Source: Actinomycetota bacterium
GTDB taxonomy: Bacteria; Actinomycetota; Thermoleophilia; Solirubrobacterales; Solirubrobacteraceae
Reading direction: 5' to 3'
Assembly: GCA_018268595.1 (NCBI GenBank)
Contig: JAFDWH010000004.1
Location: forward strand, 124,001-188,000
Length of the DNA: 64,000 bases
Both the position numbers and the translations under genes were made by a program. How positions within the stretch are numbered: the first letter of the stretch is position 1; the number at the start of each line of letters is the position of its first letter. Positions 1-64,000 of the stretch are shown piece after piece. The notes beneath the pieces are model-generated. The model was not told where the DNA came from and ran no database searches. It saw only the letters and a program-made list of their open reading frames with translations.

Positions 1-56
1 CGGGACGGTCCCTCGCGCCAAACGCTGAACATGTAGTCGAATCGCATGTCGCTCAC
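1..56 (-). CDS. 5' end of an unidentified protein (partial)
   Basis: Only the first 15-18 codons are in the window, and the gene runs off the left edge. The reading frame opens with GTG at 56 or, three codons later, ATG at 47, and starts M-R-F-D-Y-M-F-S-V-W. It begins 6 bases after the stop of the upstream aldehyde dehydrogenase, so it is probably the next gene of the same operon. A purine-rich GAAGG lies just ahead. A flavin reductase gene further up the operon would fit a flavin-dependent monooxygenase here, but the fragment is too short to show that. Confidence 0.4.
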   Translation of the reverse strand, partial: MSDMRFDYMFSVWREGPS

Positions 57-62
57 CCTTCG

Positions 63-1589
63 TCAGCCGCGCGCTGCCAGAGCGGCGGCAGCGAGCGGTC
101 CGTTCGTTGCGTCCGCCCATCGCCCGAGGTCCGCGCCGGGCGGTCCGTACTCGAGCGCTTGGGCCTGCACCGCCGTCATCTCCTCGAACGCCTCGCGACC
201 GCTCTCGCGGCCGTAGCCGGACTGCTTGACGCCGCCGAACGGAAGCTGCCAGTGGAACGCGCGATAGCAGTTGATCCAAACCGAGCCGACCTCGAGCCTG
301 CCCGCGAGCCGCTCCGCGCGCGAGAGGTCGCTCGTCCACAACCCGGCCGCCAGCCCGTAGGCGGAGTCGTTGGCGATCTGCAGCGCCTCGTCCTCGCCGT
401 CGAAGGGCAGCACCACGCCGACCGGCCCGAAGATCTCCTCCTGGGAGATCTCCAGCGCGTTGTCGGCGTTCGTGACGACCGTCGGGCGGTAGAAGCAGCC
501 GCGCGCGAGGCGCTCGTCGTCCGGCGGCGCGCCGCCCGCCGCGATCGTCACGCCCTCGGCACGGGCGCGATCCACGAACCCCGCGACGCGCTCGCGCTGA
601 CGCGCGGACACGAGCGGTCCGATCATGGTCGCCTCGTCGAACGGGTCGCCGACGCGAAGGTCGTCCGCGATCGCGCACAGGCGCTCGACGAAGCCGTCGT
701 AGACCTCGCGCTGCACGAGCATGCGCGAGGGCGCGATGCAGCTCTGGCCGGCGGCGCCGAAGATCGCCGCGGCGGCCGACGACACGGCTTCGTCCAGCGC
801 GGCATCCGCGAACACGATGTACGGCGACTTGCCCCCGGCCTCGATCACGACGCGCTTCAGCGTGCGGGCAGCCGACGCGGCGATCTGGCGCCCGACGCCG
901 GTGCTCCCGGTGAACGAGACGAGCGCGACGTCCGGGTGCTCGACGAGCGCCTTGCCGACGGCGACGTCGCCGATCACGGCGTTGACGACGCCGTCGGGAA
1001 ATCCGGCCTCGGTGGCCAGGCGGGCGAGCGCGAACGGGGCGACGGGCGCGTCGGGCGACGGCTTGACGACGACCGTGTTGCCGGCCGCGAGCGCCGGAGC
1101 GATCTTCCAGCAGCCTGCCGAGACGGGCGAGTTGTACGGCGTCAGCGCCGCCACCACGCCGACCGGGCGATTGATCGTGAGGCCGCGCCGGCTCGACGAC
1201 AGCTCGAAGCTGCGGCCGCCCGACTCGCCCGCGAGGCCCGCGTAGTACGCGCACCAGTCGGCCATCGCCACCACCTCGTCGCGCGCCTGCCAGAGCGGCT
1301 TGCCGTTGTCGTGCGACTCGAGCGGCGCCAGCTCTGCGGCCCGCTCGCGCAGGAGCCCGGCGAAGCGGTGCAGGAGCTGCGCACGCTCGTCGGCGGACAG
1401 GCGCGCCCAGGCGCTGTCGCGGAAGGCTCGGCACGCAGAGGCGACCGCCTGCTCCACGGTCGCGGGCGTACCGTCGGCGACCATCGCCCAGGCCTCACCG
1501 GTCGCAGGGTCGATCGCCTCGCGGAAGCTCGCCTGCTCGACGACATGCGCACCGTCGATCCAGGCCCCGTAACGGACGGGTTCGTTCAT
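63..1589 (-). CDS. Aldehyde dehydrogenase (NAD(P)-dependent)
   Basis: The 508-residue protein has the usual length and all landmarks of the aldehyde dehydrogenase superfamily: the oxyanion-hole Asn in LTPYNSP (N153), the coenzyme segment VSFTGSTGVG (about 225-234), the general-base Glu in VIEAGGKSP (E250), and the nucleophile in GAAGQSC (C284). It should oxidise an aldehyde to its carboxylic acid in the cytoplasm. The ATG at 1589 is 28 bases after the amidohydrolase stop, so the two are probably co-transcribed. This is the second such enzyme in the operon and is clearly different in sequence from the one at 2505-4010. The substrate cannot be read from the sequence. A semialdehyde from a degraded ring or side chain is plausible from the neighbours. 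Confidence 0.93.
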   Translation of the reverse strand: MNEPVRYGAWIDGAHVVEQASFREAIDPATGEAWAMVADGTPATVEQAVASACRAFRDSAWARLSADERAQLLHRFAGLLRERAAELAPLESHDNGKPLWQARDEVVAMADWCAYYAGLAGESGGRSFELSSSRRGLTINRPVGVVAALTPYNSPVSAGCWKIAPALAAGNTVVVKPSPDAPVAPFALARLATEAGFPDGVVNAVIGDVAVGKALVEHPDVALVSFTGSTGVGRQIAASAARTLKRVVIEAGGKSPYIVFADAALDEAVSSAAAAIFGAAGQSCIAPSRMLVQREVYDGFVERLCAIADDLRVGDPFDEATMIGPLVSARQRERVAGFVDRARAEGVTIAAGGAPPDDERLARGCFYRPTVVTNADNALEISQEEIFGPVGVVLPFDGEDEALQIANDSAYGLAAGLWTSDLSRAERLAGRLEVGSVWINCYRAFHWQLPFGGVKQSGYGRESGREAFEEMTAVQAQALEYGPPGADLGRWADATNGPLAAAALAARG

Positions 1590-1617
1590 CAGTCGTTCTC
1601 CATCTTGGACAGGTCTT

Positions 1618-2502
1618 TCAGGCTCCCTGCACGGCCGGGAGCCGCAGGCCGGCGAGCGACAACGGACGCCGGTAGACGATCCCCTCGATGACTTCCTCGG
1701 AGATCTCCGGGAGCCGTCCCTCCGTGAGGGTGTTGATGTCTCGCAGCGCGGACAGGCAGAACGTCGGATGCAGAACCGGGAAGTCGGTTCCGAACAGCAC
1801 GCGATCGAGCACGCCGTAGTCGCGAGCGGCCAGCAGCATGTTGTGCAGCTGCCAGGGGCGATGGAACCGTGCGGAGATGTCCATCAGGACGTTCGGGTTC
1901 TTGTACATGAGCGCGATCGTCTCCGTGAACCACGGCTGGCCTCCGTGGGCGACGATCAACGTCAGCTCCGGGAAGCTGCGGGCGACCTTGTCGAGCAGCA
2001 CCGGATTGGCGTACTCGAGCACGCCTTCAGGCAGGAAGACCCCGCCTTGGTGCCACATCACGGGAATCCCGAGGTCGGCCGCCGTCTCGAGGACGCGCCA
2101 CGACTCCGCCGAGTGCGGATGAACGCCCTGGTACGGCGGGGACAGCTTCAGGCCCCGCAGCCCGAGCGTCTCGATCGCATAGCGCAACTCGTCGACGGCC
2201 GTAGCGTCGCCGGGATCGACGCTCGCGAAGCCGAGCGTGTCGTGCGGGCGCCGCTGCACGTACTCGGCGACGTGCTCGTTGGGGAACGCCATGTCATGTC
2301 GCGAGCATTTCAACGCGATGACCACCGCGACGTCGATGCCCGACGTGGCCCGCGCCTCGTCGAGGTCGTCGAACGTCGCCCCGCTGACCGCGGACGAGTC
2401 CCCGCCATAGCGGCGCGCCAGCCCGGCGGACCAGATCGGCCCCGGGTGCTCGGGCAGGAAGGTGTGCATGTGCCAATCGATCAGCAAGCGCTCGTCGGAC
2501 AC
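1618..2502 (-). CDS. Amidohydrolase family 2 metal-dependent hydrolase
   Basis: This 294-residue protein resembles the TIM-barrel amidohydrolase-2 family, which includes ACMSD-type decarboxylases and lactone hydrolases. It opens with the metal-binding HxH in DWHMHTFLPEH. Further likely ligands are the His in LIVAHGGQP and the Asp in LFGTDFP. I chose the GTG at 2502 because AGGAGG lies 6 bases upstream and the HxH motif then sits about 10 residues from the N terminus, as is usual. The start is 2 bases after the stop of the second aldehyde dehydrogenase, which indicates tight coupling. In this operon it could hydrolyse or decarboxylate a ring-cleavage or lactone intermediate; the reaction is inferred. 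Confidence 0.87.
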   Translation of the reverse strand: MSDERLLIDWHMHTFLPEHPGPIWSAGLARRYGGDSSAVSGATFDDLDEARATSGIDVAVVIALKCSRHDMAFPNEHVAEYVQRRPHDTLGFASVDPGDATAVDELRYAIETLGLRGLKLSPPYQGVHPHSAESWRVLETAADLGIPVMWHQGGVFLPEGVLEYANPVLLDKVARSFPELTLIVAHGGQPWFTETIALMYKNPNVLMDISARFHRPWQLHNMLLAARDYGVLDRVLFGTDFPVLHPTFCLSALRDINTLTEGRLPEISEEVIEGIVYRRPLSLAGLRLPAVQGA

Positions 2503-2504
2503 CG

Positions 2505-4010
2505 CTACCTCCTCATGACCAACGCGTCGGCAGGGGCGTCGTCGCTCAGATCGAGCCAGACAGTCTTGACGCGGGTGTACTCGGCGATCGACTCCTGGCC
2601 GCTCTCCTTGCCGTAGCCGCTGGCCTTGAACCCGCCGAACGGGGTGGTCGGAGACAGCGCCCGGTAGGTGTTGACCCAGACGGTTCCGGCGTCCAACCGG
2701 TGCGCCATCCGATGAGCGCGCGACAGGCTGGTCGTCCAGACGCCGGCCGCCAGGCCGAACAGGGAGTCGTTGGCGGCCGCCACGACGTCGTCGTCGTCGT
2801 CGAACGGCATGACGGCGAGCACGGGCCCGAAGACCTCCTCGCGCGCGAGTCGGCTGTCGTTTCGCACGCCTTCGAAGATGGTCGGCTCGACGAAGTACCC
2901 GTCTGCGAGATCCCCGTCGACCGCACGCGCGCCGCCCACGCGCACCGTGCCGCCGTCGTGACGTCCGACGTCGATGTACTCCAGGACGCGCGCCATCTGA
3001 CCCTCGAACGCGACGGGGCCGATGTCGGTGTCCTCGCTCAAGGGGTCGCCCAGGCGCATCCGACGGGTGCGCTCCTCCAACCGCGAGAGGACCTCGTCGT
3101 AGATCGGGCGCTGCACGAAGGCGCGCGAGCCGGCGACGCAGGTCTGTCCGCACGCGGCGAAGATCCCGGCTACCAACCCGGGCAGAGCGCGGTCGAGGTC
3201 CGCGTCGGCGAAGACGATGTTCGGGGACTTTCCGCCAAGCTCCAGCACGGATCGGATCGGACGGTCCGCGGCGATTCGCGCGATCGCCCGCCCCGTCTCG
3301 GTGCCCCCCGTGAACGTGATCAGGTCGACGTCGGGATGGGCGACCAGCGCGTGACCGGCCGACGAGCCGGCCCCGGTCACGACGTTCACGACGCCCGCCG
3401 GAAGACCGGCCTCCTCCAGGATCGCGACGAACTCCATCATCGACGCCGTCGTGTGCTCCGACGGCTTCACCACGACCGTGTTGCCCGTCGCGAGCGCCGG
3501 CGCGATCTTGGTGCTCGCGATCGCAAGCGGCGAGTTCCACGGCACGACGACGGCGACCACGCCGACGGGCTCGCGCCGCAAGTAGGTCAGCGTCGCCGGG
3601 TCCGTGGGGACCACGCTTCCGTGAACCTTGTCGGCCCACCCGGCGTAGTACTCCCAGAGGCTCGGCAGCGCACGCATCTGCGCACGCATCTCCCGGATCA
3701 GCTTGCCGTTGTCGGTGGTCTCGAGGACGGCAAGCTGGTCGGCGCGACGGGCGACGCCGTCAGCAACCCGGCGCAGCAGGCGGGCGCGGTCGAGCGGCTT
3801 CATGTCGCGCCATTCGCGGGCGGACAGCGCCGCGCGGGCGCTGCGCACGGCGGCGTCGACGTCCTCCGCGCCTGCGTTGGCGAGCGTGTACCAGGGCCGT
3901 CCCGTCGCCGGGTTGACGCTCGTCATCGTCTCCCCGGTCCGCGCCTGGACGTGCTGGCCGTCGATGTACAGTCCATACGCGGTCCCGGGCTCTTGCTGCG
4001 TTGCGCTCAT
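2505..4010 (-). CDS. Aldehyde dehydrogenase (second copy in operon)
   Basis: This is a full-length, 501-residue aldehyde dehydrogenase with the Asn of VVPWNSP (N159), the TFTGGTETG coenzyme loop (about 232-240), the catalytic Glu in LELGGKSP (E257) and the nucleophile in ACGQTC (C291). The ATG at 4010 overlaps the flavin reductase stop by 4 bases (ATGA), with AAAGGTG just upstream, so this start is well supported. It shares the fold but not close sequence with the enzyme at 63-1589, so the two probably take different aldehydes of one pathway. Cytoplasmic NAD(P)-dependent oxidation is known for the family; the substrate here is not. Confidence 0.93.
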   Translation of the reverse strand: MSATQQEPGTAYGLYIDGQHVQARTGETMTSVNPATGRPWYTLANAGAEDVDAAVRSARAALSAREWRDMKPLDRARLLRRVADGVARRADQLAVLETTDNGKLIREMRAQMRALPSLWEYYAGWADKVHGSVVPTDPATLTYLRREPVGVVAVVVPWNSPLAIASTKIAPALATGNTVVVKPSEHTTASMMEFVAILEEAGLPAGVVNVVTGAGSSAGHALVAHPDVDLITFTGGTETGRAIARIAADRPIRSVLELGGKSPNIVFADADLDRALPGLVAGIFAACGQTCVAGSRAFVQRPIYDEVLSRLEERTRRMRLGDPLSEDTDIGPVAFEGQMARVLEYIDVGRHDGGTVRVGGARAVDGDLADGYFVEPTIFEGVRNDSRLAREEVFGPVLAVMPFDDDDDVVAAANDSLFGLAAGVWTTSLSRAHRMAHRLDAGTVWVNTYRALSPTTPFGGFKASGYGKESGQESIAEYTRVKTVWLDLSDDAPADALVMRR

Positions 4011-4585
4011 GGGGCACCTTTCTCGGCGGTCGATCCGCGATCGCCTGGGAATGGGTCGCTTGATCCGCCGCAGGACGAGGGCGTGCCGGCTGGTGAAGCT
4101 GGCAGCCATCCGGTCGAGTCGAAGAACTTCCCGTCGAGGTAGACCAGCGGCGGTCGATCGCTGGCGTCGCACGACACCACCTCGCCGATCAGCACGAAGT
4201 GCGTCGCGGCGAGCGCGATCGTCGTCGGTCTCACCTCGAAGTGCGCGCTGGCGCCGTCCAGCAACGGCGCGCCGCATGCCCCGAGACGCCATTCCAGGTG
4301 CGCGAACTTGTCGTTCTCGCGCCCGGCGAAGGTCCGCGCCACAGGCTCCTGGTCGGCTGCCAGCAGGTTGATGCCGATGCTCGTCGCGCGCACCAGCGCC
4401 TCGCAGCTGCGCGACGCTCTCGAGACGCACACGAGCACCGTCGGAGGCTCCAGCGACACGCTGCAGAACGCGTTGACCGCCAATCCCTTCGGCTGGTCGT
4501 GCGCCATCGTCGTGACGACGGTGACGCCGGTCGGGAACGTCCGGTGCGCTGCACGAACGACGGCTGGGTCGAGCGATCCCGTCAT
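4007..4585 (-). CDS. Flavin reductase (HpaC/DIM6-NTAB family)
   Basis: The 192-residue protein has the pattern of short-chain flavin reductases: an N-terminal FPTGVTVVTT segment, then GLAVNAFCSVSLEPP (flavin-binding loop), CVSRASRS, and FAGRENDKF. Such proteins use NAD(P)H to make reduced FMN/FAD for a separate flavin-dependent monooxygenase. The ATG at 4585 overlaps the SnoaL-like gene stop by 4 bases, and its own stop overlaps the next aldehyde dehydrogenase start by 4 bases. No complete monooxygenase is visible in this window, so its partner may lie beyond the left edge. The C-terminal 25 residues are Gly/Ser/Pro-rich and look unstructured. Confidence 0.88.
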   Translation of the reverse strand: MTGSLDPAVVRAAHRTFPTGVTVVTTMAHDQPKGLAVNAFCSVSLEPPTVLVCVSRASRSCEALVRATSIGINLLAADQEPVARTFAGRENDKFAHLEWRLGACGAPLLDGASAHFEVRPTTIALAATHFVLIGEVVSCDASDRPPLVYLDGKFFDSTGWLPASPAGTPSSCGGSSDPFPGDRGSTAEKGAP

Positions 4586-5001
4586 CGCGCGGTGACGGTG
4601 ATGATGTCGAGTGCGGCGAGCATCTCGCGGGGATCCCAGGTCACCCACTCCTCGACGATGCGCCGAGCGCGGATGCTGGCGATCGAGATGCCGTTGACGA
4701 CGATCTTGCGGCCGGTGCCCGGCACACCCAAGTACTCCCGCTCGTGCGTCCCGGTGCTCGTCCAGCGGATCGCGAGGCGATCGTCCTGGCCGAAGATGTC
4801 GTCCACCACCGCCACCACGCCCGGGAAGGCATGGCGCAGGGCCTGAATGCGCAGCTTGAGCTCGTCCAGGCCGATCGAGCCGCCGTTGCCCTCGTGTCGG
4901 ACGTACTCCGGTGCGAACACGCGATCGAGCGCGGCGACGTCGCCGACGTTCCAGGCGCGGGCCCAGCCCTCGATGATCCACTCGTACTGATCGTGCCTCA
5001 T
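4582..5001 (-). CDS. SnoaL-like / NTF2-fold protein
   Basis: This small 139-residue protein starts with a helix (YEWIIEGWARAWNVGD) followed by DRVFAPEYVRHEG, the typical opening of SnoaL-like polyketide-cyclase and ester-cyclase relatives. Conserved features include the FPGVVAVVDDIFGQDDRLAIRW strand pair region and a GVPGTGRKI turn. The family folds as an alpha+beta barrel cone and contains hydrolases, isomerases, cyclases and non-enzymatic ligand binders. The ATG at 5001 follows the upstream gene by 19 bases, and the stop overlaps the flavin reductase ATG. A small-molecule isomerase or hydrolase role in the pathway is a guess from context. Confidence 0.82.
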   Translation of the reverse strand: MRHDQYEWIIEGWARAWNVGDVAALDRVFAPEYVRHEGNGGSIGLDELKLRIQALRHAFPGVVAVVDDIFGQDDRLAIRWTSTGTHEREYLGVPGTGRKIVVNGISIASIRARRIVEEWVTWDPREMLAALDIITVTAR

Positions 5002-5020
5002 GTCACGCCGCGCCCGCCGC

Positions 5021-5575
5021 TCATGCCTCGTCGGGTCGGAAGGCCGCAAGGCGCGCGTGGGGCCGGCCGCCGGTCGAGCCCGCGAGACCGATGAGGATCT
5101 CGTCGGGATGCGGCGCGTCGGGGATGCGAACCTCGAGCGTCTGGTGATGCGAGCGGACCGTCGCGTCCGTGATGTGCTTGAGCGGCACGTCGAAGACCGT
5201 GCCTTCGCCGCCTCGCTTCTCGACCGCCGGCAGCAGCGTGGTGGCGTCGACGGCATCGCGCAGGTGGTTGCCGAACCGCAGCGTGTGCAGCAGCCCCGAC
5301 GCGTGCTCGACGTCCCCGTTGAGGCCGACGACGCCTGCCTTCCCGTACGCCTCGACCTGCGCGGGCAGAGCGTCCACGAGGCGCGGCGCCAGGAGCGCCC
5401 CCAGCTCGGGGGCGACCTGCTCGATCACCGGTCCGAGGTCCTCGACGAAGCCTTGGCCCGCCCACGGGTTGGCGATCACCGCGCCCACGAACGCCAGGTG
5501 AATCGGGGCGGCGAGGTCCCGGTCACCCTCTTGATTGACTTCCTCGACGATCGTCACGAGCTTGCGCACGTTCAT
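5021..5575 (-). CDS. Amino acid synthesis family protein (DUF1185)
   Basis: The 184-residue protein begins M-N-V-R-K-L-V-T-I-V-E-E-V and continues with NPWAGQGFVEDL and the conserved KHITDATVRSHHQTLEVRIPDAPHPDEI region. I recognise this as the amino-acid-synthesis family (DUF1185, Pfam AA_synth), whose biochemical function is not established to my knowledge. These proteins often occur near flavin-dependent or amidohydrolase genes in catabolic operons. The ATG at 5575 is preferred over a TTG two codons earlier because GGAGGGG lies at good spacing before it. It follows the enoyl-CoA hydratase stop by 54 bases and is probably in the same transcript. Confidence 0.8.
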   Translation of the reverse strand: MNVRKLVTIVEEVNQEGDRDLAAPIHLAFVGAVIANPWAGQGFVEDLGPVIEQVAPELGALLAPRLVDALPAQVEAYGKAGVVGLNGDVEHASGLLHTLRFGNHLRDAVDATTLLPAVEKRGGEGTVFDVPLKHITDATVRSHHQTLEVRIPDAPHPDEILIGLAGSTGGRPHARLAAFRPDEA

Positions 5576-5629
5576 CCCCAACCCCTCCAGCAGTTCTGTG
5601 GCATGCCACGGTCGTCCCCGGTCACGGCC

Positions 5630-6472
5630 TCAGCCGCCCTCGGGCAGGTTTCCTGCGCCGGTCCACACCGGCGCCCGTTTCTCGGCGAAGGCCGTCAGGC
5701 CCTCGCGCGCATCGGCGCTCTGCGAGAGCATCGCGGCCAGGTCGAGCTCGATCGTGAGCGCCTCGGCCAGGGGCACGGCCTGGCCGCGACGCACGGCCGC
5801 CTTGATGAAGCGGACGGCCAGCGGTGCGCTCTGCGCGATCGCGTCCGCCAGCTCCATCGCCGCCCGCGGCAGCTCAGCGGACGGCACGACGCTGCTCACG
5901 AGCCCGACCCGAAGCGCCTCCTCGGCGGAGATCGACTCGCCGGTCATCAGCATCTCGAGCGCCTTCGACTCGCCGATCAAGCGCGGCAGCCGCTGCGTGC
6001 CGCCGCTGCCGGGCATGATGCCCCGCCGCGCCTCGGGAAGACCGAACTGCGAGGTGGTAGAGGCGATGCGAAAGTCGCAGCAGAGCGCGAGCTCCAGCCC
6101 GCCGCCCAGCGCATAGCCGTCGATCGCGGCGATCGTCGGCTTGCCGACGCGGGCGAGCGCATGGGCATCGCCCTCCTCGCCGTAGGACCGGCGCACGCCG
6201 ATCACGTCGCGGTCGTCCTCAGCAGCCTCCTTGATGTCCATGCCGACCGAGAAGGCGCGCCCGCCGGCGCCGCTCAGCACCGCGACCGTCACGCTGGGAT
6301 CCTCGTCGACCCAGCGAAAGGCATCGGCCAGCAGCTCGCGCAGGCGGCGGTTGCGCGCGTTGAGGACCTTCGGCCGGTTCATGGTGATGAACGCCACGCC
6401 GCCCCTCTTGTCGATTACGAGCTCATCCGACTCGGCCGCAACGCTTCTCTCTTGGGTCATGTCCTCACTCAT
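5630..6472 (-). CDS. Enoyl-CoA hydratase/isomerase (crotonase family)
   Basis: This 280-residue crotonase-fold protein has the CoA-binding/oxyanion segment AFSVGMDIKEA (about 73-83) and both catalytic glutamates of true hydratases: E127 in YALGGGLELAL and E147 in FGLPEARRG, followed by PGSGGTQRL. It should add water to a 2-enoyl-CoA. The ATG at 6472 overlaps the last base of the CaiB-type gene stop (TGATG), so translation is coupled to the CoA-transferase upstream. Keeping both Glu makes a hydratase more likely than a decarboxylase or dehalogenase of the same fold. Confidence 0.92.
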   Translation of the reverse strand: MSEDMTQERSVAAESDELVIDKRGGVAFITMNRPKVLNARNRRLRELLADAFRWVDEDPSVTVAVLSGAGGRAFSVGMDIKEAAEDDRDVIGVRRSYGEEGDAHALARVGKPTIAAIDGYALGGGLELALCCDFRIASTTSQFGLPEARRGIMPGSGGTQRLPRLIGESKALEMLMTGESISAEEALRVGLVSSVVPSAELPRAAMELADAIAQSAPLAVRFIKAAVRRGQAVPLAEALTIELDLAAMLSQSADAREGLTAFAEKRAPVWTGAGNLPEGG

Positions 6473-7686
6473 CACTTGACCACGTCCGTTTCCTGCCACT
6501 CCGCGAGCTGCTCCCGCGTGTAGCCCAGGAGGTCGCAGAACACGTGGGCGTTGTCGGCGCCCAGCTCCCGCATCGCCTCCGGTTCGTGGAGCTGCAGCTC
6601 CGCGAAGTGGATCGGGAGCGTCGCGACAGGGATCTCGCCGAAGGCGGCGTGCCGCGTCATGCGGACGAGCTCGCGCGTCCGCAGCTGCGGGTCGGCGTAG
6701 AGGTCCTCGGCCTTCTGCACTGCGCCGCACGGAACGGCCGCCGCCTGCAGGAGGCGCATCACCTCGTGCGCGTCGCGGCGGCTGGTCCACGCGGCCAAGA
6801 GCTCGTCGATCTCGTCGAGCCTGCCGCGCCGGGCGGCAAGCGTGGCGAAGCCCGCATCGGCCGCAAGCTCAGGCCGGCCGATCGCCTCGCACAGCCGCTG
6901 CCACTGCTCGTCGGTCTCGACCGCGATCACGCACCAGCGGTCGTCTCCCTCGCACGGGTAGCAGTTGTGCGGCGCCGCACCGGGCCAGTCGTTCCCGATG
7001 GGCTCCGGATCCCGCCCGTTGACCAGGCTGGTGGCATAGCTCACGCCCAGCAGGTACGCCACCATCTCCGCCTGAGCCAGCTCGAGGTACGCACCCTCGC
7101 CGCTCTTGCGCCGCCGCAGCAGCGCGGCCATGACCGCGGTCGGCGCGAGCGCCGCGGCCACGTAGTCGGGGTACGCGCCCTGAAATCCCACGGGACGGGG
7201 CTTGCCCGGGTGATTCCACAGATACGTCATGCCGGCGACCGCGTTGAGCGTCTGGCCCCAGGTTCCGTACCAGCTCTTCGGGCCGGTGCTGCCCATCCCG
7301 GGCATCTTCATGTAGATGAGATCGGGCTTCGCCTCGCGCAGAACGTCCAGCCCCAGCCCGAGTCGCGTCATCACGTCTGGGCGGAAGTTCTCGATGACGA
7401 CGTCCGACTTCGCGACGAGTTCCACGAACAGCCGCCGGGCGGTTTCGTTCTTGAGGTTGAGCTGCGCGCTCTTGACGTTCAGGTTGTTCTCGAGGAACCG
7501 GCCGGAGGCCTCGATGTCATCTCCGGTGGAGTAGAACCGGAAGCTGTCCAAGCCCCCGTTCAGCGACTCGAACTTGATCACCTCCGCGCCGCACTGAGCG
7601 AGGCAGCGCGATGCCGACGGCCCTGCCACGCCGGCGGTCAGCGCGAGCACGCGGATGCCTCTGAGGGGGGCCACGCCGGCCTGCAT
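6472..7686 (-). CDS. CaiB/BaiF family CoA-transferase, catalytic-type subunit
   Basis: This 404-residue class III CoA-transferase has the N-terminal GIRVLALTAGVAGPSASRCLAQCGAEVIKFE block typical of CaiB/BaiF. The family forms a glutamyl/aspartyl-CoA thioester on a conserved Asp placed before a short Ala-rich helix; here that Asp is present as D174 in AYPDYVAAALAPTAVMAAL. It moves CoA between carboxylic acids in the cytoplasm. Its start follows the stop of the partner CaiB gene directly, and the partner lacks the Asp, so the two may form a heteromer with one active subunit. The acyl donor and acceptor are unknown. Confidence 0.9.
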   Translation of the reverse strand: MQAGVAPLRGIRVLALTAGVAGPSASRCLAQCGAEVIKFESLNGGLDSFRFYSTGDDIEASGRFLENNLNVKSAQLNLKNETARRLFVELVAKSDVVIENFRPDVMTRLGLGLDVLREAKPDLIYMKMPGMGSTGPKSWYGTWGQTLNAVAGMTYLWNHPGKPRPVGFQGAYPDYVAAALAPTAVMAALLRRRKSGEGAYLELAQAEMVAYLLGVSYATSLVNGRDPEPIGNDWPGAAPHNCYPCEGDDRWCVIAVETDEQWQRLCEAIGRPELAADAGFATLAARRGRLDEIDELLAAWTSRRDAHEVMRLLQAAAVPCGAVQKAEDLYADPQLRTRELVRMTRHAAFGEIPVATLPIHFAELQLHEPEAMRELGADNAHVFCDLLGYTREQLAEWQETDVVK

Positions 7687-8861
7687 CAGCGACCTCCGTC
7701 CGTGACGAGTGACTCGATCTGCGACCGGCGCAACAGCTCCGCGGTGTGCTCGCCCAGCCGCGGAGCCGGACGCGCGGCGACGCGCTGCTCGTCGACGAGC
7801 ACCGGGAATCCCACCTGGCCTTCGCCGCCGGCGCCGCCGTTCGCCACCTGCTGCACCATCCCGCGCGCCTCGACCTGCTTGTCACGCGCGAACTCGCTCG
7901 GCGCGTTGACGGGCAGGCACGGAACGCCCTTGGACTGCATCAGGTGAGCCAGCTCCTCCTTGGCGAAGCGACTGGTGAACGCCGCGACGTCGGCGTTGAC
8001 CGCCTCGACGTGCTGACGCCGAACGGAATCGGGCTCCCACTGCGGATCGTCGTACTTCTCCGGATGGCCGTCCCACACCTCGAGCAACTTCGGCCAGTGC
8101 ACGCGGGACGCGAACAGGAAGACGAAGCCGTCGCTGGCGGGGAAGACGTTGGCCGGCGCCGCGAACGGATGCTGGCTGCCGTGTCGCTCGACGTTTCTCC
8201 CGGTCGATCCGAAGATGCGCAGCAGGTGCTCCTGCGTGGCCAGCGTCTCCTGGACGGAGACGTCGACGAGCTCGCCGTGACCGCGCTGCTCGCGCTCCCA
8301 CAGCGCGAGCAGGGTGCCGTAGGCGGCGTGCACGCACGCGTAGTAGAAGCCCTGCGTCTCCGGTGCGCACGTGGGCGCCTCGACGGGATTCCCCGCGACG
8401 TACATGAGGCCGCTCATCGCGAAGGCGACGAGGTGCGGCGCGAGGTACTCGCGGTAGGGCCCCTCCTGGCCGAAGCTCGTCACAGAGGTGACGACGAGCC
8501 CCGGATTGCGCTGCGACAGCACGTCGCGGCCGAGCCCTCTCCGCTCGAGCGTCCCCGGGTCAAAGCTCTCGAGCACCACGTCGGCGGACTCCACGAGACG
8601 CAGAAACGCCTCGCGCCCGTCGGGAGCGTCGAGGTCGAGCACGACGCTCGACTTGCCGGCGTTGAGGAAGCCGAACCGCAGACTCTCGTCCGGGCCCTCC
8701 TCATCGTTGCGGAACGGCCCCATCCGACGGACGGGATCGCCTTCGGGCGGCTCGATCTTGATGACCTCGGCACCGAGGTCGGCGAGCAGCTTGCCGGCGA
8801 ACTGACCGCGCAGGTCGGCGAGGTCGAGAACGACATAGCCCTCGAGCAGCCCAGTGAGCAC
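7686..8861 (-). CDS. CaiB/BaiF family CoA-transferase homologue lacking the catalytic Asp
   Basis: The 391-residue protein has the CaiB/BaiF opening (DLADLRGQFAGKLLADLGAEVIKIEPPEGDPVR) and the later ALW/GELVDVSVQE signature. Where the family has the Asp that carries the CoA intermediate, my alignment on the HAAYGTLLAL helix places F172, in TQGFYYACVHAAYG. It is therefore probably a non-catalytic or structural partner of the adjacent gene, as in known two-subunit CoA-transferases such as the benzylsuccinate enzyme. GTG at 8861 is the start. Its stop codon ends one base into the next gene's start region, so the pair should be made in equal amounts. Confidence 0.86.
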   Translation of the reverse strand: MLTGLLEGYVVLDLADLRGQFAGKLLADLGAEVIKIEPPEGDPVRRMGPFRNDEEGPDESLRFGFLNAGKSSVVLDLDAPDGREAFLRLVESADVVLESFDPGTLERRGLGRDVLSQRNPGLVVTSVTSFGQEGPYREYLAPHLVAFAMSGLMYVAGNPVEAPTCAPETQGFYYACVHAAYGTLLALWEREQRGHGELVDVSVQETLATQEHLLRIFGSTGRNVERHGSQHPFAAPANVFPASDGFVFLFASRVHWPKLLEVWDGHPEKYDDPQWEPDSVRRQHVEAVNADVAAFTSRFAKEELAHLMQSKGVPCLPVNAPSEFARDKQVEARGMVQQVANGGAGGEGQVGFPVLVDEQRVAARPAPRLGEHTAELLRRSQIESLVTDGGR

Positions 8862-8865
8862 CGCG

Positions 8866-10080
8866 TCACCGCGCTCCGTGCCGGATCAGGTTCCGAGCGA
8901 GCCGCCAGCGCAGCACCTCGGTCGTTCCCTCGGTGATCCGCAGGCTTCGGATCTGGCGGTAGAAGTACTCGAGCGGCAGCTCCGTCGTGAGGCCGATCCC
9001 TCCGAGGATCTGGATCGCCCGGTCGACGATTCTCGAGCCGACCTCGACGCAGTAGATCTTCGTCATGTAGGACTCGTTGCGGATGTCCTCGCCACGGTCG
9101 AAGCGCGCCGCCGTCTCGTAGAGCAACAGCCGTGCGGTGCGCAGCTCGATCGCGGAGTCGGCGATCATGAACTGGATCGCCTGGCGCTCCGACAGCGGTT
9201 GCCCGAACGTCGAGCGGTCGGTGACATACTCGATCGCGAGGTCGAGCGAGCGCTGCGCCACGCCGACCGCCCACGCGGCCTGGCTCGAGATGCGCGCGCC
9301 GGTGAGCGAGCGCTGCCCGATGGCGAAGCCCTCGCCCTCCTTTCCGAGCAGGTCCGCGGCTGGGACCCGCACGTCGTCGAAGCTGATGTCCGAGGGAACG
9401 TCACCCATCATCGTGGGCCAGCGCTGGCTGATCGACACGCCTGGCGATCTGAGGTCGACCATGAACGCGCTGATACCGCCGCGATCGGTCTTCTCCCGGT
9501 CGGTGCGGCAGAAGACAAGCGCGAAGTCGGACGTGTCGCCGTTGCTGATGAAGCGCTTCGTGCCGTTGAGGACGAAGTGGTCTCCGTCGCGCAGCGCCCG
9601 CGACTTCAACCCTGACGGGTCGGAGCCGAAGTCGGGCTCGCTCAGCGCGAAGCACATGCGCTTCTCGCCGCGCACGAGCGGCATGACGAAGCGCTCCTTC
9701 TGGTCCTCGTTGCACCCCTCGAGCAGCATGGCGTCGATGTACGGACCGAACACCTCGTTGTTGCGGTAGGGAAGCGCCTTGCTCTTGCCGAGCTCCTCCT
9801 GCACGATGCACTCCTCGAGCAGGCCGAGGCCCATCCCGCCCAGCTCTTGCGGGACGGTGAGCAGCCACAGGTCGAGCTTTCTCGCCTCTTCCTGAAGCGG
9901 GCGGACAATCTCGTCGGGGGCGCTCTCGCCCTCGGGCACCGTCATCTCGATCGGGATGAGGTACCGCTCCACGAACCCGCGCACGAGCTCGCGCAGCATC
10001 ACGATCTCGTCGGAGAGCTGGAAGCTGATGCCCGGTCCGTCCTCGACGGCGCCGCTCGCCTGCCCGGTCACAGCGCTCAC
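8866..10080 (-). CDS. Acyl-CoA dehydrogenase family protein
   Basis: The 404-residue flavoprotein follows the acyl-CoA dehydrogenase plan: an N-terminal helical domain, then FALSEPDFGSDPSGLKS (the FAD/substrate beta-domain), FVLNGTKRFISNGD, FDDVRVPAADLLG, and a C-terminal helical domain with FGQPLSERQAIQFMIAD and ITEGTTEVLRWRLARNLI. It should introduce a 2,3 double bond into an acyl-CoA and pass electrons to ETF. I chose the GTG at 10080 because it overlaps the DUF35 gene stop by 4 bases (GTGA) and gives the normal length. It feeds naturally into the hydratase encoded downstream. Confidence 0.92.
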   Translation of the reverse strand: MSAVTGQASGAVEDGPGISFQLSDEIVMLRELVRGFVERYLIPIEMTVPEGESAPDEIVRPLQEEARKLDLWLLTVPQELGGMGLGLLEECIVQEELGKSKALPYRNNEVFGPYIDAMLLEGCNEDQKERFVMPLVRGEKRMCFALSEPDFGSDPSGLKSRALRDGDHFVLNGTKRFISNGDTSDFALVFCRTDREKTDRGGISAFMVDLRSPGVSISQRWPTMMGDVPSDISFDDVRVPAADLLGKEGEGFAIGQRSLTGARISSQAAWAVGVAQRSLDLAIEYVTDRSTFGQPLSERQAIQFMIADSAIELRTARLLLYETAARFDRGEDIRNESYMTKIYCVEVGSRIVDRAIQILGGIGLTTELPLEYFYRQIRSLRITEGTTEVLRWRLARNLIRHGAR

Positions 10081-10511
10081 TGGTCCTTCACCGGCCGGAA
10101 CCGAGCCAAGGTGACGTCGTCGGTGACGTCGTCGTAGACGACCTCGACCTCCATGCCGATGCGCACGTCCTCGACCGGGCAGCCGATGACGTTCGTGCAC
10201 ACGCGCACGCCCTCGGCCAGCTCGACCAGCGAGATGTTGAACGGCATGTCCTCGGCGCTGAAGCTCGGAAGCGGCGGGTGGCTCTGCGTCGTGGTCCCCC
10301 AGACGGTTCCGCGACCGGAGACGCGGGTCCAGACGAGCGCGTCGGCGAGGCAGTTGGGGCACAGCGGCTTCGGCAGGAACGTGTACTCCCCGCATTCAGA
10401 GCACCGCTGAATCTCCATCGCGTGCCGCTTGAGGCTCTCCCAGTACGGCCGATCCTCAGGGTCCGCTTCGGGCAATGGCTTCGTGTAGGTCTCGTTCGTC
10501 TGCGTCGTCAT
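10077..10511 (-). CDS. Zn-ribbon/OB-fold (DUF35) acyl-CoA-binding partner protein
   Basis: This 144-residue protein has a rubredoxin-like zinc ribbon, CSECGEY...CPNC (about residues 37-54), after an N-terminal helix (RPYWESLKRHAMEIQ), followed by an OB-fold with GRGTVWGTTT and a C-terminal EVVYDDV strand. DUF35 proteins bind thiolase-superfamily enzymes of the SCP2/Ltp branch and are needed for their activity, as in the ChsH2-Ltp2 aldolase of steroid degradation. It sits 10 bases downstream of the thiolase-like gene, as expected for such a pair, and its stop overlaps the next start by 4 bases. Confidence 0.9.
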   Translation of the reverse strand: MTTQTNETYTKPLPEADPEDRPYWESLKRHAMEIQRCSECGEYTFLPKPLCPNCLADALVWTRVSGRGTVWGTTTQSHPPLPSFSAEDMPFNISLVELAEGVRVCTNVIGCPVEDVRIGMEVEVVYDDVTDDVTLARFRPVKDQ

Positions 10512-10521
10512 GCTCGGCTCC

Positions 10522-11715
10522 TCAGTTCCGGCGGTTGCTCAGGATGAGCGTGGCGTGCGTCGAGAGGTTTCCGCCGTGCCCGCTCACGATGCCGACCTCT
10601 GCGCCCTCCACCTGTCGCTCCGGCTCCACGTCGTCGCCGCGCAGCTGCCGCACCGCCTCGTTCACGTGCGTGATGCCCTCGAGGTGACCGTGGGAAAGCA
10701 GGCCGCCGTGCGTGTTGACCGGCAGCTCGCCGCCGAGCTCGATGCGGCCTCCCTGCACCCAGGCGCCCCCGTCCCCCTTGGAGCAGAAGCCGTAGTCCTC
10801 AAGCGTGATGAGGGTCGTGATGGTGAAGCAGTCGTAGATCTGGGCGAAGTCCATGTCGCCCGGACCGACGCCGGCCATCTTGTATGCGGTCTCGGAGGAC
10901 ACCTTGCCGCCGAGCGTCGTGAGCGTCTTGGCGTCGACCAGCTGGGCGTGCGGGTTGTTCGATCCGAAGCCCATGATGTATGCCGGGGGCTTCCTGAGGT
11001 CCTTTGCGCGATCGGCCGACGTCACGATGAACGCACCGCCGCCGTCGGACACGAGTGAGCAGTCCATGAGGCGCAGGGGCGCGACGATGAACCGCGAGTT
11101 CTGGTGGTCCTCGAGCGTCATCGGCCGGCCGTACATCGTCGCCGTCGGGGTGAGGTTGGCGTGCTTGCGCGTGGACACCGCGATCGCGCCGAGCTGCTCG
11201 GAGGTGGTGCCGTACTCGTGCATGTGTCGAGAGGCGGCGAACGCGTGGTGACCCGGGCCGACCATGAACCCGTAGGGCTGCTCGTAGTCCTCCGCTCCGT
11301 CGCGGATGCCGCCGTTCGCCTCGCGCGTGGTGCCGACGCCGTTCTTCGGCAGGAGGTGAAGTGAAGCCTGGTTGCGGCCGTGGACGCACATGACGGTGGT
11401 GGCAAGCCCCGCCTCGATGGCCATCGCCGCGTGGATGGCCATCGCGACGGGCGTCGCGCCTCCCAGGGCCAGGTCCGTCGTATAGCGGGGGGTGATGCCC
11501 ATAGCGTGGGCGACCACCACTGAGTAGGTGCGGAACGGATCGTGCAGCGGCTGGTTCGTCAGCAGGCCGTCGATCTGCGAGGCCTTGAGTCCCGCGTCGT
11601 CCAAGGCGTGCTTGGCCGCTTCGACGTGCAGCGTCAGCGTCCCGACGTTCGGCAGCTTGCCGATTCTCGTCTCACCGACGCCGACGATCGCGCATTTCCC
11701 GCGAAGACTTGTCAT
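10522..11715 (-). CDS. Thiolase-superfamily protein (SCP2/Ltp branch), nucleophilic Cys absent
   Basis: The 397-residue protein matches the SCP2-type thiolase branch: AIVGVGETRIGKLP at the N terminus, YDCFTITTLITLEDYGFC, LPVNTHGGLLSHGHLEG, and GIVSGHGGNLSTHATLIL. At the usual active-site Cys position (about 84) it reads DLALGGATPV, with no Cys. Members of this branch that lack the Cys and pair with a DUF35 protein act as retro-aldolases on 3-hydroxyacyl-CoAs, so aldolase activity is likelier than thiolysis; that is inference. The ATG at 11715 is the first gene after an intergenic region with a candidate promoter and the shared TCATACAG site, so it probably leads the long operon. Confidence 0.88.
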   Translation of the reverse strand: MTSLRGKCAIVGVGETRIGKLPNVGTLTLHVEAAKHALDDAGLKASQIDGLLTNQPLHDPFRTYSVVVAHAMGITPRYTTDLALGGATPVAMAIHAAMAIEAGLATTVMCVHGRNQASLHLLPKNGVGTTREANGGIRDGAEDYEQPYGFMVGPGHHAFAASRHMHEYGTTSEQLGAIAVSTRKHANLTPTATMYGRPMTLEDHQNSRFIVAPLRLMDCSLVSDGGGAFIVTSADRAKDLRKPPAYIMGFGSNNPHAQLVDAKTLTTLGGKVSSETAYKMAGVGPGDMDFAQIYDCFTITTLITLEDYGFCSKGDGGAWVQGGRIELGGELPVNTHGGLLSHGHLEGITHVNEAVRQLRGDDVEPERQVEGAEVGIVSGHGGNLSTHATLILSNRRN

Positions 11716-12083
11716 GGCTTCCCTTCTGAAGTCCGGCCGGCGCGCCGGTTCGCCGGCCGCCGGCGCTGCCTGCTTGTCATACAGGCAGACTATCAGTTCA
11801 CGTACAGTGCCGCAATCATCGGCACGCAGCCGGCCGATCCCCCGCGGGCATCGATTTCCCGCGCGGTGCCGGGCCGGACCATCGGCATCACCATCTGGCG
11901 CGGGAGCGCTCATTAAGCGTGGAACAAGCGCCAAGAGGCGCTTACGGCGCCTGCGGGATCGGAAGCCCGCGTGTTGCGGCGCACGCGATCGGCGACGAGC
12001 GCCACCAGCTCGTTCAGTCGCGCGCGGCCGGCTCGAGCGCACCCCGCCCGAGCCGCGTCATCTCGCGAGCGACCGGCAGGCCG
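11716..12083 (-). promoter_or_regulatory. Intergenic control region of the catabolic operon with TCATACAG element
   Basis: This 368-base stretch contains no convincing gene. The octamer TCATACAG is at 11777-11784, preceded by TTG and followed by GCAGAC, giving a TTGT-CAT-ACAG near-palindrome like the TNGT...ACNA sites of FCD-type GntR regulators. On the minus strand a weak promoter can be drawn: TTGCGG, 17 bases, TAGTCT, just upstream of the octamer. The same octamer occurs before the ABC operon and the aminotransferase gene. A GC-rich inverted repeat (GCCGGCG types) lies nearer the gene. The part from about 11850 to 12083 shows nothing I can identify. Confidence 0.45.
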
Positions 12084-12896
12084 TCAGGCGGTTCCGGCCC
12101 CGTACTCGTAGATCGCGATCCCCTCGGACGTCTCGGCGCCGTCGGAGAGCGTGAAGCGGACCGGCGTCTGGCGGACCAGCGTCTCGATCTCCGCCGTCTT
12201 GATCAGGCAGTCGGCGGGCTCAGCGATCGGCTCGAAGCGCGCCTCGTACTCGCCGCCGTCGGGCGTGTCCGCACGAACGAGCCCGCGGGCGTGATGCGTG
12301 CGCGTGACGTCGGCTTCGAACAGCTTGCCGTCGCGAGGCAGGATCCGGAAGTAGTTGTACTTGAGGAAGGCGAAGCACGCGTCGGCGGTCCAGAGCGAGT
12401 AGGAGCGATCGCTGGCGTAGCCCTGCAGGAACAGCCAGTGCCAGTGGCGCGGCGGCTCCGGATACATGTACCGCTTCATGAACCCGATCGCGGGCGACGT
12501 CTTGCCGTCGTAGGTAACCGTGCAATCGAGGTCGGGGTGATAGAAGGTCTCGGTCGTCTGACCCTCCAACTGGCGGTCCGCGTCCTTCCTGGTCTTCACC
12601 TCGAAGTCGACGTGCAGGCCGCCCGGGCCGTCGACGTCCAGCGAGCCGCCGCCCGTCTCGTCCGTAACGATGTGAAACCCGGGGCTGTGCATGCTGAGCG
12701 ACGCCCCCTCGGCCTGTTCGGAGAACGCCTCTCGGCGATGGATCGTCCGCGTGCCGTCTCTGTCGGACACCCACGCCCAATGCACTTCAGTCAGCGCCGT
12801 CTTGACGACGCGGACCCCGAACACGCGATCGTCGTCGCAGAAGAAGTGATATTGGAGGCCGTCGTTGCCGAACCGACCCTGCAAAGGCTGAAGCAT
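12084..12896 (-). CDS. Conserved-looking protein of unknown function (270 aa)
   Basis: I do not recognise this family. The protein is rich in Trp/Tyr/Phe and alternating beta-type segments (HWHWLFLQGYASDRSYSLW; FLKYNYFRILPRDGKLFEADV), which suggests an all-beta barrel like lipocalin or hydroxyneurosporene-synthase relatives, but that is a weak impression. No signal peptide or membrane segment is seen. I chose the ATG at 12896 because CAGGAG lies 6 bases upstream; a longer frame to 12992 would overlap nothing useful and has a low-quality N terminus. It lies between the GntR gene (74 bases upstream) and the catabolic operon, so it may be part of the same pathway. Confidence 0.72.
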   Translation of the reverse strand: MLQPLQGRFGNDGLQYHFFCDDDRVFGVRVVKTALTEVHWAWVSDRDGTRTIHRREAFSEQAEGASLSMHSPGFHIVTDETGGGSLDVDGPGGLHVDFEVKTRKDADRQLEGQTTETFYHPDLDCTVTYDGKTSPAIGFMKRYMYPEPPRHWHWLFLQGYASDRSYSLWTADACFAFLKYNYFRILPRDGKLFEADVTRTHHARGLVRADTPDGGEYEARFEPIAEPADCLIKTAEIETLVRQTPVRFTLSDGAETSEGIAIYEYGAGTA

Positions 12897-12969
12897 TCCA
12901 TCTCCTGTTGTGAAGCATTGACCAGCACGCCGCGGCGGAACGCCCGGCGGCGACAAGGCGACGTCGGCG

Positions 12970-13701
12970 TCAGCGCTTCCCGTCCGACCCATCGAAGTGC
13001 ATCCCTTCCGACGCCAGCATCTCTTTCAGCACGCGTCCCGCGCTCTCCACGTGCTCTCGGCAGCGGCGCTCGGCGAGATCCGCGTCACGCCGGCGAATGG
13101 CCTCCATCACGGCCTCCAACTCCTTACACGACTCCTCGGGACGGCCCGGTCGGCGCAGCGTCCGCGTCCGCAGCTGCCGCACACGCGTCTCGATCGTGGC
13201 GCCCAAGTCGCGCAGGACCCGGTTTCCCGCCCCGCGGAAGAGCACTTCGTAGAACTCGTCCTTCGCGACGAGCGAGGTGGCGGACGTCCCCGTCTGCGCC
13301 AACTCGGTGACGTGCGACAACGCAGTCGCGAGCTGTTCCAGGAGGCTGTCCGGCGCGTTCTCGACGAACAGGCGAGCCGCCAGACCCTCGAGCGACGCGC
13401 GCACCTGATAGAGGTCGACGACATCCTCCGGCGCCAGCGCCGTCACGACCACGCCCTTGCCCGGCACGCTCGACACGAGCCGTTCGGCTTCGAGCTCTCG
13501 CAGCGCCTCGCGCACAGTCGTCCGGCTCACGCCGAACTGCTCACACAACTCGTGCTCGACGAGTCGTGTGTTGGGGGCAATCGTCCCCTCGGCGATGGCA
13601 CTGCGGAGAAGGTCCAGCACCTGCTGCCGCGCCGGTGCGGATTGGCGTGTGATTGAGCCGAACACCGGCTTCGAGTCTGCACTTGCGTCCATGGTCTCCA
13701 T
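12970..13701 (-). CDS. GntR-family transcriptional regulator (FCD domain)
   Basis: This 243-residue regulator has an N-terminal winged helix (about 22-88: LRSAIAEGTIAPNTRLVEHELCEQFGVSRTTVREALRELEAERLVSSVPGKGVVV) and a C-terminal all-helical FCD ligand domain with the usual DLYQVRASLEGLAARL opening and the HVTEL...DEFYEVLFRGAGNRVL metal/ligand-site region. FCD regulators usually repress catabolic genes until an organic acid binds. It stands between the transporter and catabolic operons on the same strand. It is the obvious candidate to bind the TCATACAG-type sites found before three of the surrounding transcription units. ATG at 13701, or the ATG three codons later, could start it. Confidence 0.92.
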   Translation of the reverse strand: METMDASADSKPVFGSITRQSAPARQQVLDLLRSAIAEGTIAPNTRLVEHELCEQFGVSRTTVREALRELEAERLVSSVPGKGVVVTALAPEDVVDLYQVRASLEGLAARLFVENAPDSLLEQLATALSHVTELAQTGTSATSLVAKDEFYEVLFRGAGNRVLRDLGATIETRVRQLRTRTLRRPGRPEESCKELEAVMEAIRRRDADLAERRCREHVESAGRVLKEMLASEGMHFDGSDGKR

Positions 13702-13828
13702 CAGTCCTCACCTACGTCGATTCGGTCTCGGGTCACGAGCGGGCCGCGACGGCGAGCGACGCAGAACCTGCCCAGCCGCGCATCATCGACGGCTGCCGCT
13801 TCTGACCCCGATCAAGCTCATCGCGCGC

Positions 13829-15685
13829 CTATCCTCTCGTAGATCGAGCGGCGGGTGGCGCAGGGTCGCCGACCAGAGCGCTGTTCGTCGGTGAGGCACC
13901 AGCGTCGACGCCGAGCTCCGGGGCAGCCGCGACCAGTCGCCGCGTGTACGGGTCGCGTGGGTTGCCGATGACCTGTGCGGTCTGACCCGCCTCCTTCACC
14001 ACACCGGCGTGCATGACGAGCGTCCGCGTGGCGATCGAGTTGACGAGCGCGAGGTTGTGCGTAATGAACAGCAGCGACAGCCCGTCCTTCAGGAACTCGC
14101 CGAACAGTCTCACGATCGTGGCCTGCACAGAGACGTCCAGCGCCGACGTGACCTCGTCGCAGATGAGCAACTGCGGCTGAGCGGCCAGCGCGCGCGCGAT
14201 CGCGACGCGCTGCTTCTCGCCGCCTGACAGCTCATGGGGGTAGAGATCGAGCGTGCGGCTGCGCAGGTGGACGCGCTCGAGCAGCTGCGCGGCGACGGCG
14301 CGCACCTCTCGCCGGCCGCAGATCCCGAACAGCAGCAGCGGACGCTGCAGGATTCCCGCGACCGTGCTGCTCGGGTTCAGGGAGCGATCGGGGTTCTGGA
14401 AGACGAGCTGGATCGCCTGCGTCTGCGCCCGCGCGCGATCGGCCGCGCGGCCGGCCACCGGCTCCCCGTGGAGCATGATCGTTCCCGAGACCGGAGCGTG
14501 CAGACCGGCCACGCAGCGCGCGGTCGTGCTCTTCCCGCTGCCGCTCTCGCCGACGAGCGCGACGCACTCGCCTCTCTGGACGTCGAGCGACACGCCCGAG
14601 ACCACCAGCTGGTCCGACTGCCGCTTGCGACCGTAGCTCGCCGCCAGTTCGCGGACCTGCAGCAGCGGGGTGGTCGCCGTCGTATCGGGGGCGCTCGTCT
14701 CTGCCGGCGGCTGCCGCACCTTCGCGATGCCGGCATTCCAGCAGCGGACGCTCCAGCCGTCCGTCACGCGAGACGTGGGCGGGAACTCGCTGGTGCAGCG
14801 CTCCTCGGCGAGCGTGCAGCGGTTGTGGAAGAAGCAGCCGGTCGGTCGCTCGCCGGGAGGCGCCGCGGACCCGGTGATCGCGGCGAGGCCGCGCCGGACG
14901 GTCAGCCGCGGCACGGACGCCAGCAGCAGCGCCGTGTATGGATGAGCCGGCTCGCGCAGGACGCGCTCACGCGGTCCGACCTCCACGACGCGGCCCGCGT
15001 ACATGACCGCGACGCGATCCGCGAGTTGGTCGACGGCCGCCAGGTCATGCGTCACATACAGGAAGGACAGGCCGTGGTCCTTCGACAGGTCGCGCAACAG
15101 CTCGAGGATGCGCGCCTGCGTGGTGACGTCCAGGCCCGTCGTCGGCTCGTCGAGCACGACGATCGACGGCTTGCACCCGACCGCCATCGCAATGAGGACG
15201 CGTTGCTGCTGCCCCCCGGAGAGCTCGAACGGGTAGCGCGCGCGGAACTCGTCGGTCGAGGGAAGGCCGACCTGCTCAAGCAGCTCGACACAGCGAGCCT
15301 TCGCGTCGGCCTTCTCAACCCCGTGGACGGTGAGCGACTCCTCGAGCAGCGCTCCGATTCGATGGCGTGGATTCAGGGCGGCCGCCGGGTCCTGAGGGAC
15401 GTACGACACCTGCGCGCCTCGTGCGGCGCGCAGCGCGCCTTCGTCCAGGGCCGAGACGACGGTCCCCTTCACGCTCACCTCGCCCCTGACCACCTTCAGG
15501 CCGGGTCGGCAATACCCGAGCGCCGCCAGCGCGGTGCTCGTCTTGCCAGAGCCGGACTCGCCCACAAGCGCCAGCACCTCTCCACGTCCGACGTCGAACG
15601 TGATCTCGTCGACGACTTCGACGCCGGAGGTCGTTTCGATCCGCAGGTCGACGACCCGCAGCGGAAGCGGTTCACCGTGAGGCAT
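13829..15685 (-). CDS. Dipeptide/oligopeptide-type ABC transporter, fused double ATPase
   Basis: The 618-residue protein contains two complete ABC ATPase domains, equivalent to OppD and OppF joined. The first has Walker A GESGSGKTS (43-50), signature LSGGQQQR (155-162) and Walker B VVLDEP. It ends with the Cys-rich tail (C284, C290, C297, C315) seen in oligopeptide transporter ATPases. The second has Walker A GESGSGKSTT (about 379-387), signature LSGGEKQR and Walker B LLICDE. It energises the permeases encoded upstream. The ATG at 15685 has AAGGA before it and overlaps the permease gene end by 14 bases. It is the last gene of the transporter operon. Confidence 0.93.
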   Translation of the reverse strand: MPHGEPLPLRVVDLRIETTSGVEVVDEITFDVGRGEVLALVGESGSGKTSTALAALGYCRPGLKVVRGEVSVKGTVVSALDEGALRAARGAQVSYVPQDPAAALNPRHRIGALLEESLTVHGVEKADAKARCVELLEQVGLPSTDEFRARYPFELSGGQQQRVLIAMAVGCKPSIVVLDEPTTGLDVTTQARILELLRDLSKDHGLSFLYVTHDLAAVDQLADRVAVMYAGRVVEVGPRERVLREPAHPYTALLLASVPRLTVRRGLAAITGSAAPPGERPTGCFFHNRCTLAEERCTSEFPPTSRVTDGWSVRCWNAGIAKVRQPPAETSAPDTTATTPLLQVRELAASYGRKRQSDQLVVSGVSLDVQRGECVALVGESGSGKSTTARCVAGLHAPVSGTIMLHGEPVAGRAADRARAQTQAIQLVFQNPDRSLNPSSTVAGILQRPLLLFGICGRREVRAVAAQLLERVHLRSRTLDLYPHELSGGEKQRVAIARALAAQPQLLICDEVTSALDVSVQATIVRLFGEFLKDGLSLLFITHNLALVNSIATRTLVMHAGVVKEAGQTAQVIGNPRDPYTRRLVAAAPELGVDAGASPTNSALVGDPAPPAARSTRG

Positions 15686-16637
15686 GTGATCCTTCTTGTG
15701 TTCGCCCGATGGAGCGACCGAACGCGTCGGACACCAGATTGGTCCCGATCGCCAGCACGGCGATGGCAACCGCAGGAACGAGGACCGGCAACGGCTGGAT
15801 GAGCAGGCCACCGCGGTTCTCGCTGATCATCAGTCCCCAGTCCGCCGCCGGCGGCGACTGCCCGAAGCCGAGGAAGCTCAACGAGGCGAACAGCATGATC
15901 GACCACGACATGCGGATGCCGATGTCGGCCAGGATCGGAATCCGGATGTTCGGAAGCACCTCGTGCCAGAGGATCGACCCTTGCCGCTCGCCACGCGCGA
16001 CGGCCGCCTCGACGTACTCGGTCGCCGCGACCGCGAGCGTGAACGAGCGGACAAGCCGCGCGATGGGAGGGATCTGCACCGCCGTCACCGCGAGTGCCAC
16101 GATCTCCACGCCGCTGCCCAGGCCCGCCACCAGCAGCAGCGCCAAAATGATCGGCGGCACCGACAAGAAGATGTCGACGACGGTGCTGGCCGCGGCGTCG
16201 AACACTCCGCGCGCGTAGCCCATCATCAAGCCGAGCGCGCCACCGATCAGGTACGCGACCGTGGTCGTGGCGAGTCCCACGAGCAGGAGCAAGCGTCCGC
16301 CTGACAGGAAGCGACTCAGGCCGTCGCGCCCCAGCGCCTCCGTTCCCAGGAGCGCGGTTCCGCTCGAGGGGCCATAGGGGGCGCCGACGACGACGCTCGG
16401 GTCGTGCGGCCGTACGAGCGGACCGAACACGGCGATCAAGACGACGACCAGCACCATCACCAAGCCCACTCGCCCGGTGGTCGTGCCCAGGACGCCGTTC
16501 ACGAAGCCTCGCGCAGCCGGAAGGCGGGCGGGGCGCTGCGTCTCTTCGGGCGCGATCTCGAGCGCTTCTGCGCGTGGGGCCCCGACGGAGGCCGCACCTG
16601 GCGCAAGGTCGAGTTCGGGCATCTCACCAGATGTCAT
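15672..16637 (-). CDS. ABC transporter permease, DppC/OppC type
   Basis: The 321-residue inner-membrane permease has an N-terminal TM segment (VGLVMVLVVVLIAVFGPLV) followed by HDP in RPHDPSVVVG and GTEALGRDGLSRFLSGGR, the classic DppC landmarks. Several further TM segments and the EAA-type loop EYVEAAVARGERQGSILWHEVLPN follow. I chose the ATG at 16637 because it overlaps the DppB-type gene stop by 4 bases; an ATG 14 codons earlier would overlap that gene by 46 bases. It forms the channel together with the DppB-type partner. Confidence 0.91.
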   Translation of the reverse strand: MTSGEMPELDLAPGAASVGAPRAEALEIAPEETQRPARLPAARGFVNGVLGTTTGRVGLVMVLVVVLIAVFGPLVRPHDPSVVVGAPYGPSSGTALLGTEALGRDGLSRFLSGGRLLLLVGLATTTVAYLIGGALGLMMGYARGVFDAAASTVVDIFLSVPPIILALLLVAGLGSGVEIVALAVTAVQIPPIARLVRSFTLAVAATEYVEAAVARGERQGSILWHEVLPNIRIPILADIGIRMSWSIMLFASLSFLGFGQSPPAADWGLMISENRGGLLIQPLPVLVPAVAIAVLAIGTNLVSDAFGRSIGRTQEGSHASR

Positions 16638-17584
16638 CGCGCGCTCCGGCGAAGGCGGGGGTTCAGAAGGACGATCCATAGTTCAGCGAACAAGTTGGCA
16701 ACGACGAAGACTGCGGTCACGATCAGTGCCATGGCTTGCACCGTCGGCAGATCGCGGGCGCTCACGGCGCCCGCGAAAGCGGAGCCCACACCGGGGAACT
16801 GGAACAGCGTCTCGGTGACGATGACGCCGCTCACGAGCCAGCCCACGGTGAGCGCGAGGATCTGCGCGGTGGCGTCGAATGCGTTCGGCAACGCATGGCG
16901 GAACAGCACGCGCCGCCGGGGCACGCCCCGCAGGATCGCGGTGGCTACGTAATCCTGACGCAGGACCTCGATCATCGTCGCTCGGATCATCCGCGTCGCC
17001 TGGGCCACCGCGACGAGCACCAAGGTCATGACGGGCAGGATCACCACATCGAGCTGCCCCAGGAACGGTGCCGACGAATTCAAGATCGAGGCCCCCGGGA
17101 GAAGGTCGAGCCCGAACGCGAACACGACGATCAGCACCGTGCCGACGACGAACTCCGGCGTCGACAGGAACGTGAGCGTGATCGCCGCGACGCCGTAGTC
17201 GAACCAACGCTCACGCCACAACGCGGACAGCACGCCAAGCGTCACCGAGAGCGGCACCAACAGCAGGACCGCGCACGCGGTGAGCAGCGCGCTGTTGCGA
17301 AGCTTGTCGCCGATCAGCTGGGAGACGGGCACGTCGGTGGTGAGCGAGCGCCCGAGGTCGCCCTTGAGCACGCCTGTGAACCAATCGACGTACTGGGTGA
17401 CAATCGATCGGTCGAGCCCGTACTGGTGACGCAGCGCGATCACCCGCGCGGGCGTCGCGTCGCGTCCGAGCACCGCCTGGGCCGCGTCGCCGGGGAGCGC
17501 CGCAACGCCGATGAAGATCAGCAGCGACACGCCCACGAGCGTCGCGACCGCTACGGCGAGACGTACCCCGATCAGCCGAAGCAT
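16634..17584 (-). CDS. ABC transporter permease, DppB/OppB type
   Basis: The 316-residue permease begins with a TM helix (RLAVAVATLVGVSLLIFIGVAALPGDAA), then the family's LRHQYGLDRSIVTQYVDWFTGVLKGDLGRSL block and the EAA-type loop MIEVLRQDYVATAILRGVPRRRVLFRHALPNA. About six TM segments are visible. The substrate is set by the binding protein encoded 52 bases upstream: peptide, amino-acid derivative or another small solute. ATG at 17584 fits the TM start; a GTG just upstream is an alternative. Confidence 0.91.
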   Translation of the reverse strand: MLRLIGVRLAVAVATLVGVSLLIFIGVAALPGDAAQAVLGRDATPARVIALRHQYGLDRSIVTQYVDWFTGVLKGDLGRSLTTDVPVSQLIGDKLRNSALLTACAVLLLVPLSVTLGVLSALWRERWFDYGVAAITLTFLSTPEFVVGTVLIVVFAFGLDLLPGASILNSSAPFLGQLDVVILPVMTLVLVAVAQATRMIRATMIEVLRQDYVATAILRGVPRRRVLFRHALPNAFDATAQILALTVGWLVSGVIVTETLFQFPGVGSAFAGAVSARDLPTVQAMALIVTAVFVVANLFAELWIVLLNPRLRRSAR

Positions 17585-17636
17585 GACCCGCCGCCCCACC
17601 CGAAGCGCTCGATCGTCGATGTTCCCCGCGGCGGCG

Positions 17637-19265
17637 TCATGCCTGGACGTAGACGTTCCGGAAGTCCCAGTAGACGAAGTGATCCAGCACGCCCGGCTCC
17701 AAGCCCCCGACCTTTGCGGACGCGGCATCCACGACGTTCGGGAAGACCGGGATGATGTAGCCGCCCCGCTCGTGGAGGATCTTCTGGGTCTCGGTGAGGA
17801 TCTCGTTCGCCTTGGTCCGGTCCACGGTCGCGAGCGCCTCGCGGTACAGCCGCAGCCACTGCTCGTCACGCCAGCGCGTCTCGTTCAGCCCCGCGCCGGG
17901 CACGAACCCGGCTGCGCACTGATTGGGGTAGGTCCGGCCACCCCAGTACGTCGACGCGAACGGGTAGCGACCCCAAGCCGTCGCGAAGTACTGATCGGCG
18001 GGCTGCTTCCGGACGCGGATCGTGACGCCTGCCTCCTTGGCGGAGTTGGCCATCAGCGTCGCGAACTGCGCGACGCCGGGGTTCACGTCCGCTGTCCAGA
18101 GGTCGACCCTGAGACCGTCGTAGCCGGCCGCCTTGAGCAGGGAGCGCGCCTGCTCGGGATCGTACTGACGCTGCGGCAGGTCCTTCGGGTAGGACGGGTC
18201 GCTGGGCGACGTCATGTCGTTGGCGACGCGGGCGTGGCCGGACAATGCGTTGTCCACGATCTGCTGGCGATCGACGAGCAAGCGGAACGCCTGACGCACC
18301 CGCACGTCGTCGAACGGCTTTGCGCCGGCGCCGCTCGTCCACATGTACTGGGCGATGAAGTTCGCCGTGCTCTTACCCTCGACGACCTGGAAGGCGCCGT
18401 TGCGCTCGACCTCCGGCACGCGCGGGAGCGCGAGGCTCGCGATCGCGTCGACCTGCCCTGACAGCAGCGCGTTGACGCGCGCGTCGTCGTCAGTGATCGA
18501 CACGACCTCCAACCGGTCGACATATGGACGGTCGGGAATCCGGTAGTTCTCAAAGCGCTTGTAGGAGGCGCGCTCGCCCGGCGTCCACTCGACGAACTGG
18601 AACGGACCGGTGCCGATCGGTCTCCGCGCGAGGTCCTGCGTCGTCGTGCCCTCGGGGAAGATCCGCAGGTGATAATCGACGAGCGTCGCGTCGAAGTACG
18701 AGTTGGGACTGTTCAACTCAAGCCGAAGCGTGAGGTCGTCGATCTTGCGGATCGAGTCCGGCTTCACGTTGCTGATCTGCCCGGCGCCGAGTGACGCGTT
18801 CTTGGGATCGAGCGTGTAGCGGAGGGAGTAGATGGCGTCGTCCGCCGAAAGGACCCGTCCGTCGTGGAACTCGACCCCGCGATTGAGGCGCAGCGTCCAG
18901 ACCGTCGCATCCTTGTTCGGCGTCGCCTCGTCGAGCAGGGCGTGGACCACGTTCCCCTTCGCGTCGTAGGTCACGAACCCCTCGTAGACCTGCGCTACGC
19001 GGGCGACGTCGACGTCAGAGTTCGCCAAACCCGGATTGAGCGTCTCCTTGGTGCCGCCGCCCGTGATGCCGACCCGCAGGGTGCCGCCGCGGCGTGGCGT
19101 ACCGCCACCAGCAGGCCGCGAGCCCGGGCCGCTTGAGCCACCGCAGGCGGCGAGCAGTCCGGGAAGCGAGAGCGCTGCACCGCTGACAAGGCCACGCTGG
19201 ACGATCTGCCGTCGCGTGTGCAGCCCCAAGGCGTCCGTCGACTCACCCTTCGCCCTCTCCGTCAT
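17637..19265 (-). CDS. ABC transporter substrate-binding lipoprotein (SBP family 5)
   Basis: This 542-residue extracytoplasmic solute-binding protein has a twin-arginine-like leader (HTRRQIVQRGLVSGAALSLPG) ending in the lipobox LLAAC, with the lipidated Cys at 41. The mature part has family-5 landmarks: TLNPGLANSDVDVARVAQVYEGFVTYD, WTLRLNRGVEFHDGRVLSADDAIYSL, the RPIGTGPFQFVEWTPGE block, and RVRQAFRLLVDRQQIVDNAL. It should be anchored outside the membrane and deliver a solute to the permeases. It is the first gene of the transporter operon. A good promoter (TTGACA, 16 bases, TATGAT) overlapping the TCATACAG element lies about 150 bases upstream. Specificity cannot be read. Confidence 0.92.
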   Translation of the reverse strand: MTERAKGESTDALGLHTRRQIVQRGLVSGAALSLPGLLAACGGSSGPGSRPAGGGTPRRGGTLRVGITGGGTKETLNPGLANSDVDVARVAQVYEGFVTYDAKGNVVHALLDEATPNKDATVWTLRLNRGVEFHDGRVLSADDAIYSLRYTLDPKNASLGAGQISNVKPDSIRKIDDLTLRLELNSPNSYFDATLVDYHLRIFPEGTTTQDLARRPIGTGPFQFVEWTPGERASYKRFENYRIPDRPYVDRLEVVSITDDDARVNALLSGQVDAIASLALPRVPEVERNGAFQVVEGKSTANFIAQYMWTSGAGAKPFDDVRVRQAFRLLVDRQQIVDNALSGHARVANDMTSPSDPSYPKDLPQRQYDPEQARSLLKAAGYDGLRVDLWTADVNPGVAQFATLMANSAKEAGVTIRVRKQPADQYFATAWGRYPFASTYWGGRTYPNQCAAGFVPGAGLNETRWRDEQWLRLYREALATVDRTKANEILTETQKILHERGGYIIPVFPNVVDAASAKVGGLEPGVLDHFVYWDFRNVYVQA

Positions 19266-19404
19266 GAGGATCTTCCCTTCGCTGTAGACACGTCCCCGCT
19301 CCGAGACATCACTTCTTCCAGTTCAGGCATGGGGGCTTCGTCACCTAGCCGCGCAACGGCCGCGGTGGTGACGGCGAACTCCTCTCTCGCTCGCTCCAGC
19401 CAGT

Positions 19405-19442
19405 CTGTCTGACAATCATACAGAATGATCGTCACCTGTCAA
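19405..19442 (-). promoter_or_regulatory. Promoter and putative operator of the ABC transporter operon
   Basis: On the minus strand TTGACA (19442-19437) and TATGAT (19420-19415) are 16 bases apart, the best sigma-70 type promoter in the window. The octamer TCATACAG (19416-19423 on the plus strand) overlaps the -10 box and is flanked by GTCTGTCTGACAA, giving an ACAG/CTGT inverted repeat around it. A repressor bound here would block RNA polymerase. The same octamer precedes two neighbouring units. The leader to the binding-protein gene start is about 140 bases, and no gene lies in it. Confidence 0.6.
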
Positions 19443-19484
19443 TTGCGGTGAAGCGTCCTTCACCCTTCGCGCGGGCGTTGCGTT

Positions 19485-20873
19485 CTAGCGATAGCCGAAG
19501 CGCTCGCATGCCTCCGACAGGACAGCGCGCACCGTCGCCTCGATCTCGTCGAGCTCGTCTCTGTCGGCGACCAGCGGGGGAGCCAGGTGGAGCGCCAGGA
19601 AGCTGCGGTCGTCGGTCCGGCAGATGAGCCCCCGCTTGAACAGCTCGCCGGAGATGAACGGCACGATCGCGTCCAGTTGCTCACGCGTGAAGAACGCCTT
19701 CGTGTCCTGGTCGCGCACGAGCTCGACCGCCCACATGTAGCCCGCACCGCGCACGTCGCCGACGATCGGCAGGTCCTTCAGGCCCTCGAGCCGCGCCCGG
19801 AAGCCGTCCTCTCTGTCGCGGACATGCTCGACCAGGCCCTCGCGCTCGAAGATCTCCAGGTTGCCCAAGGCGATCGCCGCGCTGAGCGGGTGTCCGGCGA
19901 ACGTCAGCCCGTGAGCGAAGACCGCGTCGGTCTCCATGAAGGGCTGGGCGATCCGATCGCTGACGATCATGGCCCCGAGCGGGGCGTACGCCGAGGTGAT
20001 CCCCTTGGCGGTCGTGATGATGTCCGGCTGATAGTCATAGCGCTGGGACCCGAACCACGTTCCCAGGCGCCCCCACGCACAGATCGTCTCGTCGGAGATG
20101 AACAGCACCCCGTAGCGATCGCAGATCTCCCGGACCCGGGCGAAGTAGCCCTCGGGGGGCGTGAGACAGCCCCCGGAGTTCTGGACCGGCTCGAGGATCA
20201 CGGCGCTGACGGTCTCAGGACCCTCGAAGAGGATCCGCTCCTCGATCGCATCCGCGAGGACCAGCGGATCCTGACCCGCGGGCAGCCGATAGACGTTCGT
20301 GTTGGCCACATGGCATCCACCGGGCGTCACCGGCTCGAACGGCACGCGCGCCGATGGAACGCCGGTCGCAGAGAGGGCGCCCATCGTGACTCCGTGGTAG
20401 GCGAGCGAGCGGGCGATGATCTTGGTGCGGCTGCCCTGACGGTTGAGTCGGTGGTACGCGCGGCAGAGCTTGATCGCCGACTCCACGGCCTCCGACCCGC
20501 CGCTGGTGAAGAACACCCGGTTGAGATCCCCGGGTGTCAGCTCCGCGATCTTGGCGGCGAGCTCGATCGCGGGCTTGTGCGCGTATCCCCACGTGGGGTA
20601 GTACCCGAGCGTCCGCATCTGCTCGGCGGCCACGTCAGCAAGCTCGACGCGACCATGACCGGCGTTGACACAGAAGAGGCCCGCGAGTCCGTCGAGGTAA
20701 CGCCGGCCCCGTTCGTCGAAGACGTAGCACCCGTCTCCGCGCACGATCACCGGCACGTCCTCAGGGGCGAGCCGGCCCATTCCAGTCCACTGCAGCCACA
20801 GGTGCCGCTGCGCGCGCTGCTGCATCTCGCTGGCAACTGGAACGTCGGGCATGACTTCGTGCGACAGAGACAC
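19485..20873 (-). CDS. Class III pyridoxal-phosphate aminotransferase (omega-amino acid type)
   Basis: The 462-residue enzyme has the class III aminotransferase landmarks: FFTSGGSEAVESAIK (phosphate cup, about 121-135), RSLAYHGVT, the cofactor Asp in FISDETICAWGRLG (D261), and the Schiff-base Lys in IITTAKGITSAYAPLG (K290). It belongs with the beta-alanine/taurine/diamine:pyruvate aminotransferases, which turn a primary amine into an aldehyde or ketone. I chose the GTG at 20873 because GAGGAG lies 7 bases upstream; an ATG seven codons later is the alternative. It has its own upstream region with TCATACAG. An aldehyde product would suit the two aldehyde dehydrogenases of the nearby operon, which is inference. 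Confidence 0.91.
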   Translation of the reverse strand: MSLSHEVMPDVPVASEMQQRAQRHLWLQWTGMGRLAPEDVPVIVRGDGCYVFDERGRRYLDGLAGLFCVNAGHGRVELADVAAEQMRTLGYYPTWGYAHKPAIELAAKIAELTPGDLNRVFFTSGGSEAVESAIKLCRAYHRLNRQGSRTKIIARSLAYHGVTMGALSATGVPSARVPFEPVTPGGCHVANTNVYRLPAGQDPLVLADAIEERILFEGPETVSAVILEPVQNSGGCLTPPEGYFARVREICDRYGVLFISDETICAWGRLGTWFGSQRYDYQPDIITTAKGITSAYAPLGAMIVSDRIAQPFMETDAVFAHGLTFAGHPLSAAIALGNLEIFEREGLVEHVRDREDGFRARLEGLKDLPIVGDVRGAGYMWAVELVRDQDTKAFFTREQLDAIVPFISGELFKRGLICRTDDRSFLALHLAPPLVADRDELDEIEATVRAVLSEACERFGYR

Positions 20874-20930
20874 CGCCTGCTCCTCTCTCGGTCGGCGCCG
20901 CCGGTGCAGGGGGAGGGCGGCGGCTGTGAT

Positions 20931-20960
20931 CATCATACAGCCATACAAGCAGACAGAGTG
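20931..20960 (-). promoter_or_regulatory. Putative operator upstream of the aminotransferase gene
   Basis: The octamer TCATACAG lies at 20933-20940 and is followed by CCATACAAGCAGACAG, so ATACA occurs twice 8 bases apart. The minus strand contains TATGAT as a possible -10 box, but I see no good -35 at the right distance. The CATACA-GCAGAC arrangement is close to that upstream of the thiolase-like gene (CATACAGGCAGAC). This supports a common regulator, most likely the GntR protein encoded nearby. Confidence 0.5.
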
Positions 20961-21474
20961 CCCGGACGCCCGCGGGCTGCTGCCGCGCCCGACTCGAGGT
21001 CCGGCAGACCGGGCGCGAGACCGTGAACCCGCGCCGCGGGCGCGTGGCGTTGAAGCGTCAGCTCGCCTTCGAGCCCTTCGAGCCCGAGCTTCTGCGCAGG
21101 ACCGCCAGGGCTCGGCCGGCTCGATGTTCGTCCACGAGAGACCGTCGTCGACTAGAGGCTTACCCGGCCGGACCGGCCGCCCTGCTGCCCGAGACGGCGG
21201 TCTTCGACGCCCGGGCGCCAACAGCCCGAGTCACCACGTCTCCAAGAGGCGACTGGCCGCCTACCGCGTCGGCGCCGAAGGCCGCGACGGCTACCCAACG
21301 CAGCCGCGAACCGCGCCGATCACGCCTCCGGGGTCAGAAACGGCCGTCCACTGCGCAGCCGTTCCAAACCGGGCTGCTTCTCCAGGCCGATCGCGAGTGG
21401 GGGGAGCGGGGGATTCGCCGGACCTATCCCCCTAAAGTCTCCCGAACTCGCCCGCCGTCGCCCGGCGCTGTCCC
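20961..21474. other. Non-coding stretch between the catabolic region and the first MNT-HEPN module
   Basis: I see no credible gene here on either strand: open frames are short, Arg/Pro/Ala-rich and lack start signals. The only structure I can support is the imperfect copy of the tRNA-Tyr 3' end near 21396-21417, reported separately. The stretch probably marks a junction between the accessory catabolic region and the tRNA-associated island. Confidence 0.5.
21396..21417. repeat. Imperfect copy of the tRNA-Tyr 3' end (att-like)
   Basis: The 12 bases AGTGGGGGGAGC at 21396-21407 are identical, in the same orientation, to the tRNA-Tyr 3' end and its flank at 22334-22345. GGATTCG follows in both, with two extra bases in this copy. 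The two copies bracket the MNT-HEPN pair, an arrangement left by integration at a tRNA gene. No integrase is present, so any element would be an old remnant. The G-run makes a chance match easier, so confidence is moderate. Confidence 0.4.
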
Positions 21475-21876
21475 CTAATCGCCGTCGGCGAGGACGCCAC
21501 GAGCCCACGCGAGCGCCTGCTCGGCGCTGCGCAGGCTCGCGTGTCGATCCAGGTCGTCGGGCACCGGCGGATCGTCGTCGCGGAACTCCGCCGACCACGG
21601 CGTCAACCACCGCGCTTCCACGACGAAATCCGGGATGCGGACGCCATCGCGATCGGCCAACTCCAACAGAAAGCCGAGGTCGTGCGTGCGCGGGAACTGC
21701 ACGCCGTGAATCGCAGGCACGGCCTTCATCGCCTTCTCGATCGCCTGCTGCGCGTGGAAGCCGATCGCGTCGTCGGCGATTGACGGGTTGTCGCTCAGCG
21801 CACGTACGACCTCCACGTCGCCCTCGGCCTTCCGCAGCAGCAGCGCAGCGAACTCGCGCTCCTCAGGACTCGGCAA
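21475..21876 (-). CDS. HEPN-domain protein (putative toxin-like partner of MNT)
   Basis: This 133-residue helical protein has the HEPN pattern: a first helix pair, then GFHAQQAIEKAMKAV (39-53), FPRTHDLGFLLELAD (61-75) and a C-terminal helix with ALAWARGVL. The strict RX4-6H ribonuclease motif of toxic HEPN proteins is not obvious. I chose the TTG at 21876 because it aligns residue for residue with the start of the second HEPN protein at 60261, also TTG, and GAGGGG lies 7 bases upstream. It overlaps the MNT gene by 14 bases. With the MNT protein it may form a HepT-MntA-like pair, known in other bacteria as toxin-antitoxin; toxicity here is not shown. Confidence 0.82.
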   Translation of the reverse strand: MPSPEEREFAALLLRKAEGDVEVVRALSDNPSIADDAIGFHAQQAIEKAMKAVPAIHGVQFPRTHDLGFLLELADRDGVRIPDFVVEARWLTPWSAEFRDDDPPVPDDLDRHASLRSAEQALAWARGVLADGD

Positions 21877-22180
21877 CGAGCCGCCCCTCGCGCAACGCGG
21901 TGTAGACCAGCGAACCCGGAACGTCACGACGACGCCGAACGAGATCGTCGCTCATCACGATCACGTCCACCGGCACGCCCAGGGGTGGCAGAGCGTCGCG
22001 CAGCCGAACCCACTCCGCAACAGTCGGCTCGGCGCCTCGCTCGACCACGAGGAAGTCCAGATCGCTATCCGCCGTCGCGTCTCCGCGTGCGTGAGACCCA
22101 AACAGAAAGACCTGCGCCGGCGCCGCAGCTTCGTCAGCGAGCGTGCCCCCGGCCCGCTCGATCACGTCGCCGCTGAGCAC
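21863..22180 (-). CDS. Minimal nucleotidyltransferase (MNT/MntA-like)
   Basis: This 105-residue protein carries the nucleotidyltransferase motif GSHARGDATADSDLD (28-42), with the two metal-binding Asp at 40 and 42 and the third likely Asp in GVPVDVIV. Family members can transfer AMP to a HEPN partner. The GTG at 22180 matches the start and the exact 105-residue length of the second copy (60248-60565). The gene starts about 155 bases beyond the tRNA-Tyr 3' end and overlaps the HEPN gene by 14 bases. A much longer open frame through the tRNA is not real coding. Confidence 0.85.
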   Translation of the reverse strand: MLSGDVIERAGGTLADEAAAPAQVFLFGSHARGDATADSDLDFLVVERGAEPTVAEWVRLRDALPPLGVPVDVIVMSDDLVRRRRDVPGSLVYTALREGRLVAES

Positions 22181-22335
22181 GAGAAAACCGTAGCCGAGTC
22201 GGCGGCGCAGCCGCGGTGCATCCGGGTCGTCATGCGACCGCCTTTTCGGCGTTGATCTGGAGGATGTTCCGGTCAGCCAGGCACTTGACAGCGCGGTCCT
22301 CAAGCGATCGCGCTCCAATCCAATACACCAAATAG

Positions 22336-22417
22336 TGGGGGGAGCAGGATTCGAACCTGCGTAGGCAGAGCCAACGGGTTTACAGCCCGTCTCCTTTAAC
22401 CACTCGGACATCCCCCC
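22336..22417 (-). tRNA. tRNA-Tyr (anticodon GTA)
   Basis: Read on the minus strand, this 82-nt sequence folds as a class II tRNA: 7-bp acceptor stem GGGGGGA/TCCCCCC, anticodon loop CTGTAAA with GTA, a long variable arm, and the T-arm GCAGG-TTCGAAT-CCTGC. The discriminator base is A, and CCA is not encoded (ACTATT follows). It lies upstream of the first MNT-HEPN module, and part of its 3' end is repeated near 21396. Confidence 0.96.
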
Positions 22418-22475
22418 GAGCAGGAGCGGAAGCATAGCGGCCCCGCGCGCGCGGGCGCGGGGCCGCAAGCGACGT

Positions 22476-23612
22476 CTACGACGCGTCGCGCAGGCGCTGC
22501 GCCTCGGGCAGCGCCTCCAGCTTCTTGAGCGTGTGGTTCTCGATCTGGCGGATGCGCTCGCGCGTGACGTTGAAGGCGCGGCCGACCTCCTCCAGCGTGC
22601 GCGGACGCCCGCCCGAGAGGCCGAAGCGCATCTCGATCACCTCGCGCTCGCGCTGCGGCAACGCCGCCAACGCGCGGCGCACGTTGTCGCGCCGCAGGTT
22701 CTCCGACGCCAGCTCGAACGGCGACTCGGCCGTCTGGTCCTCGACGAAGTCGCCGAGCTCCGACTCCTCTTCCTCGCCGATCGGCTTCTCCAGCGAGACC
22801 GGCTGCTGAGCCATCCGCAGGATGTCGCGGACCTCTCTGACCGGGCAGTCCAGCTCCAGCGCGATCTCCTCCGGCGTCGGCTCGCGGCCGAGCGTCTGCA
22901 CGAGCTGGCGCTCGACGTGCACCACCTTGTTGAGCTTCTCCACCATGTGGACCGGGATACGTATCGTCCGGCCCTTGTCGGCGATCGCTCGCGTGACCGC
23001 CTGACGAATCCACCACGTCGCGTACGTCGAGAACTTGAAGCCGCGGCGATGGTCGAACTTCTCGACCGCGCGGATCAGCCCGAGCGAGCCCTCCTGGATC
23101 AGATCGAGGAACGTCAGCCCGCGGCCGAGGTAGCCCTTCGCGATCGAGACGACCAACCGCAGGTTGGCCTCGATCATCTGCTGCTTGGCCTGCATGTCGC
23201 CGCGCTCAATGCGCTGCGCCAGGTGGACCTCCTGCTCGGCGGTGAGCAGGCTCACGCGTCCGATCGAACGCAGGTAGAGCCGCAATGAGTCGAGGCTCGG
23301 CTCCACGCTCAAGTCGATTTCGGGGCGCTTCGAGGTCGTCCTCGGCTCGGGCCGCTCGCCCTCCGCCGCACCGCTCTCGGTCGCAGCGCCGGGGCGCCCG
23401 TCCGCTTCGATGACGTCGACGCCGTGCTCCTCCAGGTGCGCGTACAGCTCCTGCACCTGCTCCTTCGTGACATCGACCTCCTCGAGGCATCCGGAGATCT
23501 CCTCGTAGGTCAGGTACCCCCGTTCCTGCCCCTCGGCGATGAGATTGCGCAGCTCCTCGGAATCGAGCAGCGGCGTCTCATCCGCCGACAGCACACCAGC
23601 CTTCTCCGTCAC
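22476..23612 (-). CDS. rpoD: RNA polymerase primary sigma factor (sigma-70/RpoD type)
   Basis: The 378-residue protein has all regions of a group 1 sigma factor. Residues 1-70 resemble region 1.1 ([21 protein letters not shown]). Region 1.2 follows with [32 protein letters not shown]. Region 2 contains [15 protein letters not shown] and [30 protein letters not shown]. Regions 3 and 4 end with [20 protein letters not shown] and [20 protein letters not shown]. It directs core RNA polymerase to housekeeping promoters. GTG at 23612 is the start. It lies 60 bases from the tRNA-Tyr gene on the same strand. Confidence 0.95.
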
Positions 23613-23885
23613 GTTGTCGTTCCTATCGAGACGCTGATTCGGACCCGCGCGGACGCGAGCCCCCCTCTCCTCACTGCACCTCGTAACTGAACGCTACGTT
23701 CGCGATGTCGATCGCGATGGGGCTGAGCCATTCGTGCTCTCCAGCCCACGAGCGTGGAGGCGGCTTCCAGCCTGTGCGGAGTGATACCACAAAGATGCGG
23801 ACCCTCTGCTGGTTCGCGCGCGCCTTATGCGACAGATCGCGCGGCACGCGCAGGGCTTGGCGCCGGCTCGCTACCCTTGGCCGGG

Positions 23886-24890
23886 ATGTCGAACCCGCGC
23901 ACCGCCTCCATCGCCGCCCCCGACGTCCAGGCGCAGCGCCCGGCGCTGCACGTCAGCCTCTCGCGCGTCGGCGTGACCGGCGTCGAGAAGGTCATCCGCA
24001 TCAGACAGGACGGCGTCGAGCAGCTGTTCTCGGCGCAGATCGAGTGCTTCGTCGACCTCGGTCCGATGCAGAAGGGCGCGCACATGTCGCGCTTCGAGGA
24101 AGTCGTCAACGAGGCGATCGGCGCGGTCATCCTCGGCGAGGCGACGTTCAAGGCCGAGACGCTCGCGCAGCACGTCGCCGAGCGCGTGCGCGACCGGCAG
24201 GGCGCGCGGCGCGCGGAGGTCACGATCGCCGCGCGCTACCCGGAGCACAAGCCGGCGCCCGTCTCCGGCATCGCGACGCAGGAGATCTACACGCTGTACG
24301 GCTCGGCGGTCGCGTCCGAGCGCGGCACGCGCCGGCTCGTCGGCGTCGCCGCGCAGGGCATGACCGCGTGCCCGTGCGCGCAGCAGCTGATCGCGGGCGG
24401 CTCGCGCGAGCGGCTCGCGGCCGACGGCTTCACCGACGACGAGATCGAGCGCATCTTCGAGCACGTCCCCGTCGCGACGCACAACCAGCGCGGGCTCGGC
24501 ACGCTCCACATCGGCTGCACCGAGGAGTGCGAGGACGAGATCGAAGCGCGCACGCTGCTCGACATCGTCGAGAGCTCGATGTCGTCCGAGATCTACGAGC
24601 TGATGAAGCGCAGTGACGAGGCGGCCGTCGTCGAGAAGGCGCACCGCCGCCCGCGCTTCGTCGAGGACTGCGTGCGCGAGATGATCGGCGGCGTCGTCGA
24701 GCGCTTCCCCGCGCTCGCCGACGCGGCGTTCGTCTCGGCGCGGCAGGAGAACCTCGAGACGATCCACCAGCACAACGTCGTCGCCGAGCGCTTCGGGATG
24801 CTCGGCGAGGTGCGACGCGAGCTGGCGACCGGCGAGCACTCGGCGACGCACGTCTCGCGCCGCGCGTGGCTCGACGGCGCGCTCGGCTGA
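23886..24890 (+). CDS. folE2: GTP cyclohydrolase FolE2/MptA-family
   Basis: This 334-residue protein belongs to the type IB GTP cyclohydrolases, which open the ring of GTP for folate (FolE2) or methanopterin (MptA) synthesis. Landmarks are HMSRFEEVVNEAI (66-78), the metal-binding GMTACPCAQQ (C162, C164) and VATHNQRGLGTLHIG with a conserved His (H199). The GMTACPCAQ form reminds me of archaeal-type MptA, but function in folate synthesis is more likely in a bacterium. ATG at 23886 is the only start consistent with the conserved N terminus; an upstream in-frame extension has no family features. It is divergent from the sigma factor gene and convergent with the PgsA-like gene. Confidence 0.9.
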   Translation: MSNPRTASIAAPDVQAQRPALHVSLSRVGVTGVEKVIRIRQDGVEQLFSAQIECFVDLGPMQKGAHMSRFEEVVNEAIGAVILGEATFKAETLAQHVAERVRDRQGARRAEVTIAARYPEHKPAPVSGIATQEIYTLYGSAVASERGTRRLVGVAAQGMTACPCAQQLIAGGSRERLAADGFTDDEIERIFEHVPVATHNQRGLGTLHIGCTEECEDEIEARTLLDIVESSMSSEIYELMKRSDEAAVVEKAHRRPRFVEDCVREMIGGVVERFPALADAAFVSARQENLETIHQHNVVAERFGMLGEVRRELATGEHSATHVSRRAWLDGALG

Positions 24891-24920
24891 GCCGGCGCCG
24901 GCCCACGCCGCGGCGGCGCC

Positions 24921-25487
24921 TCAGGTCGCGTCCGCGGCCGCCTGATCGCGGTCGCGCTCGCCGAGCCGGCGGCGCAACCCCAGGAAGTAGTCGACCCCCG
25001 ACGCGACCGTCACGACGACGGTCGCATCGACGAGCAGGTCGAGCCACAGCGGGCTGTCGTCGCCGGCCGCGATCAGCGCCATCACCATTGCGATCTGCAG
25101 CACCGTCTTCGCCTTGCCGAACAGGCTCGCCTCGATCACGACGCCGTGCGCGCCGGCCGCCATCCGCATCGCCGTGACCGCGAACTCGCGCGCGATGATC
25201 ACCATCGCGACCCACGCGGCGAGGCGGTCGAGCGAGACGAGCGCGACCAGCGCCGCGACGATCAGCAGCTTGTCGGCGATCGGGTCCATCAGCTTGCCGA
25301 ACGTCGTCACGGCGTTGCGCGTGCGCGCGAGGTAGCCGTCGAGCAGGTCGGTCAGCGACGCGACCGCGAACACGATCGCCGCGAGCAGGTCCCCGCTCGG
25401 CGTCGCGTCGAGCAGCGCGACGACCAGCACCGGCACGAGCAGGATGCGGAAGACCGTCAGGACGTTGGGCACGTTGACCGGGAACAT
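24921..25487 (-). CDS. pgsA: CDP-alcohol phosphatidyltransferase, PgsA-like
   Basis: The 188-residue integral membrane enzyme has the full CDP-alcohol phosphotransferase motif (D47, D50-G51, A54-R55, G64, D68, D72) in TDLLDGYLARTRNAVTTFG and MDPIAD. N-terminal VPNVLTVFRI is typical of phosphatidylglycerophosphate synthases, which join CDP-diacylglycerol and glycerol-3-phosphate. Four or five more hydrophobic segments follow. A related phosphatidylinositol-type specificity cannot be excluded. ATG at 25487 is at the expected place. Confidence 0.88.
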   Translation of the reverse strand: MFPVNVPNVLTVFRILLVPVLVVALLDATPSGDLLAAIVFAVASLTDLLDGYLARTRNAVTTFGKLMDPIADKLLIVAALVALVSLDRLAAWVAMVIIAREFAVTAMRMAAGAHGVVIEASLFGKAKTVLQIAMVMALIAAGDDSPLWLDLLVDATVVVTVASGVDYFLGLRRRLGERDRDQAAADAT

Positions 25488-25524
25488 CGCGTGGCGGAGC
25501 CTACCCGCGGCACCGCGTCCGCGG

Positions 25525-26316
25525 TCAGGCCTTGAGCTTGCGGCCGGTGGCGAACAGGTACGAGCTCCACGCGACCATCGCCGCGCCGAGCGCGCCGGTC
25601 ACGCCGAGCGCGAGCCCGACGCTCACGTCGCTCGTGCCGAGGAAGCCGTAGCGGATCGCACCGACCACGTAGAAGAGCGGGTTCGCGTGGGAGATCTCCT
25701 GCCACGGCGCCGGCAGGCGGTCGATCGAGTAGAAGGTGCCGCCGAGGAAGCTCAACGGCACGATCACGATGTTCTGCACGAAGCTGGGGTAGTCCCACGA
25801 CTGCGCGTAGACGCCGACGATCACACCCAGGGATGAGAACGCGACGAGCGCGAGCGCGACGGCGAGCGCAAGCTCCAGCGGGTGGCGGATCGGCACGTCG
25901 GTCACCGGCAGCGCCAGCGCGACGAGCGCGAGCGCGATCAGCAGCGCGCGCACCGCACCGCCGAGCGAGAGGCCGAGGTTGACCTCCCAGCTGCGCATCG
26001 GGGCGGCCAGCACGTCGTGGATGTAGCGGTCGAAGCGCGCCTGGAAGACGGAGGTCGCGTTGTTCGAGAAGGCGGCCTGCACCATCGCCATCGTCAGCAG
26101 GCCTGGGACGATGAAGACGTCGTAGGGGACGCCGTGGACGCGCCTGATCGAGCCGCCGAGCGCGAGCCCGAAGACGAGGATGAAAAGGAACGAGGCGATC
26201 ACCGGCGCGGCGATCGTCTGCATCCACAGCTTTGTCACGCGCAGCACCTCGCGGCCGGCGAGCCACGCGAGGCCGCGGCGGCGGACGGCAAGCGAGGGCT
26301 CGGCGTGGGCGGTCAC
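25525..26316 (-). CDS. ABC-2 type transporter permease
   Basis: The 263-residue membrane protein has about six TM segments, starting with TIAAPVIASFLFILVFGLALGG, and the ABC-2 family block IVPGLLTMAMVQAAFSNNATSVF followed by RYIHDVLAAPMRSWEV. Near the end comes PLSFLGGTFYSIDRLPAPWQ and NPLFYVVGAIRYGFLG, typical of drug or polysaccharide exporters of the NodJ/DrrB kind. GTG at 26316 starts it, 16 bases after the ATPase gene stop. It forms an exporter with that ATPase; the substrate is unknown. Confidence 0.9.
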   Translation of the reverse strand: MTAHAEPSLAVRRRGLAWLAGREVLRVTKLWMQTIAAPVIASFLFILVFGLALGGSIRRVHGVPYDVFIVPGLLTMAMVQAAFSNNATSVFQARFDRYIHDVLAAPMRSWEVNLGLSLGGAVRALLIALALVALALPVTDVPIRHPLELALAVALALVAFSSLGVIVGVYAQSWDYPSFVQNIVIVPLSFLGGTFYSIDRLPAPWQEISHANPLFYVVGAIRYGFLGTSDVSVGLALGVTGALGAAMVAWSSYLFATGRKLKA

Positions 26317-26332
26317 GGCTTTCGCCCTCCGG

Positions 26333-27085
<753 letters not shown>

Positions 27086-27095
27086 CGATCCGAGG

Positions 27096-27491
27096 CTAGC
27101 GGCTCCTCACGCGCGTCCGCATCCACGCGCGCAGCTCGTCCTGCGACAGCTCCCCGGCGGCGAGGCGCTCGACGATCGCGGCGATCTCGTCCTGCCCGCC
27201 CGGGGGCGGTGTCCAGACACCGTGGTTTCGCTCCACCAGTTCGAGCGTCGCGAGCAGCGCGACGGCCTCGTTGCCGCGGGGCAGCGGGCGGTCGAGCGCC
27301 AGCCGCGCGCACAGCACGGCGGCCTTGTCGGCCAGCAGCGGATGCCGTGGACGCCCGCGGGCGGTCGCGAACGGCGCGGTCAGCGCGGCCGCGGCAGTCG
27401 CCAGTCTGGCCTCGCGCGCGAGCTGCTCGGCGGGGACGCCGAGCACCGCCTCTGCGACGAGTAGGAGGTCTTCGACGGTCAGGCGCTCCAC
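27096..27491 (-). CDS. Fic/Doc-like protein with eroded active-site motif
   Basis: The 131-residue protein starts LTVEDLLLVAEAVLG, typical of Doc (death-on-curing) proteins, and its middle aligns with the Fic core up to LALLATLELVERNHG. The signature HxFxDGNKR is replaced by RPLPRGNEA (68-76): the catalytic His is Arg, the acidic residue is Arg, and the Lys-Arg pair is Glu-Ala; only Gly-Asn remains. It is unlikely to phosphorylate or AMPylate in the normal way. It starts with GTG at 27491, divergent from a ribbon-helix-helix gene 81 bases away, and precedes an ABC ATPase gene by 10 bases. Family assignment is from pattern only. Confidence 0.6.
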   Translation of the reverse strand: MERLTVEDLLLVAEAVLGVPAEQLAREARLATAAAALTAPFATARGRPRHPLLADKAAVLCARLALDRPLPRGNEAVALLATLELVERNHGVWTPPPGGQDEIAAIVERLAAGELSQDELRAWMRTRVRSR

Positions 27492-27572
27492 AGCGCCATC
27501 ACGCTACCAAGCAACCATGCAAGTGTGATGCTCAGTACTAAATGTTTGCTGGTGGATATAGTGCGCGGTGCA

Positions 27573-27782
27573 ATGCCGAAGACCATGACCCTGCGGCTCA
27601 GCGACGAGCTGGCCGCCGACCTCGAGGCGATGGCGCGCGTGGACGACGTCCCCGTCTCCGAGGCGATTCGCGTCGCGATCGACGAGCGCATCAAGGCCCG
27701 GCGCGAGGACAAGCAGTTCCAGGCGCGCCTGCGCCGCCTGATGGCCGAGAACCAGCGCGCGCTCGAGCGCCTGTCTCGGTAG
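27573..27782 (+). CDS. Ribbon-helix-helix DNA-binding protein (CopG/Arc type)
   Basis: This 69-residue protein has the RHH pattern: an N-terminal beta strand (MTLRLSDEL), helix A (AADLEAMARVDD) and helix B (PVSEAIRVAIDERIKARRED), then a charged C-terminal helix. Such proteins are often antitoxins that repress their own promoter. It diverges from the Fic/Doc-like gene, and the region between them (27492-27572) is AT-richer than its surroundings, with TATAGT at 27557-27562 so close to the ATG that the transcript may be nearly leaderless. Pairing with the Doc-like gene is an inference. Confidence 0.8.
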   Translation: MPKTMTLRLSDELAADLEAMARVDDVPVSEAIRVAIDERIKARREDKQFQARLRRLMAENQRALERLSR

Positions 27783-27831
27783 CAAGACACCACGGTGGCG
27801 CGGCGCTTGCCCGTCGCGCCATCATCTACGG

Positions 27832-28818
27832 ATGCGCGCGAGCGTGCTCGACGCCCCCGGCCGTCCGCTGCGGACGGCCGTGCTGCCGGATCCCGTCCCC
27901 GGGCCCGACGACGCGCTGCTGCGCGTGCGCGCGTGCGGGATCTGCCGCACCGACCTGCACCTGCGCGACGGCGAGCTGGAGCCGGGCCATCTGCCGCTCG
28001 TGCTGGGCCACCAGATCGTCGGCGAGGTCGTGCAGGCCGACGCGGCCGGGACCCACGCGGTCGGCGCGCGCGTCGGCGTGCCGTGGCTCGGGTGGACGGA
28101 CGGCACCTGCCGCTACTGCCGCAGCGGGCGGGAGAACCTGTGCGAGCAAGCGCGCTTCACCGGCCGCGACCGCGACGGCGGCTTCGCCGAGCTGACGGTC
28201 GCCGACGCGCGCTTCTGCCTGCCGCTGCCGCCGCAGGACGCGTACCCCGACCTGCAGGTGGCCCCGCTGCTGTGCGGCGGGCTGATCGGCTACCGCGCGC
28301 TGCGGATGACCGGCGACGCCGAGCGGCTCGGCCTCTTCGGCTTCGGCTCGGCCGCCCACATGATCTGCCAGGTCGCCGTCCACGAGGGGCGCCGCGTGTT
28401 CGCCTTCACGCGCGCGGGCGACGCGGCCGGGCAGGCGTTCGCACGCGAGCTGGGCGCCGCGTGGGCGGGCGCGAGCGACACGGCGCCGCCCGAGCCGCTC
28501 GACGCGGCGATCGTGTTCGCCCCGGCAGGCGCGCTCGTGCCGGCGGCGCTGAAGCTGCTCGCGCCCGGCGGCACCGTCGTGTGCGCCGGAATCCACATGA
28601 GCGACATCCCGTCGTTCCCGTACGAGGACCTGTGGCGCGAGCGCTCGATCCGCTCCGTCGCCAACCTCACGCGCGAGGACGGCACGCGCTTCCTCGCCCT
28701 CGCGCCGCGCGTGCCGGTGCGCACGACCGTCACGACGTACCCGCTCGCGCAGGCCGAGCAGGCGCTGTCCGATCTGCGCGCCGGCGCGTTCGAGGGCGCG
28801 GCCGTGCTCGTGCCGTGA
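27832..28818 (+). CDS. Zinc-dependent alcohol dehydrogenase (MDR family)
   Basis: The 328-residue protein is a medium-chain dehydrogenase: catalytic-zinc region [11 protein letters not shown] (C38) and [11 protein letters not shown] (H60), structural-zinc region [17 protein letters not shown], and the nucleotide-binding [16 protein letters not shown]. One of the four structural-zinc Cys seems replaced by Asp (D90), so zinc there may be altered. It probably oxidises alcohols or reduces aldehydes with NAD(H). The ATG at 27832 is 50 bases after the RHH gene. Substrate not predicted. Confidence 0.9.
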
Positions 28819-28837
28819 GTGTGCGAGGCTTCCGCGC

Positions 28838-29419
28838 ATGCCCCTCATCCCCATGGTCATCGAGCGCACCGCGCGCGGCGAGCGCGAGTTCGACATCTAC
28901 AGCCGCTTGCTCAACGAGCGGATCATCTTCCTCGGCTCGCCGGTCGACGATCAGATCGCGAACCTCGTCGTGGCACAGCTCCTGCACCTGGAGTCGCAGG
29001 ACCCGGAGAAGGACATCTCGATCTACATCAACTCCCCCGGCGGCTCGATCTACGCGGGCCTTGCGATCTACGACACGATGCAGTTCATCAAGCCCGACGT
29101 GGCGACGATGTGCGTCGGCATCGCGATGTCGATGGGCTCCCTGCTGCTGACCGGCGGGGCGAGAGGCAAGCGGATGGCGCTGCCGAACAGCCGCATCCTG
29201 ATCCACCAGCCGTCGGCTGGCTTCGAGGGCCAGTCGACCGACATCGAGATCCACGCGCGCGAGATCATCAGAACGCGCAAGCGGATCGACGAGATCTACG
29301 CGTTCCACACGGGACAGGACGAGGAGCAGGTGCATCGCGACATGGAGCGCGACCGCTTCTTCACCGCCCAGCAGTCGGTCGAGTACGGCCTGATCGACCG
29401 CGTCATCGAGCACCACTGA
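28838..29419 (+). CDS. clpP: ATP-dependent Clp protease proteolytic subunit
   Basis: The 193-residue serine protease has the full ClpP triad: Ser98 in [11 protein letters not shown], His123 in [11 protein letters not shown], and Asp172 in [17 protein letters not shown]. The handle region [19 protein letters not shown] is present. It assembles into 14-mers that degrade proteins fed by ClpX/ClpC. No propeptide-like N terminus is obvious beyond [17 protein letters not shown]. It lies 19 bases after the alcohol dehydrogenase gene. It stands alone, without clpX beside it, so it may be one of several clpP copies, as is common in actinobacteria. Confidence 0.95.
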
Positions 29420-29430
29420 GGGGAGCCGGC

Positions 29431-29877
29431 ATGCCGATCGCAGAGCGCAGCGCAACGACGACCTGGAAGGGCAGCCTCGCGAAGGGCGAGGGGACGCTCA
29501 CGAGCGGCAGCGGCGCGCTCGGCGAGCTGCCGGTCACGTGGGCCTCGCGCACCGAGCGCTCGGACGGCAAGACGAGCCCGGAGGAGCTGATCGCCGCCGC
29601 GCACGCCTCCTGCTTCTCGATGGCGCTCTCGCACGAGCTGACGCAGGGCGGCAACGAGCCCGAGCAGCTGGACGTGTCGGCCGTCGTGACGCTCGACAGA
29701 GTCGACGACGCGCCGACCGTGACGCGCTCAGCGCTCACGGTGACCGGCCGCGTGCCGGGGATCGACGCCGCGGCGTTCGAGGCGGCGGCTCGCGCGGCAG
29801 GCTCCGGTTGCCCGATCTCGCGGCTGCTCGCGGGCGGGTCCGCGGAGATCACGGTCGACGCGACGCTGGCGTCGTAG
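29431..29877 (+). CDS. OsmC-family peroxiredoxin
   Basis: The 148-residue protein has the two peroxidatic/resolving Cys of the OsmC/Ohr fold: C61 in IAAAHASCFSMALS and C127 in GSGCPISRLL. The conserved GKTSPEELIAAAH helix start is present. The family reduces organic hydroperoxides. The ATG at 29431 has GAGGGGAG upstream and is 11 bases after the clpP stop, so the two are likely co-transcribed. OsmC is favoured over Ohr because of the GKTSPEEL segment. Confidence 0.9.
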   Translation: MPIAERSATTTWKGSLAKGEGTLTSGSGALGELPVTWASRTERSDGKTSPEELIAAAHASCFSMALSHELTQGGNEPEQLDVSAVVTLDRVDDAPTVTRSALTVTGRVPGIDAAAFEAAARAAGSGCPISRLLAGGSAEITVDATLAS

Positions 29878-29909
29878 GCGGCCGCCGGCGCGCGCCGCGC
29901 CGGCGCCGC

Positions 29910-30695
29910 TCAGGCCACCGGGTGCTCGATCGCGCCCAACCGCTCGATCTCGATCCGCACGACGTCGCCCGGCTCGAGGAAGCGGCGGGGGTCCATCGAC
30001 ATGCCGACGCCGCTCGGCGTCCCGGTCAGGATCAGGTCGCCCGGCTCGAGCGTGCACGTCTGCGCGATGAAGTCGACCAGCTCGCGGCAGGAGAAGATCA
30101 GGTCGGAGGTGCGGCTGTCCTGGCGCAGCTCGCCGTTGACCCACGTGCGCAGCGCGAGGTCCTCCGGGTCGGGCACCTCGTCGGCGGTCGTCACCCACGG
30201 CCCCCACGGGCAGAACGTGTCGGCGCCCTTCGCGCGCGTCCACTGCGGCTCGCGCCGCTGCAGGTCGCGCGCGCTGACGTCGTCGGCGACCGCGTAGCCG
30301 GCGATCTCGCCGCCGGCGCCCATCACGATCGCCAGCTCGCCCTCGTAGTCGAGCCGCTTGACGACCGCCGGCCGGCGCACCGGGCCGCCGGGCGGCGCCG
30401 AGGAGCTCGGCAGCTTCATGAAGACGATCGGCTGCTCCGGCAGCTCTCTGCCCTGCTCGGCAGCGTGCGCCGCGTAGTTCAAGCCGATCCCGAAGATCGC
30501 GCGGGGGCGCGGCACGGGCGCGAGCAGCGCCACGTCGGCGAGCGCCCACTCGGCCCCGGCGGCCGGCGCGCGGTCGCCGCTCGCGAGGCGGTCGCGCACG
30601 CTCGCGCCGTCGGCGAACGCGACGACGCGCTCGCCGCGCACCTCACCGGCGAGCGGATCGGCCGAGCCGGGCGGGAGGAACGTGGCGAGCCGCAT
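29910..30695 (-). CDS. Fumarylacetoacetate hydrolase family protein
   Basis: The 261-residue protein contains the FAH-family core: FGIGLNYAAHAAEQGRELP, PIVFMKLPSS, the metal-site Glu in RLDYEGELAIVMG, GYAVADDVSARDLQ, DTFCPWGPWV and LILTGTPSGVGM. These enzymes hydrolyse or decarboxylate beta-diketones and 2-keto acids using Mg or Mn. It is convergent with the OsmC gene and starts 15 bases after the stress-like gene stop. Precise substrate unknown. Confidence 0.9.
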   Translation of the reverse strand: MRLATFLPPGSADPLAGEVRGERVVAFADGASVRDRLASGDRAPAAGAEWALADVALLAPVPRPRAIFGIGLNYAAHAAEQGRELPEQPIVFMKLPSSSAPPGGPVRRPAVVKRLDYEGELAIVMGAGGEIAGYAVADDVSARDLQRREPQWTRAKGADTFCPWGPWVTTADEVPDPEDLALRTWVNGELRQDSRTSDLIFSCRELVDFIAQTCTLEPGDLILTGTPSGVGMSMDPRRFLEPGDVVRIEIERLGAIEHPVA

Positions 30696-30709
30696 GCGCG
30701 GCCGGCAGG

Positions 30710-31165
30710 CTACCCGGTCGCGGCGTGGTCCTGCTCGGTCGCCTCGACGTGCGTCACCGGGAGACCGGTCCCGTGCGCCTTGCTGACGAGGTCGAGGTGC
30801 AGCCAGCGCGAGAGGCGTCTCGGCAGCGTCGAGATGACGATCTCGTCGTAGGGCGCGCGGTTGATCGCGTCCTCGATCGCCATCAACGGCTCGTGGTCGC
30901 CGACGTGCCCGGTGACCTCGGACCCCGCGGCCTCGCTGAGCAGCGGAAGCGCCTCGGACAGGACGCGGGCGGCCTCGCCCTCGTCGCCCTCCTGGGGGTC
31001 GACGACCTTGTGCAAGCCGTGCGGGTGCGCGGGCACGACGAGGTGGAACGTCGCGGGCCCGCGCGCGACGCGCTCGCGCACCGCGGCGCGCAGGCCGTCC
31101 GTCGCCGCGGTGCGATGCGCGACGAGCAACACGTGAGCCGGAGCAGGATCGGCAGGATCGGACAT
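30710..31165 (-). CDS. Universal-stress-like protein (small Rossmann-type)
   Basis: The 151-residue protein begins HVLLVAHRTAATDGLRAAVRER and ends with APYDEIVISTLPRRLSRWLHLDLVSKAHGTGLPVTHV, a pattern resembling the nucleotide-binding UspA-like fold in which the last strand carries a Gly-rich loop. The usual G2xG9xG(S/T) ATP-binding motif is not complete. I chose the ATG at 31165 as the first good start. It is followed by the FAH-family gene on the same strand. Function is unassigned. Confidence 0.7.
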   Translation of the reverse strand: MSDPADPAPAHVLLVAHRTAATDGLRAAVRERVARGPATFHLVVPAHPHGLHKVVDPQEGDEGEAARVLSEALPLLSEAAGSEVTGHVGDHEPLMAIEDAINRAPYDEIVISTLPRRLSRWLHLDLVSKAHGTGLPVTHVEATEQDHAATG

Positions 31166-31270
31166 GGGCGTCCCCGTTCTCTCGCTCGACAGAGCTGACA
31201 GGCGCATCATTCCCCGACCTGCGCGGGTCGCAACGCCGCGCCAGGGCGGCGTGAGGGGTAGCGTGTTCGC

Positions 31271-33115
31271 ATGCGCCGCACGCGTGGGCTCAGCACGCGG
31301 CTCGTCGTCGCGATCGGCCTGCTGGCCGCCTTGCACCTGACGGTGTTCGTCGTCCTGCTCACGACGCTGCACGACCTCGGCACGACCGACCGGCAGGCGC
31401 GCGGCACGGCGGCTGTCGCGATGAACGCGAACGACTCGCGCATCGCGCTCGCGCGCGGCGACGCGAGCGGCCTGCGCGCCGGGGCCGCCGCGCTCGCGCG
31501 TGCGGGCGCCAGAGCCGGCGTGCCGGAGACGAGCGCGCTCGCAAGCGAGCTGCGCGCGCAGGCGGCCGCGCGGCATCTGGCCGCGCCCGAGCCGGCCGGC
31601 GCGCGCGTGCTCGACGCGCGCCTCGCCGCGCTCGCCGCGCGCGAACGCGCGACCCGCAGGGCCGAGCGCGACCGCGTCACCAACCTCACGCAGCTCGCGT
31701 GGATCGCCGGCGCGACCGGCGTCGCGGCGACGCTGCTGTGCGCGCTCGGCTTCCTGCTCTACCTGCGCCGCTCGCTGCTGGCTCCGCTGCGCGACGTCGC
31801 CGGCACGGCGCGGCGGCTCGCCGCCGGCGACCTGCATGCGCGCGTCGGTCACCGCGAGGGGATCGGGGAGGTCGACGAGCTCGCGCAGACGTTCGACCAG
31901 ATGGCCGCCTCGCTGGAGGACAGCCGCACCGCGCTCGAACGCCAGAACCGCGAGCTGGCGCACCAGCGCAGCGAGCTGATCGAGGCGGTGCGCTCGGCGC
32001 GCGAAGGCGCGAGCATCGTGCGCGCCGTGCTCGACACGACGCCGGACGCGATCGCGCTGCTCGACGGCGACGGCGCCGTGATCGTCGACAACCCGCCGAT
32101 GCGCGCCGTGCGCGCCGCCTTCGCCGCCCACGACACGACGCTCGACCCCGGCATCCCGTCCGCCGCAGGCGCAAGCCGCAACGGCGCGAGCGCCGACGGC
32201 GGCGAGCGGCGCGACGAGGTCGCGCTGCCCGGCGGGCGGCGCGCGTTCGCACGCTACGTCGCGCCGGTGCACGACGGCCGCGGGCGCCTGATCGGCCGGC
32301 TGCTGGTCGTGCGCGAGATCACGGGCGAGCGCGAGGCGGAGCGCGCCAAGCAGGACTTCTTCGCGCTCGTCTCGCACGAGCTGCGCACGCCGCTGACGGC
32401 GATCCTCGGCTACGTCGAGCTGCTGACGAGCGACGAGCCGGCGCCGCTCCCGGCCGAGCAGGCGCGCCACCTCGAGGTGATCGAGCGCAACGCGCGCCGG
32501 CTCGTGCGGCTCGTCGGCGACCTGCTGTTCGCGGCGCAGGTCGAGGGCGCGCCGCTGCTGCTCGAGCCGGGCGACGTCGACCTCGCGGCGCTCGTGCGCG
32601 ACGCCGTCGAGCTGGCGCGCTGCCGCGCCGAGGAGGCGGAGATCGAGCTGGTGACGGAGCTGGCGCCGGTCGAGCGCTGCGTGGGCGACCGCGACCGGCT
32701 CGCGCAGGTGCTCGACAACCTGCTCTCGAACGCGCTCAAGTTCACGCCCGCCGGCGGGCGCGTCGTCGTGCGGCTCGCGAGCGACGGCGCGCAGATGCGG
32801 ATCGAGGTCGCCGACACCGGGGTCGGGATCCCGCGCGAGGACCAGCCGCACCTGTTCGACCGCTTCTACCGCGCCCGCAACGCGACCGACCGGTCGATCC
32901 CCGGGCTGGGCCTCGGCCTGACGATCGTGCGCACGATCGTCGAGGGCCACGGCGGCAGCGTCGCGGTGCACAGCACGCCCGGCGAGGGCGCCCGCTTCAC
33001 GGTGCTGCTGCCGGCGGTCGATAGCGATAGCCGAAGCCGCGCACCGTCTCCAGCGGGCCGCCGTCCGTCGGTCCCCAGCCCAGCTTCCGCCGCAGGTAGC
33101 CCACGTAGAGCTTGA
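31271..33115 (+). CDS. Sensor histidine kinase (HAMP-PAS-HisKA-HATPase)
   Basis: The 614-residue membrane sensor has TM segments at about 11-33 and 143-165 flanking an extracytoplasmic domain, a HAMP domain (APLRDVAGTARRLAAGDLHARV and DELAQTFDQMAASL), a PAS-like domain (about 250-350), the phosphoaccepting His369 in FFALVSHELRTPLTAIL, and an HATPase domain with LDNLLSNALKFT, DTGVGIP and LGLGLTIV. It should phosphorylate the response regulator encoded convergently. Its last about 40 codons (after FTVLLPAVDS) read across the end of that gene and look like non-domain tail. The gene tails overlap by 119 bases. Confidence 0.92.
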   Translation: MRRTRGLSTRLVVAIGLLAALHLTVFVVLLTTLHDLGTTDRQARGTAAVAMNANDSRIALARGDASGLRAGAAALARAGARAGVPETSALASELRAQAAARHLAAPEPAGARVLDARLAALAARERATRRAERDRVTNLTQLAWIAGATGVAATLLCALGFLLYLRRSLLAPLRDVAGTARRLAAGDLHARVGHREGIGEVDELAQTFDQMAASLEDSRTALERQNRELAHQRSELIEAVRSAREGASIVRAVLDTTPDAIALLDGDGAVIVDNPPMRAVRAAFAAHDTTLDPGIPSAAGASRNGASADGGERRDEVALPGGRRAFARYVAPVHDGRGRLIGRLLVVREITGEREAERAKQDFFALVSHELRTPLTAILGYVELLTSDEPAPLPAEQARHLEVIERNARRLVRLVGDLLFAAQVEGAPLLLEPGDVDLAALVRDAVELARCRAEEAEIELVTELAPVERCVGDRDRLAQVLDNLLSNALKFTPAGGRVVVRLASDGAQMRIEVADTGVGIPREDQPHLFDRFYRARNATDRSIPGLGLGLTIVRTIVEGHGGSVAVHSTPGEGARFTVLLPAVDSDSRSRAPSPAGRRPSVPSPASAAGSPRRA

Positions 33116-33707
33116 CCTGGTCGCCGCCGAAGCCGTCGACGTCGCCCCACACCAGCTCGAGCAGCCGCGCGCGGCTGAGCGTCTCGTTCGGGTGGCGCAC
33201 GAACGCCGACAGCAGCTTGAACTCGAGCGGCGTCAGCTGCACCCTCCTGCCGCCGTCCGGCGCCGCGACCGTCACCTCGCGGCTGACGTAGTCGATCCGC
33301 AGCATCGCGTCCTCGTAGGCGGGACGCACCGCCGGGGGACCGCTCGTGCGGCGCAGCAGCGCCTCCACGCGCGCGAGCAGCTCCTGGCGGCCGAACGGCT
33401 TCGTCACGTAGTCGTCGGCGCCGCTGCGCAGGCCGCGCACCTTGTCGAGCTCGCCGGCGCGCGCCGTCAGCATCAGCACCGGCACCTCGCTCAGGTCGCG
33501 GATCCGCTCGAGCGTCTGCCAGCCGTCGAGCTCGGGCATCGCGACGTCGAGCACGACGAGGTCGGGTGCCCCCGCCTCCAGCCGCCGCAGCGCCTCCAGC
33601 CCGTTGGCCGCCTCGACGACGGTGTGGCCGGCGCGCTCGAGCAGGACCCTGACGAGGCGGCGAACGTCGTCCTCGTCCTCCACGACGAGCACCTCGGCGG
33701 ACTTCAC
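32997..33707 (-). CDS. Response regulator, OmpR/PhoB type
   Basis: The 236-residue regulator has a receiver domain with phosphoacceptor Asp54 (LVVLDVAMPELDGW), acidic pocket EDEDD at 10-14, and the conserved Lys in YVTKPFGRQELLARVEALLRR. The C-terminal winged helix has LTPLEFKLLSAFVRHPNETLSRARLLELVWG and ends YVGYLRRKLG...VRGFGYRY. I chose the GTG at 33707 (VKSAEVLVVEDE) because it gives the normal start of the receiver; an ATG at 33758 would add 17 unconserved residues. Partner of the convergent histidine kinase. Both genes run into each other. Confidence 0.93.
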   Translation of the reverse strand: MKSAEVLVVEDEDDVRRLVRVLLERAGHTVVEAANGLEALRRLEAGAPDLVVLDVAMPELDGWQTLERIRDLSEVPVLMLTARAGELDKVRGLRSGADDYVTKPFGRQELLARVEALLRRTSGPPAVRPAYEDAMLRIDYVSREVTVAAPDGGRRVQLTPLEFKLLSAFVRHPNETLSRARLLELVWGDVDGFGGDQVKLYVGYLRRKLGWGPTDGGPLETVRGFGYRYRPPAAAP

Positions 33708-33766
33708 AGCGCGTGCATACCAGACGGCCGCCGGCAGGTGGGCGGCGTCAGTGCGCATGCGAACCG

Positions 33767-35722
33767 TCAGGCGAGCCGCGCGGCGATTCCGCGCGCGCCC
33801 ATGTGCGCGATCGCCTGGATCGAGATCTGCGGATTGACGCCGGACGCGGTCGGGAAGGCCGAGCCGTCGAGCACGTAGAGGCCGCGCACGTCCCACGTCT
33901 GCGCGTCCGGGTCGCACGCGGAGGTCGCCGGCGAGCCGCCCATGCGCGCCGAGCCCATGATGTGGAACGAGCCGAGCTGGACCTGCCCGGGCCCGTAGCC
34001 GCACGCGTCGGCGTCGCGCATGAAGGCGGCGCGACCGGCCGCGCCGTCGCGCGAGGGGCTGTAGGCGACCCAGTCGCTGTGCGAGCTGAAGATCCGCTGC
34101 GCGCCGGCGGCCTCGTGCAGCCGCGCGGCGCCCTCGATCCCGACGCGCAGGTGACGCGCGTCGTACGGCGAGAGGCGGTAGCGCACGACCGGCTCGCCGT
34201 CGCGGTCGACGTGCACCGCGCCAGCGTCGCGGTCGCGCAGCAGCACGCCGAACACGACGGTGTGCGGGAGCGCCTGCATCAGCTCGTGATGGGCGCGTGC
34301 GCCGCGCCACGGCATGAACGGGATCGCGAGGTGCGGATGCCCGGCGGCCGTCTCGTACTTGAGCCCGTAGCCGTCGTGCAGGTCGCGGTGCTGGTCGGAG
34401 TAGAGCGCCTGCATCGTCCCCTCCCACGGGCGCACCTCGTCGTCGTAGACGCCCCACACGGCGGTCGCGGGGTGGAGCCGCAGGTGTCTGCCGATGTTCG
34501 GGTTGCGCAGCCCGGAGCGCATCAGCAGCGCCGGCGTCTGCAGCGCGCCGCAGGCCGCGACGACCGCGCGCGAGCGGACCGTCAGGCGATGGCCGGCGTC
34601 GGTCGTCCCGACGACGCCCCGCGCGCTGCCGTGCTCGACGATCACGCGCTCGACCGCGGCCCCGACGACGATGCGCGCGCCGACCGCCTGCGCGTCCTTG
34701 AGCCACGTCTTGGCGGTCGACTGCTTGGCGCCGTGACGGCAGCCGAAGTTGCACCAGCCGCACTCGCGGCGATCGCAGCGATCGTCGACGTTGCGCGGCA
34801 TCGCGTCGACGTGCCAGCCGAGCGCGAGGCACGCGTCGCGCAGCTTGCGCTCACGCGCGGACGGCTCGTTGTGCTCCTGGTTGACGCCGAGCCGCTCGCA
34901 GACGGCGTCGAGGCTCGCGGTGAAGTCGGCCGACGCGAACGCGGGCACGCCGTGCGAGGCCCACTCCGCGCGCACGTCGTCGGGCGTGCGGAAGGAGGTC
35001 GTGTAGTTGACGACCGTCCCGCCGCCGAGGCACGAGCCGGCGATCAGGCCGACGGACTGGTCGTGCGTCCCGGTCGGCGCGCCGGCGTACAGCGTCGTGA
35101 GCGCTCTCAGCTCGGCGCCGTCGAAGTCGGCGTCGTCGTAGTAGCCGCCGCGCTCGAGCACGACGACGTCGAGCCCGGCCTGGCTCAGCACGGCCGCGGC
35201 GACGCCGCCGCCGGCGCCCGAGCCGACGACGCAGACGTCGCAGTCGAGCGTCGTGTCGGCGTCGATCGACAGCGGCGCGAGTTGCTTGGGCGGCGCGTCC
35301 GCGCGCGCGCCGAGCGGACCCGGATAGCCGATCGCGTCCCACACCGGGCTCGCGCCGCCGTCCGGCGCCGGGAGGCCGTAGTAGGTCAGCAGCGCCGCCT
35401 TGCGCAGCGCGTGGAACGCGGCGCGCCGCTGCGGCAGGCGGCTGTCGCACCACGACAGCAGCACCTGCTCCCGCTGCGCGCGCGGCAGCGCGCTGAAACG
35501 GTGCAGCCCGCCGCCGCCAAGCGCGGTCAGCAGAGCGGAGTCCCAGGCGCTCAGGAGCTGCTTCAGCTCTCTGCGTGCGGCGCTGCGGGGGTCGCGCCCG
35601 GCGAGCTGGAGGACCGCATCCGGAACGCCCAGCTCGGTCGCGCCCGGAAGGCCGTTCGCGGGCGGGCAGAACGTGTCGCAGATCGCCTCCAGCGACCGGC
35701 GCTGACGCGGCGTGAGCTCCAT
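33767..35722 (-). CDS. GMC-family oxidoreductase (long-chain alcohol oxidase-like)
   Basis: The 651-residue flavoprotein opens with about 130 residues resembling a gluconate dehydrogenase subunit-3-like region (LTPRQRRSLEAICDTFCPPANG), then the FAD motif CDVCVVGSGAGGGVAAAVLSQAGLDVVVLERGG, AGSCLGGGTVVNYTTSFRTP, a Cys-rich DRRECGWCNFGCRHGAK, and near the end FHIMGSARMGG with DVRGLYVLDGSAFPTASGVNPQ, the family's active site. It oxidises alcohol groups to aldehyde or ketone; resemblance to fatty alcohol oxidases is the best guess. It is followed 59 bases later by the response regulator gene on the same strand. Confidence 0.87.
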   Translation of the reverse strand: MELTPRQRRSLEAICDTFCPPANGLPGATELGVPDAVLQLAGRDPRSAARRELKQLLSAWDSALLTALGGGGLHRFSALPRAQREQVLLSWCDSRLPQRRAAFHALRKAALLTYYGLPAPDGGASPVWDAIGYPGPLGARADAPPKQLAPLSIDADTTLDCDVCVVGSGAGGGVAAAVLSQAGLDVVVLERGGYYDDADFDGAELRALTTLYAGAPTGTHDQSVGLIAGSCLGGGTVVNYTTSFRTPDDVRAEWASHGVPAFASADFTASLDAVCERLGVNQEHNEPSARERKLRDACLALGWHVDAMPRNVDDRCDRRECGWCNFGCRHGAKQSTAKTWLKDAQAVGARIVVGAAVERVIVEHGSARGVVGTTDAGHRLTVRSRAVVAACGALQTPALLMRSGLRNPNIGRHLRLHPATAVWGVYDDEVRPWEGTMQALYSDQHRDLHDGYGLKYETAAGHPHLAIPFMPWRGARAHHELMQALPHTVVFGVLLRDRDAGAVHVDRDGEPVVRYRLSPYDARHLRVGIEGAARLHEAAGAQRIFSSHSDWVAYSPSRDGAAGRAAFMRDADACGYGPGQVQLGSFHIMGSARMGGSPATSACDPDAQTWDVRGLYVLDGSAFPTASGVNPQISIQAIAHMGARGIAARLA

Positions 35723-35804
35723 CGCGGCTCCTCCTCGTGAGCTGACGCCGCGAGCCTACCGCCGCGGCGCCCTCATCGCACCGCCTTCTGGCGCGGACGG
35801 GCGC

Positions 35805-37070
35805 TCAGGCCGCGCCGAGGACCGCGCCGAGCCGCCGCTCGAGCGCGCCGCCGAGCACCTCGCGCACCGGCCCCTCCTCGAAGCGCTCGACGAGCGCGGC
35901 GAGGAAGCCCTCGATCACGAGCCGCTTCGCCGTCTCCTCGCGCAGGCCGCGCGAGCGCAGGTAGAACAGCTGCTCGGGGTCGATCTGGGCGATCGCCGCG
36001 GCGTGCGTGCAGCGCACGTCGTTCGCCTGAATCTCGAGGCCCGGGATCGCGTCCGCGTGCGCTCTCTTGCTCAGCAGCAGGTTGCGCGACTCCTGGAAGG
36101 CGTCGGTCTGCTGGGCGCCGGGGTCGACGATGATGTTGCCGCGCCAGACCGCCTCGCTGCGCCCTTGCAGCACGCCGCGGAAGGCGAGGTCGGACGTCGT
36201 GTGCGGCGCCGCGTGCTCCTGCGTCGTGTCGAAGTCGACGTGCTGGCGGCCGTGCGAGGCGTAGGCGCCGGTGACTCTGCCGTCAGCGCCGGGGCCGCTC
36301 AGCTTCGTCTCCATCCGCACCTTGCCGCGCGCCGAGCCGAAGCCGAGCGCGACCCAGTCGAGCGCGCCGTCGCGCCCCACCTCGGCGCGCTGCGTGCCGA
36401 AGATCCAGCTTCTCTCGGAGAGCCCCTGGCCGCAGACGAAGCGCAGCCGCGCGTTCTCGCCGACGACCAGCTCGACGACCGTGTTGAAGACGCTGTCCTG
36501 CGCGGCGTCGGCGGACAGGTACTGCTCCCACACCTCCACGGAGGCGCCGTCCTCGACCACGATCAGCGTGCGCCAGTCGAGCGCGCTGCGCTCGGCGCCC
36601 TGCACGGCGGTGATGAGGATCGGGCGGTCGAGCTGCGTGCCGGCCGCGACGTGCACGAACGCGCCGCCGGCGAACGACGCCTCGTTGCGCGCGACGAACG
36701 CGTCGGCCTCGGTCACGATCGTCCCCAGATGCTGCTCCACGAGCGCCGCATGCTGGGCCGCCGCGCGCTCCAGTGAAGACACGGTGATTCCCGCCGGCAG
36801 GTCGTCGGGGACCGCGACGGTCGAGGCGTCGACCTGCGTCAGCACGTAGGGCGACTCCAGCCCCTGGAACAGCGCCTCCGCCCGCTCCACCGCGCCCGCG
36901 TCGCCCGCGCTCGCCGGCGCGTAGGCGGACAGGTCGAGCGCCGAGATGTCCGTGAACTCCCAGCCCGGATGGCCCTTGTACTGGGGCAGGTCGAGCGAGG
37001 CGGACAAAGCTGCGGCGCGCTCACGGCGCGCCGCCAGCCAGCTCGGCTGCTCGAGCGTCGCACTAGCCAA
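35805..37070 (-). CDS. sufD: Fe-S cluster assembly scaffold subunit SufD
   Basis: The 421-residue protein has the SufB/D core beta-helix: IEIQANDVR-like segment [58 protein letters not shown] and [23 protein letters not shown]. SufD joins SufB and SufC in the scaffold complex that builds Fe-S clusters. TTG at 37070 overlaps the sufB stop by 8 bases, and no better start exists. It is the last gene of the suf locus as seen here. Confidence 0.93.
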
Positions 37071-38496
37071 TGGACCCCTCCATCTGCAGCTCGATCAGGC
37101 GGTTCATCTCGACCGCGTACTCCATCGGCAGCTCCTTCGTGATCGGCTCGATGAAGCCGTTGACGATCAGCTTGGAGGCCTCCTCCTCGGAGATCCCGTG
37201 CGACATGAGGTAGAAGACCTGCTCCTCGCCGATCTTCGAGACGGTCGCCTCGTGGCCGACGTCGACGTCGTCCTCGCCGATGCGGATCGTCGGGTAGGTG
37301 TCCGAGCGCGAGGCCTCGTCGAGCAGCAGCGCGTCGCAGACGACCTTCGACTTCGCGCCGTGCGCGCCTCTGGCGACCTCCAGGAGGCCGCGGTAGGAGC
37401 CGCGCCCGCCGTCCTTCGAGATCGACTTGGCGAAGATGTTCGAGGTCGTGTTCGGCGCGGCGTGGATGATCTTGCCGCCCGCGTCCTGGTGCTGGCCGGC
37501 GCCGGCGAACGCGATCGAGAGGATCTCGCCGTGCGCCCGCTCGCCCGTCAGGTAGACGGACGGGTACTTCATCGTCAGCTTCGAGCCGAGGTTGCAGTCG
37601 ACCCACTCGACGGTCGCGTCGCGCTCGGCGACCGCGCGCTTGGTGACGAGGTTGAAGACGTTCTGCGACCAGTTCTGCACGGTCGTGTAGCGGATCCGCG
37701 CGCCCGGCTTGGCGATCAGCTCGACGACCGCGGAGTGCAGCGAGTCGGACGAGTAGGTCGGCGCGGTGCAGCCCTCGACGTAGTGCACGTAGGAGCCCTC
37801 GTCGGCGATGATCAGCGTGCGCTCGAACTGGCCCATGTTCTCCGTGTTGATGCGGAAGTAGGCCTGCAGCGGCATCTCGACCTCGACGCCCGGCGGCACG
37901 TAGACGAACGAGCCGCCCGACCACACGGCGCTGTTGAGCGCCGCGAGCTTGTTGTCGTTGGCCGGGATGATCGTGGCGAAGTACTCGCGCACCAGCTCCT
38001 CGTGCTCGCGCAGGCCGGTGTCCATGTCGACGAAGATCACGCCCTGTCTCTCGAGGTCCTCGCGCACCTGGTGGTAGACGACCTCCGACTCGTACTGCGC
38101 GCCGACGCCCGCGAGGAATCTGCGCTCGGCCTCCGGGATGCCGAGGCGGTCGAACGTTCTCTTGACGTCGTCGGGGACGTCGTCCCATGAGCGCTCGGCG
38201 CGCTCGGACGCGCGCACGAAGTAGTGGATGTTGTCGAAGTCGACCTCGCCGAGCATCGGCGAGCCCCATCTCGGCATCGGGTGGGCGAAGAAGTGGTCGA
38301 GCGCCTTGAGGCGGAACTCGCGCATCCACTGCGGCTCGCTCTTGAACTCGGAGATCTTCTCGACGATCTCGCGGTTGATCCCCTTCGGCGCCTTGTACAG
38401 GTAGTTCTCGGCGTCGTGGAAGCCGAAGCGCTCCGCGTAGTCGGCGTTGATCCCCTTGAGGGACTCCTGCTCGGCGATGACCTCGGGCGTGGCCAT
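37063..38496 (-). CDS. sufB: Fe-S cluster assembly scaffold subunit SufB
   Basis: The 477-residue protein matches SufB closely throughout: [112 protein letters not shown] and the C-terminal [36 protein letters not shown]. It is the main scaffold for cluster assembly. ATG at 38496 follows the Rieske gene stop by one base, so the genes are transcribed together. Confidence 0.96.
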
Positions 38497-38497
38497 G

Positions 38498-38815
38498 TCA
38501 GTCCACCTCCAGCTTGATCAGGTCGTCGTCGACGACCACGGGAAAGACGTCGACCGGCGCGTACGCCGGCAGCGTGAGCGGCTTCCCCGTCTTCAGGTCG
38601 AAGCGCGAGCCGTGGCGCGGGCACTCGACCGTGCAGGTCGCCTCGTCCAGCTCCCCCTCCGCGAGCGGTCCGTCGTCGTGCGAGCAGCGGTCCTCGATCG
38701 CGTAGAACGCGCCGTTGCAGTTGAAGACGCCGATCTCGACGTCCTCCCACTCGACCAGGCGCATCGCGCCGGGCGGCAGGTCGCTCACAGGGCAGACGGT
38801 GATCGTCTCGGGCAA
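38498..38815 (-). CDS. Rieske [2Fe-2S] ferredoxin-like protein of the suf locus
   Basis: This 105-residue protein carries both Rieske ligand boxes: C44-x-H46 in [13 protein letters not shown] and C65-x2-H68 in [10 protein letters not shown]. Small Rieske proteins of this kind are found inside actinobacterial suf operons, where an electron-transfer role is supposed but not proven. The TTG at 38815 is the only start that fits; the binding site ahead of it is weak. It precedes sufB by one base. Confidence 0.9.
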
Positions 38816-38902
38816 GGGAAGAAAAGTCCTAGTGCGGGGATCGGATTTACGCCGGAAGTGTAGCGAGCGACCCGCGCCGGCCGCTGTCCGGCGCCGGTGC
38901 GC

Positions 38903-39319
38903 TTACGCCGCCGCGTCGTCGGCGTCGGGCCAGGCGGCGGCACCGCCGAGCGCCGCGCTCTTCAAGACCTTCAGCGACAGCAGCGCGCACTTCATGCGCG
39001 TCGCGGAGATCTCGATCCCGAGCAGCTCGAGGATGAAGGACTTGTCGAGCGCGAGCAGGTCGTCGACCGGCATGCCCTTGACCTCGTCGGAGGCCATCGA
39101 GGCGGCCGCCTGCGAGATCGCGCAGCCGTGGCCGGAGAAGCGCAGGTCGGCGACGCGGCGCTCGTCGTCGAGCGCGATCTGCACCCTCAGCTGGTCGCCG
39201 CAGAGCGGGTTGTTGTCCTCGAACTCCAGGTCCGGCGAGGCCAACTCGGCCGCGGGCGGCGTCCAGTTGTGGGGCCGCTTGTAGTGCTCGAGGATGTACT
39301 CGCGGTAGAGGTCGTCCAT
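38903..39319 (-). CDS. sufU: SufU-type sulfur transfer / scaffold protein
   Basis: The 138-residue protein has the three conserved Cys and the Asp of SufU: C40-G-D42 in NPLCGDQLR, C66 in FSGHGCAISQA and C111 in RMKCALLSL. SufU takes sulfur from SufS with zinc in this site. I prefer ATG at 39319 because MDDLYREYILEHYKRP is the normal N terminus and AGGG lies 8 bases ahead; GTG at 39331 is an alternative. It is separated from sufS by about 290 bases containing a strong hairpin. Confidence 0.92.
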   Translation of the reverse strand: MDDLYREYILEHYKRPHNWTPPAAELASPDLEFEDNNPLCGDQLRVQIALDDERRVADLRFSGHGCAISQAAASMASDEVKGMPVDDLLALDKSFILELLGIEISATRMKCALLSLKVLKSAALGGAAAWPDADDAAA

Positions 39320-39370
39320 CGCGCCGTACACCCTAGCCGCGCGCCCGTCGAGGGGACGGTCCGCCCGCCG

Positions 39371-39409
39371 TTAAAGGCGGCGAGGGCCGTGGTCGCGACG
39401 GCCCTCGCC
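39371..39409 (-). terminator. Strong hairpin followed by CTTTAA between sufS and sufU
   Basis: A perfect 12-bp stem, GGCGAGGGCCGT with its complement, spans 39379-39409 around a 7-base loop. On the minus strand it is followed by GCCTTTAACGG, a short T-run, so it could terminate or attenuate transcription after sufS. The rest of the gap 39320-39610 has no gene. A similar hairpin next to the same CCGTTAAAGG decamer occurs at 45530-45578. Confidence 0.45.
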
Positions 39410-39610
39410 GGTTCGCCGCTGTCTGAAGCTCGCGTCCCCGCGAGCAAGTCAATGGGCGGCAGGTCGAGCGGGATCCGCGTGCGAAGCACGCCCCTGCCCA
39501 ACCGCGGCGAATCCTAGAGAGACGTTGCCCAGAAGTAAAGTAGTTCGAAGTGCCATGAGCGGGAGCGAACAAGGCCGGCGGCCGGCCGTCCCCGCAGGCA
39601 CCTCTGGCTG

Positions 39611-40855
39611 TCACAGCCGGAACACGCGGCGCACGTCGTGCAGCCCGTCGACGAGCGCGTCGACGTCCGCGCGCGTCGAGTGCGCGGCGAAGCTGGCGCG
39701 CGTCGTCGCCGAGACGCCGAGGCGGCGCATCAGCGGCTGAGCGCAGTGGTGGCCCGCGCGCACGCACACGTTGCGGCGGTTCAGCAGCTCCGCCACGTCG
39801 TGCGGATGGACGCCGTCGAGCGCGAACGAGATCAGCGAGCCGCGCTGCTCGGCCGGCGGGCCGTAGACCGTCAGGCCGGGCACCTCGGTCAGCGCGTCGA
39901 GCGCGTACGCGACGAGCGCCTGCTCGTGCGCGTGAACCGCCTCGAGCCCGAGCGCGTCGAGCCACTCGACCGCCGCGCCGAGCCCGGTCGCCTGCACGTA
40001 CGGGGAGGTGCCCGCCTCGAACTTCCACGGCAGCTCGTGGAACGTGCTCGACTCGAAGTCGACGGAGGAGATCATGTCGCCGCCGGTCAGGAACGGCGGC
40101 ATCGCCTCCAGCAGCTCGCGCCGCCCGTGCAGCACGCCGACGCCGGTCGGCCCGTAGACCTTGTGGCCGGTGAAGCCGTAGAAGTCGGCGCCGAGCGCGC
40201 GCACGTCGACGCGCAGGTGCGGGACCGCCTGCGCCCCGTCGACCAGCACGACCGCGCCGGCCGCGTGTGCTCTTGCGACGATCGCCTCGACCGGGTTCAG
40301 CGTCCCCAGCACGTTCGAGACGTGCGCGACCGCGACCAGCTTCGGCGCGCGCTCCAGCAGCGCGTCGAACGAGTCCATGTCGAGCCGCCCGTCGTCGGTC
40401 AGCTCGACATAGGCGAGTCTCGCCCCCACCTCGAGCGCGAGCTGCTGCCACGGGACGATGTTCGCGTGGTGCTCCATCGGCGTCAGCACGATCGTGTCGC
40501 CCGGGCCGACGTTGCGCCGCCCCCACGCGTAGGCGACCAGGTTGATCGCCTCGGTGACGTTCTTCGTGAAGATCGTCTCGGCGGTCGGCGCGCCGACGAA
40601 GCGCGCGATCCGCTCGCGCGCACCCTCGAAGCGGTCGGTCGCCTCCTGCGCGAGCGTGTAGACGCCGCGATGGATGTTCGCGTTGTGCAGCCGGTAGGAC
40701 TCGTCGAGCGTGCGCAGCACCGCCTCCGGCTTCTGCGCCGTCGCGCCCGAGTCGAGGTAGACGAGCGGGCGGCCGTCGATCTCGCGCTGCAGGATCGGGA
40801 ACTGCGCCGCGACGGCCGCAGCGTCGAAGGTGGCGGTGGAGGCGGTGGCGGCCAT
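39611..40855 (-). CDS. sufS: Cysteine desulfurase SufS
   Basis: The 414-residue PLP enzyme has the NANIHRGVYTLAQEAT region, the Schiff-base Lys232 in FTGHKVYGPTGVG and the catalytic Cys371 in VRAGHHCAQPLMRRLG. It removes sulfur from cysteine and passes it to SufU. ATG at 40855 is 5 bases after the sufC stop. The Ala-rich first ten residues add a little to the usual length. Confidence 0.95.
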   Translation of the reverse strand: MAATASTATFDAAAVAAQFPILQREIDGRPLVYLDSGATAQKPEAVLRTLDESYRLHNANIHRGVYTLAQEATDRFEGARERIARFVGAPTAETIFTKNVTEAINLVAYAWGRRNVGPGDTIVLTPMEHHANIVPWQQLALEVGARLAYVELTDDGRLDMDSFDALLERAPKLVAVAHVSNVLGTLNPVEAIVARAHAAGAVVLVDGAQAVPHLRVDVRALGADFYGFTGHKVYGPTGVGVLHGRRELLEAMPPFLTGGDMISSVDFESSTFHELPWKFEAGTSPYVQATGLGAAVEWLDALGLEAVHAHEQALVAYALDALTEVPGLTVYGPPAEQRGSLISFALDGVHPHDVAELLNRRNVCVRAGHHCAQPLMRRLGVSATTRASFAAHSTRADVDALVDGLHDVRRVFRL

Positions 40856-40860
40856 GAGCG

Positions 40861-41628
40861 CTAGGCGGCGGCCGCCTCGACCTCCTGCTTGATCCAGCCG
40901 TAGCCCTTCTCCTCCAGCACGCCGACGAGCTCCGGGCCGCCCTCCTTGACGATCCGGCCCTGGTACATGACGTGCACGTGGCTCGGCTGCACGAGGTGCA
41001 GGATGCGCTGGTAGTGGGTGATGATCAGCACGCCCATGTGGTCGCCGGCGACGGCGTTGACGCCGTTGGAGACGATCCGCAGCGCATCGATGTCGAGCCC
41101 CGAGTCGGTCTCGTCGAGGATCGCCATCTCGGGCTTCTGCAGCGCGAGCTGGAGGATCTCCATGCGCTTCTTCTCGCCGCCGGAGAAGCCCTCGTTGAGG
41201 TAGCGCGCGGAGAACTCTCTCGGCACCTCGGTCAGTCTCATCGCGGCCTCGACCGTCTGGCGGAAGTCCTTCAGCGAGATCGCCTCCTCGCCGCGCGACT
41301 CGCGGTGCGCGTTGAGCACCGTGCGCAGGTACTTCGTGACCGTCACGCCCGGCACGGCGACCGGGTACTGGAAGGCCATGAAGAGGCCCATGCGGGCGCG
41401 CTCGTCGGTGTCGGCCTCGGTGATGTCCTCGCCCTTGAAGAGGATCTGGCCCTCGGTCACCTCGAGGTTCGGATGCCCCATCACGACGTTCGCGAGCGTC
41501 GACTTGCCGGAGCCGTTCGGGCCCATCAGCGCGTGGATCTCGCCCTTGCCGACGGTCAGGTCGAGACCCTTGAGGATCTCCTTCTCGCCGGCGCGGACGT
41601 GGAGGTTGCGGATTTCGAGCTCTGCCAT
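40861..41628 (-). CDS. sufC: Fe-S assembly ATPase SufC
   Basis: The 255-residue ATPase has Walker A GPNGSGKST, the SufC-specific FMAFQYPVAVPGVTV, signature FSGGEKKRMEILQLA and Walker B MAILDETDSGLD, which distinguish SufC from transport ATPases. It powers the SufBCD scaffold. ATG at 41628 lies 29 bases after the Rrf2 gene stop, so the regulator and the suf genes are likely one operon. The C terminus (WIKQEVEAAAA) is slightly Ala-extended. Confidence 0.95.
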   Translation of the reverse strand: MAELEIRNLHVRAGEKEILKGLDLTVGKGEIHALMGPNGSGKSTLANVVMGHPNLEVTEGQILFKGEDITEADTDERARMGLFMAFQYPVAVPGVTVTKYLRTVLNAHRESRGEEAISLKDFRQTVEAAMRLTEVPREFSARYLNEGFSGGEKKRMEILQLALQKPEMAILDETDSGLDIDALRIVSNGVNAVAGDHMGVLIITHYQRILHLVQPSHVHVMYQGRIVKEGGPELVGVLEEKGYGWIKQEVEAAAA

Positions 41629-41657
41629 GATCTCCAGACGGGGGATTCGGGGTGGGG

Positions 41658-42167
41658 TCAGACTGCCGGGACGACCGGTTCGCGACCGGGGACGACCGCC
41701 GGTTCGCGACCGGGGACGACCGACTCGCGGCGGGAGAACTCCACCAGCTCCGCGAGCGTCGTGGTCTGCAGCGAGCGGGCGATGCCGCCCTGCACGCGCA
41801 TCCACAGCAGCTTCGTCGCGCAGTGCCGGTGCTCCTCGACCCCGGTGCCGGGGTGCGAGCACAGCACGCGCTCGGTCGTGTCGGACAGGAAGCACTCCAT
41901 CGGGGCGATCGCCCCCTCGAGCGCCTGCACGACCTCGTCCATCGTGATCTGGTCGGCCGGGCGCGACAGCCAGTAGCCGCCGTGCGCGCCGCGGGCGCTC
42001 ATCACGAGCCCCGCTCTCTTGAGCCGCGCGACGACCTGCTCGAGGTAGGCGAGCGGCAGCCGCTCGGCCTCGGCGATCGCCTTCAGACTCGTCGGCTGCG
42101 TGGGCGTCTGGCGCCCCAGCTCGACCATCAGGCGAACGCCGTACTCGGCCTTCGAGGAGAAGATCAC
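41658..42167 (-). CDS. Rrf2-family Fe-S-responsive regulator of the suf operon
   Basis: This 169-residue regulator starts IFSSKAEYGVRLMVELG and has the winged helix LKAIAEAERLPLAYLEQVVARLKRAGLVMSARGAHGGYWLSRP. Three Cys (C92, C103, C116) are placed as in cluster-binding IscR-like proteins. GTG at 42167 is the start. A palindrome overlapping the promoter suggests self-regulation. The last 20 residues contain two to three VVPGREP units from an in-frame 24-base tandem repeat (41677-41724), which is not part of the family and may be disordered. It heads the suf operon and likely represses it when clusters are plentiful. Confidence 0.92.
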   Translation of the reverse strand: MIFSSKAEYGVRLMVELGRQTPTQPTSLKAIAEAERLPLAYLEQVVARLKRAGLVMSARGAHGGYWLSRPADQITMDEVVQALEGAIAPMECFLSDTTERVLCSHPGTGVEEHRHCATKLLWMRVQGGIARSLQTTTLAELVEFSRRESVVPGREPAVVPGREPVVPAV

Positions 42168-42174
42168 GCTCGAA

Positions 42175-42203
42175 ATCCTACCAACGCGGTTGGTTAATCA
42201 GCG
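42175..42203 (-). promoter_or_regulatory. Palindromic operator and promoter of the rrf2-suf operon
   Basis: ACCAAC-GCG-GTTGGT (42180-42194) is a perfect 6-bp inverted repeat with a 3-base spacer. On the minus strand it lies between a possible -10 box TAGGAT (42180-42175) and the -35 region, so a bound Rrf2 protein would block transcription. The -35 sequence itself (CGCTGA) is poor. The site also lies close to the RNase D gene start on the other strand. Confidence 0.55.
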
Positions 42204-42249
42204 GTCGCAGATGCGCGCCGGTCGCGCCGCTCGGTCATCATGCGCAGCG

Positions 42250-43461
42250 GTGGAAGCTTCGACCACCCCAACGCTCGCCGGCCAGGACGAGGTCGCGCGC
42301 ATCGCCGCGCTCGCGCGCGCGGGCGGCCGGCTCGGCATCGACACCGAGTTCATGTCGGAGGGCCGCTACCGCGCGCTGCTGTGCCTCGTGCAGGTCGTCG
42401 CCGACGACCCGGACGCGCCGGAGGGGATCCGCATCGCGCTGTTCGACACGCTCGAACCGCTCGACGCCACGCCGCTCGCCGAGGTGCTCGCCGACCCGCG
42501 GATCGAGATCGTGCTGCACGCCGCGCGCCAGGACGTCGCGCTGCTGCGGCGCGTGTGGAGAACCGAGGTCACGAACGTCTTCGACACGCAGGTGGCGGCC
42601 GGCTTCGCCGGACAGGGCGCGCAGACCGGCTACGGCAACCTGATCGGCGGCGTGCTGAGACTGCACGTCGCCAAGAGCGCCAGCTACACGCGCTGGGACG
42701 CGCGCCCGCTGACGGCCGAGCAGCTCTCCTACGCGCGCGAGGACGTGCTGCACCTGCTGGAGCTGAGCGACGCGCTGCACGAGCGGCTGGAGGCGAAGGG
42801 GCGGCTCGAGTGGGCGCGCGAGGAGTGCCGCCGGCTCGAGGGCGCCAGCGACGAGCGCGACCCCGAGACCGCGTTCGAGCGGCTGCCGCGCGCCGCCTCG
42901 CTCGACCCGCGCTCGCGCGCCGTCGCGCGCGAGCTGGCCGCCTGGCGCGAGCGCACCGCGGCGTCCGAGGACAAGCCCGTCGGGACGATCCTGCCCGACC
43001 CGGCGCTCGTCGAGATCGCGAAGCGCAAGCCGGCGCAAGCCGGCGACCTCGAGCAGATCCGCGGCCTGCACGGCGGCCACCTCAGGCGGCGCGGCGCCGA
43101 GCTGATCGCCGCCGTCGAGCGCGGCCGCGACGCCGAGCCGATCCCGCGCGAGGCGCGCGGGCCGGGCTCCGAGCCGGGCGACGCGCCGCTGGTCGCGCTC
43201 GTCGAGTCGGTCATCCGCGCGCGCGCGATCGAAGCCGGGCTCGCGTACGAGCTGGTCGCCTCGCGCGCCGAGCTGGAGCGGATCGTGATCGCCGCCCGAC
43301 GCGGCGAGCCGGAGCCGGACGTGCGCGCGCTGGGCGGGTGGCGGCGCGAGCTGGTCGGCGCCGAGCTGGAGGACCTGCTCGCCGGACGGCGGGCGGTGAC
43401 GATCGCCGGCGGTCGCCTCGCCGTGCGCGACGCCGACGACGCGGTCGCACCGTCGAGCTGA
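42250..43461 (+). CDS. rnd: Ribonuclease D
   Basis: The 403-residue protein has the DEDD exonuclease domain (GIDTEFMSEGRYRALLCLVQV with Asp and Glu ligands; VLHAARQDVALL; YAREDVLHLLELSD) and a C-terminal HRDC domain (ELAAWRERTAASEDKPVGTILPDPALVEIAKRKP). It trims the 3' ends of tRNA precursors. The GTG at 42250 gives a normal N terminus; a longer upstream frame runs through the rrf2 promoter and is not used. Its stop overlaps the next ATG (TGATG). Confidence 0.91.
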   Translation: MEASTTPTLAGQDEVARIAALARAGGRLGIDTEFMSEGRYRALLCLVQVVADDPDAPEGIRIALFDTLEPLDATPLAEVLADPRIEIVLHAARQDVALLRRVWRTEVTNVFDTQVAAGFAGQGAQTGYGNLIGGVLRLHVAKSASYTRWDARPLTAEQLSYAREDVLHLLELSDALHERLEAKGRLEWAREECRRLEGASDERDPETAFERLPRAASLDPRSRAVARELAAWRERTAASEDKPVGTILPDPALVEIAKRKPAQAGDLEQIRGLHGGHLRRRGAELIAAVERGRDAEPIPREARGPGSEPGDAPLVALVESVIRARAIEAGLAYELVASRAELERIVIAARRGEPEPDVRALGGWRRELVGAELEDLLAGRRAVTIAGGRLAVRDADDAVAPSS

Positions 43462-44636
43462 TGCCGCTCCGGCGTGTCGTCGCCGTCGTGCTGCTCGCGC
43501 TCGTCGCGAGCGGGGCGCGGGGCGCAACCGGGTCGGCGTCGTCGACGCCGCTCGCGCCGCTGCAGCTGCACGCCTCGCGGCTGCGGCAGGACGGCGCCGC
43601 GCTCGTGTGGTCGCTCGCGACCGCGCGCCCGTGGACATCCGACTCGCTCGCGCGCGACGGGCGGTCGCTGTGCCTGCGGCTCGCGTACCGCGCCGGCGAT
43701 CGGCAGCAGCGCGACGTGTGCGTCGCGCGCAGTGCGAGCGGCGCCGCGCCCGCGCTCGTGTACGCGCGCGTGCTGCGATCCGGCGGCGACGGCCCCCTGC
43801 ATCCCCTGAGCGCGCGCGTGCGGCGGCCGGACGACCGCTCGTTCGTGGCGCGCTTCGACCCCGCGCGCGCCGGCATCCCGTACGCCCCGGTGCGCTGGCG
43901 CACGCGCTCGAGCGCGCGCGACTGCACGGCCGGCGCGGGTTTGAGCTGCTCCGCCGAGCTGCCGCCGGGCGGCGCGGTGCTGCGGCTGCGCGCGCCGACC
44001 CCGATCGGCTGCACGCCGGCCGGGCCGGCGTACGTCACGAACGGCTCGCGCAGCCGGCGCGTCGTGGCGCTGACGTTCGACGACGGGCCGTGGTCGACGA
44101 CCGCGGCGGTGCTGAAGGTGCTGGAGCGCGAACGCGTGCACGCGACCTTCTTCCTGATCGGGCGCCAGGTCGCAGGTGGCGCGGCGCTCGCGCGGCGCGA
44201 GCTGGCCGACGGCGACATGATCGGCGACCACACCTGGAGCCACGCCGACGTGGCCGCCGGCGGCAGCTTCGCCGCCGGGCAGATCAGCTCGACGGCGAAC
44301 GCGATCCAGCGCGCCACCGGCTTTCGCCCATGCCTCTTCCGGGCGCCGTACGGCGCGGTCGGCGCCAGCCTGATCCGCACCGCGCGCGGGCTCGGCTTCA
44401 CGACGGTGCAGTGGGACGTCGACCCGCGCGACTGGTCGCTGCCGGGCAGCGCCGCGATCTACGCCAACGTGGTCGGTCATGTGCGCGACGGATCGATCGT
44501 GCTGATGCACGACGGCGGCGGCCCGCGCGGGCAGACGCTCGCGGCGCTGCCGGGCATCATCCGCACGCTGCGGGCGCGCGGCTTCGGCTTCGTGACGGTC
44601 GACCAGCTCACCGGCGCGACGCTCCGTTACGCGTAG
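43461..44636 (+). CDS. Secreted polysaccharide deacetylase (NodB domain)
   Basis: The 391-residue protein has a signal peptide (RRVVAVVLLALVASGARG), an N-terminal beta-rich region of about 170 residues, and a C-terminal NodB deacetylase domain with VVALTFDDGPW, GDHTWSHAD, the FRAPYGAVG motif, DVDPRDW and VLMHDGGGP. It acts outside the membrane on chitin- or peptidoglycan-type amide groups. It shares one base of the RNase D stop (TGATG), so the two are translated from one message. Confidence 0.9.
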   Translation: MPLRRVVAVVLLALVASGARGATGSASSTPLAPLQLHASRLRQDGAALVWSLATARPWTSDSLARDGRSLCLRLAYRAGDRQQRDVCVARSASGAAPALVYARVLRSGGDGPLHPLSARVRRPDDRSFVARFDPARAGIPYAPVRWRTRSSARDCTAGAGLSCSAELPPGGAVLRLRAPTPIGCTPAGPAYVTNGSRSRRVVALTFDDGPWSTTAAVLKVLERERVHATFFLIGRQVAGGAALARRELADGDMIGDHTWSHADVAAGGSFAAGQISSTANAIQRATGFRPCLFRAPYGAVGASLIRTARGLGFTTVQWDVDPRDWSLPGSAAIYANVVGHVRDGSIVLMHDGGGPRGQTLAALPGIIRTLRARGFGFVTVDQLTGATLRYA

Positions 44637-44857
44637 CGCCGAGGCGCCGCGTCTGGACGGGGACGAGCGCATCGACGGTCCGTCCAGACCCGAATCTCGG
44701 CATCCCGGATTTTGGTATGGTGGCGCGCGGGATCGGGAACGGCATACGTTCCCCTGCAGAGAGACTTGGGCTGGGAACTCAATCGACGACGTGCCCGAGC
44801 CGTGGCGCCTGCCGTGACGGTGGCGCGCCGGCCGGCTGCGGGCCGGGGGAAGACCAC

Positions 44858-45511
44858 ATGCCACGAGGAGAGCAGGCCGGCAAGCCGCGCCGGCAGTGGG
44901 CGCCCGACGCCCGCGCCCTGAGCGTCGTCGGGGACCGCTGGGTGATGGTGATCGTGCGCGACCTCGCGTCGGGGCCGCTGCGCCTCGAGGCGCTGCGCCG
45001 CTGGCTGCCCGGCGTCTCGGCCGGCGCGCTCGAGGCGCGGCTCTCGCGCATGGCCGACGCCGGGCTGATCACGCGGCGGCGCCGCCGCTCGCTGCCCCCG
45101 CGGGTCGACCTCGAGCTGACCGAGCAGGGCCGCGAGCTGGGCGTCGCGATCGGCGAGCTGGCGCGCTGGGAGCTGCGCACCCAGTGGTCGCGCCCGCGCG
45201 AGGACGAGTGGGTCGACGTCGGCGCCTGCTTCCGGCTCGCGCCGCTGCTGCCGCGCGCAGCGGCGACCGCGGACGGCCGGCTCGTGCTGACGATCTCCGA
45301 CGCGCCCGACGGCCCCGAGCACTACACGTTCGTGCGCGAGCGGGGACGGGCGCGGATCGAGCGCAACGACACGCGCGACGCCGAGGCGCGCATGTGCGGC
45401 ACCGAGGCCGCCTGGGTCAAGGCGCTCAGCCCGGAAAGCTCCCCGTCGAGGCTGGAGGTCGCCGGCGACCCCGACCTCGCGGCCGAGTTCCTGGACCTCT
45501 TCAAGGTGTGA
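44858..45511 (+). CDS. HxlR-type winged-helix regulator with C-terminal SCP2-like domain
   Basis: The 217-residue protein opens with ALSVVGDRWVMVIVRDLASGPLRLEALRRWLPGVSAGALEARLSRM, an HxlR winged helix, with a wing at RRRRRSLPPRVDLELTEQGRELG. The C-terminal 90 residues (DGRLVLTISDAPDGPEHYTFV to DLAAEFLDLFKV) resemble the sterol-carrier-like domain found with some HxlR regulators. ATG at 44858 has GGGGGAAG upstream. The 221-base gap before it carries no gene. The regulated target is unknown. Confidence 0.85.
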   Translation: MPRGEQAGKPRRQWAPDARALSVVGDRWVMVIVRDLASGPLRLEALRRWLPGVSAGALEARLSRMADAGLITRRRRRSLPPRVDLELTEQGRELGVAIGELARWELRTQWSRPREDEWVDVGACFRLAPLLPRAAATADGRLVLTISDAPDGPEHYTFVRERGRARIERNDTRDAEARMCGTEAAWVKALSPESSPSRLEVAGDPDLAAEFLDLFKV

Positions 45512-45530
45512 GCCGGGCGGCCGCCCCGGC

Positions 45531-45603
45531 CGTTAAAGGTGTCGGCGGCCAGCGTGTCCCCCACACGCTGGCCGCCGAGGGCCACAGAGCCGCGAACGGC
45601 TCT
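45531..45603 (+). terminator. Long hairpin (16-bp stem) and second hairpin after the HxlR gene
   Basis: A perfect 16-bp stem with a five-C loop spans 45542-45578, preceded by CCGTTAAAGGTG. A smaller hairpin AGAGCCG-CGAA-CGGCTCT follows at 45586-45603. They start about 30 bases after the HxlR gene stop and would stop transcription there, though no long T-run follows on the plus strand. On the minus strand the first hairpin is followed by CACCTTTAACGG. Confidence 0.5.
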
Positions 45604-46250
45604 ATTGGCGGTTGGCGGCGCTGCCGGCAGGCTGCGCAAGCGTGGCGGAGGTCCCGGGGTAGAAGACGTCGAGCATCCCCCGAGCTCGACGGCTCCGGGT
45701 CCACATCCCATCGCCACGGTGCGCGCGCAGGCAGGTCGCCTTGCACTGCCGGTCGTGATGCGTCGCGCCTCCATGCGCTGGCGTGTTGCTGCCTCCGTCG
45801 CGCTCGTCCGCCCCGTGCAGGAGGACGGAGGACGCGCGCCGGCGCACACGGCGATCACCGACCGGCAGGTCTGTAGAGATCATGGGTCCCGCTGCCGCAA
45901 CGAACCGTGATTGATCGTCTGCGTGCAGCAACGAGCCTCCCGATCTCGAGCTTTAACTTTCGGAAATGCGAAGAATTGCGTTGAACGAGCGTCTCTCGCC
46001 GCAGTGGCGAGGTCGGCGCCGTTCCCCCTCTGTTTGCGGCGGCTTCTCAGCCGATCGCGAGGGGCACGCTAACGCGGCCGACGCGCCACGTCAAGCGCTT
46101 AATTTGATTGATCAGACAAGCGCCACCGGTACGTTCCCGCGCACTTGAAGAAGTCGCCGGAACGTTCATTGTTCGCCTTCGCGAAGAACAACTCGCGTGT
46201 TCCTGGGGAACCCTGGACATCTGGTCGAGTGGGCGCGCCGGCGCGCCTGC
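45604..46250. other. Non-coding stretch of lower GC
   Basis: I find no credible gene in these 650 bases. From about 45930 to 46200 the sequence is visibly AT-richer than its surroundings (runs such as GCTTTAACTTTCGG and CTTAATTTGATTGATC). Short frames on both strands lack start signals and family features. It may be an old insertion site or a regulatory stretch. Confidence 0.45.
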
Positions 46251-47183
46251 TCAGGCGACCGGAGGCACGCCGATCTCGTGGCCGGCGAGCCGCTCGAGCG
46301 CCCGCACGAGCGTCGAGTTGTCCGCCTCGCCATGTCCCCGGCTCTGCTCCGCCTGGAACAGCTGCGCGACGAGCGCCGTCCCCGGCAGCGCGACGCCCAG
46401 CTCGCGCGCCGTCGCGAGCACGATCGCGAGGTCCTTCGCGTGCAGGTCGAGCTTGAAGCCGGGCGCGAAGTCGCGCGCGAGCAGCTTCGCGCCGCGCACC
46501 TCCAGCACGCGGCTGGCGGCGAGCCCGCCGCCGAGCGCCTCGACGATCGCCGCCGGCTCGACGCCCGCCTTCGAGCCCAGCACGAGCGCCTCGCCGAGCG
46601 CCTCGAGCGTGAGCCCGACGATGATCTGGTTGCAGGCCTTCACGACCTGGCCGGCACCGCTGCCGCCGACGTGCGTGATGCGCGAGCCGAGCGCCTCCAG
46701 CGCGGGCCGCGCGCGCTCGAGCGCCGCCGCGTCGCCACCGACCATGATCGACAGCGTGCCCTCGCGCGCGCCGACGTCGCCGCCGCTGACGGGGGCGTCG
46801 AGCAGCACGGCGCCGCGCTCCGCCGCCTCCGCCGCCAGCTCCCGCGCGACGCGCGGCGCGATCGTGCTCATGTCGACGAGGACCGTGTCGTCGCGCGTCG
46901 CGCCGAGGCCGGCCAGCACGCCGTCGGGGGCGCGGTAGACCGCCTCCACGTCGGGCGAGTCGGACAGCATCGTGATCGCGATCGACGCCTGCTCGGCGAC
47001 CGTGCGCGGCGAGGCGACGAGGCGCGCGCCCTCCGCGACGAGCGCGTCGGCGCGCGCCGGGGTGCGGTTCCACACCACGAGCGGGAAGCCGGCGCGCAGC
47101 AGGTTGCGCGCCATCGGCTCACCCATGATCCCGAGGCCGATCACGCCGACCACCGGCCTGGAGTTGGATGGTTTCCGTACCAT
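46251..47183 (-). CDS. 3-hydroxyisobutyrate dehydrogenase / tartronate semialdehyde reductase family
   Basis: The 310-residue beta-hydroxyacid dehydrogenase has the NAD(P) motif GVIGLGIMGEPMARNL (13-28), the substrate loop DAPVSGGDVGAREGTL (129-144) and catalytic Lys182 in GAGQVVKACNQI. It oxidises a 3-hydroxy acid or reduces a semialdehyde. The ATG at 47183 lies within a palindrome shared with the divergent IclR promoter region. The neighbour regulator suggests sugar acid or valine-type catabolism; the exact substrate is unknown. Confidence 0.9.
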   Translation of the reverse strand: MVRKPSNSRPVVGVIGLGIMGEPMARNLLRAGFPLVVWNRTPARADALVAEGARLVASPRTVAEQASIAITMLSDSPDVEAVYRAPDGVLAGLGATRDDTVLVDMSTIAPRVARELAAEAAERGAVLLDAPVSGGDVGAREGTLSIMVGGDAAALERARPALEALGSRITHVGGSGAGQVVKACNQIIVGLTLEALGEALVLGSKAGVEPAAIVEALGGGLAASRVLEVRGAKLLARDFAPGFKLDLHAKDLAIVLATARELGVALPGTALVAQLFQAEQSRGHGEADNSTLVRALERLAGHEIGVPPVA

Positions 47184-47206
47184 GGAAACGTCCGTGATAC
47201 CACGGA
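47171..47206. promoter_or_regulatory. Two inverted repeats between the IclR and dehydrogenase genes
   Basis: GTTTCC-7-GGAAAC lies at 47171-47189 and includes the dehydrogenase start codon. TCCGTG-ATAC-CACGGA lies at 47191-47206. IclR-type operators often read like GGAAA...TTTCC. The two repeats fill most of the 39-base space between the divergent starts, so a single bound regulator could control both genes. Confidence 0.55.
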
Positions 47207-47222
47207 CCGGAGCGAGACGAGC

Positions 47223-48038
47223 ATGCCGACCAGCGCCAAGCACCCCACCGTCGTGCAGTCCGTCGTACGCAGCTTCGAGCTGCTGGAGGCCGTCGCGGCC
47301 GCGGACGAGGCCGGGCTCGTCGAGCTCGCGCACCGCACCGGGCTGCAGCCGAGCACGACGCACCGCCTGCTCGCGACGCTGATCGAGTGCGGCTACGTCG
47401 TGCAGGACCCGCAGACGAGCCGCTACCGGCTGAGCATGAAGGTCGTCGAGCTGGCGGGCGGTCCCGAGCACCGCACCGAGCGGCTGCGCACGGCGGTGCG
47501 CCCGCACCTCGTCGCGATCCGCGACGCGACGAACGAGACGACGAACCTGTGCGTGCTCGACCGCCACACGGTCGTCTACGTCGACCAGGCCGAGAGCGCG
47601 CACGCCGTGCGAATGCTGACCGAGATCGGCCGTCGCGTCCCGGCGCACGCCTGCGGGGCCGGCAAGGTGATGCTCGCGCACCAGCCGCAGAGCGTGATCG
47701 ACGGGCTGATCGCGCGCGCGCCGTTCGCCGCGCTCACGCCGCACACGCTCACGACCGCCGCCGAGCTGGAGGTCGAGCTGCGGCGCGCGCGCACGCGCGC
47801 CTACGCGCTCGACCGCGAGGAGTACGAGGAGGGCGTGGCCTGCGTCGCGGCGCCGATCTTCGCCGCCGACGGCGAGGTCGTGGCGGCCGTCAGCGTCTCC
47901 GGGCCGACGGCGCGGCTGCTGCGCAACGACCTCGGCCAGCTCGGCGAGCTGGTGCGCTCGCACGTGCAGGAGATCTCGCGCGAGCTGGGCCACCGGCCGG
48001 CCGACGCGAGCGCGCCGACGGCCCCGGCGCTCGCCTGA
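47223..48038 (+). CDS. IclR-family transcriptional regulator
   Basis: The 271-residue regulator has the N-terminal winged helix (SVVRSFELLEAVAAADEAGLVELAHRTGLQPSTTHRLLATLIECGYV) and the C-terminal ligand domain with MLTEIGRRVPAHACGAGKVMLA, LDREEYEEGVACVAAPIF and AAVSVSGPTARL. It probably controls the divergent dehydrogenase gene and itself. ATG at 47223 follows the operator region. The helicase gene starts 8 bases after its stop, so it may be carried on the same message. Confidence 0.92.
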   Translation: MPTSAKHPTVVQSVVRSFELLEAVAAADEAGLVELAHRTGLQPSTTHRLLATLIECGYVVQDPQTSRYRLSMKVVELAGGPEHRTERLRTAVRPHLVAIRDATNETTNLCVLDRHTVVYVDQAESAHAVRMLTEIGRRVPAHACGAGKVMLAHQPQSVIDGLIARAPFAALTPHTLTTAAELEVELRRARTRAYALDREEYEEGVACVAAPIFAADGEVVAAVSVSGPTARLLRNDLGQLGELVRSHVQEISRELGHRPADASAPTAPALA

Positions 48039-48045
48039 CGCCGGC

Positions 48046-50286
48046 GTGCCGCCGCGTCGCACCGAGCCGCCGCCGGCCGAGGGGACGCCGTTCGCCGCCG
48101 AGGTGCTCGTGCGCGGGCAGCGCTTCGCGAACGAGGAGAGCGGCTTCGCCGTGCTCGACGGCGAAGCGGACGGCCGGCACGTCGTGCTGGTCGGGCCGCT
48201 CGCCCACCTGGAGGCCGACGAGCGCGCGACGGTGACGGGCGCGTGGGTGCGCGACCCGCGCTACGGCGCGCAGGTGCGCGTGCGCGAGGCGCACCCGCTC
48301 GCGCCCTCCGACGAGGCGGCGCTGGTCGCCTACCTGCGGCGCGTGCGCCACGTCGGCCCCAGACGCGCCGCCGCGCTGTTCGCGGCGCACGGGGCCGACG
48401 TGCTGCAGGCGGTCGACGCCGATCCGCGCCGCGCGTTCGAGCGCGCCGGGCTCTCGCCGGCGCGCGCCCGCGAGGCGGCCCGCTCGTGGGACGCGCTGCG
48501 CGCGACGCGCGGCCTGCACCTGCTGCTCGCGCCGCACGGGCTCGCGCATCTGGCCGCGCGGATCCACAGACACTACGGCGACCGCGCGTACCGCCTCGTG
48601 GCGGAGCGGCCGTACGAGCTGACGGCCGTGTTCGGCGTCGGCTTCGCGACCGCGGACGCGATCGCGCGCGGGGTCGGCGTGCCGCCGGACGCGCCCGCGC
48701 GGGCGCGCGCGGCACTGCTGCACGTGCTGGCGGAGGCGGAGCGCGACGGCTCGACCTGCCTGCCGGAGGGCGCGCTGCTGGCCGCCGCGGGGGAGCTGCT
48801 CGGAGTGGGCACCCCGGACACGGAGCTGCTGGGCGCGATGGAGGAGGCGGGCGACCTGGAGCTGGACCGCGACGGCGACGCGCTGTGGGTCTACCGCGCC
48901 GAGACCGCCGCGCTGGAGCGGGAGCTGGCGGAGCACGTGCACGCGCTGCTGGCGAGCGAGCCGTCGGCGAAGCTGCATCCGCCCGAGGCTCCGCCGAAGG
49001 GAATCGGCTTTCGCCCGGCCGGCGACCGCGAGCGGCCGCCTGCGGGCGACGTCACCGTCGAACTCGCAGTCGAGCAGTGGGCCGGCGTGCAGGGCGCGTT
49101 CGCGCACCGCTTCTCGCTCGTGACGGGCGGGCCGGGCACCGGCAAGACGGCGTCGATCCGCATGATCGGCGCGATCGCCGCGCAGCAGCGGGCCTCGCTC
49201 GTGCTGGTCGCACCGACGGGCCGCGCCGCGCTGCGGATGCGCGAGGCGACCGGACTGGAGGCCTCGACCGTGCACGCGGCGCTCGGCTGGATCCCCGGCG
49301 AAGGGCCGACACTCGACGCGGACCAACCGCTGCGCTGCGACCTGCTCGTCGTCGACGAGACCTCGATGGCGAACCTCGAGCTGCTCGTGACGCTGCTGCG
49401 CGCGGTCGGGCCGGAGACGCACGTCGTGCTCGTCGGCGACGCCGACCAGCTCGCGCCGGTCGGGGCCGGCAAGCCGTTCGCCGAGCTGGTCGCGAGTGGG
49501 CTCGTGCCGACGGCGCGGCTCGCGCACATCTTCCGCCAGGCGGCCGGCTCGATGATCGTGCAGGGCGCGCACGCGATCCGCGCGGGAGGCGCGCCGTCGT
49601 TCACGCCGCGCGAGGGGATGCGGCAGGACCTGTTCCTGATCGAGCGCGCCGACCCGGTCGCGGCGCGCGCGGAGATCGCCGGGCTCGTGAGCCGGCGGCT
49701 GCCGGACCACTACGGCGTCGACCCGGTGAACGACGTGCAGGTGTTCGCGCCCGTCTACCGCGGCGAGCTGGGGATCGACGCGCTCAACGACGCGCTGCGC
49801 GCGGCGCTCAACCCGCACGGCGCGCCGGTCGGCAACGGGCGCCTGCGGATCGGCGACAAGCTCATGCTCGTCGGCCGCAACCTGCACGAGCTGGGGATCA
49901 TGAACGGGACCCTGCTGCGGCTGCTGGAGGCGCTGGAGCCGGACGACGGCGACGACGAGGACGGCGGCGCGAGCGGACTGCTCGTCGCGACCGACGCCGG
50001 CGCGGTGATCGAGATCCCGCCGGGCGAGGTCGGCAACCTGCGGCTCGCGTACGCCTGCTCGGTGCACCGCGGGCAGGGGATCGAGCTGCCGATCGCGATC
50101 GTCGTCGCGCACCCGGCCGCCGGCGGGCGCTTCCTGCGCCGCGAGATGCTCTACACGGCGATCACGCGCGCCCGCACGGCGACGGTCGTCGTCGGCACCG
50201 GCGCGATGGTCGCGCGGGCGGCGGCGACGGCCGACGTGGGCCGCCGCCACAGCCGGCTGGCGACGCGCCTGGCGCGAGCGGGCTAG
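48046..50286 (+). CDS. recD2: RecD2-type superfamily I DNA helicase
   Basis: The 746-residue protein has the RecD2 plan: an N-terminal OB-like region, helix-hairpin-helix repeats (LRRVRHVGPRRAAALFAAHG and FGVGFATADAIARGVGV), then the SF1B motor with Walker A VTGGPGTGKTAS (361-368), APTGRAALRM, Walker B LLVVDETSM, VGDADQLAPVGAG, the motif IV-VI regions and YTAITRARTATVVVG. It unwinds DNA 5'->3' without RecB or RecC. Length and order are normal. GTG at 48046 is the start. Confidence 0.92.
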   Translation: MPPRRTEPPPAEGTPFAAEVLVRGQRFANEESGFAVLDGEADGRHVVLVGPLAHLEADERATVTGAWVRDPRYGAQVRVREAHPLAPSDEAALVAYLRRVRHVGPRRAAALFAAHGADVLQAVDADPRRAFERAGLSPARAREAARSWDALRATRGLHLLLAPHGLAHLAARIHRHYGDRAYRLVAERPYELTAVFGVGFATADAIARGVGVPPDAPARARAALLHVLAEAERDGSTCLPEGALLAAAGELLGVGTPDTELLGAMEEAGDLELDRDGDALWVYRAETAALERELAEHVHALLASEPSAKLHPPEAPPKGIGFRPAGDRERPPAGDVTVELAVEQWAGVQGAFAHRFSLVTGGPGTGKTASIRMIGAIAAQQRASLVLVAPTGRAALRMREATGLEASTVHAALGWIPGEGPTLDADQPLRCDLLVVDETSMANLELLVTLLRAVGPETHVVLVGDADQLAPVGAGKPFAELVASGLVPTARLAHIFRQAAGSMIVQGAHAIRAGGAPSFTPREGMRQDLFLIERADPVAARAEIAGLVSRRLPDHYGVDPVNDVQVFAPVYRGELGIDALNDALRAALNPHGAPVGNGRLRIGDKLMLVGRNLHELGIMNGTLLRLLEALEPDDGDDEDGGASGLLVATDAGAVIEIPPGEVGNLRLAYACSVHRGQGIELPIAIVVAHPAAGGRFLRREMLYTAITRARTATVVVGTGAMVARAAATADVGRRHSRLATRLARAG

Positions 50287-50299
50287 CCTTCGCCGCCGC

Positions 50300-51112
50300 G
50301 TGAACGCGCTGCAAGCCATCGTCGAGGGGATCGTCCAGGGGCTCACCGAGTTCCTGCCGATCTCCTCGACCGCGCACCTGCGGATCGTGCCGGCGCTGCT
50401 CGGCTGGGACGACCCGGGCGCGGCCTTCACGGCTGTCGTGCAGCTCGGGACGATGGCGGCGGTGCTGCTCTACTTCCGCGGCGACCTGTGGAACATCGCG
50501 CGCGCGTGGCTCGCGGGCCTGCGCGACCCGGCCGAGCGCCGCACGCTCGACTCGCGGCTCGGCTGGTACATCGTGCTCGGCACGATCCCGATCGCCGTGC
50601 TGGGGCTCGCCTTCAAGAACCCGATCGAGCACCAGTTCCGCAACCTGTACCTCGTCGGCGCGGCGCTGATCGTCTTCGGCCTCGCGATGGCGTACGTCGA
50701 CGAGCGCGCCAAGCGCGAGCGCAAGCTCGACAGACTCGACGCGAACGACGGCGCGTTCATCGGCTGCGCGCAGGCGCTCGCGCTCGTGCCCGGCGTCTCC
50801 CGCTCGGGCGCGACGATCTCCGCCGGCCTCTGGCGCGGGCTCGACCGCCCGGCGGCGGCGCGCTACTCGTTCCTGCTGTCGGTGCCCGCGGTCGTGCTGT
50901 CGGGCCTGTTCGAGCTGCGCCACGTCGGCAAAGGCGGCGCGCCGGTCGGCGCGACGGTCATCGCGGTGCTGCTCGCGTTCGTCGTCGGCTACGCCTCGAT
51001 CGCGTTCCTGCTGCGCTACCTCGCGCGCCACACGCTCGGCGTGTTCGTCGCCTACCGCATCGTCCTCGGCACGCTCGTGATCGCGCTGGCCGCGGCCGGC
51101 GCGATCTCGTAG
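50300..51112 (+). CDS. uppP: Undecaprenyl-diphosphatase UppP (BacA)
   Basis: The 270-residue multi-pass membrane phosphatase has the two signature motifs EGIVQGLTEFLPISSTAHL (with the Glu-rich active site and Ser) and VPGVSRSGATI, with about seven further TM segments. It recycles the lipid carrier of cell-wall synthesis and gives bacitracin resistance. GTG at 50300, 13 bases after the helicase stop. Its last 61 bases overlap the convergent glycosyltransferase gene. Confidence 0.94.
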   Translation: MNALQAIVEGIVQGLTEFLPISSTAHLRIVPALLGWDDPGAAFTAVVQLGTMAAVLLYFRGDLWNIARAWLAGLRDPAERRTLDSRLGWYIVLGTIPIAVLGLAFKNPIEHQFRNLYLVGAALIVFGLAMAYVDERAKRERKLDRLDANDGAFIGCAQALALVPGVSRSGATISAGLWRGLDRPAAARYSFLLSVPAVVLSGLFELRHVGKGGAPVGATVIAVLLAFVVGYASIAFLLRYLARHTLGVFVAYRIVLGTLVIALAAAGAIS

Positions 51113-51878
51113 TCGGCCTCCGGCAGGCGGCGCCGCAGCCGCGCCGGCGCGTCCGGGCGGCGGTAGTCGCCGCGCGACAGGTGGTGCTCGAGGAACACGT
51201 AGAGGACGATGAAGAGGTAGCGCGAGCCCATCTCTCTCAGCGCCAGCTTCGAGGTGCCGGCCGTGCGGTCGCGCCACGACGTCGGCACGATCGCATATGA
51301 GAAGCCGCGCACGACCGCCTTCAGCGGCAGCTCGACGGTCAGGTTGAAGTGCGGCGAGAGGAACGGGCCGATCTGGTCGACGACCTCGCGCCGGTAGGCC
51401 TTGAACGCGTTCGTCGTGTCGTTGTAGCCGTGCCGGAACAGCAGCCGGATGCCAGTGTTGACGACGCGGTTGATCAGCAGCTTGAAGCGCGGGTAGCCGT
51501 CCACGCTCGCGCCCGGCATGAAGCGCGAGCCGAACGCGCAGTCGTAGCCCGCCTCCAGCACGCGGCAGTAGAGGACGAGGTCCTCGGGGTCGTCGGAGCC
51601 GTCCGCCATCACGATCGCGACCGCGTCGCCGGCGTACGCCTCCAGCCCGGCGCGCACGGCGTAGCCGAAGCCGTTCGGGTTAGGGTTGCGGATGCAGCGC
51701 ACGCGCTCGTCCTCGGCCGCCACGCCCGCGACCACCTGCGCCGTCCCGTCGCGCGAGGCGTCGTCGACCACGACGACCTCGTAGTCGAGCCGGTGACGGC
51801 GCAGCGCGGCGACGACGTCGTAGAGCGTCCGCTCGATCGTCTGCGCCTCGTCGTGCGCGGGGATCACGACCGACAGCC

Positions 51879-51882
<4 letters not shown>
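51052..51882 (-). CDS. Family 2 glycosyltransferase (DPM/polyprenyl-phosphate type)
   Basis: The 276-residue enzyme has the GT-A core: [44 protein letters not shown] (DxD-like) and [17 protein letters not shown], with a short hydrophobic C-terminal segment ([11 protein letters not shown]). It resembles dolichol/polyprenyl-phosphate sugar transferases. GTG at 51882 overlaps the epimerase stop (GTGA). The gene's end overlaps uppP by 61 bases. Sugar and acceptor unknown. Confidence 0.89.
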
Positions 51883-52955
<1,073 letters not shown>

Positions 52956-52974
52956 TCCCCGTTCCCCCTCTTTC

Positions 52975-54060
52975 TCACGATGTGCCGAGCGCCGCGCGCA
53001 CGGCCTCGGCGTTGGCGCGGATCCACGCGGCGACGTCCTCCAGCACCTCGCGCGCACCGCGGCGCGGGCGCCAGTCCGTCAAGCCGAACAGGCGCGAGCA
53101 GTCGGAGACGTAGAGCGGGACGTCGCCCGGGCGCTCCGCGCCGGCCGGCCCGACGGGCAGCTCGCGTCCGCTGATCTCGCGGCACAGCGCGGTCGTCTCC
53201 AGCAGCGACAGCGAGCAGTCGCGCCCGCCGCCGACGTTCGCGGTGACGCCGTCCCAGCGCTCCGGCTCGCAGAGCTGGCGCTCGACGAGGTCGACGAGGT
53301 CCTCCACGTGCAGCAGGTCGCGGACCTGCTTGCCGCTGCCGCCGTAGCCGATGTAGGACAGCTCGCCGCCGAGCAGGTGCGCGAGCATCCAGTGCGTGAA
53401 GACGCCCTGGTCGACCTTCCCCATCTGCCACGGCCCGGCGATCACGCCGCAGCGGTCGATCGCGGCGCGCACGCCGAACGCGTCGCGGTACTCGGCGACG
53501 AGCAGCTCGGCGGCGAGCTTCGTCGTGCCGTAGAGCGTGCGCGCGCCGTCGAGCGGGAAGTGCTCGGCGATGCCGCGCGGCGAGGCGCCGGCGAGCGGCT
53601 GCTCGGGCAGCAGCTCGAAGCGCGTCGCGGTCTCCTCGAACGCGAGCCGGTTGAGCGCCGCGACCGGGTAGACGCGGCTGGTCGAGAGGAACACGAGCTG
53701 CGCGTCGTGGCGGCGCGCCAGCTCGAGGCAGTGCCACGCCCCGACGAGGTTCGCGCGCAGCGCGTAGTCGGTCGCGCCGTCGCGGCCGGCCAGCGCGGAC
53801 GGCTCGGCCGAGCACTCGACGATCGCCTGGCACGGGTCGAGCGCTTGGAGGTCGGCCGGCTCGCGCACGTCGCCGTGGACGAAGTGCACGCCGGCGGCGC
53901 GCAGCCGCGGGAGGTTCAGCTCCGAGCCGCGCCGCTTGAGGTTGTCGAGCGCGACGACGTCCCAGTCGCGGTGGCGCTCCGCGAGCGCGAGCGCGAGCGT
54001 CGCGCCGACGAAGCCGGCGCCGCCGGTGATCAGCACGCGGTGCGCGGGGGCCGGGCTCAC
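52975..54060 (-). CDS. NAD-dependent nucleotide-sugar epimerase/dehydratase
   Basis: The 361-residue SDR enzyme has NAD motif [17 protein letters not shown] (10-26), GDVREPADL, and an intact catalytic motif [14 protein letters not shown] (Tyr177, Lys181). [24 protein letters not shown] is typical of UDP-sugar epimerases. The GTG at 54060 overlaps the stop of the membrane protein gene. It and the neighbouring SDR enzyme may act one after another on one nucleotide sugar. Confidence 0.89.
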
Positions 54061-55964
54061 GGCGCCCTCGCGACGGCCGGGATCGGGCGCAGCGGCACTT
54101 CCTCGAAGCGGTACGTGAGCGTGCCGCCCGGCTCGCCGCCGTCGCGCCCCACCGCTATGCGCGCCGGGCGCGCCGCCAGCGCGAACGCGCCCGGGTAGTC
54201 GAGTCGCGGCGGCGCGGACAGCAGCAGCCCGTCCGCAGCGGTCGCCGCGACGAGGCGGTAGCGCCTTGCGCCGAGCGCGATCCAGCGGCGCTCGGGTCGC
54301 AGCACGAGCGTCCGCAGCCGCTCGAGCCCCTGCGGACCGGCGCCCTCGACGCGGACGAGCACGAGCGCGTCGCGGCTGCGCGGCGCGGGCACGGGGACGG
54401 GCTGCCCCCAGCGGACGACGCGGGTGGCGAGCGGGCGGGGCGTGGCGCAGCGGTCGGACGCGCGCGCGAGCACCTGCCACACGTCCTCGGTGAGCAGCTG
54501 GCGGTAGCGACAGAAGATCTGCAGGGTCGCGAGCGGCGCCTCGAAGGTCGCGTCGCGCCCGTCGATCGCGGCCACGTCGGCGCGCACGATCCGCGCGGGC
54601 GCCCGCGCCGACGCGAGCATGCGCGCGCCCAGCCGGTCGAGCGCCGGCGTGTACGCGCCGTACGGCTCGAAGCTCGACAGCGGTCGCAGGTCGAGTCCGT
54701 AGGCGTAGGCCGCCTCCGCGAACAGGAACGGCCAGAACATCACGGGGCGCCCCCCGACCGCGGCTCTGATGCGCGGCGTGATGCGGTAGAGCGCCTGCAG
54801 CCGCCCGCGCAGGTCGGCCGTGAGGGCGTCCTGGCGCCCGGGGCTGACGAGCGTGCGGGCCTGGTCGGCGACGGCCGCGACGTTCGCGACCGGGTTCAGG
54901 CGCCGGACGACGTGATGCGCGCCAAGCACGCCGCCGATCGCCACGACGCCGGCCACGAGCGCGGCGAGGGCGGGCGCGAGCAGATGCGGCCGGCGCTGCA
55001 GCGGAAGCACCGCGAACAGCACGAGCAGGTCGCCGAAGAAGACCTCCAGATGGCCGCCGTCCTGCCGCACGAAGCCCTCCTTGAAGGAGAAGGCGGCGTA
55101 GACGAGCGCGAGCGCGAGCAGGCCGCAGCGGACGCGGCGGGCGAGGCCCTGCGTCACGAGCCAGCCGAGTGCGAGCGCGAGGCCGGCGAGCGCGAGCGCC
55201 GCCGCGAGCGCCCATGCGTGCGCCGCGTCGGCCGTGCCCATCGCAGCGGCGTAGCCGGCGACGATCTGCATGCCGTTGCGCACGTACGGCACGACGTCGG
55301 CGAGCGTCTGCCCCGTCGCGAGCCAGCCGGCGGCCGCGGCCGCGGCGAGCGCGCCGGCGAACGCGAATGCGTCGCGCCAACGGGGCCGTGCGGCCGACGT
55401 GACGAGCGCGACCGCCAGCAGCTCGATGCCGACGTTGAGCTTCCCGAGCAGCGCGACGCCGGTGAGCGCACCGAGCGCGAGCGGGAAGGCGCGGATCGGG
55501 GCGTCGTCGGGGCGCGTCAGCGCGAGCGCGCACCAGGTGAGCCCGAGCGCCGGCGCGAGGTCGCGCACGAGCGTGACCACGACGGCGGTGACCAGGGCCG
55601 CCGCGGCCAGCGGCAGCGCCCGGCGCAGCGCCGTCAGCAGCGCCAGCGCGAGCAGCACGTGCAGCAGCGCGACGTACAGCCACGACAGCGCGAGCACGTC
55701 GCCGTAGTAGAGCGAGGGGCCGTACCACGTGTCGAGGAAGCCGAGCGGTCCGTAGCTCCAGACGATCTGGTCGCCGAAGCGCATCCCGTGCTCGGCGGCG
55801 TAGGCGAGGCCGGCGACCCAGCTCCAGTCGGCGCCGACGCCCGGCGCGATCGACGCCACCGGCCACGTGACGAGCGCGACCGCGGCGACGACGCCTGCGA
55901 CGCCGACGGCCTTCCCCCGATCGCGCGGGCGCGCGATCACGCGTTGTGCAGTGGCCCCCTCCAC
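54057..55964 (-). CDS. Large multi-pass membrane protein of the surface-sugar cluster
   Basis: The 635-residue protein has about nine or ten hydrophobic segments in its first 350 residues (such as AVGVAGVVAAVALVTWPVA) with the motif DQIVWSYGPLGFLDTWYGP, and a large soluble C-terminal region. The pattern is like membrane glycosyltransferases of the GT-C kind, which take a lipid-linked sugar, but the usual catalytic Asp motif is not clear, so I leave it unassigned. GTG at 55964. It is the first gene of the operon and divergent from the methyltransferase gene. Confidence 0.8.
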   Translation of the reverse strand: MEGATAQRVIARPRDRGKAVGVAGVVAAVALVTWPVASIAPGVGADWSWVAGLAYAAEHGMRFGDQIVWSYGPLGFLDTWYGPSLYYGDVLALSWLYVALLHVLLALALLTALRRALPLAAAALVTAVVVTLVRDLAPALGLTWCALALTRPDDAPIRAFPLALGALTGVALLGKLNVGIELLAVALVTSAARPRWRDAFAFAGALAAAAAAGWLATGQTLADVVPYVRNGMQIVAGYAAAMGTADAAHAWALAAALALAGLALALGWLVTQGLARRVRCGLLALALVYAAFSFKEGFVRQDGGHLEVFFGDLLVLFAVLPLQRRPHLLAPALAALVAGVVAIGGVLGAHHVVRRLNPVANVAAVADQARTLVSPGRQDALTADLRGRLQALYRITPRIRAAVGGRPVMFWPFLFAEAAYAYGLDLRPLSSFEPYGAYTPALDRLGARMLASARAPARIVRADVAAIDGRDATFEAPLATLQIFCRYRQLLTEDVWQVLARASDRCATPRPLATRVVRWGQPVPVPAPRSRDALVLVRVEGAGPQGLERLRTLVLRPERRWIALGARRYRLVAATAADGLLLSAPPRLDYPGAFALAARPARIAVGRDGGEPGGTLTYRFEEVPLRPIPAVARAP

Positions 55965-56038
55965 CGTACGCTGATTATGGTCGATCTTTGCACTTCTATG
56001 TGGTGTGTCGAGTCGAGGGGGATTCCGGGGGAGTCGTC

Positions 56039-56686
56039 GTGAACTACGAGCGCATCTATCGCTACCGCTTCCGCGACACGCGCCAGGCGGACCGCGCGGC
56101 CGTCTGGCGCGAGCTCGCCGCGTTCGTGCACGCGCAGCTCGGCGCGCCGGAGCGGGTGCTCGACCCGGCGGCCGGGCGCGGCGAGTTCATCAACGCGGTG
56201 CCGGCGCGCGAGCGCTGGGCCGTCGACCTGGTGGCGCACGCGGAGGGGACGATCGAAACGGGCGTGCGACTGGTGGTGGCGGACGTGTTCGACGCCGAAC
56301 TGCCGGCCGAGCACTTCGACGCCGTGTGGGTGTCGAACTTCCTCGAGCATCTGCCGACCCAGGAGGCGGTGGCGGCGTTCCTGGAGCGGATGCACGGGCT
56401 GCTGCGTCCCGGCGGGCGGATCGCGGTGATCGGCCCGAACTTCCGCTACTGCGCGAAGGAGTACTTCGACATGGCGGACCACACGGTCGTCCTCACGCAC
56501 CGCGCGCTCGCCGAGCACCTCTACGGGGCCGGCTTCGAGCCGGAGCGCGTCGAGGCGCGCTTCCTGCCCTACTCGTTCACGGGCCGCCTGCCCGCCTCGG
56601 CGCGCCTGACGCGCGCGTACCTGCACACGCCGGCCGCGTGGTGGCTGCTGGGCAAGCAGTTCCTCGCGATCGCACGGCGGCCGTAG
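56039..56686 (+). CDS. SAM-dependent methyltransferase (class I)
   Basis: This 215-residue protein has SAM motif I VLDPAAGRGEF, an Asp-rich ADVFDAELPAEHFDAVWVSNFLEHL motif, and LRPGGRIAVIGPNF (post-motif III). It probably methylates a sugar or lipid of the same cluster. The GTG at 56039 has GGGGGAG at good spacing; a longer frame from 55946 crosses the divergent promoter. The AT-rich stretch at 55975-56020 should hold both promoters. Confidence 0.86.
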   Translation: MNYERIYRYRFRDTRQADRAAVWRELAAFVHAQLGAPERVLDPAAGRGEFINAVPARERWAVDLVAHAEGTIETGVRLVVADVFDAELPAEHFDAVWVSNFLEHLPTQEAVAAFLERMHGLLRPGGRIAVIGPNFRYCAKEYFDMADHTVVLTHRALAEHLYGAGFEPERVEARFLPYSFTGRLPASARLTRAYLHTPAAWWLLGKQFLAIARRP

Positions 56687-56708
56687 GCCGGGTGCGCGTG
56701 CCGCCGCG

Positions 56709-57095
56709 TCAGCGCCGGCCGGGCTGCCGCCGGTGTTGCTCGGCCACCTGCGCAGCCCACGCAGCGGTCCAGCCCTCGCGCGCGCGTCTCCACTGCTCGC
56801 CGAGGCGACCCTCGACGTATTCGACCATCCGCAGCCACGCCAGCGCGCGGTCGTAGTCGCCTTCGCGCGCGGCGCGCTGCGCCCAGCGCAGCGACTGGCG
56901 GATCGCGAGCGCGTGGCGCTCGTCGGCCGAGATGCGGCCTGCCGGGGCGGCCCGCCTGCCCGCGTCGCTGCGGACGGCGCCGTCCCCGAGCCGCGGATCC
57001 GCCGCGGCCCGGGCCGCGCGGATCGCGGGGAACATCGGCGTCAACCGGCGCGCCGAGGACCGGCGTGTCGCTCTCTGCTCGCGTTCTGTGCGCAT
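56709..57095 (-). CDS. Hypothetical protein (128 aa)
   Basis: I do not recognise this protein. It is Arg/Ala-rich, has a low-complexity first half and a helical second half (DERHALAIRQSLRWAQRAAREGDYDRALAWLRMVEYVEGRL) that could be a TPR-like helix pair. ATG at 57095 has a GAGCGAG-type site. It is convergent with the methyltransferase gene. It may be real, but composition alone could give such a frame. Confidence 0.5.
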   Translation of the reverse strand: MRTEREQRATRRSSARRLTPMFPAIRAARAAADPRLGDGAVRSDAGRRAAPAGRISADERHALAIRQSLRWAQRAAREGDYDRALAWLRMVEYVEGRLGEQWRRAREGWTAAWAAQVAEQHRRQPGRR

Positions 57096-57690
57096 CGACT
57101 CGCTCTCTTTCGCTCGAGAAGGTGGCGGCGGACGGGCGGACGCCGGACCGCGATGCCGTCCACGGCCATGCTGCCCGCCGAGGCGCGCGCGTCCGGCGCG
57201 CAGCTCCCATCCAGCTTCCGTGCCCGCATCCCTGCATGCCCCGGGACGGCCTGGCGCGGCTCGGGAGGCGCGCGCCTGGCTCCCACCGGACGAACGACGC
57301 CGCGCCCGCCCGCCGGCTCGCCCCGGCCCGAGGCAGAGTCAGGGCCGGGACGCGACGCCGCCATGTGAGCGTCGGGTTGGCGGCGTCAGCTCAGTTTGTG
57401 CTCTCTGCAAGTCCCCTCGCGCCCGGCCCGGGCCCGCTCCACGAGCCTCGCGCCTCCGCCCATCCGCACCTCCACCTTGCGGGCCACACGTACAGGACCC
57501 GCCTACCCCAGGCCCCCCACCCTGGGAAACATGGTCGCGAGCGGCAATCAGCCAGGTTGCCGGTCCGCACGGTCGAGCGCTCCCGTCTGCGCGATCACGG
57601 GCGCGTCGGCGCGCGCCCAGGAGATCGGGGAACGTACACGGCTCTCGATTGGCCGCCGAGACACCGCGATAGCTCAGGCATCCCAGTCCG
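57096..57690. other. Non-coding stretch upstream of the secreted paralogue
   Basis: No credible gene is visible: frames on both strands are Arg/Pro-rich and overlap each other. The sequence GCGCCCGCCCGCCGGCTCG and similar pyrimidine-rich runs are prominent from 57290 to 57500. A promoter for the next gene lies at its right end. Confidence 0.45.
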
Positions 57691-57719
57691 TTGACGTACC
57701 TCTTTCCGGTCGCTAGCGT
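57691..57719 (+). promoter_or_regulatory. Candidate promoter of the first secreted paralogue
   Basis: TTGACG at 57691-57696 and TAGCGT at 57714-57719 are 17 bases apart, a typical actinobacterial sigma-70 arrangement. The gene start is 115 bases further on, so the leader would be about 105 bases. No other promoter-like pair is seen between 57720 and 57833. Confidence 0.45.
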
Positions 57720-57833
57720 GGCTGGCGAGGCCGGGAAGTGGATCGGCTTGCTCGGGGAAAGGGGGCTCTCGACGCGACCGCCGCGCCTGCGTACGCGCGC
57801 GGCTTCTCGACAACGAACCCACGGAGAGATGCG

Positions 57834-58478
57834 ATGCGGACACGCAGCAGGCTCCTGCTGACAGCCCTCGCCGCCGCCCTCGTCATGGCCACGGCCATCG
57901 ACGTCGCCAGTGCAGGCCACTTCAGCAGCAGCGAACAGAGATACAGGGCCACCTGGGGCAGCCTTGAATTCGGCGGCTACACGGCAACCATCAGATGCAT
58001 GGCCACGATGGAAGGCTCCTTTCACTACAGGAGCTTCGCGAAGACGCCTGAAGCGCTAGTGGGCTACGTTACCCAGGCCACGATCAGGCACCCCTGCACC
58101 GGCGGAGAAGTGTGGTTCTACAACGGCGTTGAAGTGCTAGAAGGCACGACGCTTTCGAACTCCTTGCCATGGCACATCCGCTATGAATCTTTCGAAGGCG
58201 TCCTACCGAACATAACGGTGATAACAGACCGGCTCGTTGGCGTGAGATTCCTAGCCAAAGGGGAATTCCTCGGCCTCACTATCAGGTGCAACTACACCAC
58301 TACGGCTACGGAAGTCGCGAAAAGCGTACTAGGGCGCGAAATACTCAGGGCCGTACGGGAACTAGTGATCGACGGAAGAATAAGGTCGGAAACCGGCGGC
58401 TGTCCCACGATAACGATGCTGGGCAGCGGACCATTCACGACACCAGGTGGCGCCAGGGTCACCATCACCCTAATATGA
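57834..58478 (+). CDS. Secreted protein of unknown function, paralogue A
   Basis: The 214-residue protein has a signal peptide (RTRSRLLLTALAAALVMATAIDVASAG) and a beta-rich mature part with SSSEQRYRATWGSLEFGGYTATIRC, IRHPCTGGEVWFYNGVEVLEGTT, LPWHIRYESFEGVLPNIT and GGCPTITMLG. Four Cys in the mature part may form disulfides. It uses more AGA/AGG codons and is less GC-rich than neighbours. ATG at 57834 follows GGAGAG. It is a paralogue of the convergent gene next to it. I do not recognise the family. Confidence 0.8.
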   Translation: MRTRSRLLLTALAAALVMATAIDVASAGHFSSSEQRYRATWGSLEFGGYTATIRCMATMEGSFHYRSFAKTPEALVGYVTQATIRHPCTGGEVWFYNGVEVLEGTTLSNSLPWHIRYESFEGVLPNITVITDRLVGVRFLAKGEFLGLTIRCNYTTTATEVAKSVLGREILRAVRELVIDGRIRSETGGCPTITMLGSGPFTTPGGARVTITLI

Positions 58479-58499
58479 CGCGCTAACCGTTGCGGAGGG

Positions 58500-58530
58500 T
58501 CGCGGGTGGGCGCCGTGCGCCCACCCGCGA
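58500..58530. terminator. Bidirectional terminator-like hairpin between the secreted paralogues
   Basis: TCGCGGGTGGGCGC and its perfect complement form a 14-bp stem around a 3-base loop. The flanking gene ends (TCACCCTAATAT at 58464 and the inverted ATATTAGGGTGA near 58549) add a second, outer inverted repeat because both genes end in V-T-(I/L)-T/V-L-I. No T-run follows, so the hairpin alone must act. Confidence 0.65.
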
Positions 58531-58545
58531 GTCGCTCGGCGGGCC

Positions 58546-59193
58546 CTATATTAGGGTGACCGAAATGCTCGCACCGAGCGGTGTGGTAATTACGCCGGCG
58601 CCATGCTTGGTTACGCTTGGACACCCGCCGGTTTCCGACCTTATGGTCCCTCCGGCTTCGGTCGTGGTCAGCGCCCTCGTGCTGACGTTGCGAGTCACTC
58701 TTCCGATCAACGGTTCGGTCGCCGTGCTGGTGTAGAGGCACCTGATGGTAATCCCGAGGAACGACGCCTTGGCTAGCCATCTCGCCCCGACGAGTCTGTC
58801 TATTATCCCTGTTATGTTGGGTAGCGTTCCTTCGAAGGATTCGTAGCGAATGTGCCACGGCAACGTGTTGGGAACTGTCGTGCCTTCTAGGACTTCGACG
58901 CCGTTGTACGACCAGGCTTCCCCACCGGTGCATGGGTGCCTGACCGTCACGCCGGTCACGTATCCGGCTAGCGCTTCCGCGGTCTTCGCCGACGTTCTGC
59001 TGTGATACGAGCCTTCGATTGTGACGCTGCAACTTATGTTTGCGGCGAAGCCCGATGCTTCGAGCCTCGCCCACGTGACTCTGAACCTCTGTTCGCTGCT
59101 CGAGAGTCGCCCGGCGCTGGCCGAGCCCACGGCCGCGGCAAGGACGAACGCGGCGGCGAGGGCGGTCAGCAGGAGCTTGCTGCGTGTTCGCAT
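58546..59193 (-). CDS. Secreted protein of unknown function, paralogue B
   Basis: The 215-residue protein is a clear paralogue of the previous entry: signal peptide RTRSKLLLTALAAAFVLAAAVGSASAG, then SSSEQRFRVTWARLEASGFAANISC, VRHPCTGGEAWSYNGVEVLEGTT, LPWHIRYESFEGTLPNITGIIDRLVGARWLAK and IRSETGGCPSVTKHGAG. The pair is tail to tail, 67 bases apart, so the duplication was inverted. ATG at 59193 follows AAAGGA. Regional identity is high in the middle and lower near the C terminus. Confidence 0.8.
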   Translation of the reverse strand: MRTRSKLLLTALAAAFVLAAAVGSASAGRLSSSEQRFRVTWARLEASGFAANISCSVTIEGSYHSRTSAKTAEALAGYVTGVTVRHPCTGGEAWSYNGVEVLEGTTVPNTLPWHIRYESFEGTLPNITGIIDRLVGARWLAKASFLGITIRCLYTSTATEPLIGRVTRNVSTRALTTTEAGGTIRSETGGCPSVTKHGAGVITTPLGASISVTLI

Positions 59194-59868
59194 CTTCGAT
59201 CCTTTCGAGTGCGCTGCATAGGAGCTGTGCCCGACCGATCCGTCCGCCGGGCCGTGAGAAGACGTGCGTCTTCGCGGCGCAGCGTCGCGCCGTCGGTGGC
59301 CACCTCCGATCGAAATGACGCCCCGGGCCTCTCAGGCGCGGGCAGACCACGGCTCCTAGGGCACTTCCCCCCGCCCGGCGCTCGAGCCACGAACGCCCAC
59401 CGGCGCACACGGGCGGCACGCCGCACCTCGAAGCGGCTCGCCGTCACGGCCCACCGGTGGCCCGATTCTACCGACCGGAAAGCGGTCGAGCAATGGAGCG
59501 GCTAGAGCCGCGGACGTCTCTCGACGGCCTGACAAAGATAGATGCAGAGGAATGCGCCGCGGCCCGCAGCGTCGGCTCCCTCCTCTTCTCGCTCGGTCCA
59601 GGCGTGACGATCCTGTGGGAGCGGTCGAGCCAGTGGGAGACGACCCGATGACGCCCACCGAGGACACCGCCTTCGACCGCTTCCTCGCCGCCGGCACCGC
59701 CGACGACGCGCTCGGCTACCCGAACGGCGCCCAGTTCGAGGGGCACCGGGGGTCCCACCGGTGCCGTGATGTGCCGCTGTGGCGGGGTGCTACGCCCGAT
59801 GCGGGGAGCGTGGTGGGAGCGTTCGGCGTACCCGCGATGTACCTCATCGGTACCTCACGCGCGAGCCG
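59194..59868. other. Non-coding stretch between paralogue B and the second MNT-HEPN module
   Basis: I see no credible gene. Two short overlapping frames on the plus strand (59493-59651 and 59648-59965) lack family features, and the second runs antisense to the HEPN gene. A hairpin GGCACCGG...CCGGTGCC lies near 59743-59767. Near 59448 a CCACCG...CCCGATTC...ACCG string resembles the tRNA-Thr 3' end loosely. Confidence 0.45.
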
Positions 59869-60261
59869 TCAGCGCTCGACGGCCGCGCCGGCCCAGGCGC
59901 GTATCTCCTCGATGAAGGCGAGTGTGGCGCGACGGTCGAGCGGCGGCTCGTCGTCCTCTTCGTAGCGGAACTCCACCGCCCATGGGTTCAGCTCGACCGC
60001 ATCGAGCACCGACGTGGGCGCGTCGATCTCGTGCTCCTCCAGAAGCCGGATCAGGAAGTGGAGCTGGTGCGTCTTGCCGTATTCGATCTCGCGCGACGCG
60101 AGGACCGCCTTGATCGACTTCTCGACCGCCTGCTGGGCGTGGAAGCCGACGATCGCGTCCGCTATGTCCGCGTTGTCGCCGACGTGCCGCACCAGAGCCG
60201 CGTCGGCGGCGGCGCGTCTCAACAGTCTGCGCGCGAGATCGCGCCCGTCACGCGGCGGCAA
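59869..60261 (-). CDS. HEPN-domain protein (second copy)
   Basis: This 130-residue helical protein aligns without gaps for the first 100 residues with the HEPN protein at 21475-21876: GFHAQQAVEKSIKAV (39-53) and YGKTHQLHFLIRLLE (61-75). It starts with TTG at 60261 at the same residue as the other copy and overlaps its MNT gene by 14 bases, also as there. The strict RNase motif is again not obvious. Probable partner of the MNT protein. Confidence 0.84.
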   Translation of the reverse strand: MPPRDGRDLARRLLRRAAADAALVRHVGDNADIADAIVGFHAQQAVEKSIKAVLASREIEYGKTHQLHFLIRLLEEHEIDAPTSVLDAVELNPWAVEFRYEEDDEPPLDRRATLAFIEEIRAWAGAAVER

Positions 60262-60565
60262 ACTCGCGGCCCTCGGTCAGCGCCGCGTGGACGACCGTGT
60301 TCTTCACACCGCCCCACTCCTCCGCGTACGCCTCGCTCACCACCAGCACGTCGATCGGCACGCCGAGCGACGCGACCTCGCGACCCAGCCGCACCATCTC
60401 CTCGTGACGGTTCGGCACGTCGCGCTCGATCACAAGAAAGTCGAGATCGCTGTCCGGCCCGGCGTCGCCGCGTGCGTGCGAACCGAACAGGAGCACGCGC
60501 GCCGGCTGACGAGCCGCCGCCGCGAGCCGGCGGCCTGCCGTCTCGATCACCTCGCCGGAAACCAT
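60248..60565 (-). CDS. Minimal nucleotidyltransferase (second copy)
   Basis: The 105-residue protein is a copy of the one at 21863-22180: SGEVIETAG start, motif GSHARGDAGPDSDLD at the same residues (28-42), PIDVLVV for the third Asp, and a similar C terminus. ATG at 60565. It starts about 540 bases from the tRNA-Thr 3' end. Together with HEPN it repeats the module architecture exactly. Confidence 0.87.
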   Translation of the reverse strand: MVSGEVIETAGRRLAAAARQPARVLLFGSHARGDAGPDSDLDFLVIERDVPNRHEEMVRLGREVASLGVPIDVLVVSEAYAEEWGGVKNTVVHAALTEGREFAAA

Positions 60566-60766
60566 GCGCGAAACCGTACCGACTCGATCAGCGCGCAACG
60601 CAGAACCAGCCGGTGAGCACCGTCCATGGTCTGGGGTGCTCCATGGCCTGGGCTCCATGGGGCACTGGCCGGGTAGGCCGGTCCCGCTCAGGAACCCATC
60701 AGGATCGTCGGAGCGGATCGAATCGCTCGCCGGTAGACGTGTGGATGAAGCCCCGGATCTCGCCCC

Positions 60767-61015
60767 TTACGTCGAGACGCTGCCGTTCGAGGCCGTCCAC
60801 AGTCGCCACGTCTGTCGCGAATCCCTGGACGGAACCGGACATGGCAGCGCTTCCGAGAACGGCTTGTGAATCAGCACCATGTCCCTCCCAGCGGGCAACA
60901 CAAATCCAGCGGAAGTGACCACAACTGGGCGATCCCCGTGGTTGATCGCCGTCACGCTAAGGCAGTGGTCGCCCACCTGCTCCCCATAGGCAGGAAACGC
61001 ATCGGCTACACGCAC
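60767..61015 (-). pseudogene. Possible remnant of a small beta-sandwich protein
   Basis: This 82-codon frame reads VADAFPAYGEQVGDHCLSVTAINHGDRPVVVTSAGFVLP, a pattern I recall in small all-beta proteins of actinobacteria (xVTxxNxGxRPVTVTSxG). It ends early and has no good start; in-frame sequence upstream is not typical. It is probably a fragment or a decayed gene near the tRNA-Thr. The stretch 60566-60766 contains three CCATGG sites within 40 bases but no gene. Confidence 0.4.
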
Positions 61016-61106
61016 TTCGACGTGTGTCCCCCGATCAGGCCGCCATCGACGAGCGGCCGGCGCCCGAACGTGCGAAAGGCGCCGCCGCAGCAGCGCTTCG
61101 ACCGAG

Positions 61107-61179
61107 AGCCACCGCCCGGATTCGAACCGGGGACCCCTTCATTACGAGTGAAGTGCTCTACCAGCTGAGCTACGGTGGC
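61107..61179 (-). tRNA. tRNA-Thr (anticodon CGT)
   Basis: On the minus strand this 73-nt sequence folds as a normal tRNA: acceptor stem GCCACCG/CGGTGGC, D-arm with TAGCTCAGCTGGTAGAGCA, anticodon loop CTCGTAA with CGT between CTTCA and TGAAG, and T-arm CCCGG-TTCGAAT-CCGGG. The discriminator is T, CCA not encoded. It reads ACG codons. The second MNT-HEPN module lies beyond its 3' end. Confidence 0.96.
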
Positions 61180-61284
61180 GCGGGCCGACATGGTAGCCGA
61201 GGCGGCCGGAGCGGCGTGCGGCGGGACGCACGGATGGGACCAAGCCGGCGCGCGGCTCGGGCGGGGAGCGTTACAGTTGGACGT

Positions 61285-62766
61285 ATGGTGTCACTTCGTC
61301 GTCGTCGCGAGGCTCGCGCGCCCGCCGCGCCGGACTCGCTCGACGCCGCGCGACGCGCGCGCGAGCTGGCGGCGCTCGCCGACGGCGAGGCCGTCGACGT
61401 GCTCGTCGTCGGCGGCGGGATCGTCGGCGCGTGGGCCGCGCTCGACGCCGCCACGCGCGGCCTGAGCGTGGCGCTCGTCGAGCGCGGCGACCTCGCGCAG
61501 GGCACCAGCCGCTGGTCCTCCAAGCTCGCGCACGGCGGGCTGCGCTACCTCGCGCACGGCGACGTTGGCGTCGCGTGGGAGTCGGCGCGCGAGCGGGCGA
61601 TCCTGATGGACGTCAGCGCGCCGCACCTGATCCGCCCGCTGCCGTTCCTGATCCCGCTGGGCGGCCCTGTCGGGCGCGCGGCCGGCGCGAAGCTCCACGT
61701 CGGCATCCACCTCGGCGACGCGCTGCGCGCCGCGGCCGGCACGAGCCGCCGCCGGCTGCCGTCCGCGCGGCGCGTCAGCGCGGAGGAGGCGCGGCGGCTC
61801 GCCCCCGGCCTCAGCGACCGCCAACTGCGCGGCGCGATCCTGCACTGGGACGCGCAGGTCGAGGACGACGCGCGGCTCGTGCTGGCGGTCGCCCGCAGCG
61901 CCGCCGCGCACGGCGCGCGGATCCTCACCTACGTATCTGCCGAGCGGCTGCGCGGCGACGGGGCGACCGTGCGCGACGTGCACGGCACCGCCGCCGCCGA
62001 CGGCGCCTTCGAGCTGCGCGCCCGCCACGTGATCAACGCGACCGGCGTGTGGGCCGGCGAGCTGAGCGGCGGCGCGGTGCGGCTGCGGCCGAGCAAGGGC
62101 TCGCACCTGCTCGTGCCAGCGGCGGCGCTCGGCGACCCGCGCGCGGCCGTCAACGCGCCGCTCGCCGACGACGCCACGCGCTTCGTGTTCGCCGTCCCGC
62201 GGCCGGACGGCCTCGTGATGATCGGGATCACGGACGAGCCGTTCGACGGACCGATCCCCGACGTGCCGCACGTCGACGCCGAGGAGGAGGCGTTCCTGCT
62301 GTCCTCGATCGGCCGCGTGCTGGAGCGCACGCCGACGCCCGCCGACGTCGTCGGCCGCTTCGCCGGGCTGCGCCCGCTGCTGGCGGGCGAGGCAACCGAG
62401 GACGCGGCGACCGCGGATCTCTCGCGCCGCCACGCCGTGGTCGAGCACGACGGCGTCGTGACCGTCGTCGGCGGCAAGCTGACGACGGCCCGGCGGATGG
62501 CGCAGGACGCGCTCGACCGGATCGCCGCACGCGCCGGCGAGGACCGCCCCGGCGCGTGCGTGACCGACCGCATCCGCCTCGCCGGCGCCGACCGCCCGCA
62601 GGGCGACCTCGCCGCCCAGCTGCGCTTCGCCGTCGCGCACGAGCTGGCGCTCAAGCCCGAGGACCTGCTCGACCGCCGCACGCGGCTCGGGCTCGTGCCC
62701 GCCTGGCGCGAGCAGGCGCTCGAGGCGGCGCACGAGGCGCTCGCCGGCGCCGCGCAGGCGACCTGA
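61285..62766 (+). CDS. glpD: Glycerol-3-phosphate dehydrogenase (FAD-dependent)
   Basis: The 493-residue flavoprotein has the FAD motif VLVVGGGIVGAWAALDAATRGLSVALVERGD, then QGTSRWSSKLAHGGLRYL (typical GlpD), GAILHWDAQVEDDARLV, the VINATGVWAGEL and GLRPLLAG segments, and a C-terminal helical domain. It oxidises glycerol-3-phosphate to dihydroxyacetone phosphate at the membrane and passes electrons to quinone. ATG at 61285 sits 105 bases after tRNA-Thr, on the opposite strand. Length is slightly short of the E. coli enzyme. Confidence 0.9.
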   Translation: MVSLRRRREARAPAAPDSLDAARRARELAALADGEAVDVLVVGGGIVGAWAALDAATRGLSVALVERGDLAQGTSRWSSKLAHGGLRYLAHGDVGVAWESARERAILMDVSAPHLIRPLPFLIPLGGPVGRAAGAKLHVGIHLGDALRAAAGTSRRRLPSARRVSAEEARRLAPGLSDRQLRGAILHWDAQVEDDARLVLAVARSAAAHGARILTYVSAERLRGDGATVRDVHGTAAADGAFELRARHVINATGVWAGELSGGAVRLRPSKGSHLLVPAAALGDPRAAVNAPLADDATRFVFAVPRPDGLVMIGITDEPFDGPIPDVPHVDAEEEAFLLSSIGRVLERTPTPADVVGRFAGLRPLLAGEATEDAATADLSRRHAVVEHDGVVTVVGGKLTTARRMAQDALDRIAARAGEDRPGACVTDRIRLAGADRPQGDLAAQLRFAVAHELALKPEDLLDRRTRLGLVPAWREQALEAAHEALAGAAQAT

Positions 62767-62851
62767 GCCACACGCCCGCGAACGCGTTCCCACGCGCCTC
62801 CCGCCGCAAGCTACGCTCGGCTCGCATCGGCTCGATCCTCCGGAGGCCCCC

Positions 62852-63382
62852 ATGTCCCACCCCCGCCCGACACGACGCGCACGGCGCGGCGCCGTCGCCC
62901 TCGCGCTCGTCGCGCTCGCCGCCGTCCTCCTCATCGCCCCCACCGCCGCGCCGGCAAGCGCACCGCCGCGCTGCGGCACGTTCTCGCTGCTCGGCGAGCT
63001 GACCCACCCGACCGCCGGCGCGGGATCGCGCTTCGTCACGCTCGTGCTGACGAACGTCACGCGCCGCAGCTGCACGCTGCGCGGCTACCCCGGCCTGCGC
63101 CTGCTCGGCCCGACGAACCTGCCGCTGCCGACGCGCGTCGTGCACGTGCGCGTCGCGGGCGGTCCGCGCCGCGTCGTGCTCGCGCCCGGCGCCAGCGCCC
63201 GCTCGGATCTGCGCTTCAGCGCGTTCGCCCACGCGGGCGAGCCGGCGACCGGCGCGTGCGAGCCGAACCCCGCGCGCGTGCGCGTCGCGCCGCCCGGCGG
63301 GGCGCACCCGTTCGTGATCCCGTGGCGCCTCGGGCCGGTCTGCGGCCACGGCGAGATCGACGTGAAGCCGCTGCGGGCCTAA
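62852..63382 (+). CDS. Secreted DUF4232-like protein
   Basis: The 176-residue protein has an actinobacterial signal peptide (RRARRGAVALALVALAAVLLIAPTAAPASA) and a beta-sandwich mature part with FVTLVLTNVTRRSCTLRGYPGLRLL, VVLAPGASARSDLRF and CEPNP, typical of DUF4232. Four Cys suggest disulfides. Function unknown. The stop overlaps the convergent oxidase gene stop by 4 bases. Confidence 0.82.
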   Translation: MSHPRPTRRARRGAVALALVALAAVLLIAPTAAPASAPPRCGTFSLLGELTHPTAGAGSRFVTLVLTNVTRRSCTLRGYPGLRLLGPTNLPLPTRVVHVRVAGGPRRVVLAPGASARSDLRFSAFAHAGEPATGACEPNPARVRVAPPGGAHPFVIPWRLGPVCGHGEIDVKPLRA

Positions 63383-64000
63383 CCCGCGCGCGCGCCCGGC
63401 CCGGCGGGGTCGACCAGCTTGCCTGGGTTCATGATCCCCGCCGGGTCGAGCGTCGCCTTCGCCGCGCGCAGCAGCTCGACCCCCAGCGGCCCGACCTCGC
63501 CGGGCAGCCACGGCGCGTGGTCGCGCCCGACCGCGTGGTGGTGCGTGATCGTGCCGCCGTGGGCGACGATCGCGTCGCTCGCGGCCGCCTTCGCCGCGTG
63601 CCACTGCTCCAGCTCCGTGCCCTCCTGCTGGCGCGCGACGAACGTGAAGTAGAGCGACGCGCCCGCGCGGTAGACGTGCGAGACGTGGCACCACACGAGC
63701 GGCGGCGTGCCGCGCTCGCGCAGCGCGTGCTCGAGCGCCGCCGCGACTGCGTCGTGCAGCTCCAGCAGGCGGTCCCACGTCGTCGCCGTCTCGAGCGTCT
63801 CGACCAGCACGCCGTGCGCCAGCAGCTCGTCGCGCAGGTACGGCGCGTGGAAGCGGCCGTGCTCCCACGCCTGCCCGACCGGCGTGCCGAGCGCGACGGC
63901 GCCGTGCGCGCGCAGCGTGCGCGCGGCGGCGGCGCGACGGCGGCGCAGCGCCGCTTCCGAGCTGCCCGCCCAGCCGAAGATCGCGAGGCAGCCGTCGGCG
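63379..64000 (-). CDS. FAD-linked oxidase, C-terminal part (AGPS/alkylglycerone-phosphate synthase-like), partial
   Basis: The visible 207 residues continue past the right edge. They include YLRDELLAHGVLVETLETATTWDRL, CHVSHVYRAGASLYFTFVARQ, and ITHHHAVGRDHAPWLPGEVGP, ending with LDPAGIMNPGKLV, the classic end of FAD-linked oxidase domains. The THHHAVGRDH segment resembles that of alkyldihydroxyacetonephosphate synthases, so an ether-lipid role near glpD is possible, but D-lactate/glycolate oxidase relatives look similar. The N-terminal FAD domain is outside the window. Confidence 0.85.
   Translation of the reverse strand, partial: ADGCLAIFGWAGSSEAALRRRRAAAARTLRAHGAVALGTPVGQAWEHGRFHAPYLRDELLAHGVLVETLETATTWDRLLELHDAVAAALEHALRERGTPPLVWCHVSHVYRAGASLYFTFVARQQEGTELEQWHAAKAAASDAIVAHGGTITHHHAVGRDHAPWLPGEVGPLGVELLRAAKATLDPAGIMNPGKLVDPAGPGARAG

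Follow-up and report, generated by a model that had tools for sequence, protein, structure and literature searches.

Thiolase-fold proteins with Gly in place of the nucleophilic Cys and Tyr at a second site (Gly/Tyr proteins) are present in many bacterial groups among the relatives examined, and the only members for which a published function was found are steroid and ibuprofen enzymes. The bile-acid aldolase Sal of Comamonas testosteroni (CtSal; 9MYR) is partnered by Shy, the DUF35 part of which is a C3H1 domain fused to MaoC; PMC12329534 gives trace activity only for Y302F, and none detectable for C304A, C304S or C304H. The steroid aldolase Ltp2 of Thermomonospora curvata (TcLtp2; 6OK1), which acts on C3 side chains and for which catalytic roles are given here as related in PMC12329534, uses two Tyr and is paired with ChsH2, a C4-type DUF35 protein. 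In ibuprofen degradation, PMC9195938 describes a retro-aldolase cleavage of a ring-diol substrate to propionyl-CoA and 4-isobutylcatechol, the presumed enzyme being IpfD of plasmid pIBU218, which adjoins the OB-fold protein IpfE. A further structure, 4U4E from Sphaerobacter thermophilus, is a putative thiolase with a title that names no function. A comparable pair also occurs in benzylsuccinate beta-oxidation (BbsEF-G-H-CD-AB), which combines a CoA-transferase pair (the chains of 9FN0), a dehydrogenase, a hydratase, the alcohol dehydrogenase BbsCD, and a DUF35 protein with the thiolase BbsB.

The window analysed here, a 64,000-nucleotide stretch of the genome of an Actinomycetota bacterium, contains a further pair of this kind in the following gene cluster:

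63..1589, minus strand: aldehyde dehydrogenase ALDH1 (family scan)
1618..2502, minus strand: amidohydrolase family 2 protein, likely GTG start at 2502 (family scan)
2505..4010, minus strand: aldehyde dehydrogenase ALDH2 (family scan)
4007..4585, minus strand: flavin reductase, ATG at 4585 (family scan)
4582..5001, minus strand: SnoaL-like protein (family scan)
5021..5575, minus strand: PF06684 'amino acid synthesis' family protein (Pfam)
5630..6475, minus strand: enoyl-CoA hydratase, with both of what are taken to be the catalytic Glu motifs (family scan)
6472..7686, minus strand: CoAT2, class III CoA-transferase like benzylsuccinate CoA-transferase chain B, Asp kept (family scan, PDB)
7686..8861, minus strand: CoAT1, class III CoA-transferase like benzylsuccinate CoA-transferase chain A, Phe at the Asp site of CoAT2 (NCBIfam, PDB)
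8866..10080, minus strand: acyl-CoA dehydrogenase, GTG start overlapping the DUF35 stop by 4 bases (family scan)
10077..10511, minus strand: DUF35 partner, zinc ribbon C37/C40/C51/C54 and OB fold (PF01796, PF12172)
10522..11715, minus strand: Cys-less thiolase-fold protein, proposed retro-aldolase, Gly86, Tyr294-Asp-Cys296-Phe, His344 (sequence, alignment, tree, model)
12970..13701, minus strand: GntR/FCD regulator, the likely controller of the cluster (family scan)

The thiolase-fold gene translates without interruption into 397 residues, and the DUF35 gene, second in order after a gap of 10 bases, into 144. A sequence-only reading had described the former as a thiolase-like protein without a catalytic Cys, with LALGGAT at the active site, and had proposed its alignment to Ltp2/ChsH2 and to SCP2 thiolases. 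An alignment to Ltp2, Sal and thiolases confirms the description: residues 82-88 are LALGGAT, Gly86 lies opposite the nucleophilic Cys of 6ESQ and 7YVY and opposite Gly89 of CtSal, and there is no nucleophile Cys. The C-terminal motif, IVSGHGGN, likewise lacks Cys, in the region where classical thiolases carry their second Cys. Tyr294 occupies the column of the catalytic Tyr in TcLtp2 (294) and CtSal (302), Cys296 that of the acid Cys304 in CtSal, and the CoA contacts Arg216 and Lys19 of CtSal are retained as Arg208 and Lys20. By contrast, Gln161, Gln347 and Gln352 of CtSal are replaced by Gly153, Leu339 and His344, and Tyr165 by His157, a residue common to the clade of the focal protein. His344 is a thiolase-type His, in a column occupied by the acid Tyr in Ltp2 and by Gln in Sal. 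As the oxyanion and Cys-activating residues of Sal are not kept, its mechanism would not be copied whole; on the aligned residues, the closest catalytic match is nevertheless the Tyr/Cys pair of Sal, within YDC(Y/F), and not the two Tyr of Ltp2, which has YDHF, His296 and Tyr344 where the focal protein has YDCF, Cys296 and His344. The neighbour had been read as a Zn-ribbon/OB-fold protein of the kind that partners Ltp2-type aldolases, and this holds: it matches PF01796 (OB_ChsH2_C, 2.3e-20) and PF12172 (zf-ChsH2, 1.2e-9), is nearest to the partners of Sal and Ltp2, and is a stand-alone C4-type zinc ribbon, as in ChsH2 but unlike Shy.

Comparisons with solved structures point the same way. Sequence scores were 300 bits for 4U4E, 228 for TcLtp2 and 220 for CtSal; the highest-scoring Cys thiolase reached 146. 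The predicted model of the focal protein (pLDDT 89.9, pTM 0.92) has 4U4E as its top Foldseek match, and VIA-align Z scores of 54.7 to Ltp2, 54.6 to Sal, 53.4 to 4U4E and 51.5 to the best thiolase, so that aldolases and thiolases, the latter lower, are only about 3 Z units apart. 4U4E shares Gly/Tyr and the His at 344, but has YDSF, and hence no Cys acid.

Taken together, the sequence and its active-site residues, the tree, the predicted fold and the order of the genes make it likely that the pair acts as a C-C lyase, namely an acyl-CoA retro-aldolase, and not as an acetyltransferase or thiolase, probably producing an aldehyde and a shorter acyl-CoA within an acid-degrading gene cluster. The same assignment had been put forward from the sequence as likely, and Tyr294, Cys296, the DUF35 partner and the top structural matches of the model to both characterised aldolases argue for it. 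The earlier view that an acetyl-CoA acetyltransferase label would mislead also appears justified: the nearest curated models carry the name acetyl-CoA acetyltransferase or lipid-transfer protein (the best, PRK06158, scores 357 bits, below its 421-bit cut-off), yet Gly86 and Tyr294 stand where SCP2-type and archaeal DUF35 thiolases have a nucleophilic Cys and HD(C/A)F. Every catalytic step, the DUF35 complex and the order of the pathway are what we infer from these comparisons. CoAT1 and CoAT2 would place CoA on an organic acid, the acyl-CoA dehydrogenase would form a 2-enoyl-CoA, and the hydratase would add water to give a 3-hydroxyacyl-CoA, which the aldolase, its binding cleft completed by DUF35, would cleave directly between C2 and C3. 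Tyr294 would take the proton of the 3-hydroxyl; breakage of the C-C bond would release an aldehyde (or ketone); the acyl-CoA enolate would be held by His344 and the Gly382 backbone, as in thiolases, and be protonated by Cys296 to give the shorter acyl-CoA. The aldehyde would then be oxidised by one of the aldehyde dehydrogenases.

The pairing of Gly and Tyr recurs in the relatives. Among 84 aligned rows, which include the focal protein, references and some near-duplicates, 77 combine Gly at 86 with Tyr at 294, four have Cys at 86 (none of them with Tyr at 294) and three have neither pattern; Gly86, Tyr294 and Asp295 are invariant in 26 sequences, the focal protein among them. Another 91 focal loci, some truncated by contig ends, comprise 66 Gly/Tyr and 19 Cys/His loci, with His at 294 in all 19 of the Cys type, and six outside both groups (L116, with Ser/His, L137, L022, L033, L041 and L049). 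The co-occurrence is more than chance. DUF35 genes were found within 6 kb on the same strand at 62/66 Gly/Tyr and 6/19 Cys loci. None of these counts is a population frequency, since the Gly/Tyr rows were collected by similarity to the focal protein (the window and the plasmid with ipfD being taken by accession) and all 19 Cys rows came via the BbsB family. The models, for DUF35 and others, were built from seeds among the window's own proteins. In a tree of 76 rows, built after short fragments, L051 (a duplicate) and eight rows nearly identical to others had been removed, and which carries a long-branch warning that includes the divergent Cys rows L019 and L023, the focal protein belongs to a well-supported clade with proteins of Alphaproteobacteria, Binatia and Deltaproteobacteria/Myxococcota, separate from Ltp2, Sal and 4U4E. 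A literature search, mostly outside subscription journals, yielded no paper recognised as describing this clade.

The gene cluster is consistent with aldolytic cleavage. As had been noted, an acyl-CoA dehydrogenase, a hydratase and two aldehyde dehydrogenases are at hand, all downstream of the pair in the operon on the same strand; family scans, with CoAT1 covered by NCBIfam and PDB, found no 3-hydroxyacyl-CoA dehydrogenase (SDR or 3HCDH) there. This arrangement of dehydrogenation, hydration and aldehyde oxidation would suit a retro-aldolase. The missing dehydrogenase is not universal, as loci L121 and L122, from two relatives of the same family, carry a set of acyl-CoA dehydrogenase, hydratase, CoA-transferase, aldolase (with Gly in the His344 column) and DUF35 genes with an SDR close by. 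A similar gene set also occurs in Neobacillus and Psychrobacillus. With iterated HMMs, of which the HAD model is weak, having one motif-found seed, SDR/HAD genes were nearby at 10/66 Gly/Tyr against 9/19 Cys loci when pooled (p=0.0096), but with Gly/Tyr loci restricted to the class and genus of the window the counts, 7/19 against 9/19 Cys loci from its phylum, do not differ (Fisher p=0.74). An earlier tblastn with weak probes gave SDR at 3/52 and HAD at 1/52 loci, and a Pfam count over 84 neighbouring proteins at eight loci covers the 25 commonest of 96 families, in which a lone SDR would not appear. A 302-residue ORF at 12084-12992 matched no family in the scans and nothing in the PDB below E 0.35.

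CoAT1 and CoAT2 are adjacent class III subunits, each closest to a different chain of benzylsuccinate CoA-transferase (CoAT1: 184 bits to 9fn0_A, 110 to 9fn0_B; CoAT2: 190 bits to 9fn0_B, 60 to 9fn0_A). By comparison, the pair at L011 is not of the asymmetric Bbs type, because Asp is present in both CoA-transferases. The operon thus resembles a benzylsuccinate β-oxidation module in which, among the scanned genes, the BbsCD-like alcohol dehydrogenase is missing and the Cys-less protein replaces the thiolase BbsB. The genome has no PFL-like protein (PF02901), presumably the benzylsuccinate synthase superfamily, so anaerobic toluene use is unlikely. Since the CoA-transferase pair is of benzylsuccinate type and family scans recognised no steroid gene in the cluster, a non-steroid acid is suggested. 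Synteny does not point to one substrate, as neighbours vary from one relative to the next: hydantoinase, class II aldolase, TauD and various transporters by Pfam, and UbiD-, M81- and ThDP-enzyme-like ORFs by eye. A homologue of the PF06684 protein lies close to the aldolase in locus L004. One specific scheme, possible though rather doubtful, is that a BbsEF-like transferase, with succinyl-CoA as the CoA donor, activates a 2-substituted succinate or a comparable branched acid, and that dehydrogenation and hydration lead to a 2-(hydroxyalkyl)succinyl-CoA, which is cleaved to an aldehyde and succinyl-CoA.

The fold is common to several chemistries, including the PhlC acyltransferases, and a Cys-less CoA enzyme without retro-aldol cleavage, such as a decarboxylase or hydrolytic C-C lyase, was once suggested for T. 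brucei SLP, which according to PMC12329534 combines a YDCF motif with slow malonyl-CoA decarboxylase activity. That text gives CtSal, with the same Tyr/Cys pair, no such activity, and the operon's hydratase would yield a retro-aldol substrate and not a 3-keto acid, making this reading improbable. An enzyme that, like IpfD, cleaves the acyl-CoA off a hydroxylated ring carbon of an aryl-cis-diol CoA ester to leave a catechol is less probable still: the presumed IpfD is a Gly/Tyr protein with an OB-fold partner and falls with the focal protein in one large 44-row clade, but it has YDAF, Tyr at 344 and a separate branch, IpfE lacks the zinc Cys columns, and dioxygenase subunits adjoin ipfD, whereas the scanned genes of the cluster include no recognised ring-hydroxylating dioxygenase. 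An aldolase of steroid side chains, as a true Ltp2 or Sal, would fit the sequence and fold matches and the single KshA_C match in the genome (76 bits, over the Pfam cut-off), which leaves room for steroid degradation elsewhere in the genome, but is very hard to reconcile with the separate clade, the free-standing C4-type DUF35, the adjoining BbsEF-like CoA-transferases and the cluster without a recognised steroid gene. Equally implausible is a true thiolase with another nucleophile, for although curated names, His344 and a Cys296 also present in 6ESQ would suit it, the nucleophile position is Gly, the His of HDCF is Tyr, and the two changes occur together in relatives.

On the retro-aldolase reading, a change of Cys86 to Gly together with one of His294 to Tyr offers a simple re-annotation test for probable C-C lyases. 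Were the succinyl-CoA scheme correct, the released succinyl-CoA would recharge the next substrate, with neither alcohol dehydrogenase nor free CoA needed, and Tyr294, Cys296 and His344, with the clade-shared His157, would represent a third type of catalytic site, distinct from those of Ltp2 and Sal. Sited in an operon that resembles the benzylsuccinate one, the clade would show aldolytic beta-oxidation, without an alcohol dehydrogenase, to be more general, and its members would supply new aldolases for biocatalysis.

In a multiple alignment, the column of the thiolase nucleophile (Cys in the thiolases 6ESQ and 7YVY) is occupied by Gly86 in the 397-residue thiolase-like protein, as it is by Gly in TcLtp2, CtSal, 4U4E and IpfD. 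The sequence-only reading, that the catalytic Cys is missing, is thereby borne out; the alignment to Ltp2 and thiolases that it proposed, run with Sal added, found no Cys at this column and the aldolase Tyr present. This residue, Tyr294, aligns with TcLtp2 Tyr294 and CtSal Tyr302 (His in both thiolases), Cys296 with CtSal Cys304 (His in TcLtp2, Ser in 4U4E, Ala in IpfD and 7YVY, Cys in 6ESQ), and His344 with TcLtp2 Tyr344 and CtSal Gln352 (His in 6ESQ, 7YVY and 4U4E). Over these four columns, the protein therefore differs from a 6ESQ-like thiolase, with HDCF and GH motifs, at two, with Gly in place of Cys and Tyr in place of His. At the CtSal Tyr165 column it has His157, which is shared with its five clade members and elsewhere only with L009 and a Martelella protein (8/85 rows, one a duplicate).

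The Tyr and Cys of the Sal YDC motif, essential and with proposed base and acid roles according to PMC12329534, are both kept, whereas Gln161 of Sal is absent. It is therefore proposed that the retained thiolase His344 would, with the Gly382 backbone, hold the enolate. Cleavage would yield a shorter acyl-CoA together with either an aldehyde or a ketone, after which the operon's two aldehyde dehydrogenases may act. The predicted activity is very probably the retro-aldol chemistry originally suggested.

An AlphaFold2 model built from 26 sequences (pLDDT 89.9, pTM 0.92; residues 125-143 poorly predicted) was closest by VIA-align to Ltp2 (Z 54.7, 372 residues, 2.3 A), Sal (Z 54.6, 382 residues, 2.5 A) and 4U4E (Z 53.4, 354 residues, 1.5 A), against Z 51.5 for the best Cys thiolase, although such likeness by itself is no proof of function. 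Foldseek ranked 4U4E, 6OK1 (TcLtp2) and 9MYR (CtSal).

The gene starts a tight run in the window, bases 124001-188000 of contig C26 in a 3.57 Mb genome of 31 contigs:

11715-10522, minus strand, thiolase-like protein
10511-10077, minus strand, DUF35 protein
10080-8866, minus strand, acyl-CoA dehydrogenase (ACAD)
8861-7686, minus strand, CoA-transferase CoAT1
7686-6472, minus strand, CoA-transferase CoAT2
6475-5630, minus strand, enoyl-CoA hydratase (ECH)
then, minus strand, in order: PF06684 protein, SnoaL-like protein, flavin reductase, ALDH2, amidohydrolase, ALDH1

Spacings from aldolase to hydratase are 10, -4, 4, -1 and -4 bases, and the dehydrogenase, hydratase and two aldehyde dehydrogenases earlier linked with the pair all belong to the run. 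Upstream on the same strand are a GntR/FCD regulator, a 302-residue ORF (12084-12992, minus strand) and an Opp/Dpp-type transporter; the ORF, adjoining the regulator, had no NCBIfam, Pfam or meaningful PDB-sequence match and looks lipocalin-like by eye. At the other end, directly before window base 1, the run ends in a same-strand luciferase-like flavin monooxygenase (PF00296; L050 18884-19987, minus strand), a possible partner of the flavin reductase (4007-4585); an oxygenation step may be part of the cluster. In L004, at 3884-5031, some 5-6 kb upstream of the closest relative of the aldolase, there are likewise a PF06684 protein and an ORF resembling a flavin reductase, which suggests a functional link of some kind. 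Separately, two adjacent minus-strand ORFs, 21475-21927 and 21863-22468, are a possible toxin-antitoxin pair: by eye, one resembles HEPN proteins and the other, with a GSxARG...DxD motif, a minimal nucleotidyltransferase.

The DUF35 neighbour was rightly judged to be of the Ltp2-partner kind, its best solved matches being the partners of Sal (108 bits) and Ltp2 (75 bits). Its zinc cysteines (C37-x2-C40-x10-C51-x2-C54), conserved in every one of the 11 aligned partners except IpfE, match the C4 pattern given for ChsH2 but not the C3H1 of Shy (both in PMC12329534). The presumed IpfE of plasmid pIBU218 (L080 13231-13626, minus strand) lacks all four Cys columns. Beyond the presumed IpfD/IpfE, this ibuprofen plasmid carries a second unit (L080 938-2502, minus strand) with an Ltp2-like protein (YDHF/Tyr), an OB-fold protein, an enoyl-CoA hydratase and a CoA-transferase; the words lipid-transfer, enoyl-CoA and CoA-transferase are absent from the main text of PMC9195938.

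The best-scoring chain of benzylsuccinate CoA-transferase 9FN0 was A for CoAT1 and B for CoAT2, with cross-scores far lower. An Asp corresponding to the catalytic residue of class III CoA-transferases is present in CoAT2 and in chain B at the position where CoAT1 has Phe; chain A, judged from its alignment with CoAT1, has none. This Asp versus Phe/Tyr asymmetry recurs in both pairs of Binatia contig L006 and in a Variovorax pair (L076); the Neobacillus pair (L011) lacks it, with Asp in each member. Gene order in L011 is ACAD-ECH-CoAT-CoAT-aldolase-DUF35, and the same with one CoAT in Psychrobacillus (L048); on the strand that does not carry its aldolase, L006 retains ACAD-CoAT1-CoAT2 and, at another place, CoAT1-CoAT2-ECH. 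The published route of benzylsuccinate oxidation proceeds through BbsEF, BbsG, BbsH, BbsCD and BbsAB in turn (PMC10818641). The window has EF, G and H counterparts and the DUF35/thiolase-fold pair, whereas no alcohol dehydrogenase, the BbsCD counterpart, was found among the scanned genes of the cluster. Two loci with a similar gene set (L121, L122) have an SDR close by, which counts against a strict no-dehydrogenase rule.

Residue type is a coupled switch: Gly goes with Tyr in 77 of 84 aligned rows, none of the four Cys rows has Tyr, and three rows are of neither type. The 91 focal loci comprised 66 Gly/Tyr, 19 Cys with His and 6 others, which are not population frequencies, because all 19 Cys loci came from a phylum search with the BbsB family (20 stretches taken) and the Gly loci from searches with the query (one contributing 20 stretches), together with the window itself and the ibuprofen plasmid, which was retrieved by its accession. 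Counting same-strand genes up to 6 kb away, Gly/Tyr and Cys loci respectively had a DUF35 gene in 62/66 and 6/19, a hydratase in 27/66 and 1/19, a CoA-transferase in 19/66 and 0/19, an acyl-CoA dehydrogenase in 21/66 and 7/19, and an SDR or HAD in 10/66 and 9/19. Nor did the frequency of nearby SDR genes separate Gly/Tyr proteins sampled from the class and genus of the window from Cys proteins, which likewise counts against a strict no-dehydrogenase rule.

A contig scan with the query found 46 loci, the best from MAGs of Alphaproteobacteria (76%) and Mesorhizobium (73%), followed by Myxococcales (66%), Binatia (60%) and Deltaproteobacteria (58%). In 299 genomes sampled from the same class as the window, the top-scoring match besides the query had 45% identity and the highest full-length identity among matches listed was 47%; six other genomes of the genus gave best full-length matches of 44-46%. 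As closer relatives turned up in other phyla than in its own class or genus, in a scan from which very near records may be missing, horizontal transfer of the gene is likely. The same genome has a second Cys-less thiolase-fold protein with a DUF35 partner (L051 12020-13195, minus strand, contig C31; 39% to the query; YDSF and NHP), adjoining ORFs resembling by eye an SDR and a CoA ligase.

In a 76-row tree, the four Cys-type rows split off (support 100/99). The query and L004-L008 form a clade (100/100) apart from CtSal, TcLtp2, IpfD and 4U4E, inside a 44-row group (100/99) that includes TcLtp2 and IpfD and excludes CtSal and 4U4E. Elsewhere in the tree, an Ltp2-like gene from a MAG labelled Klebsiella pneumoniae (L034 10001-11167) is near-identical to gammaproteobacterial MAG genes (L037, L041), and that label is doubtful; L041 has ISDHF, with Ser replacing the catalytic Tyr. 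In the literature searched, no description was found of a mixed Sal/thiolase active site in a benzylsuccinate-like gene setting, the combination that the query presents; together with L004-L008 it makes up a clade that is new within an already known kind of enzyme, predicted to be an aldolase.
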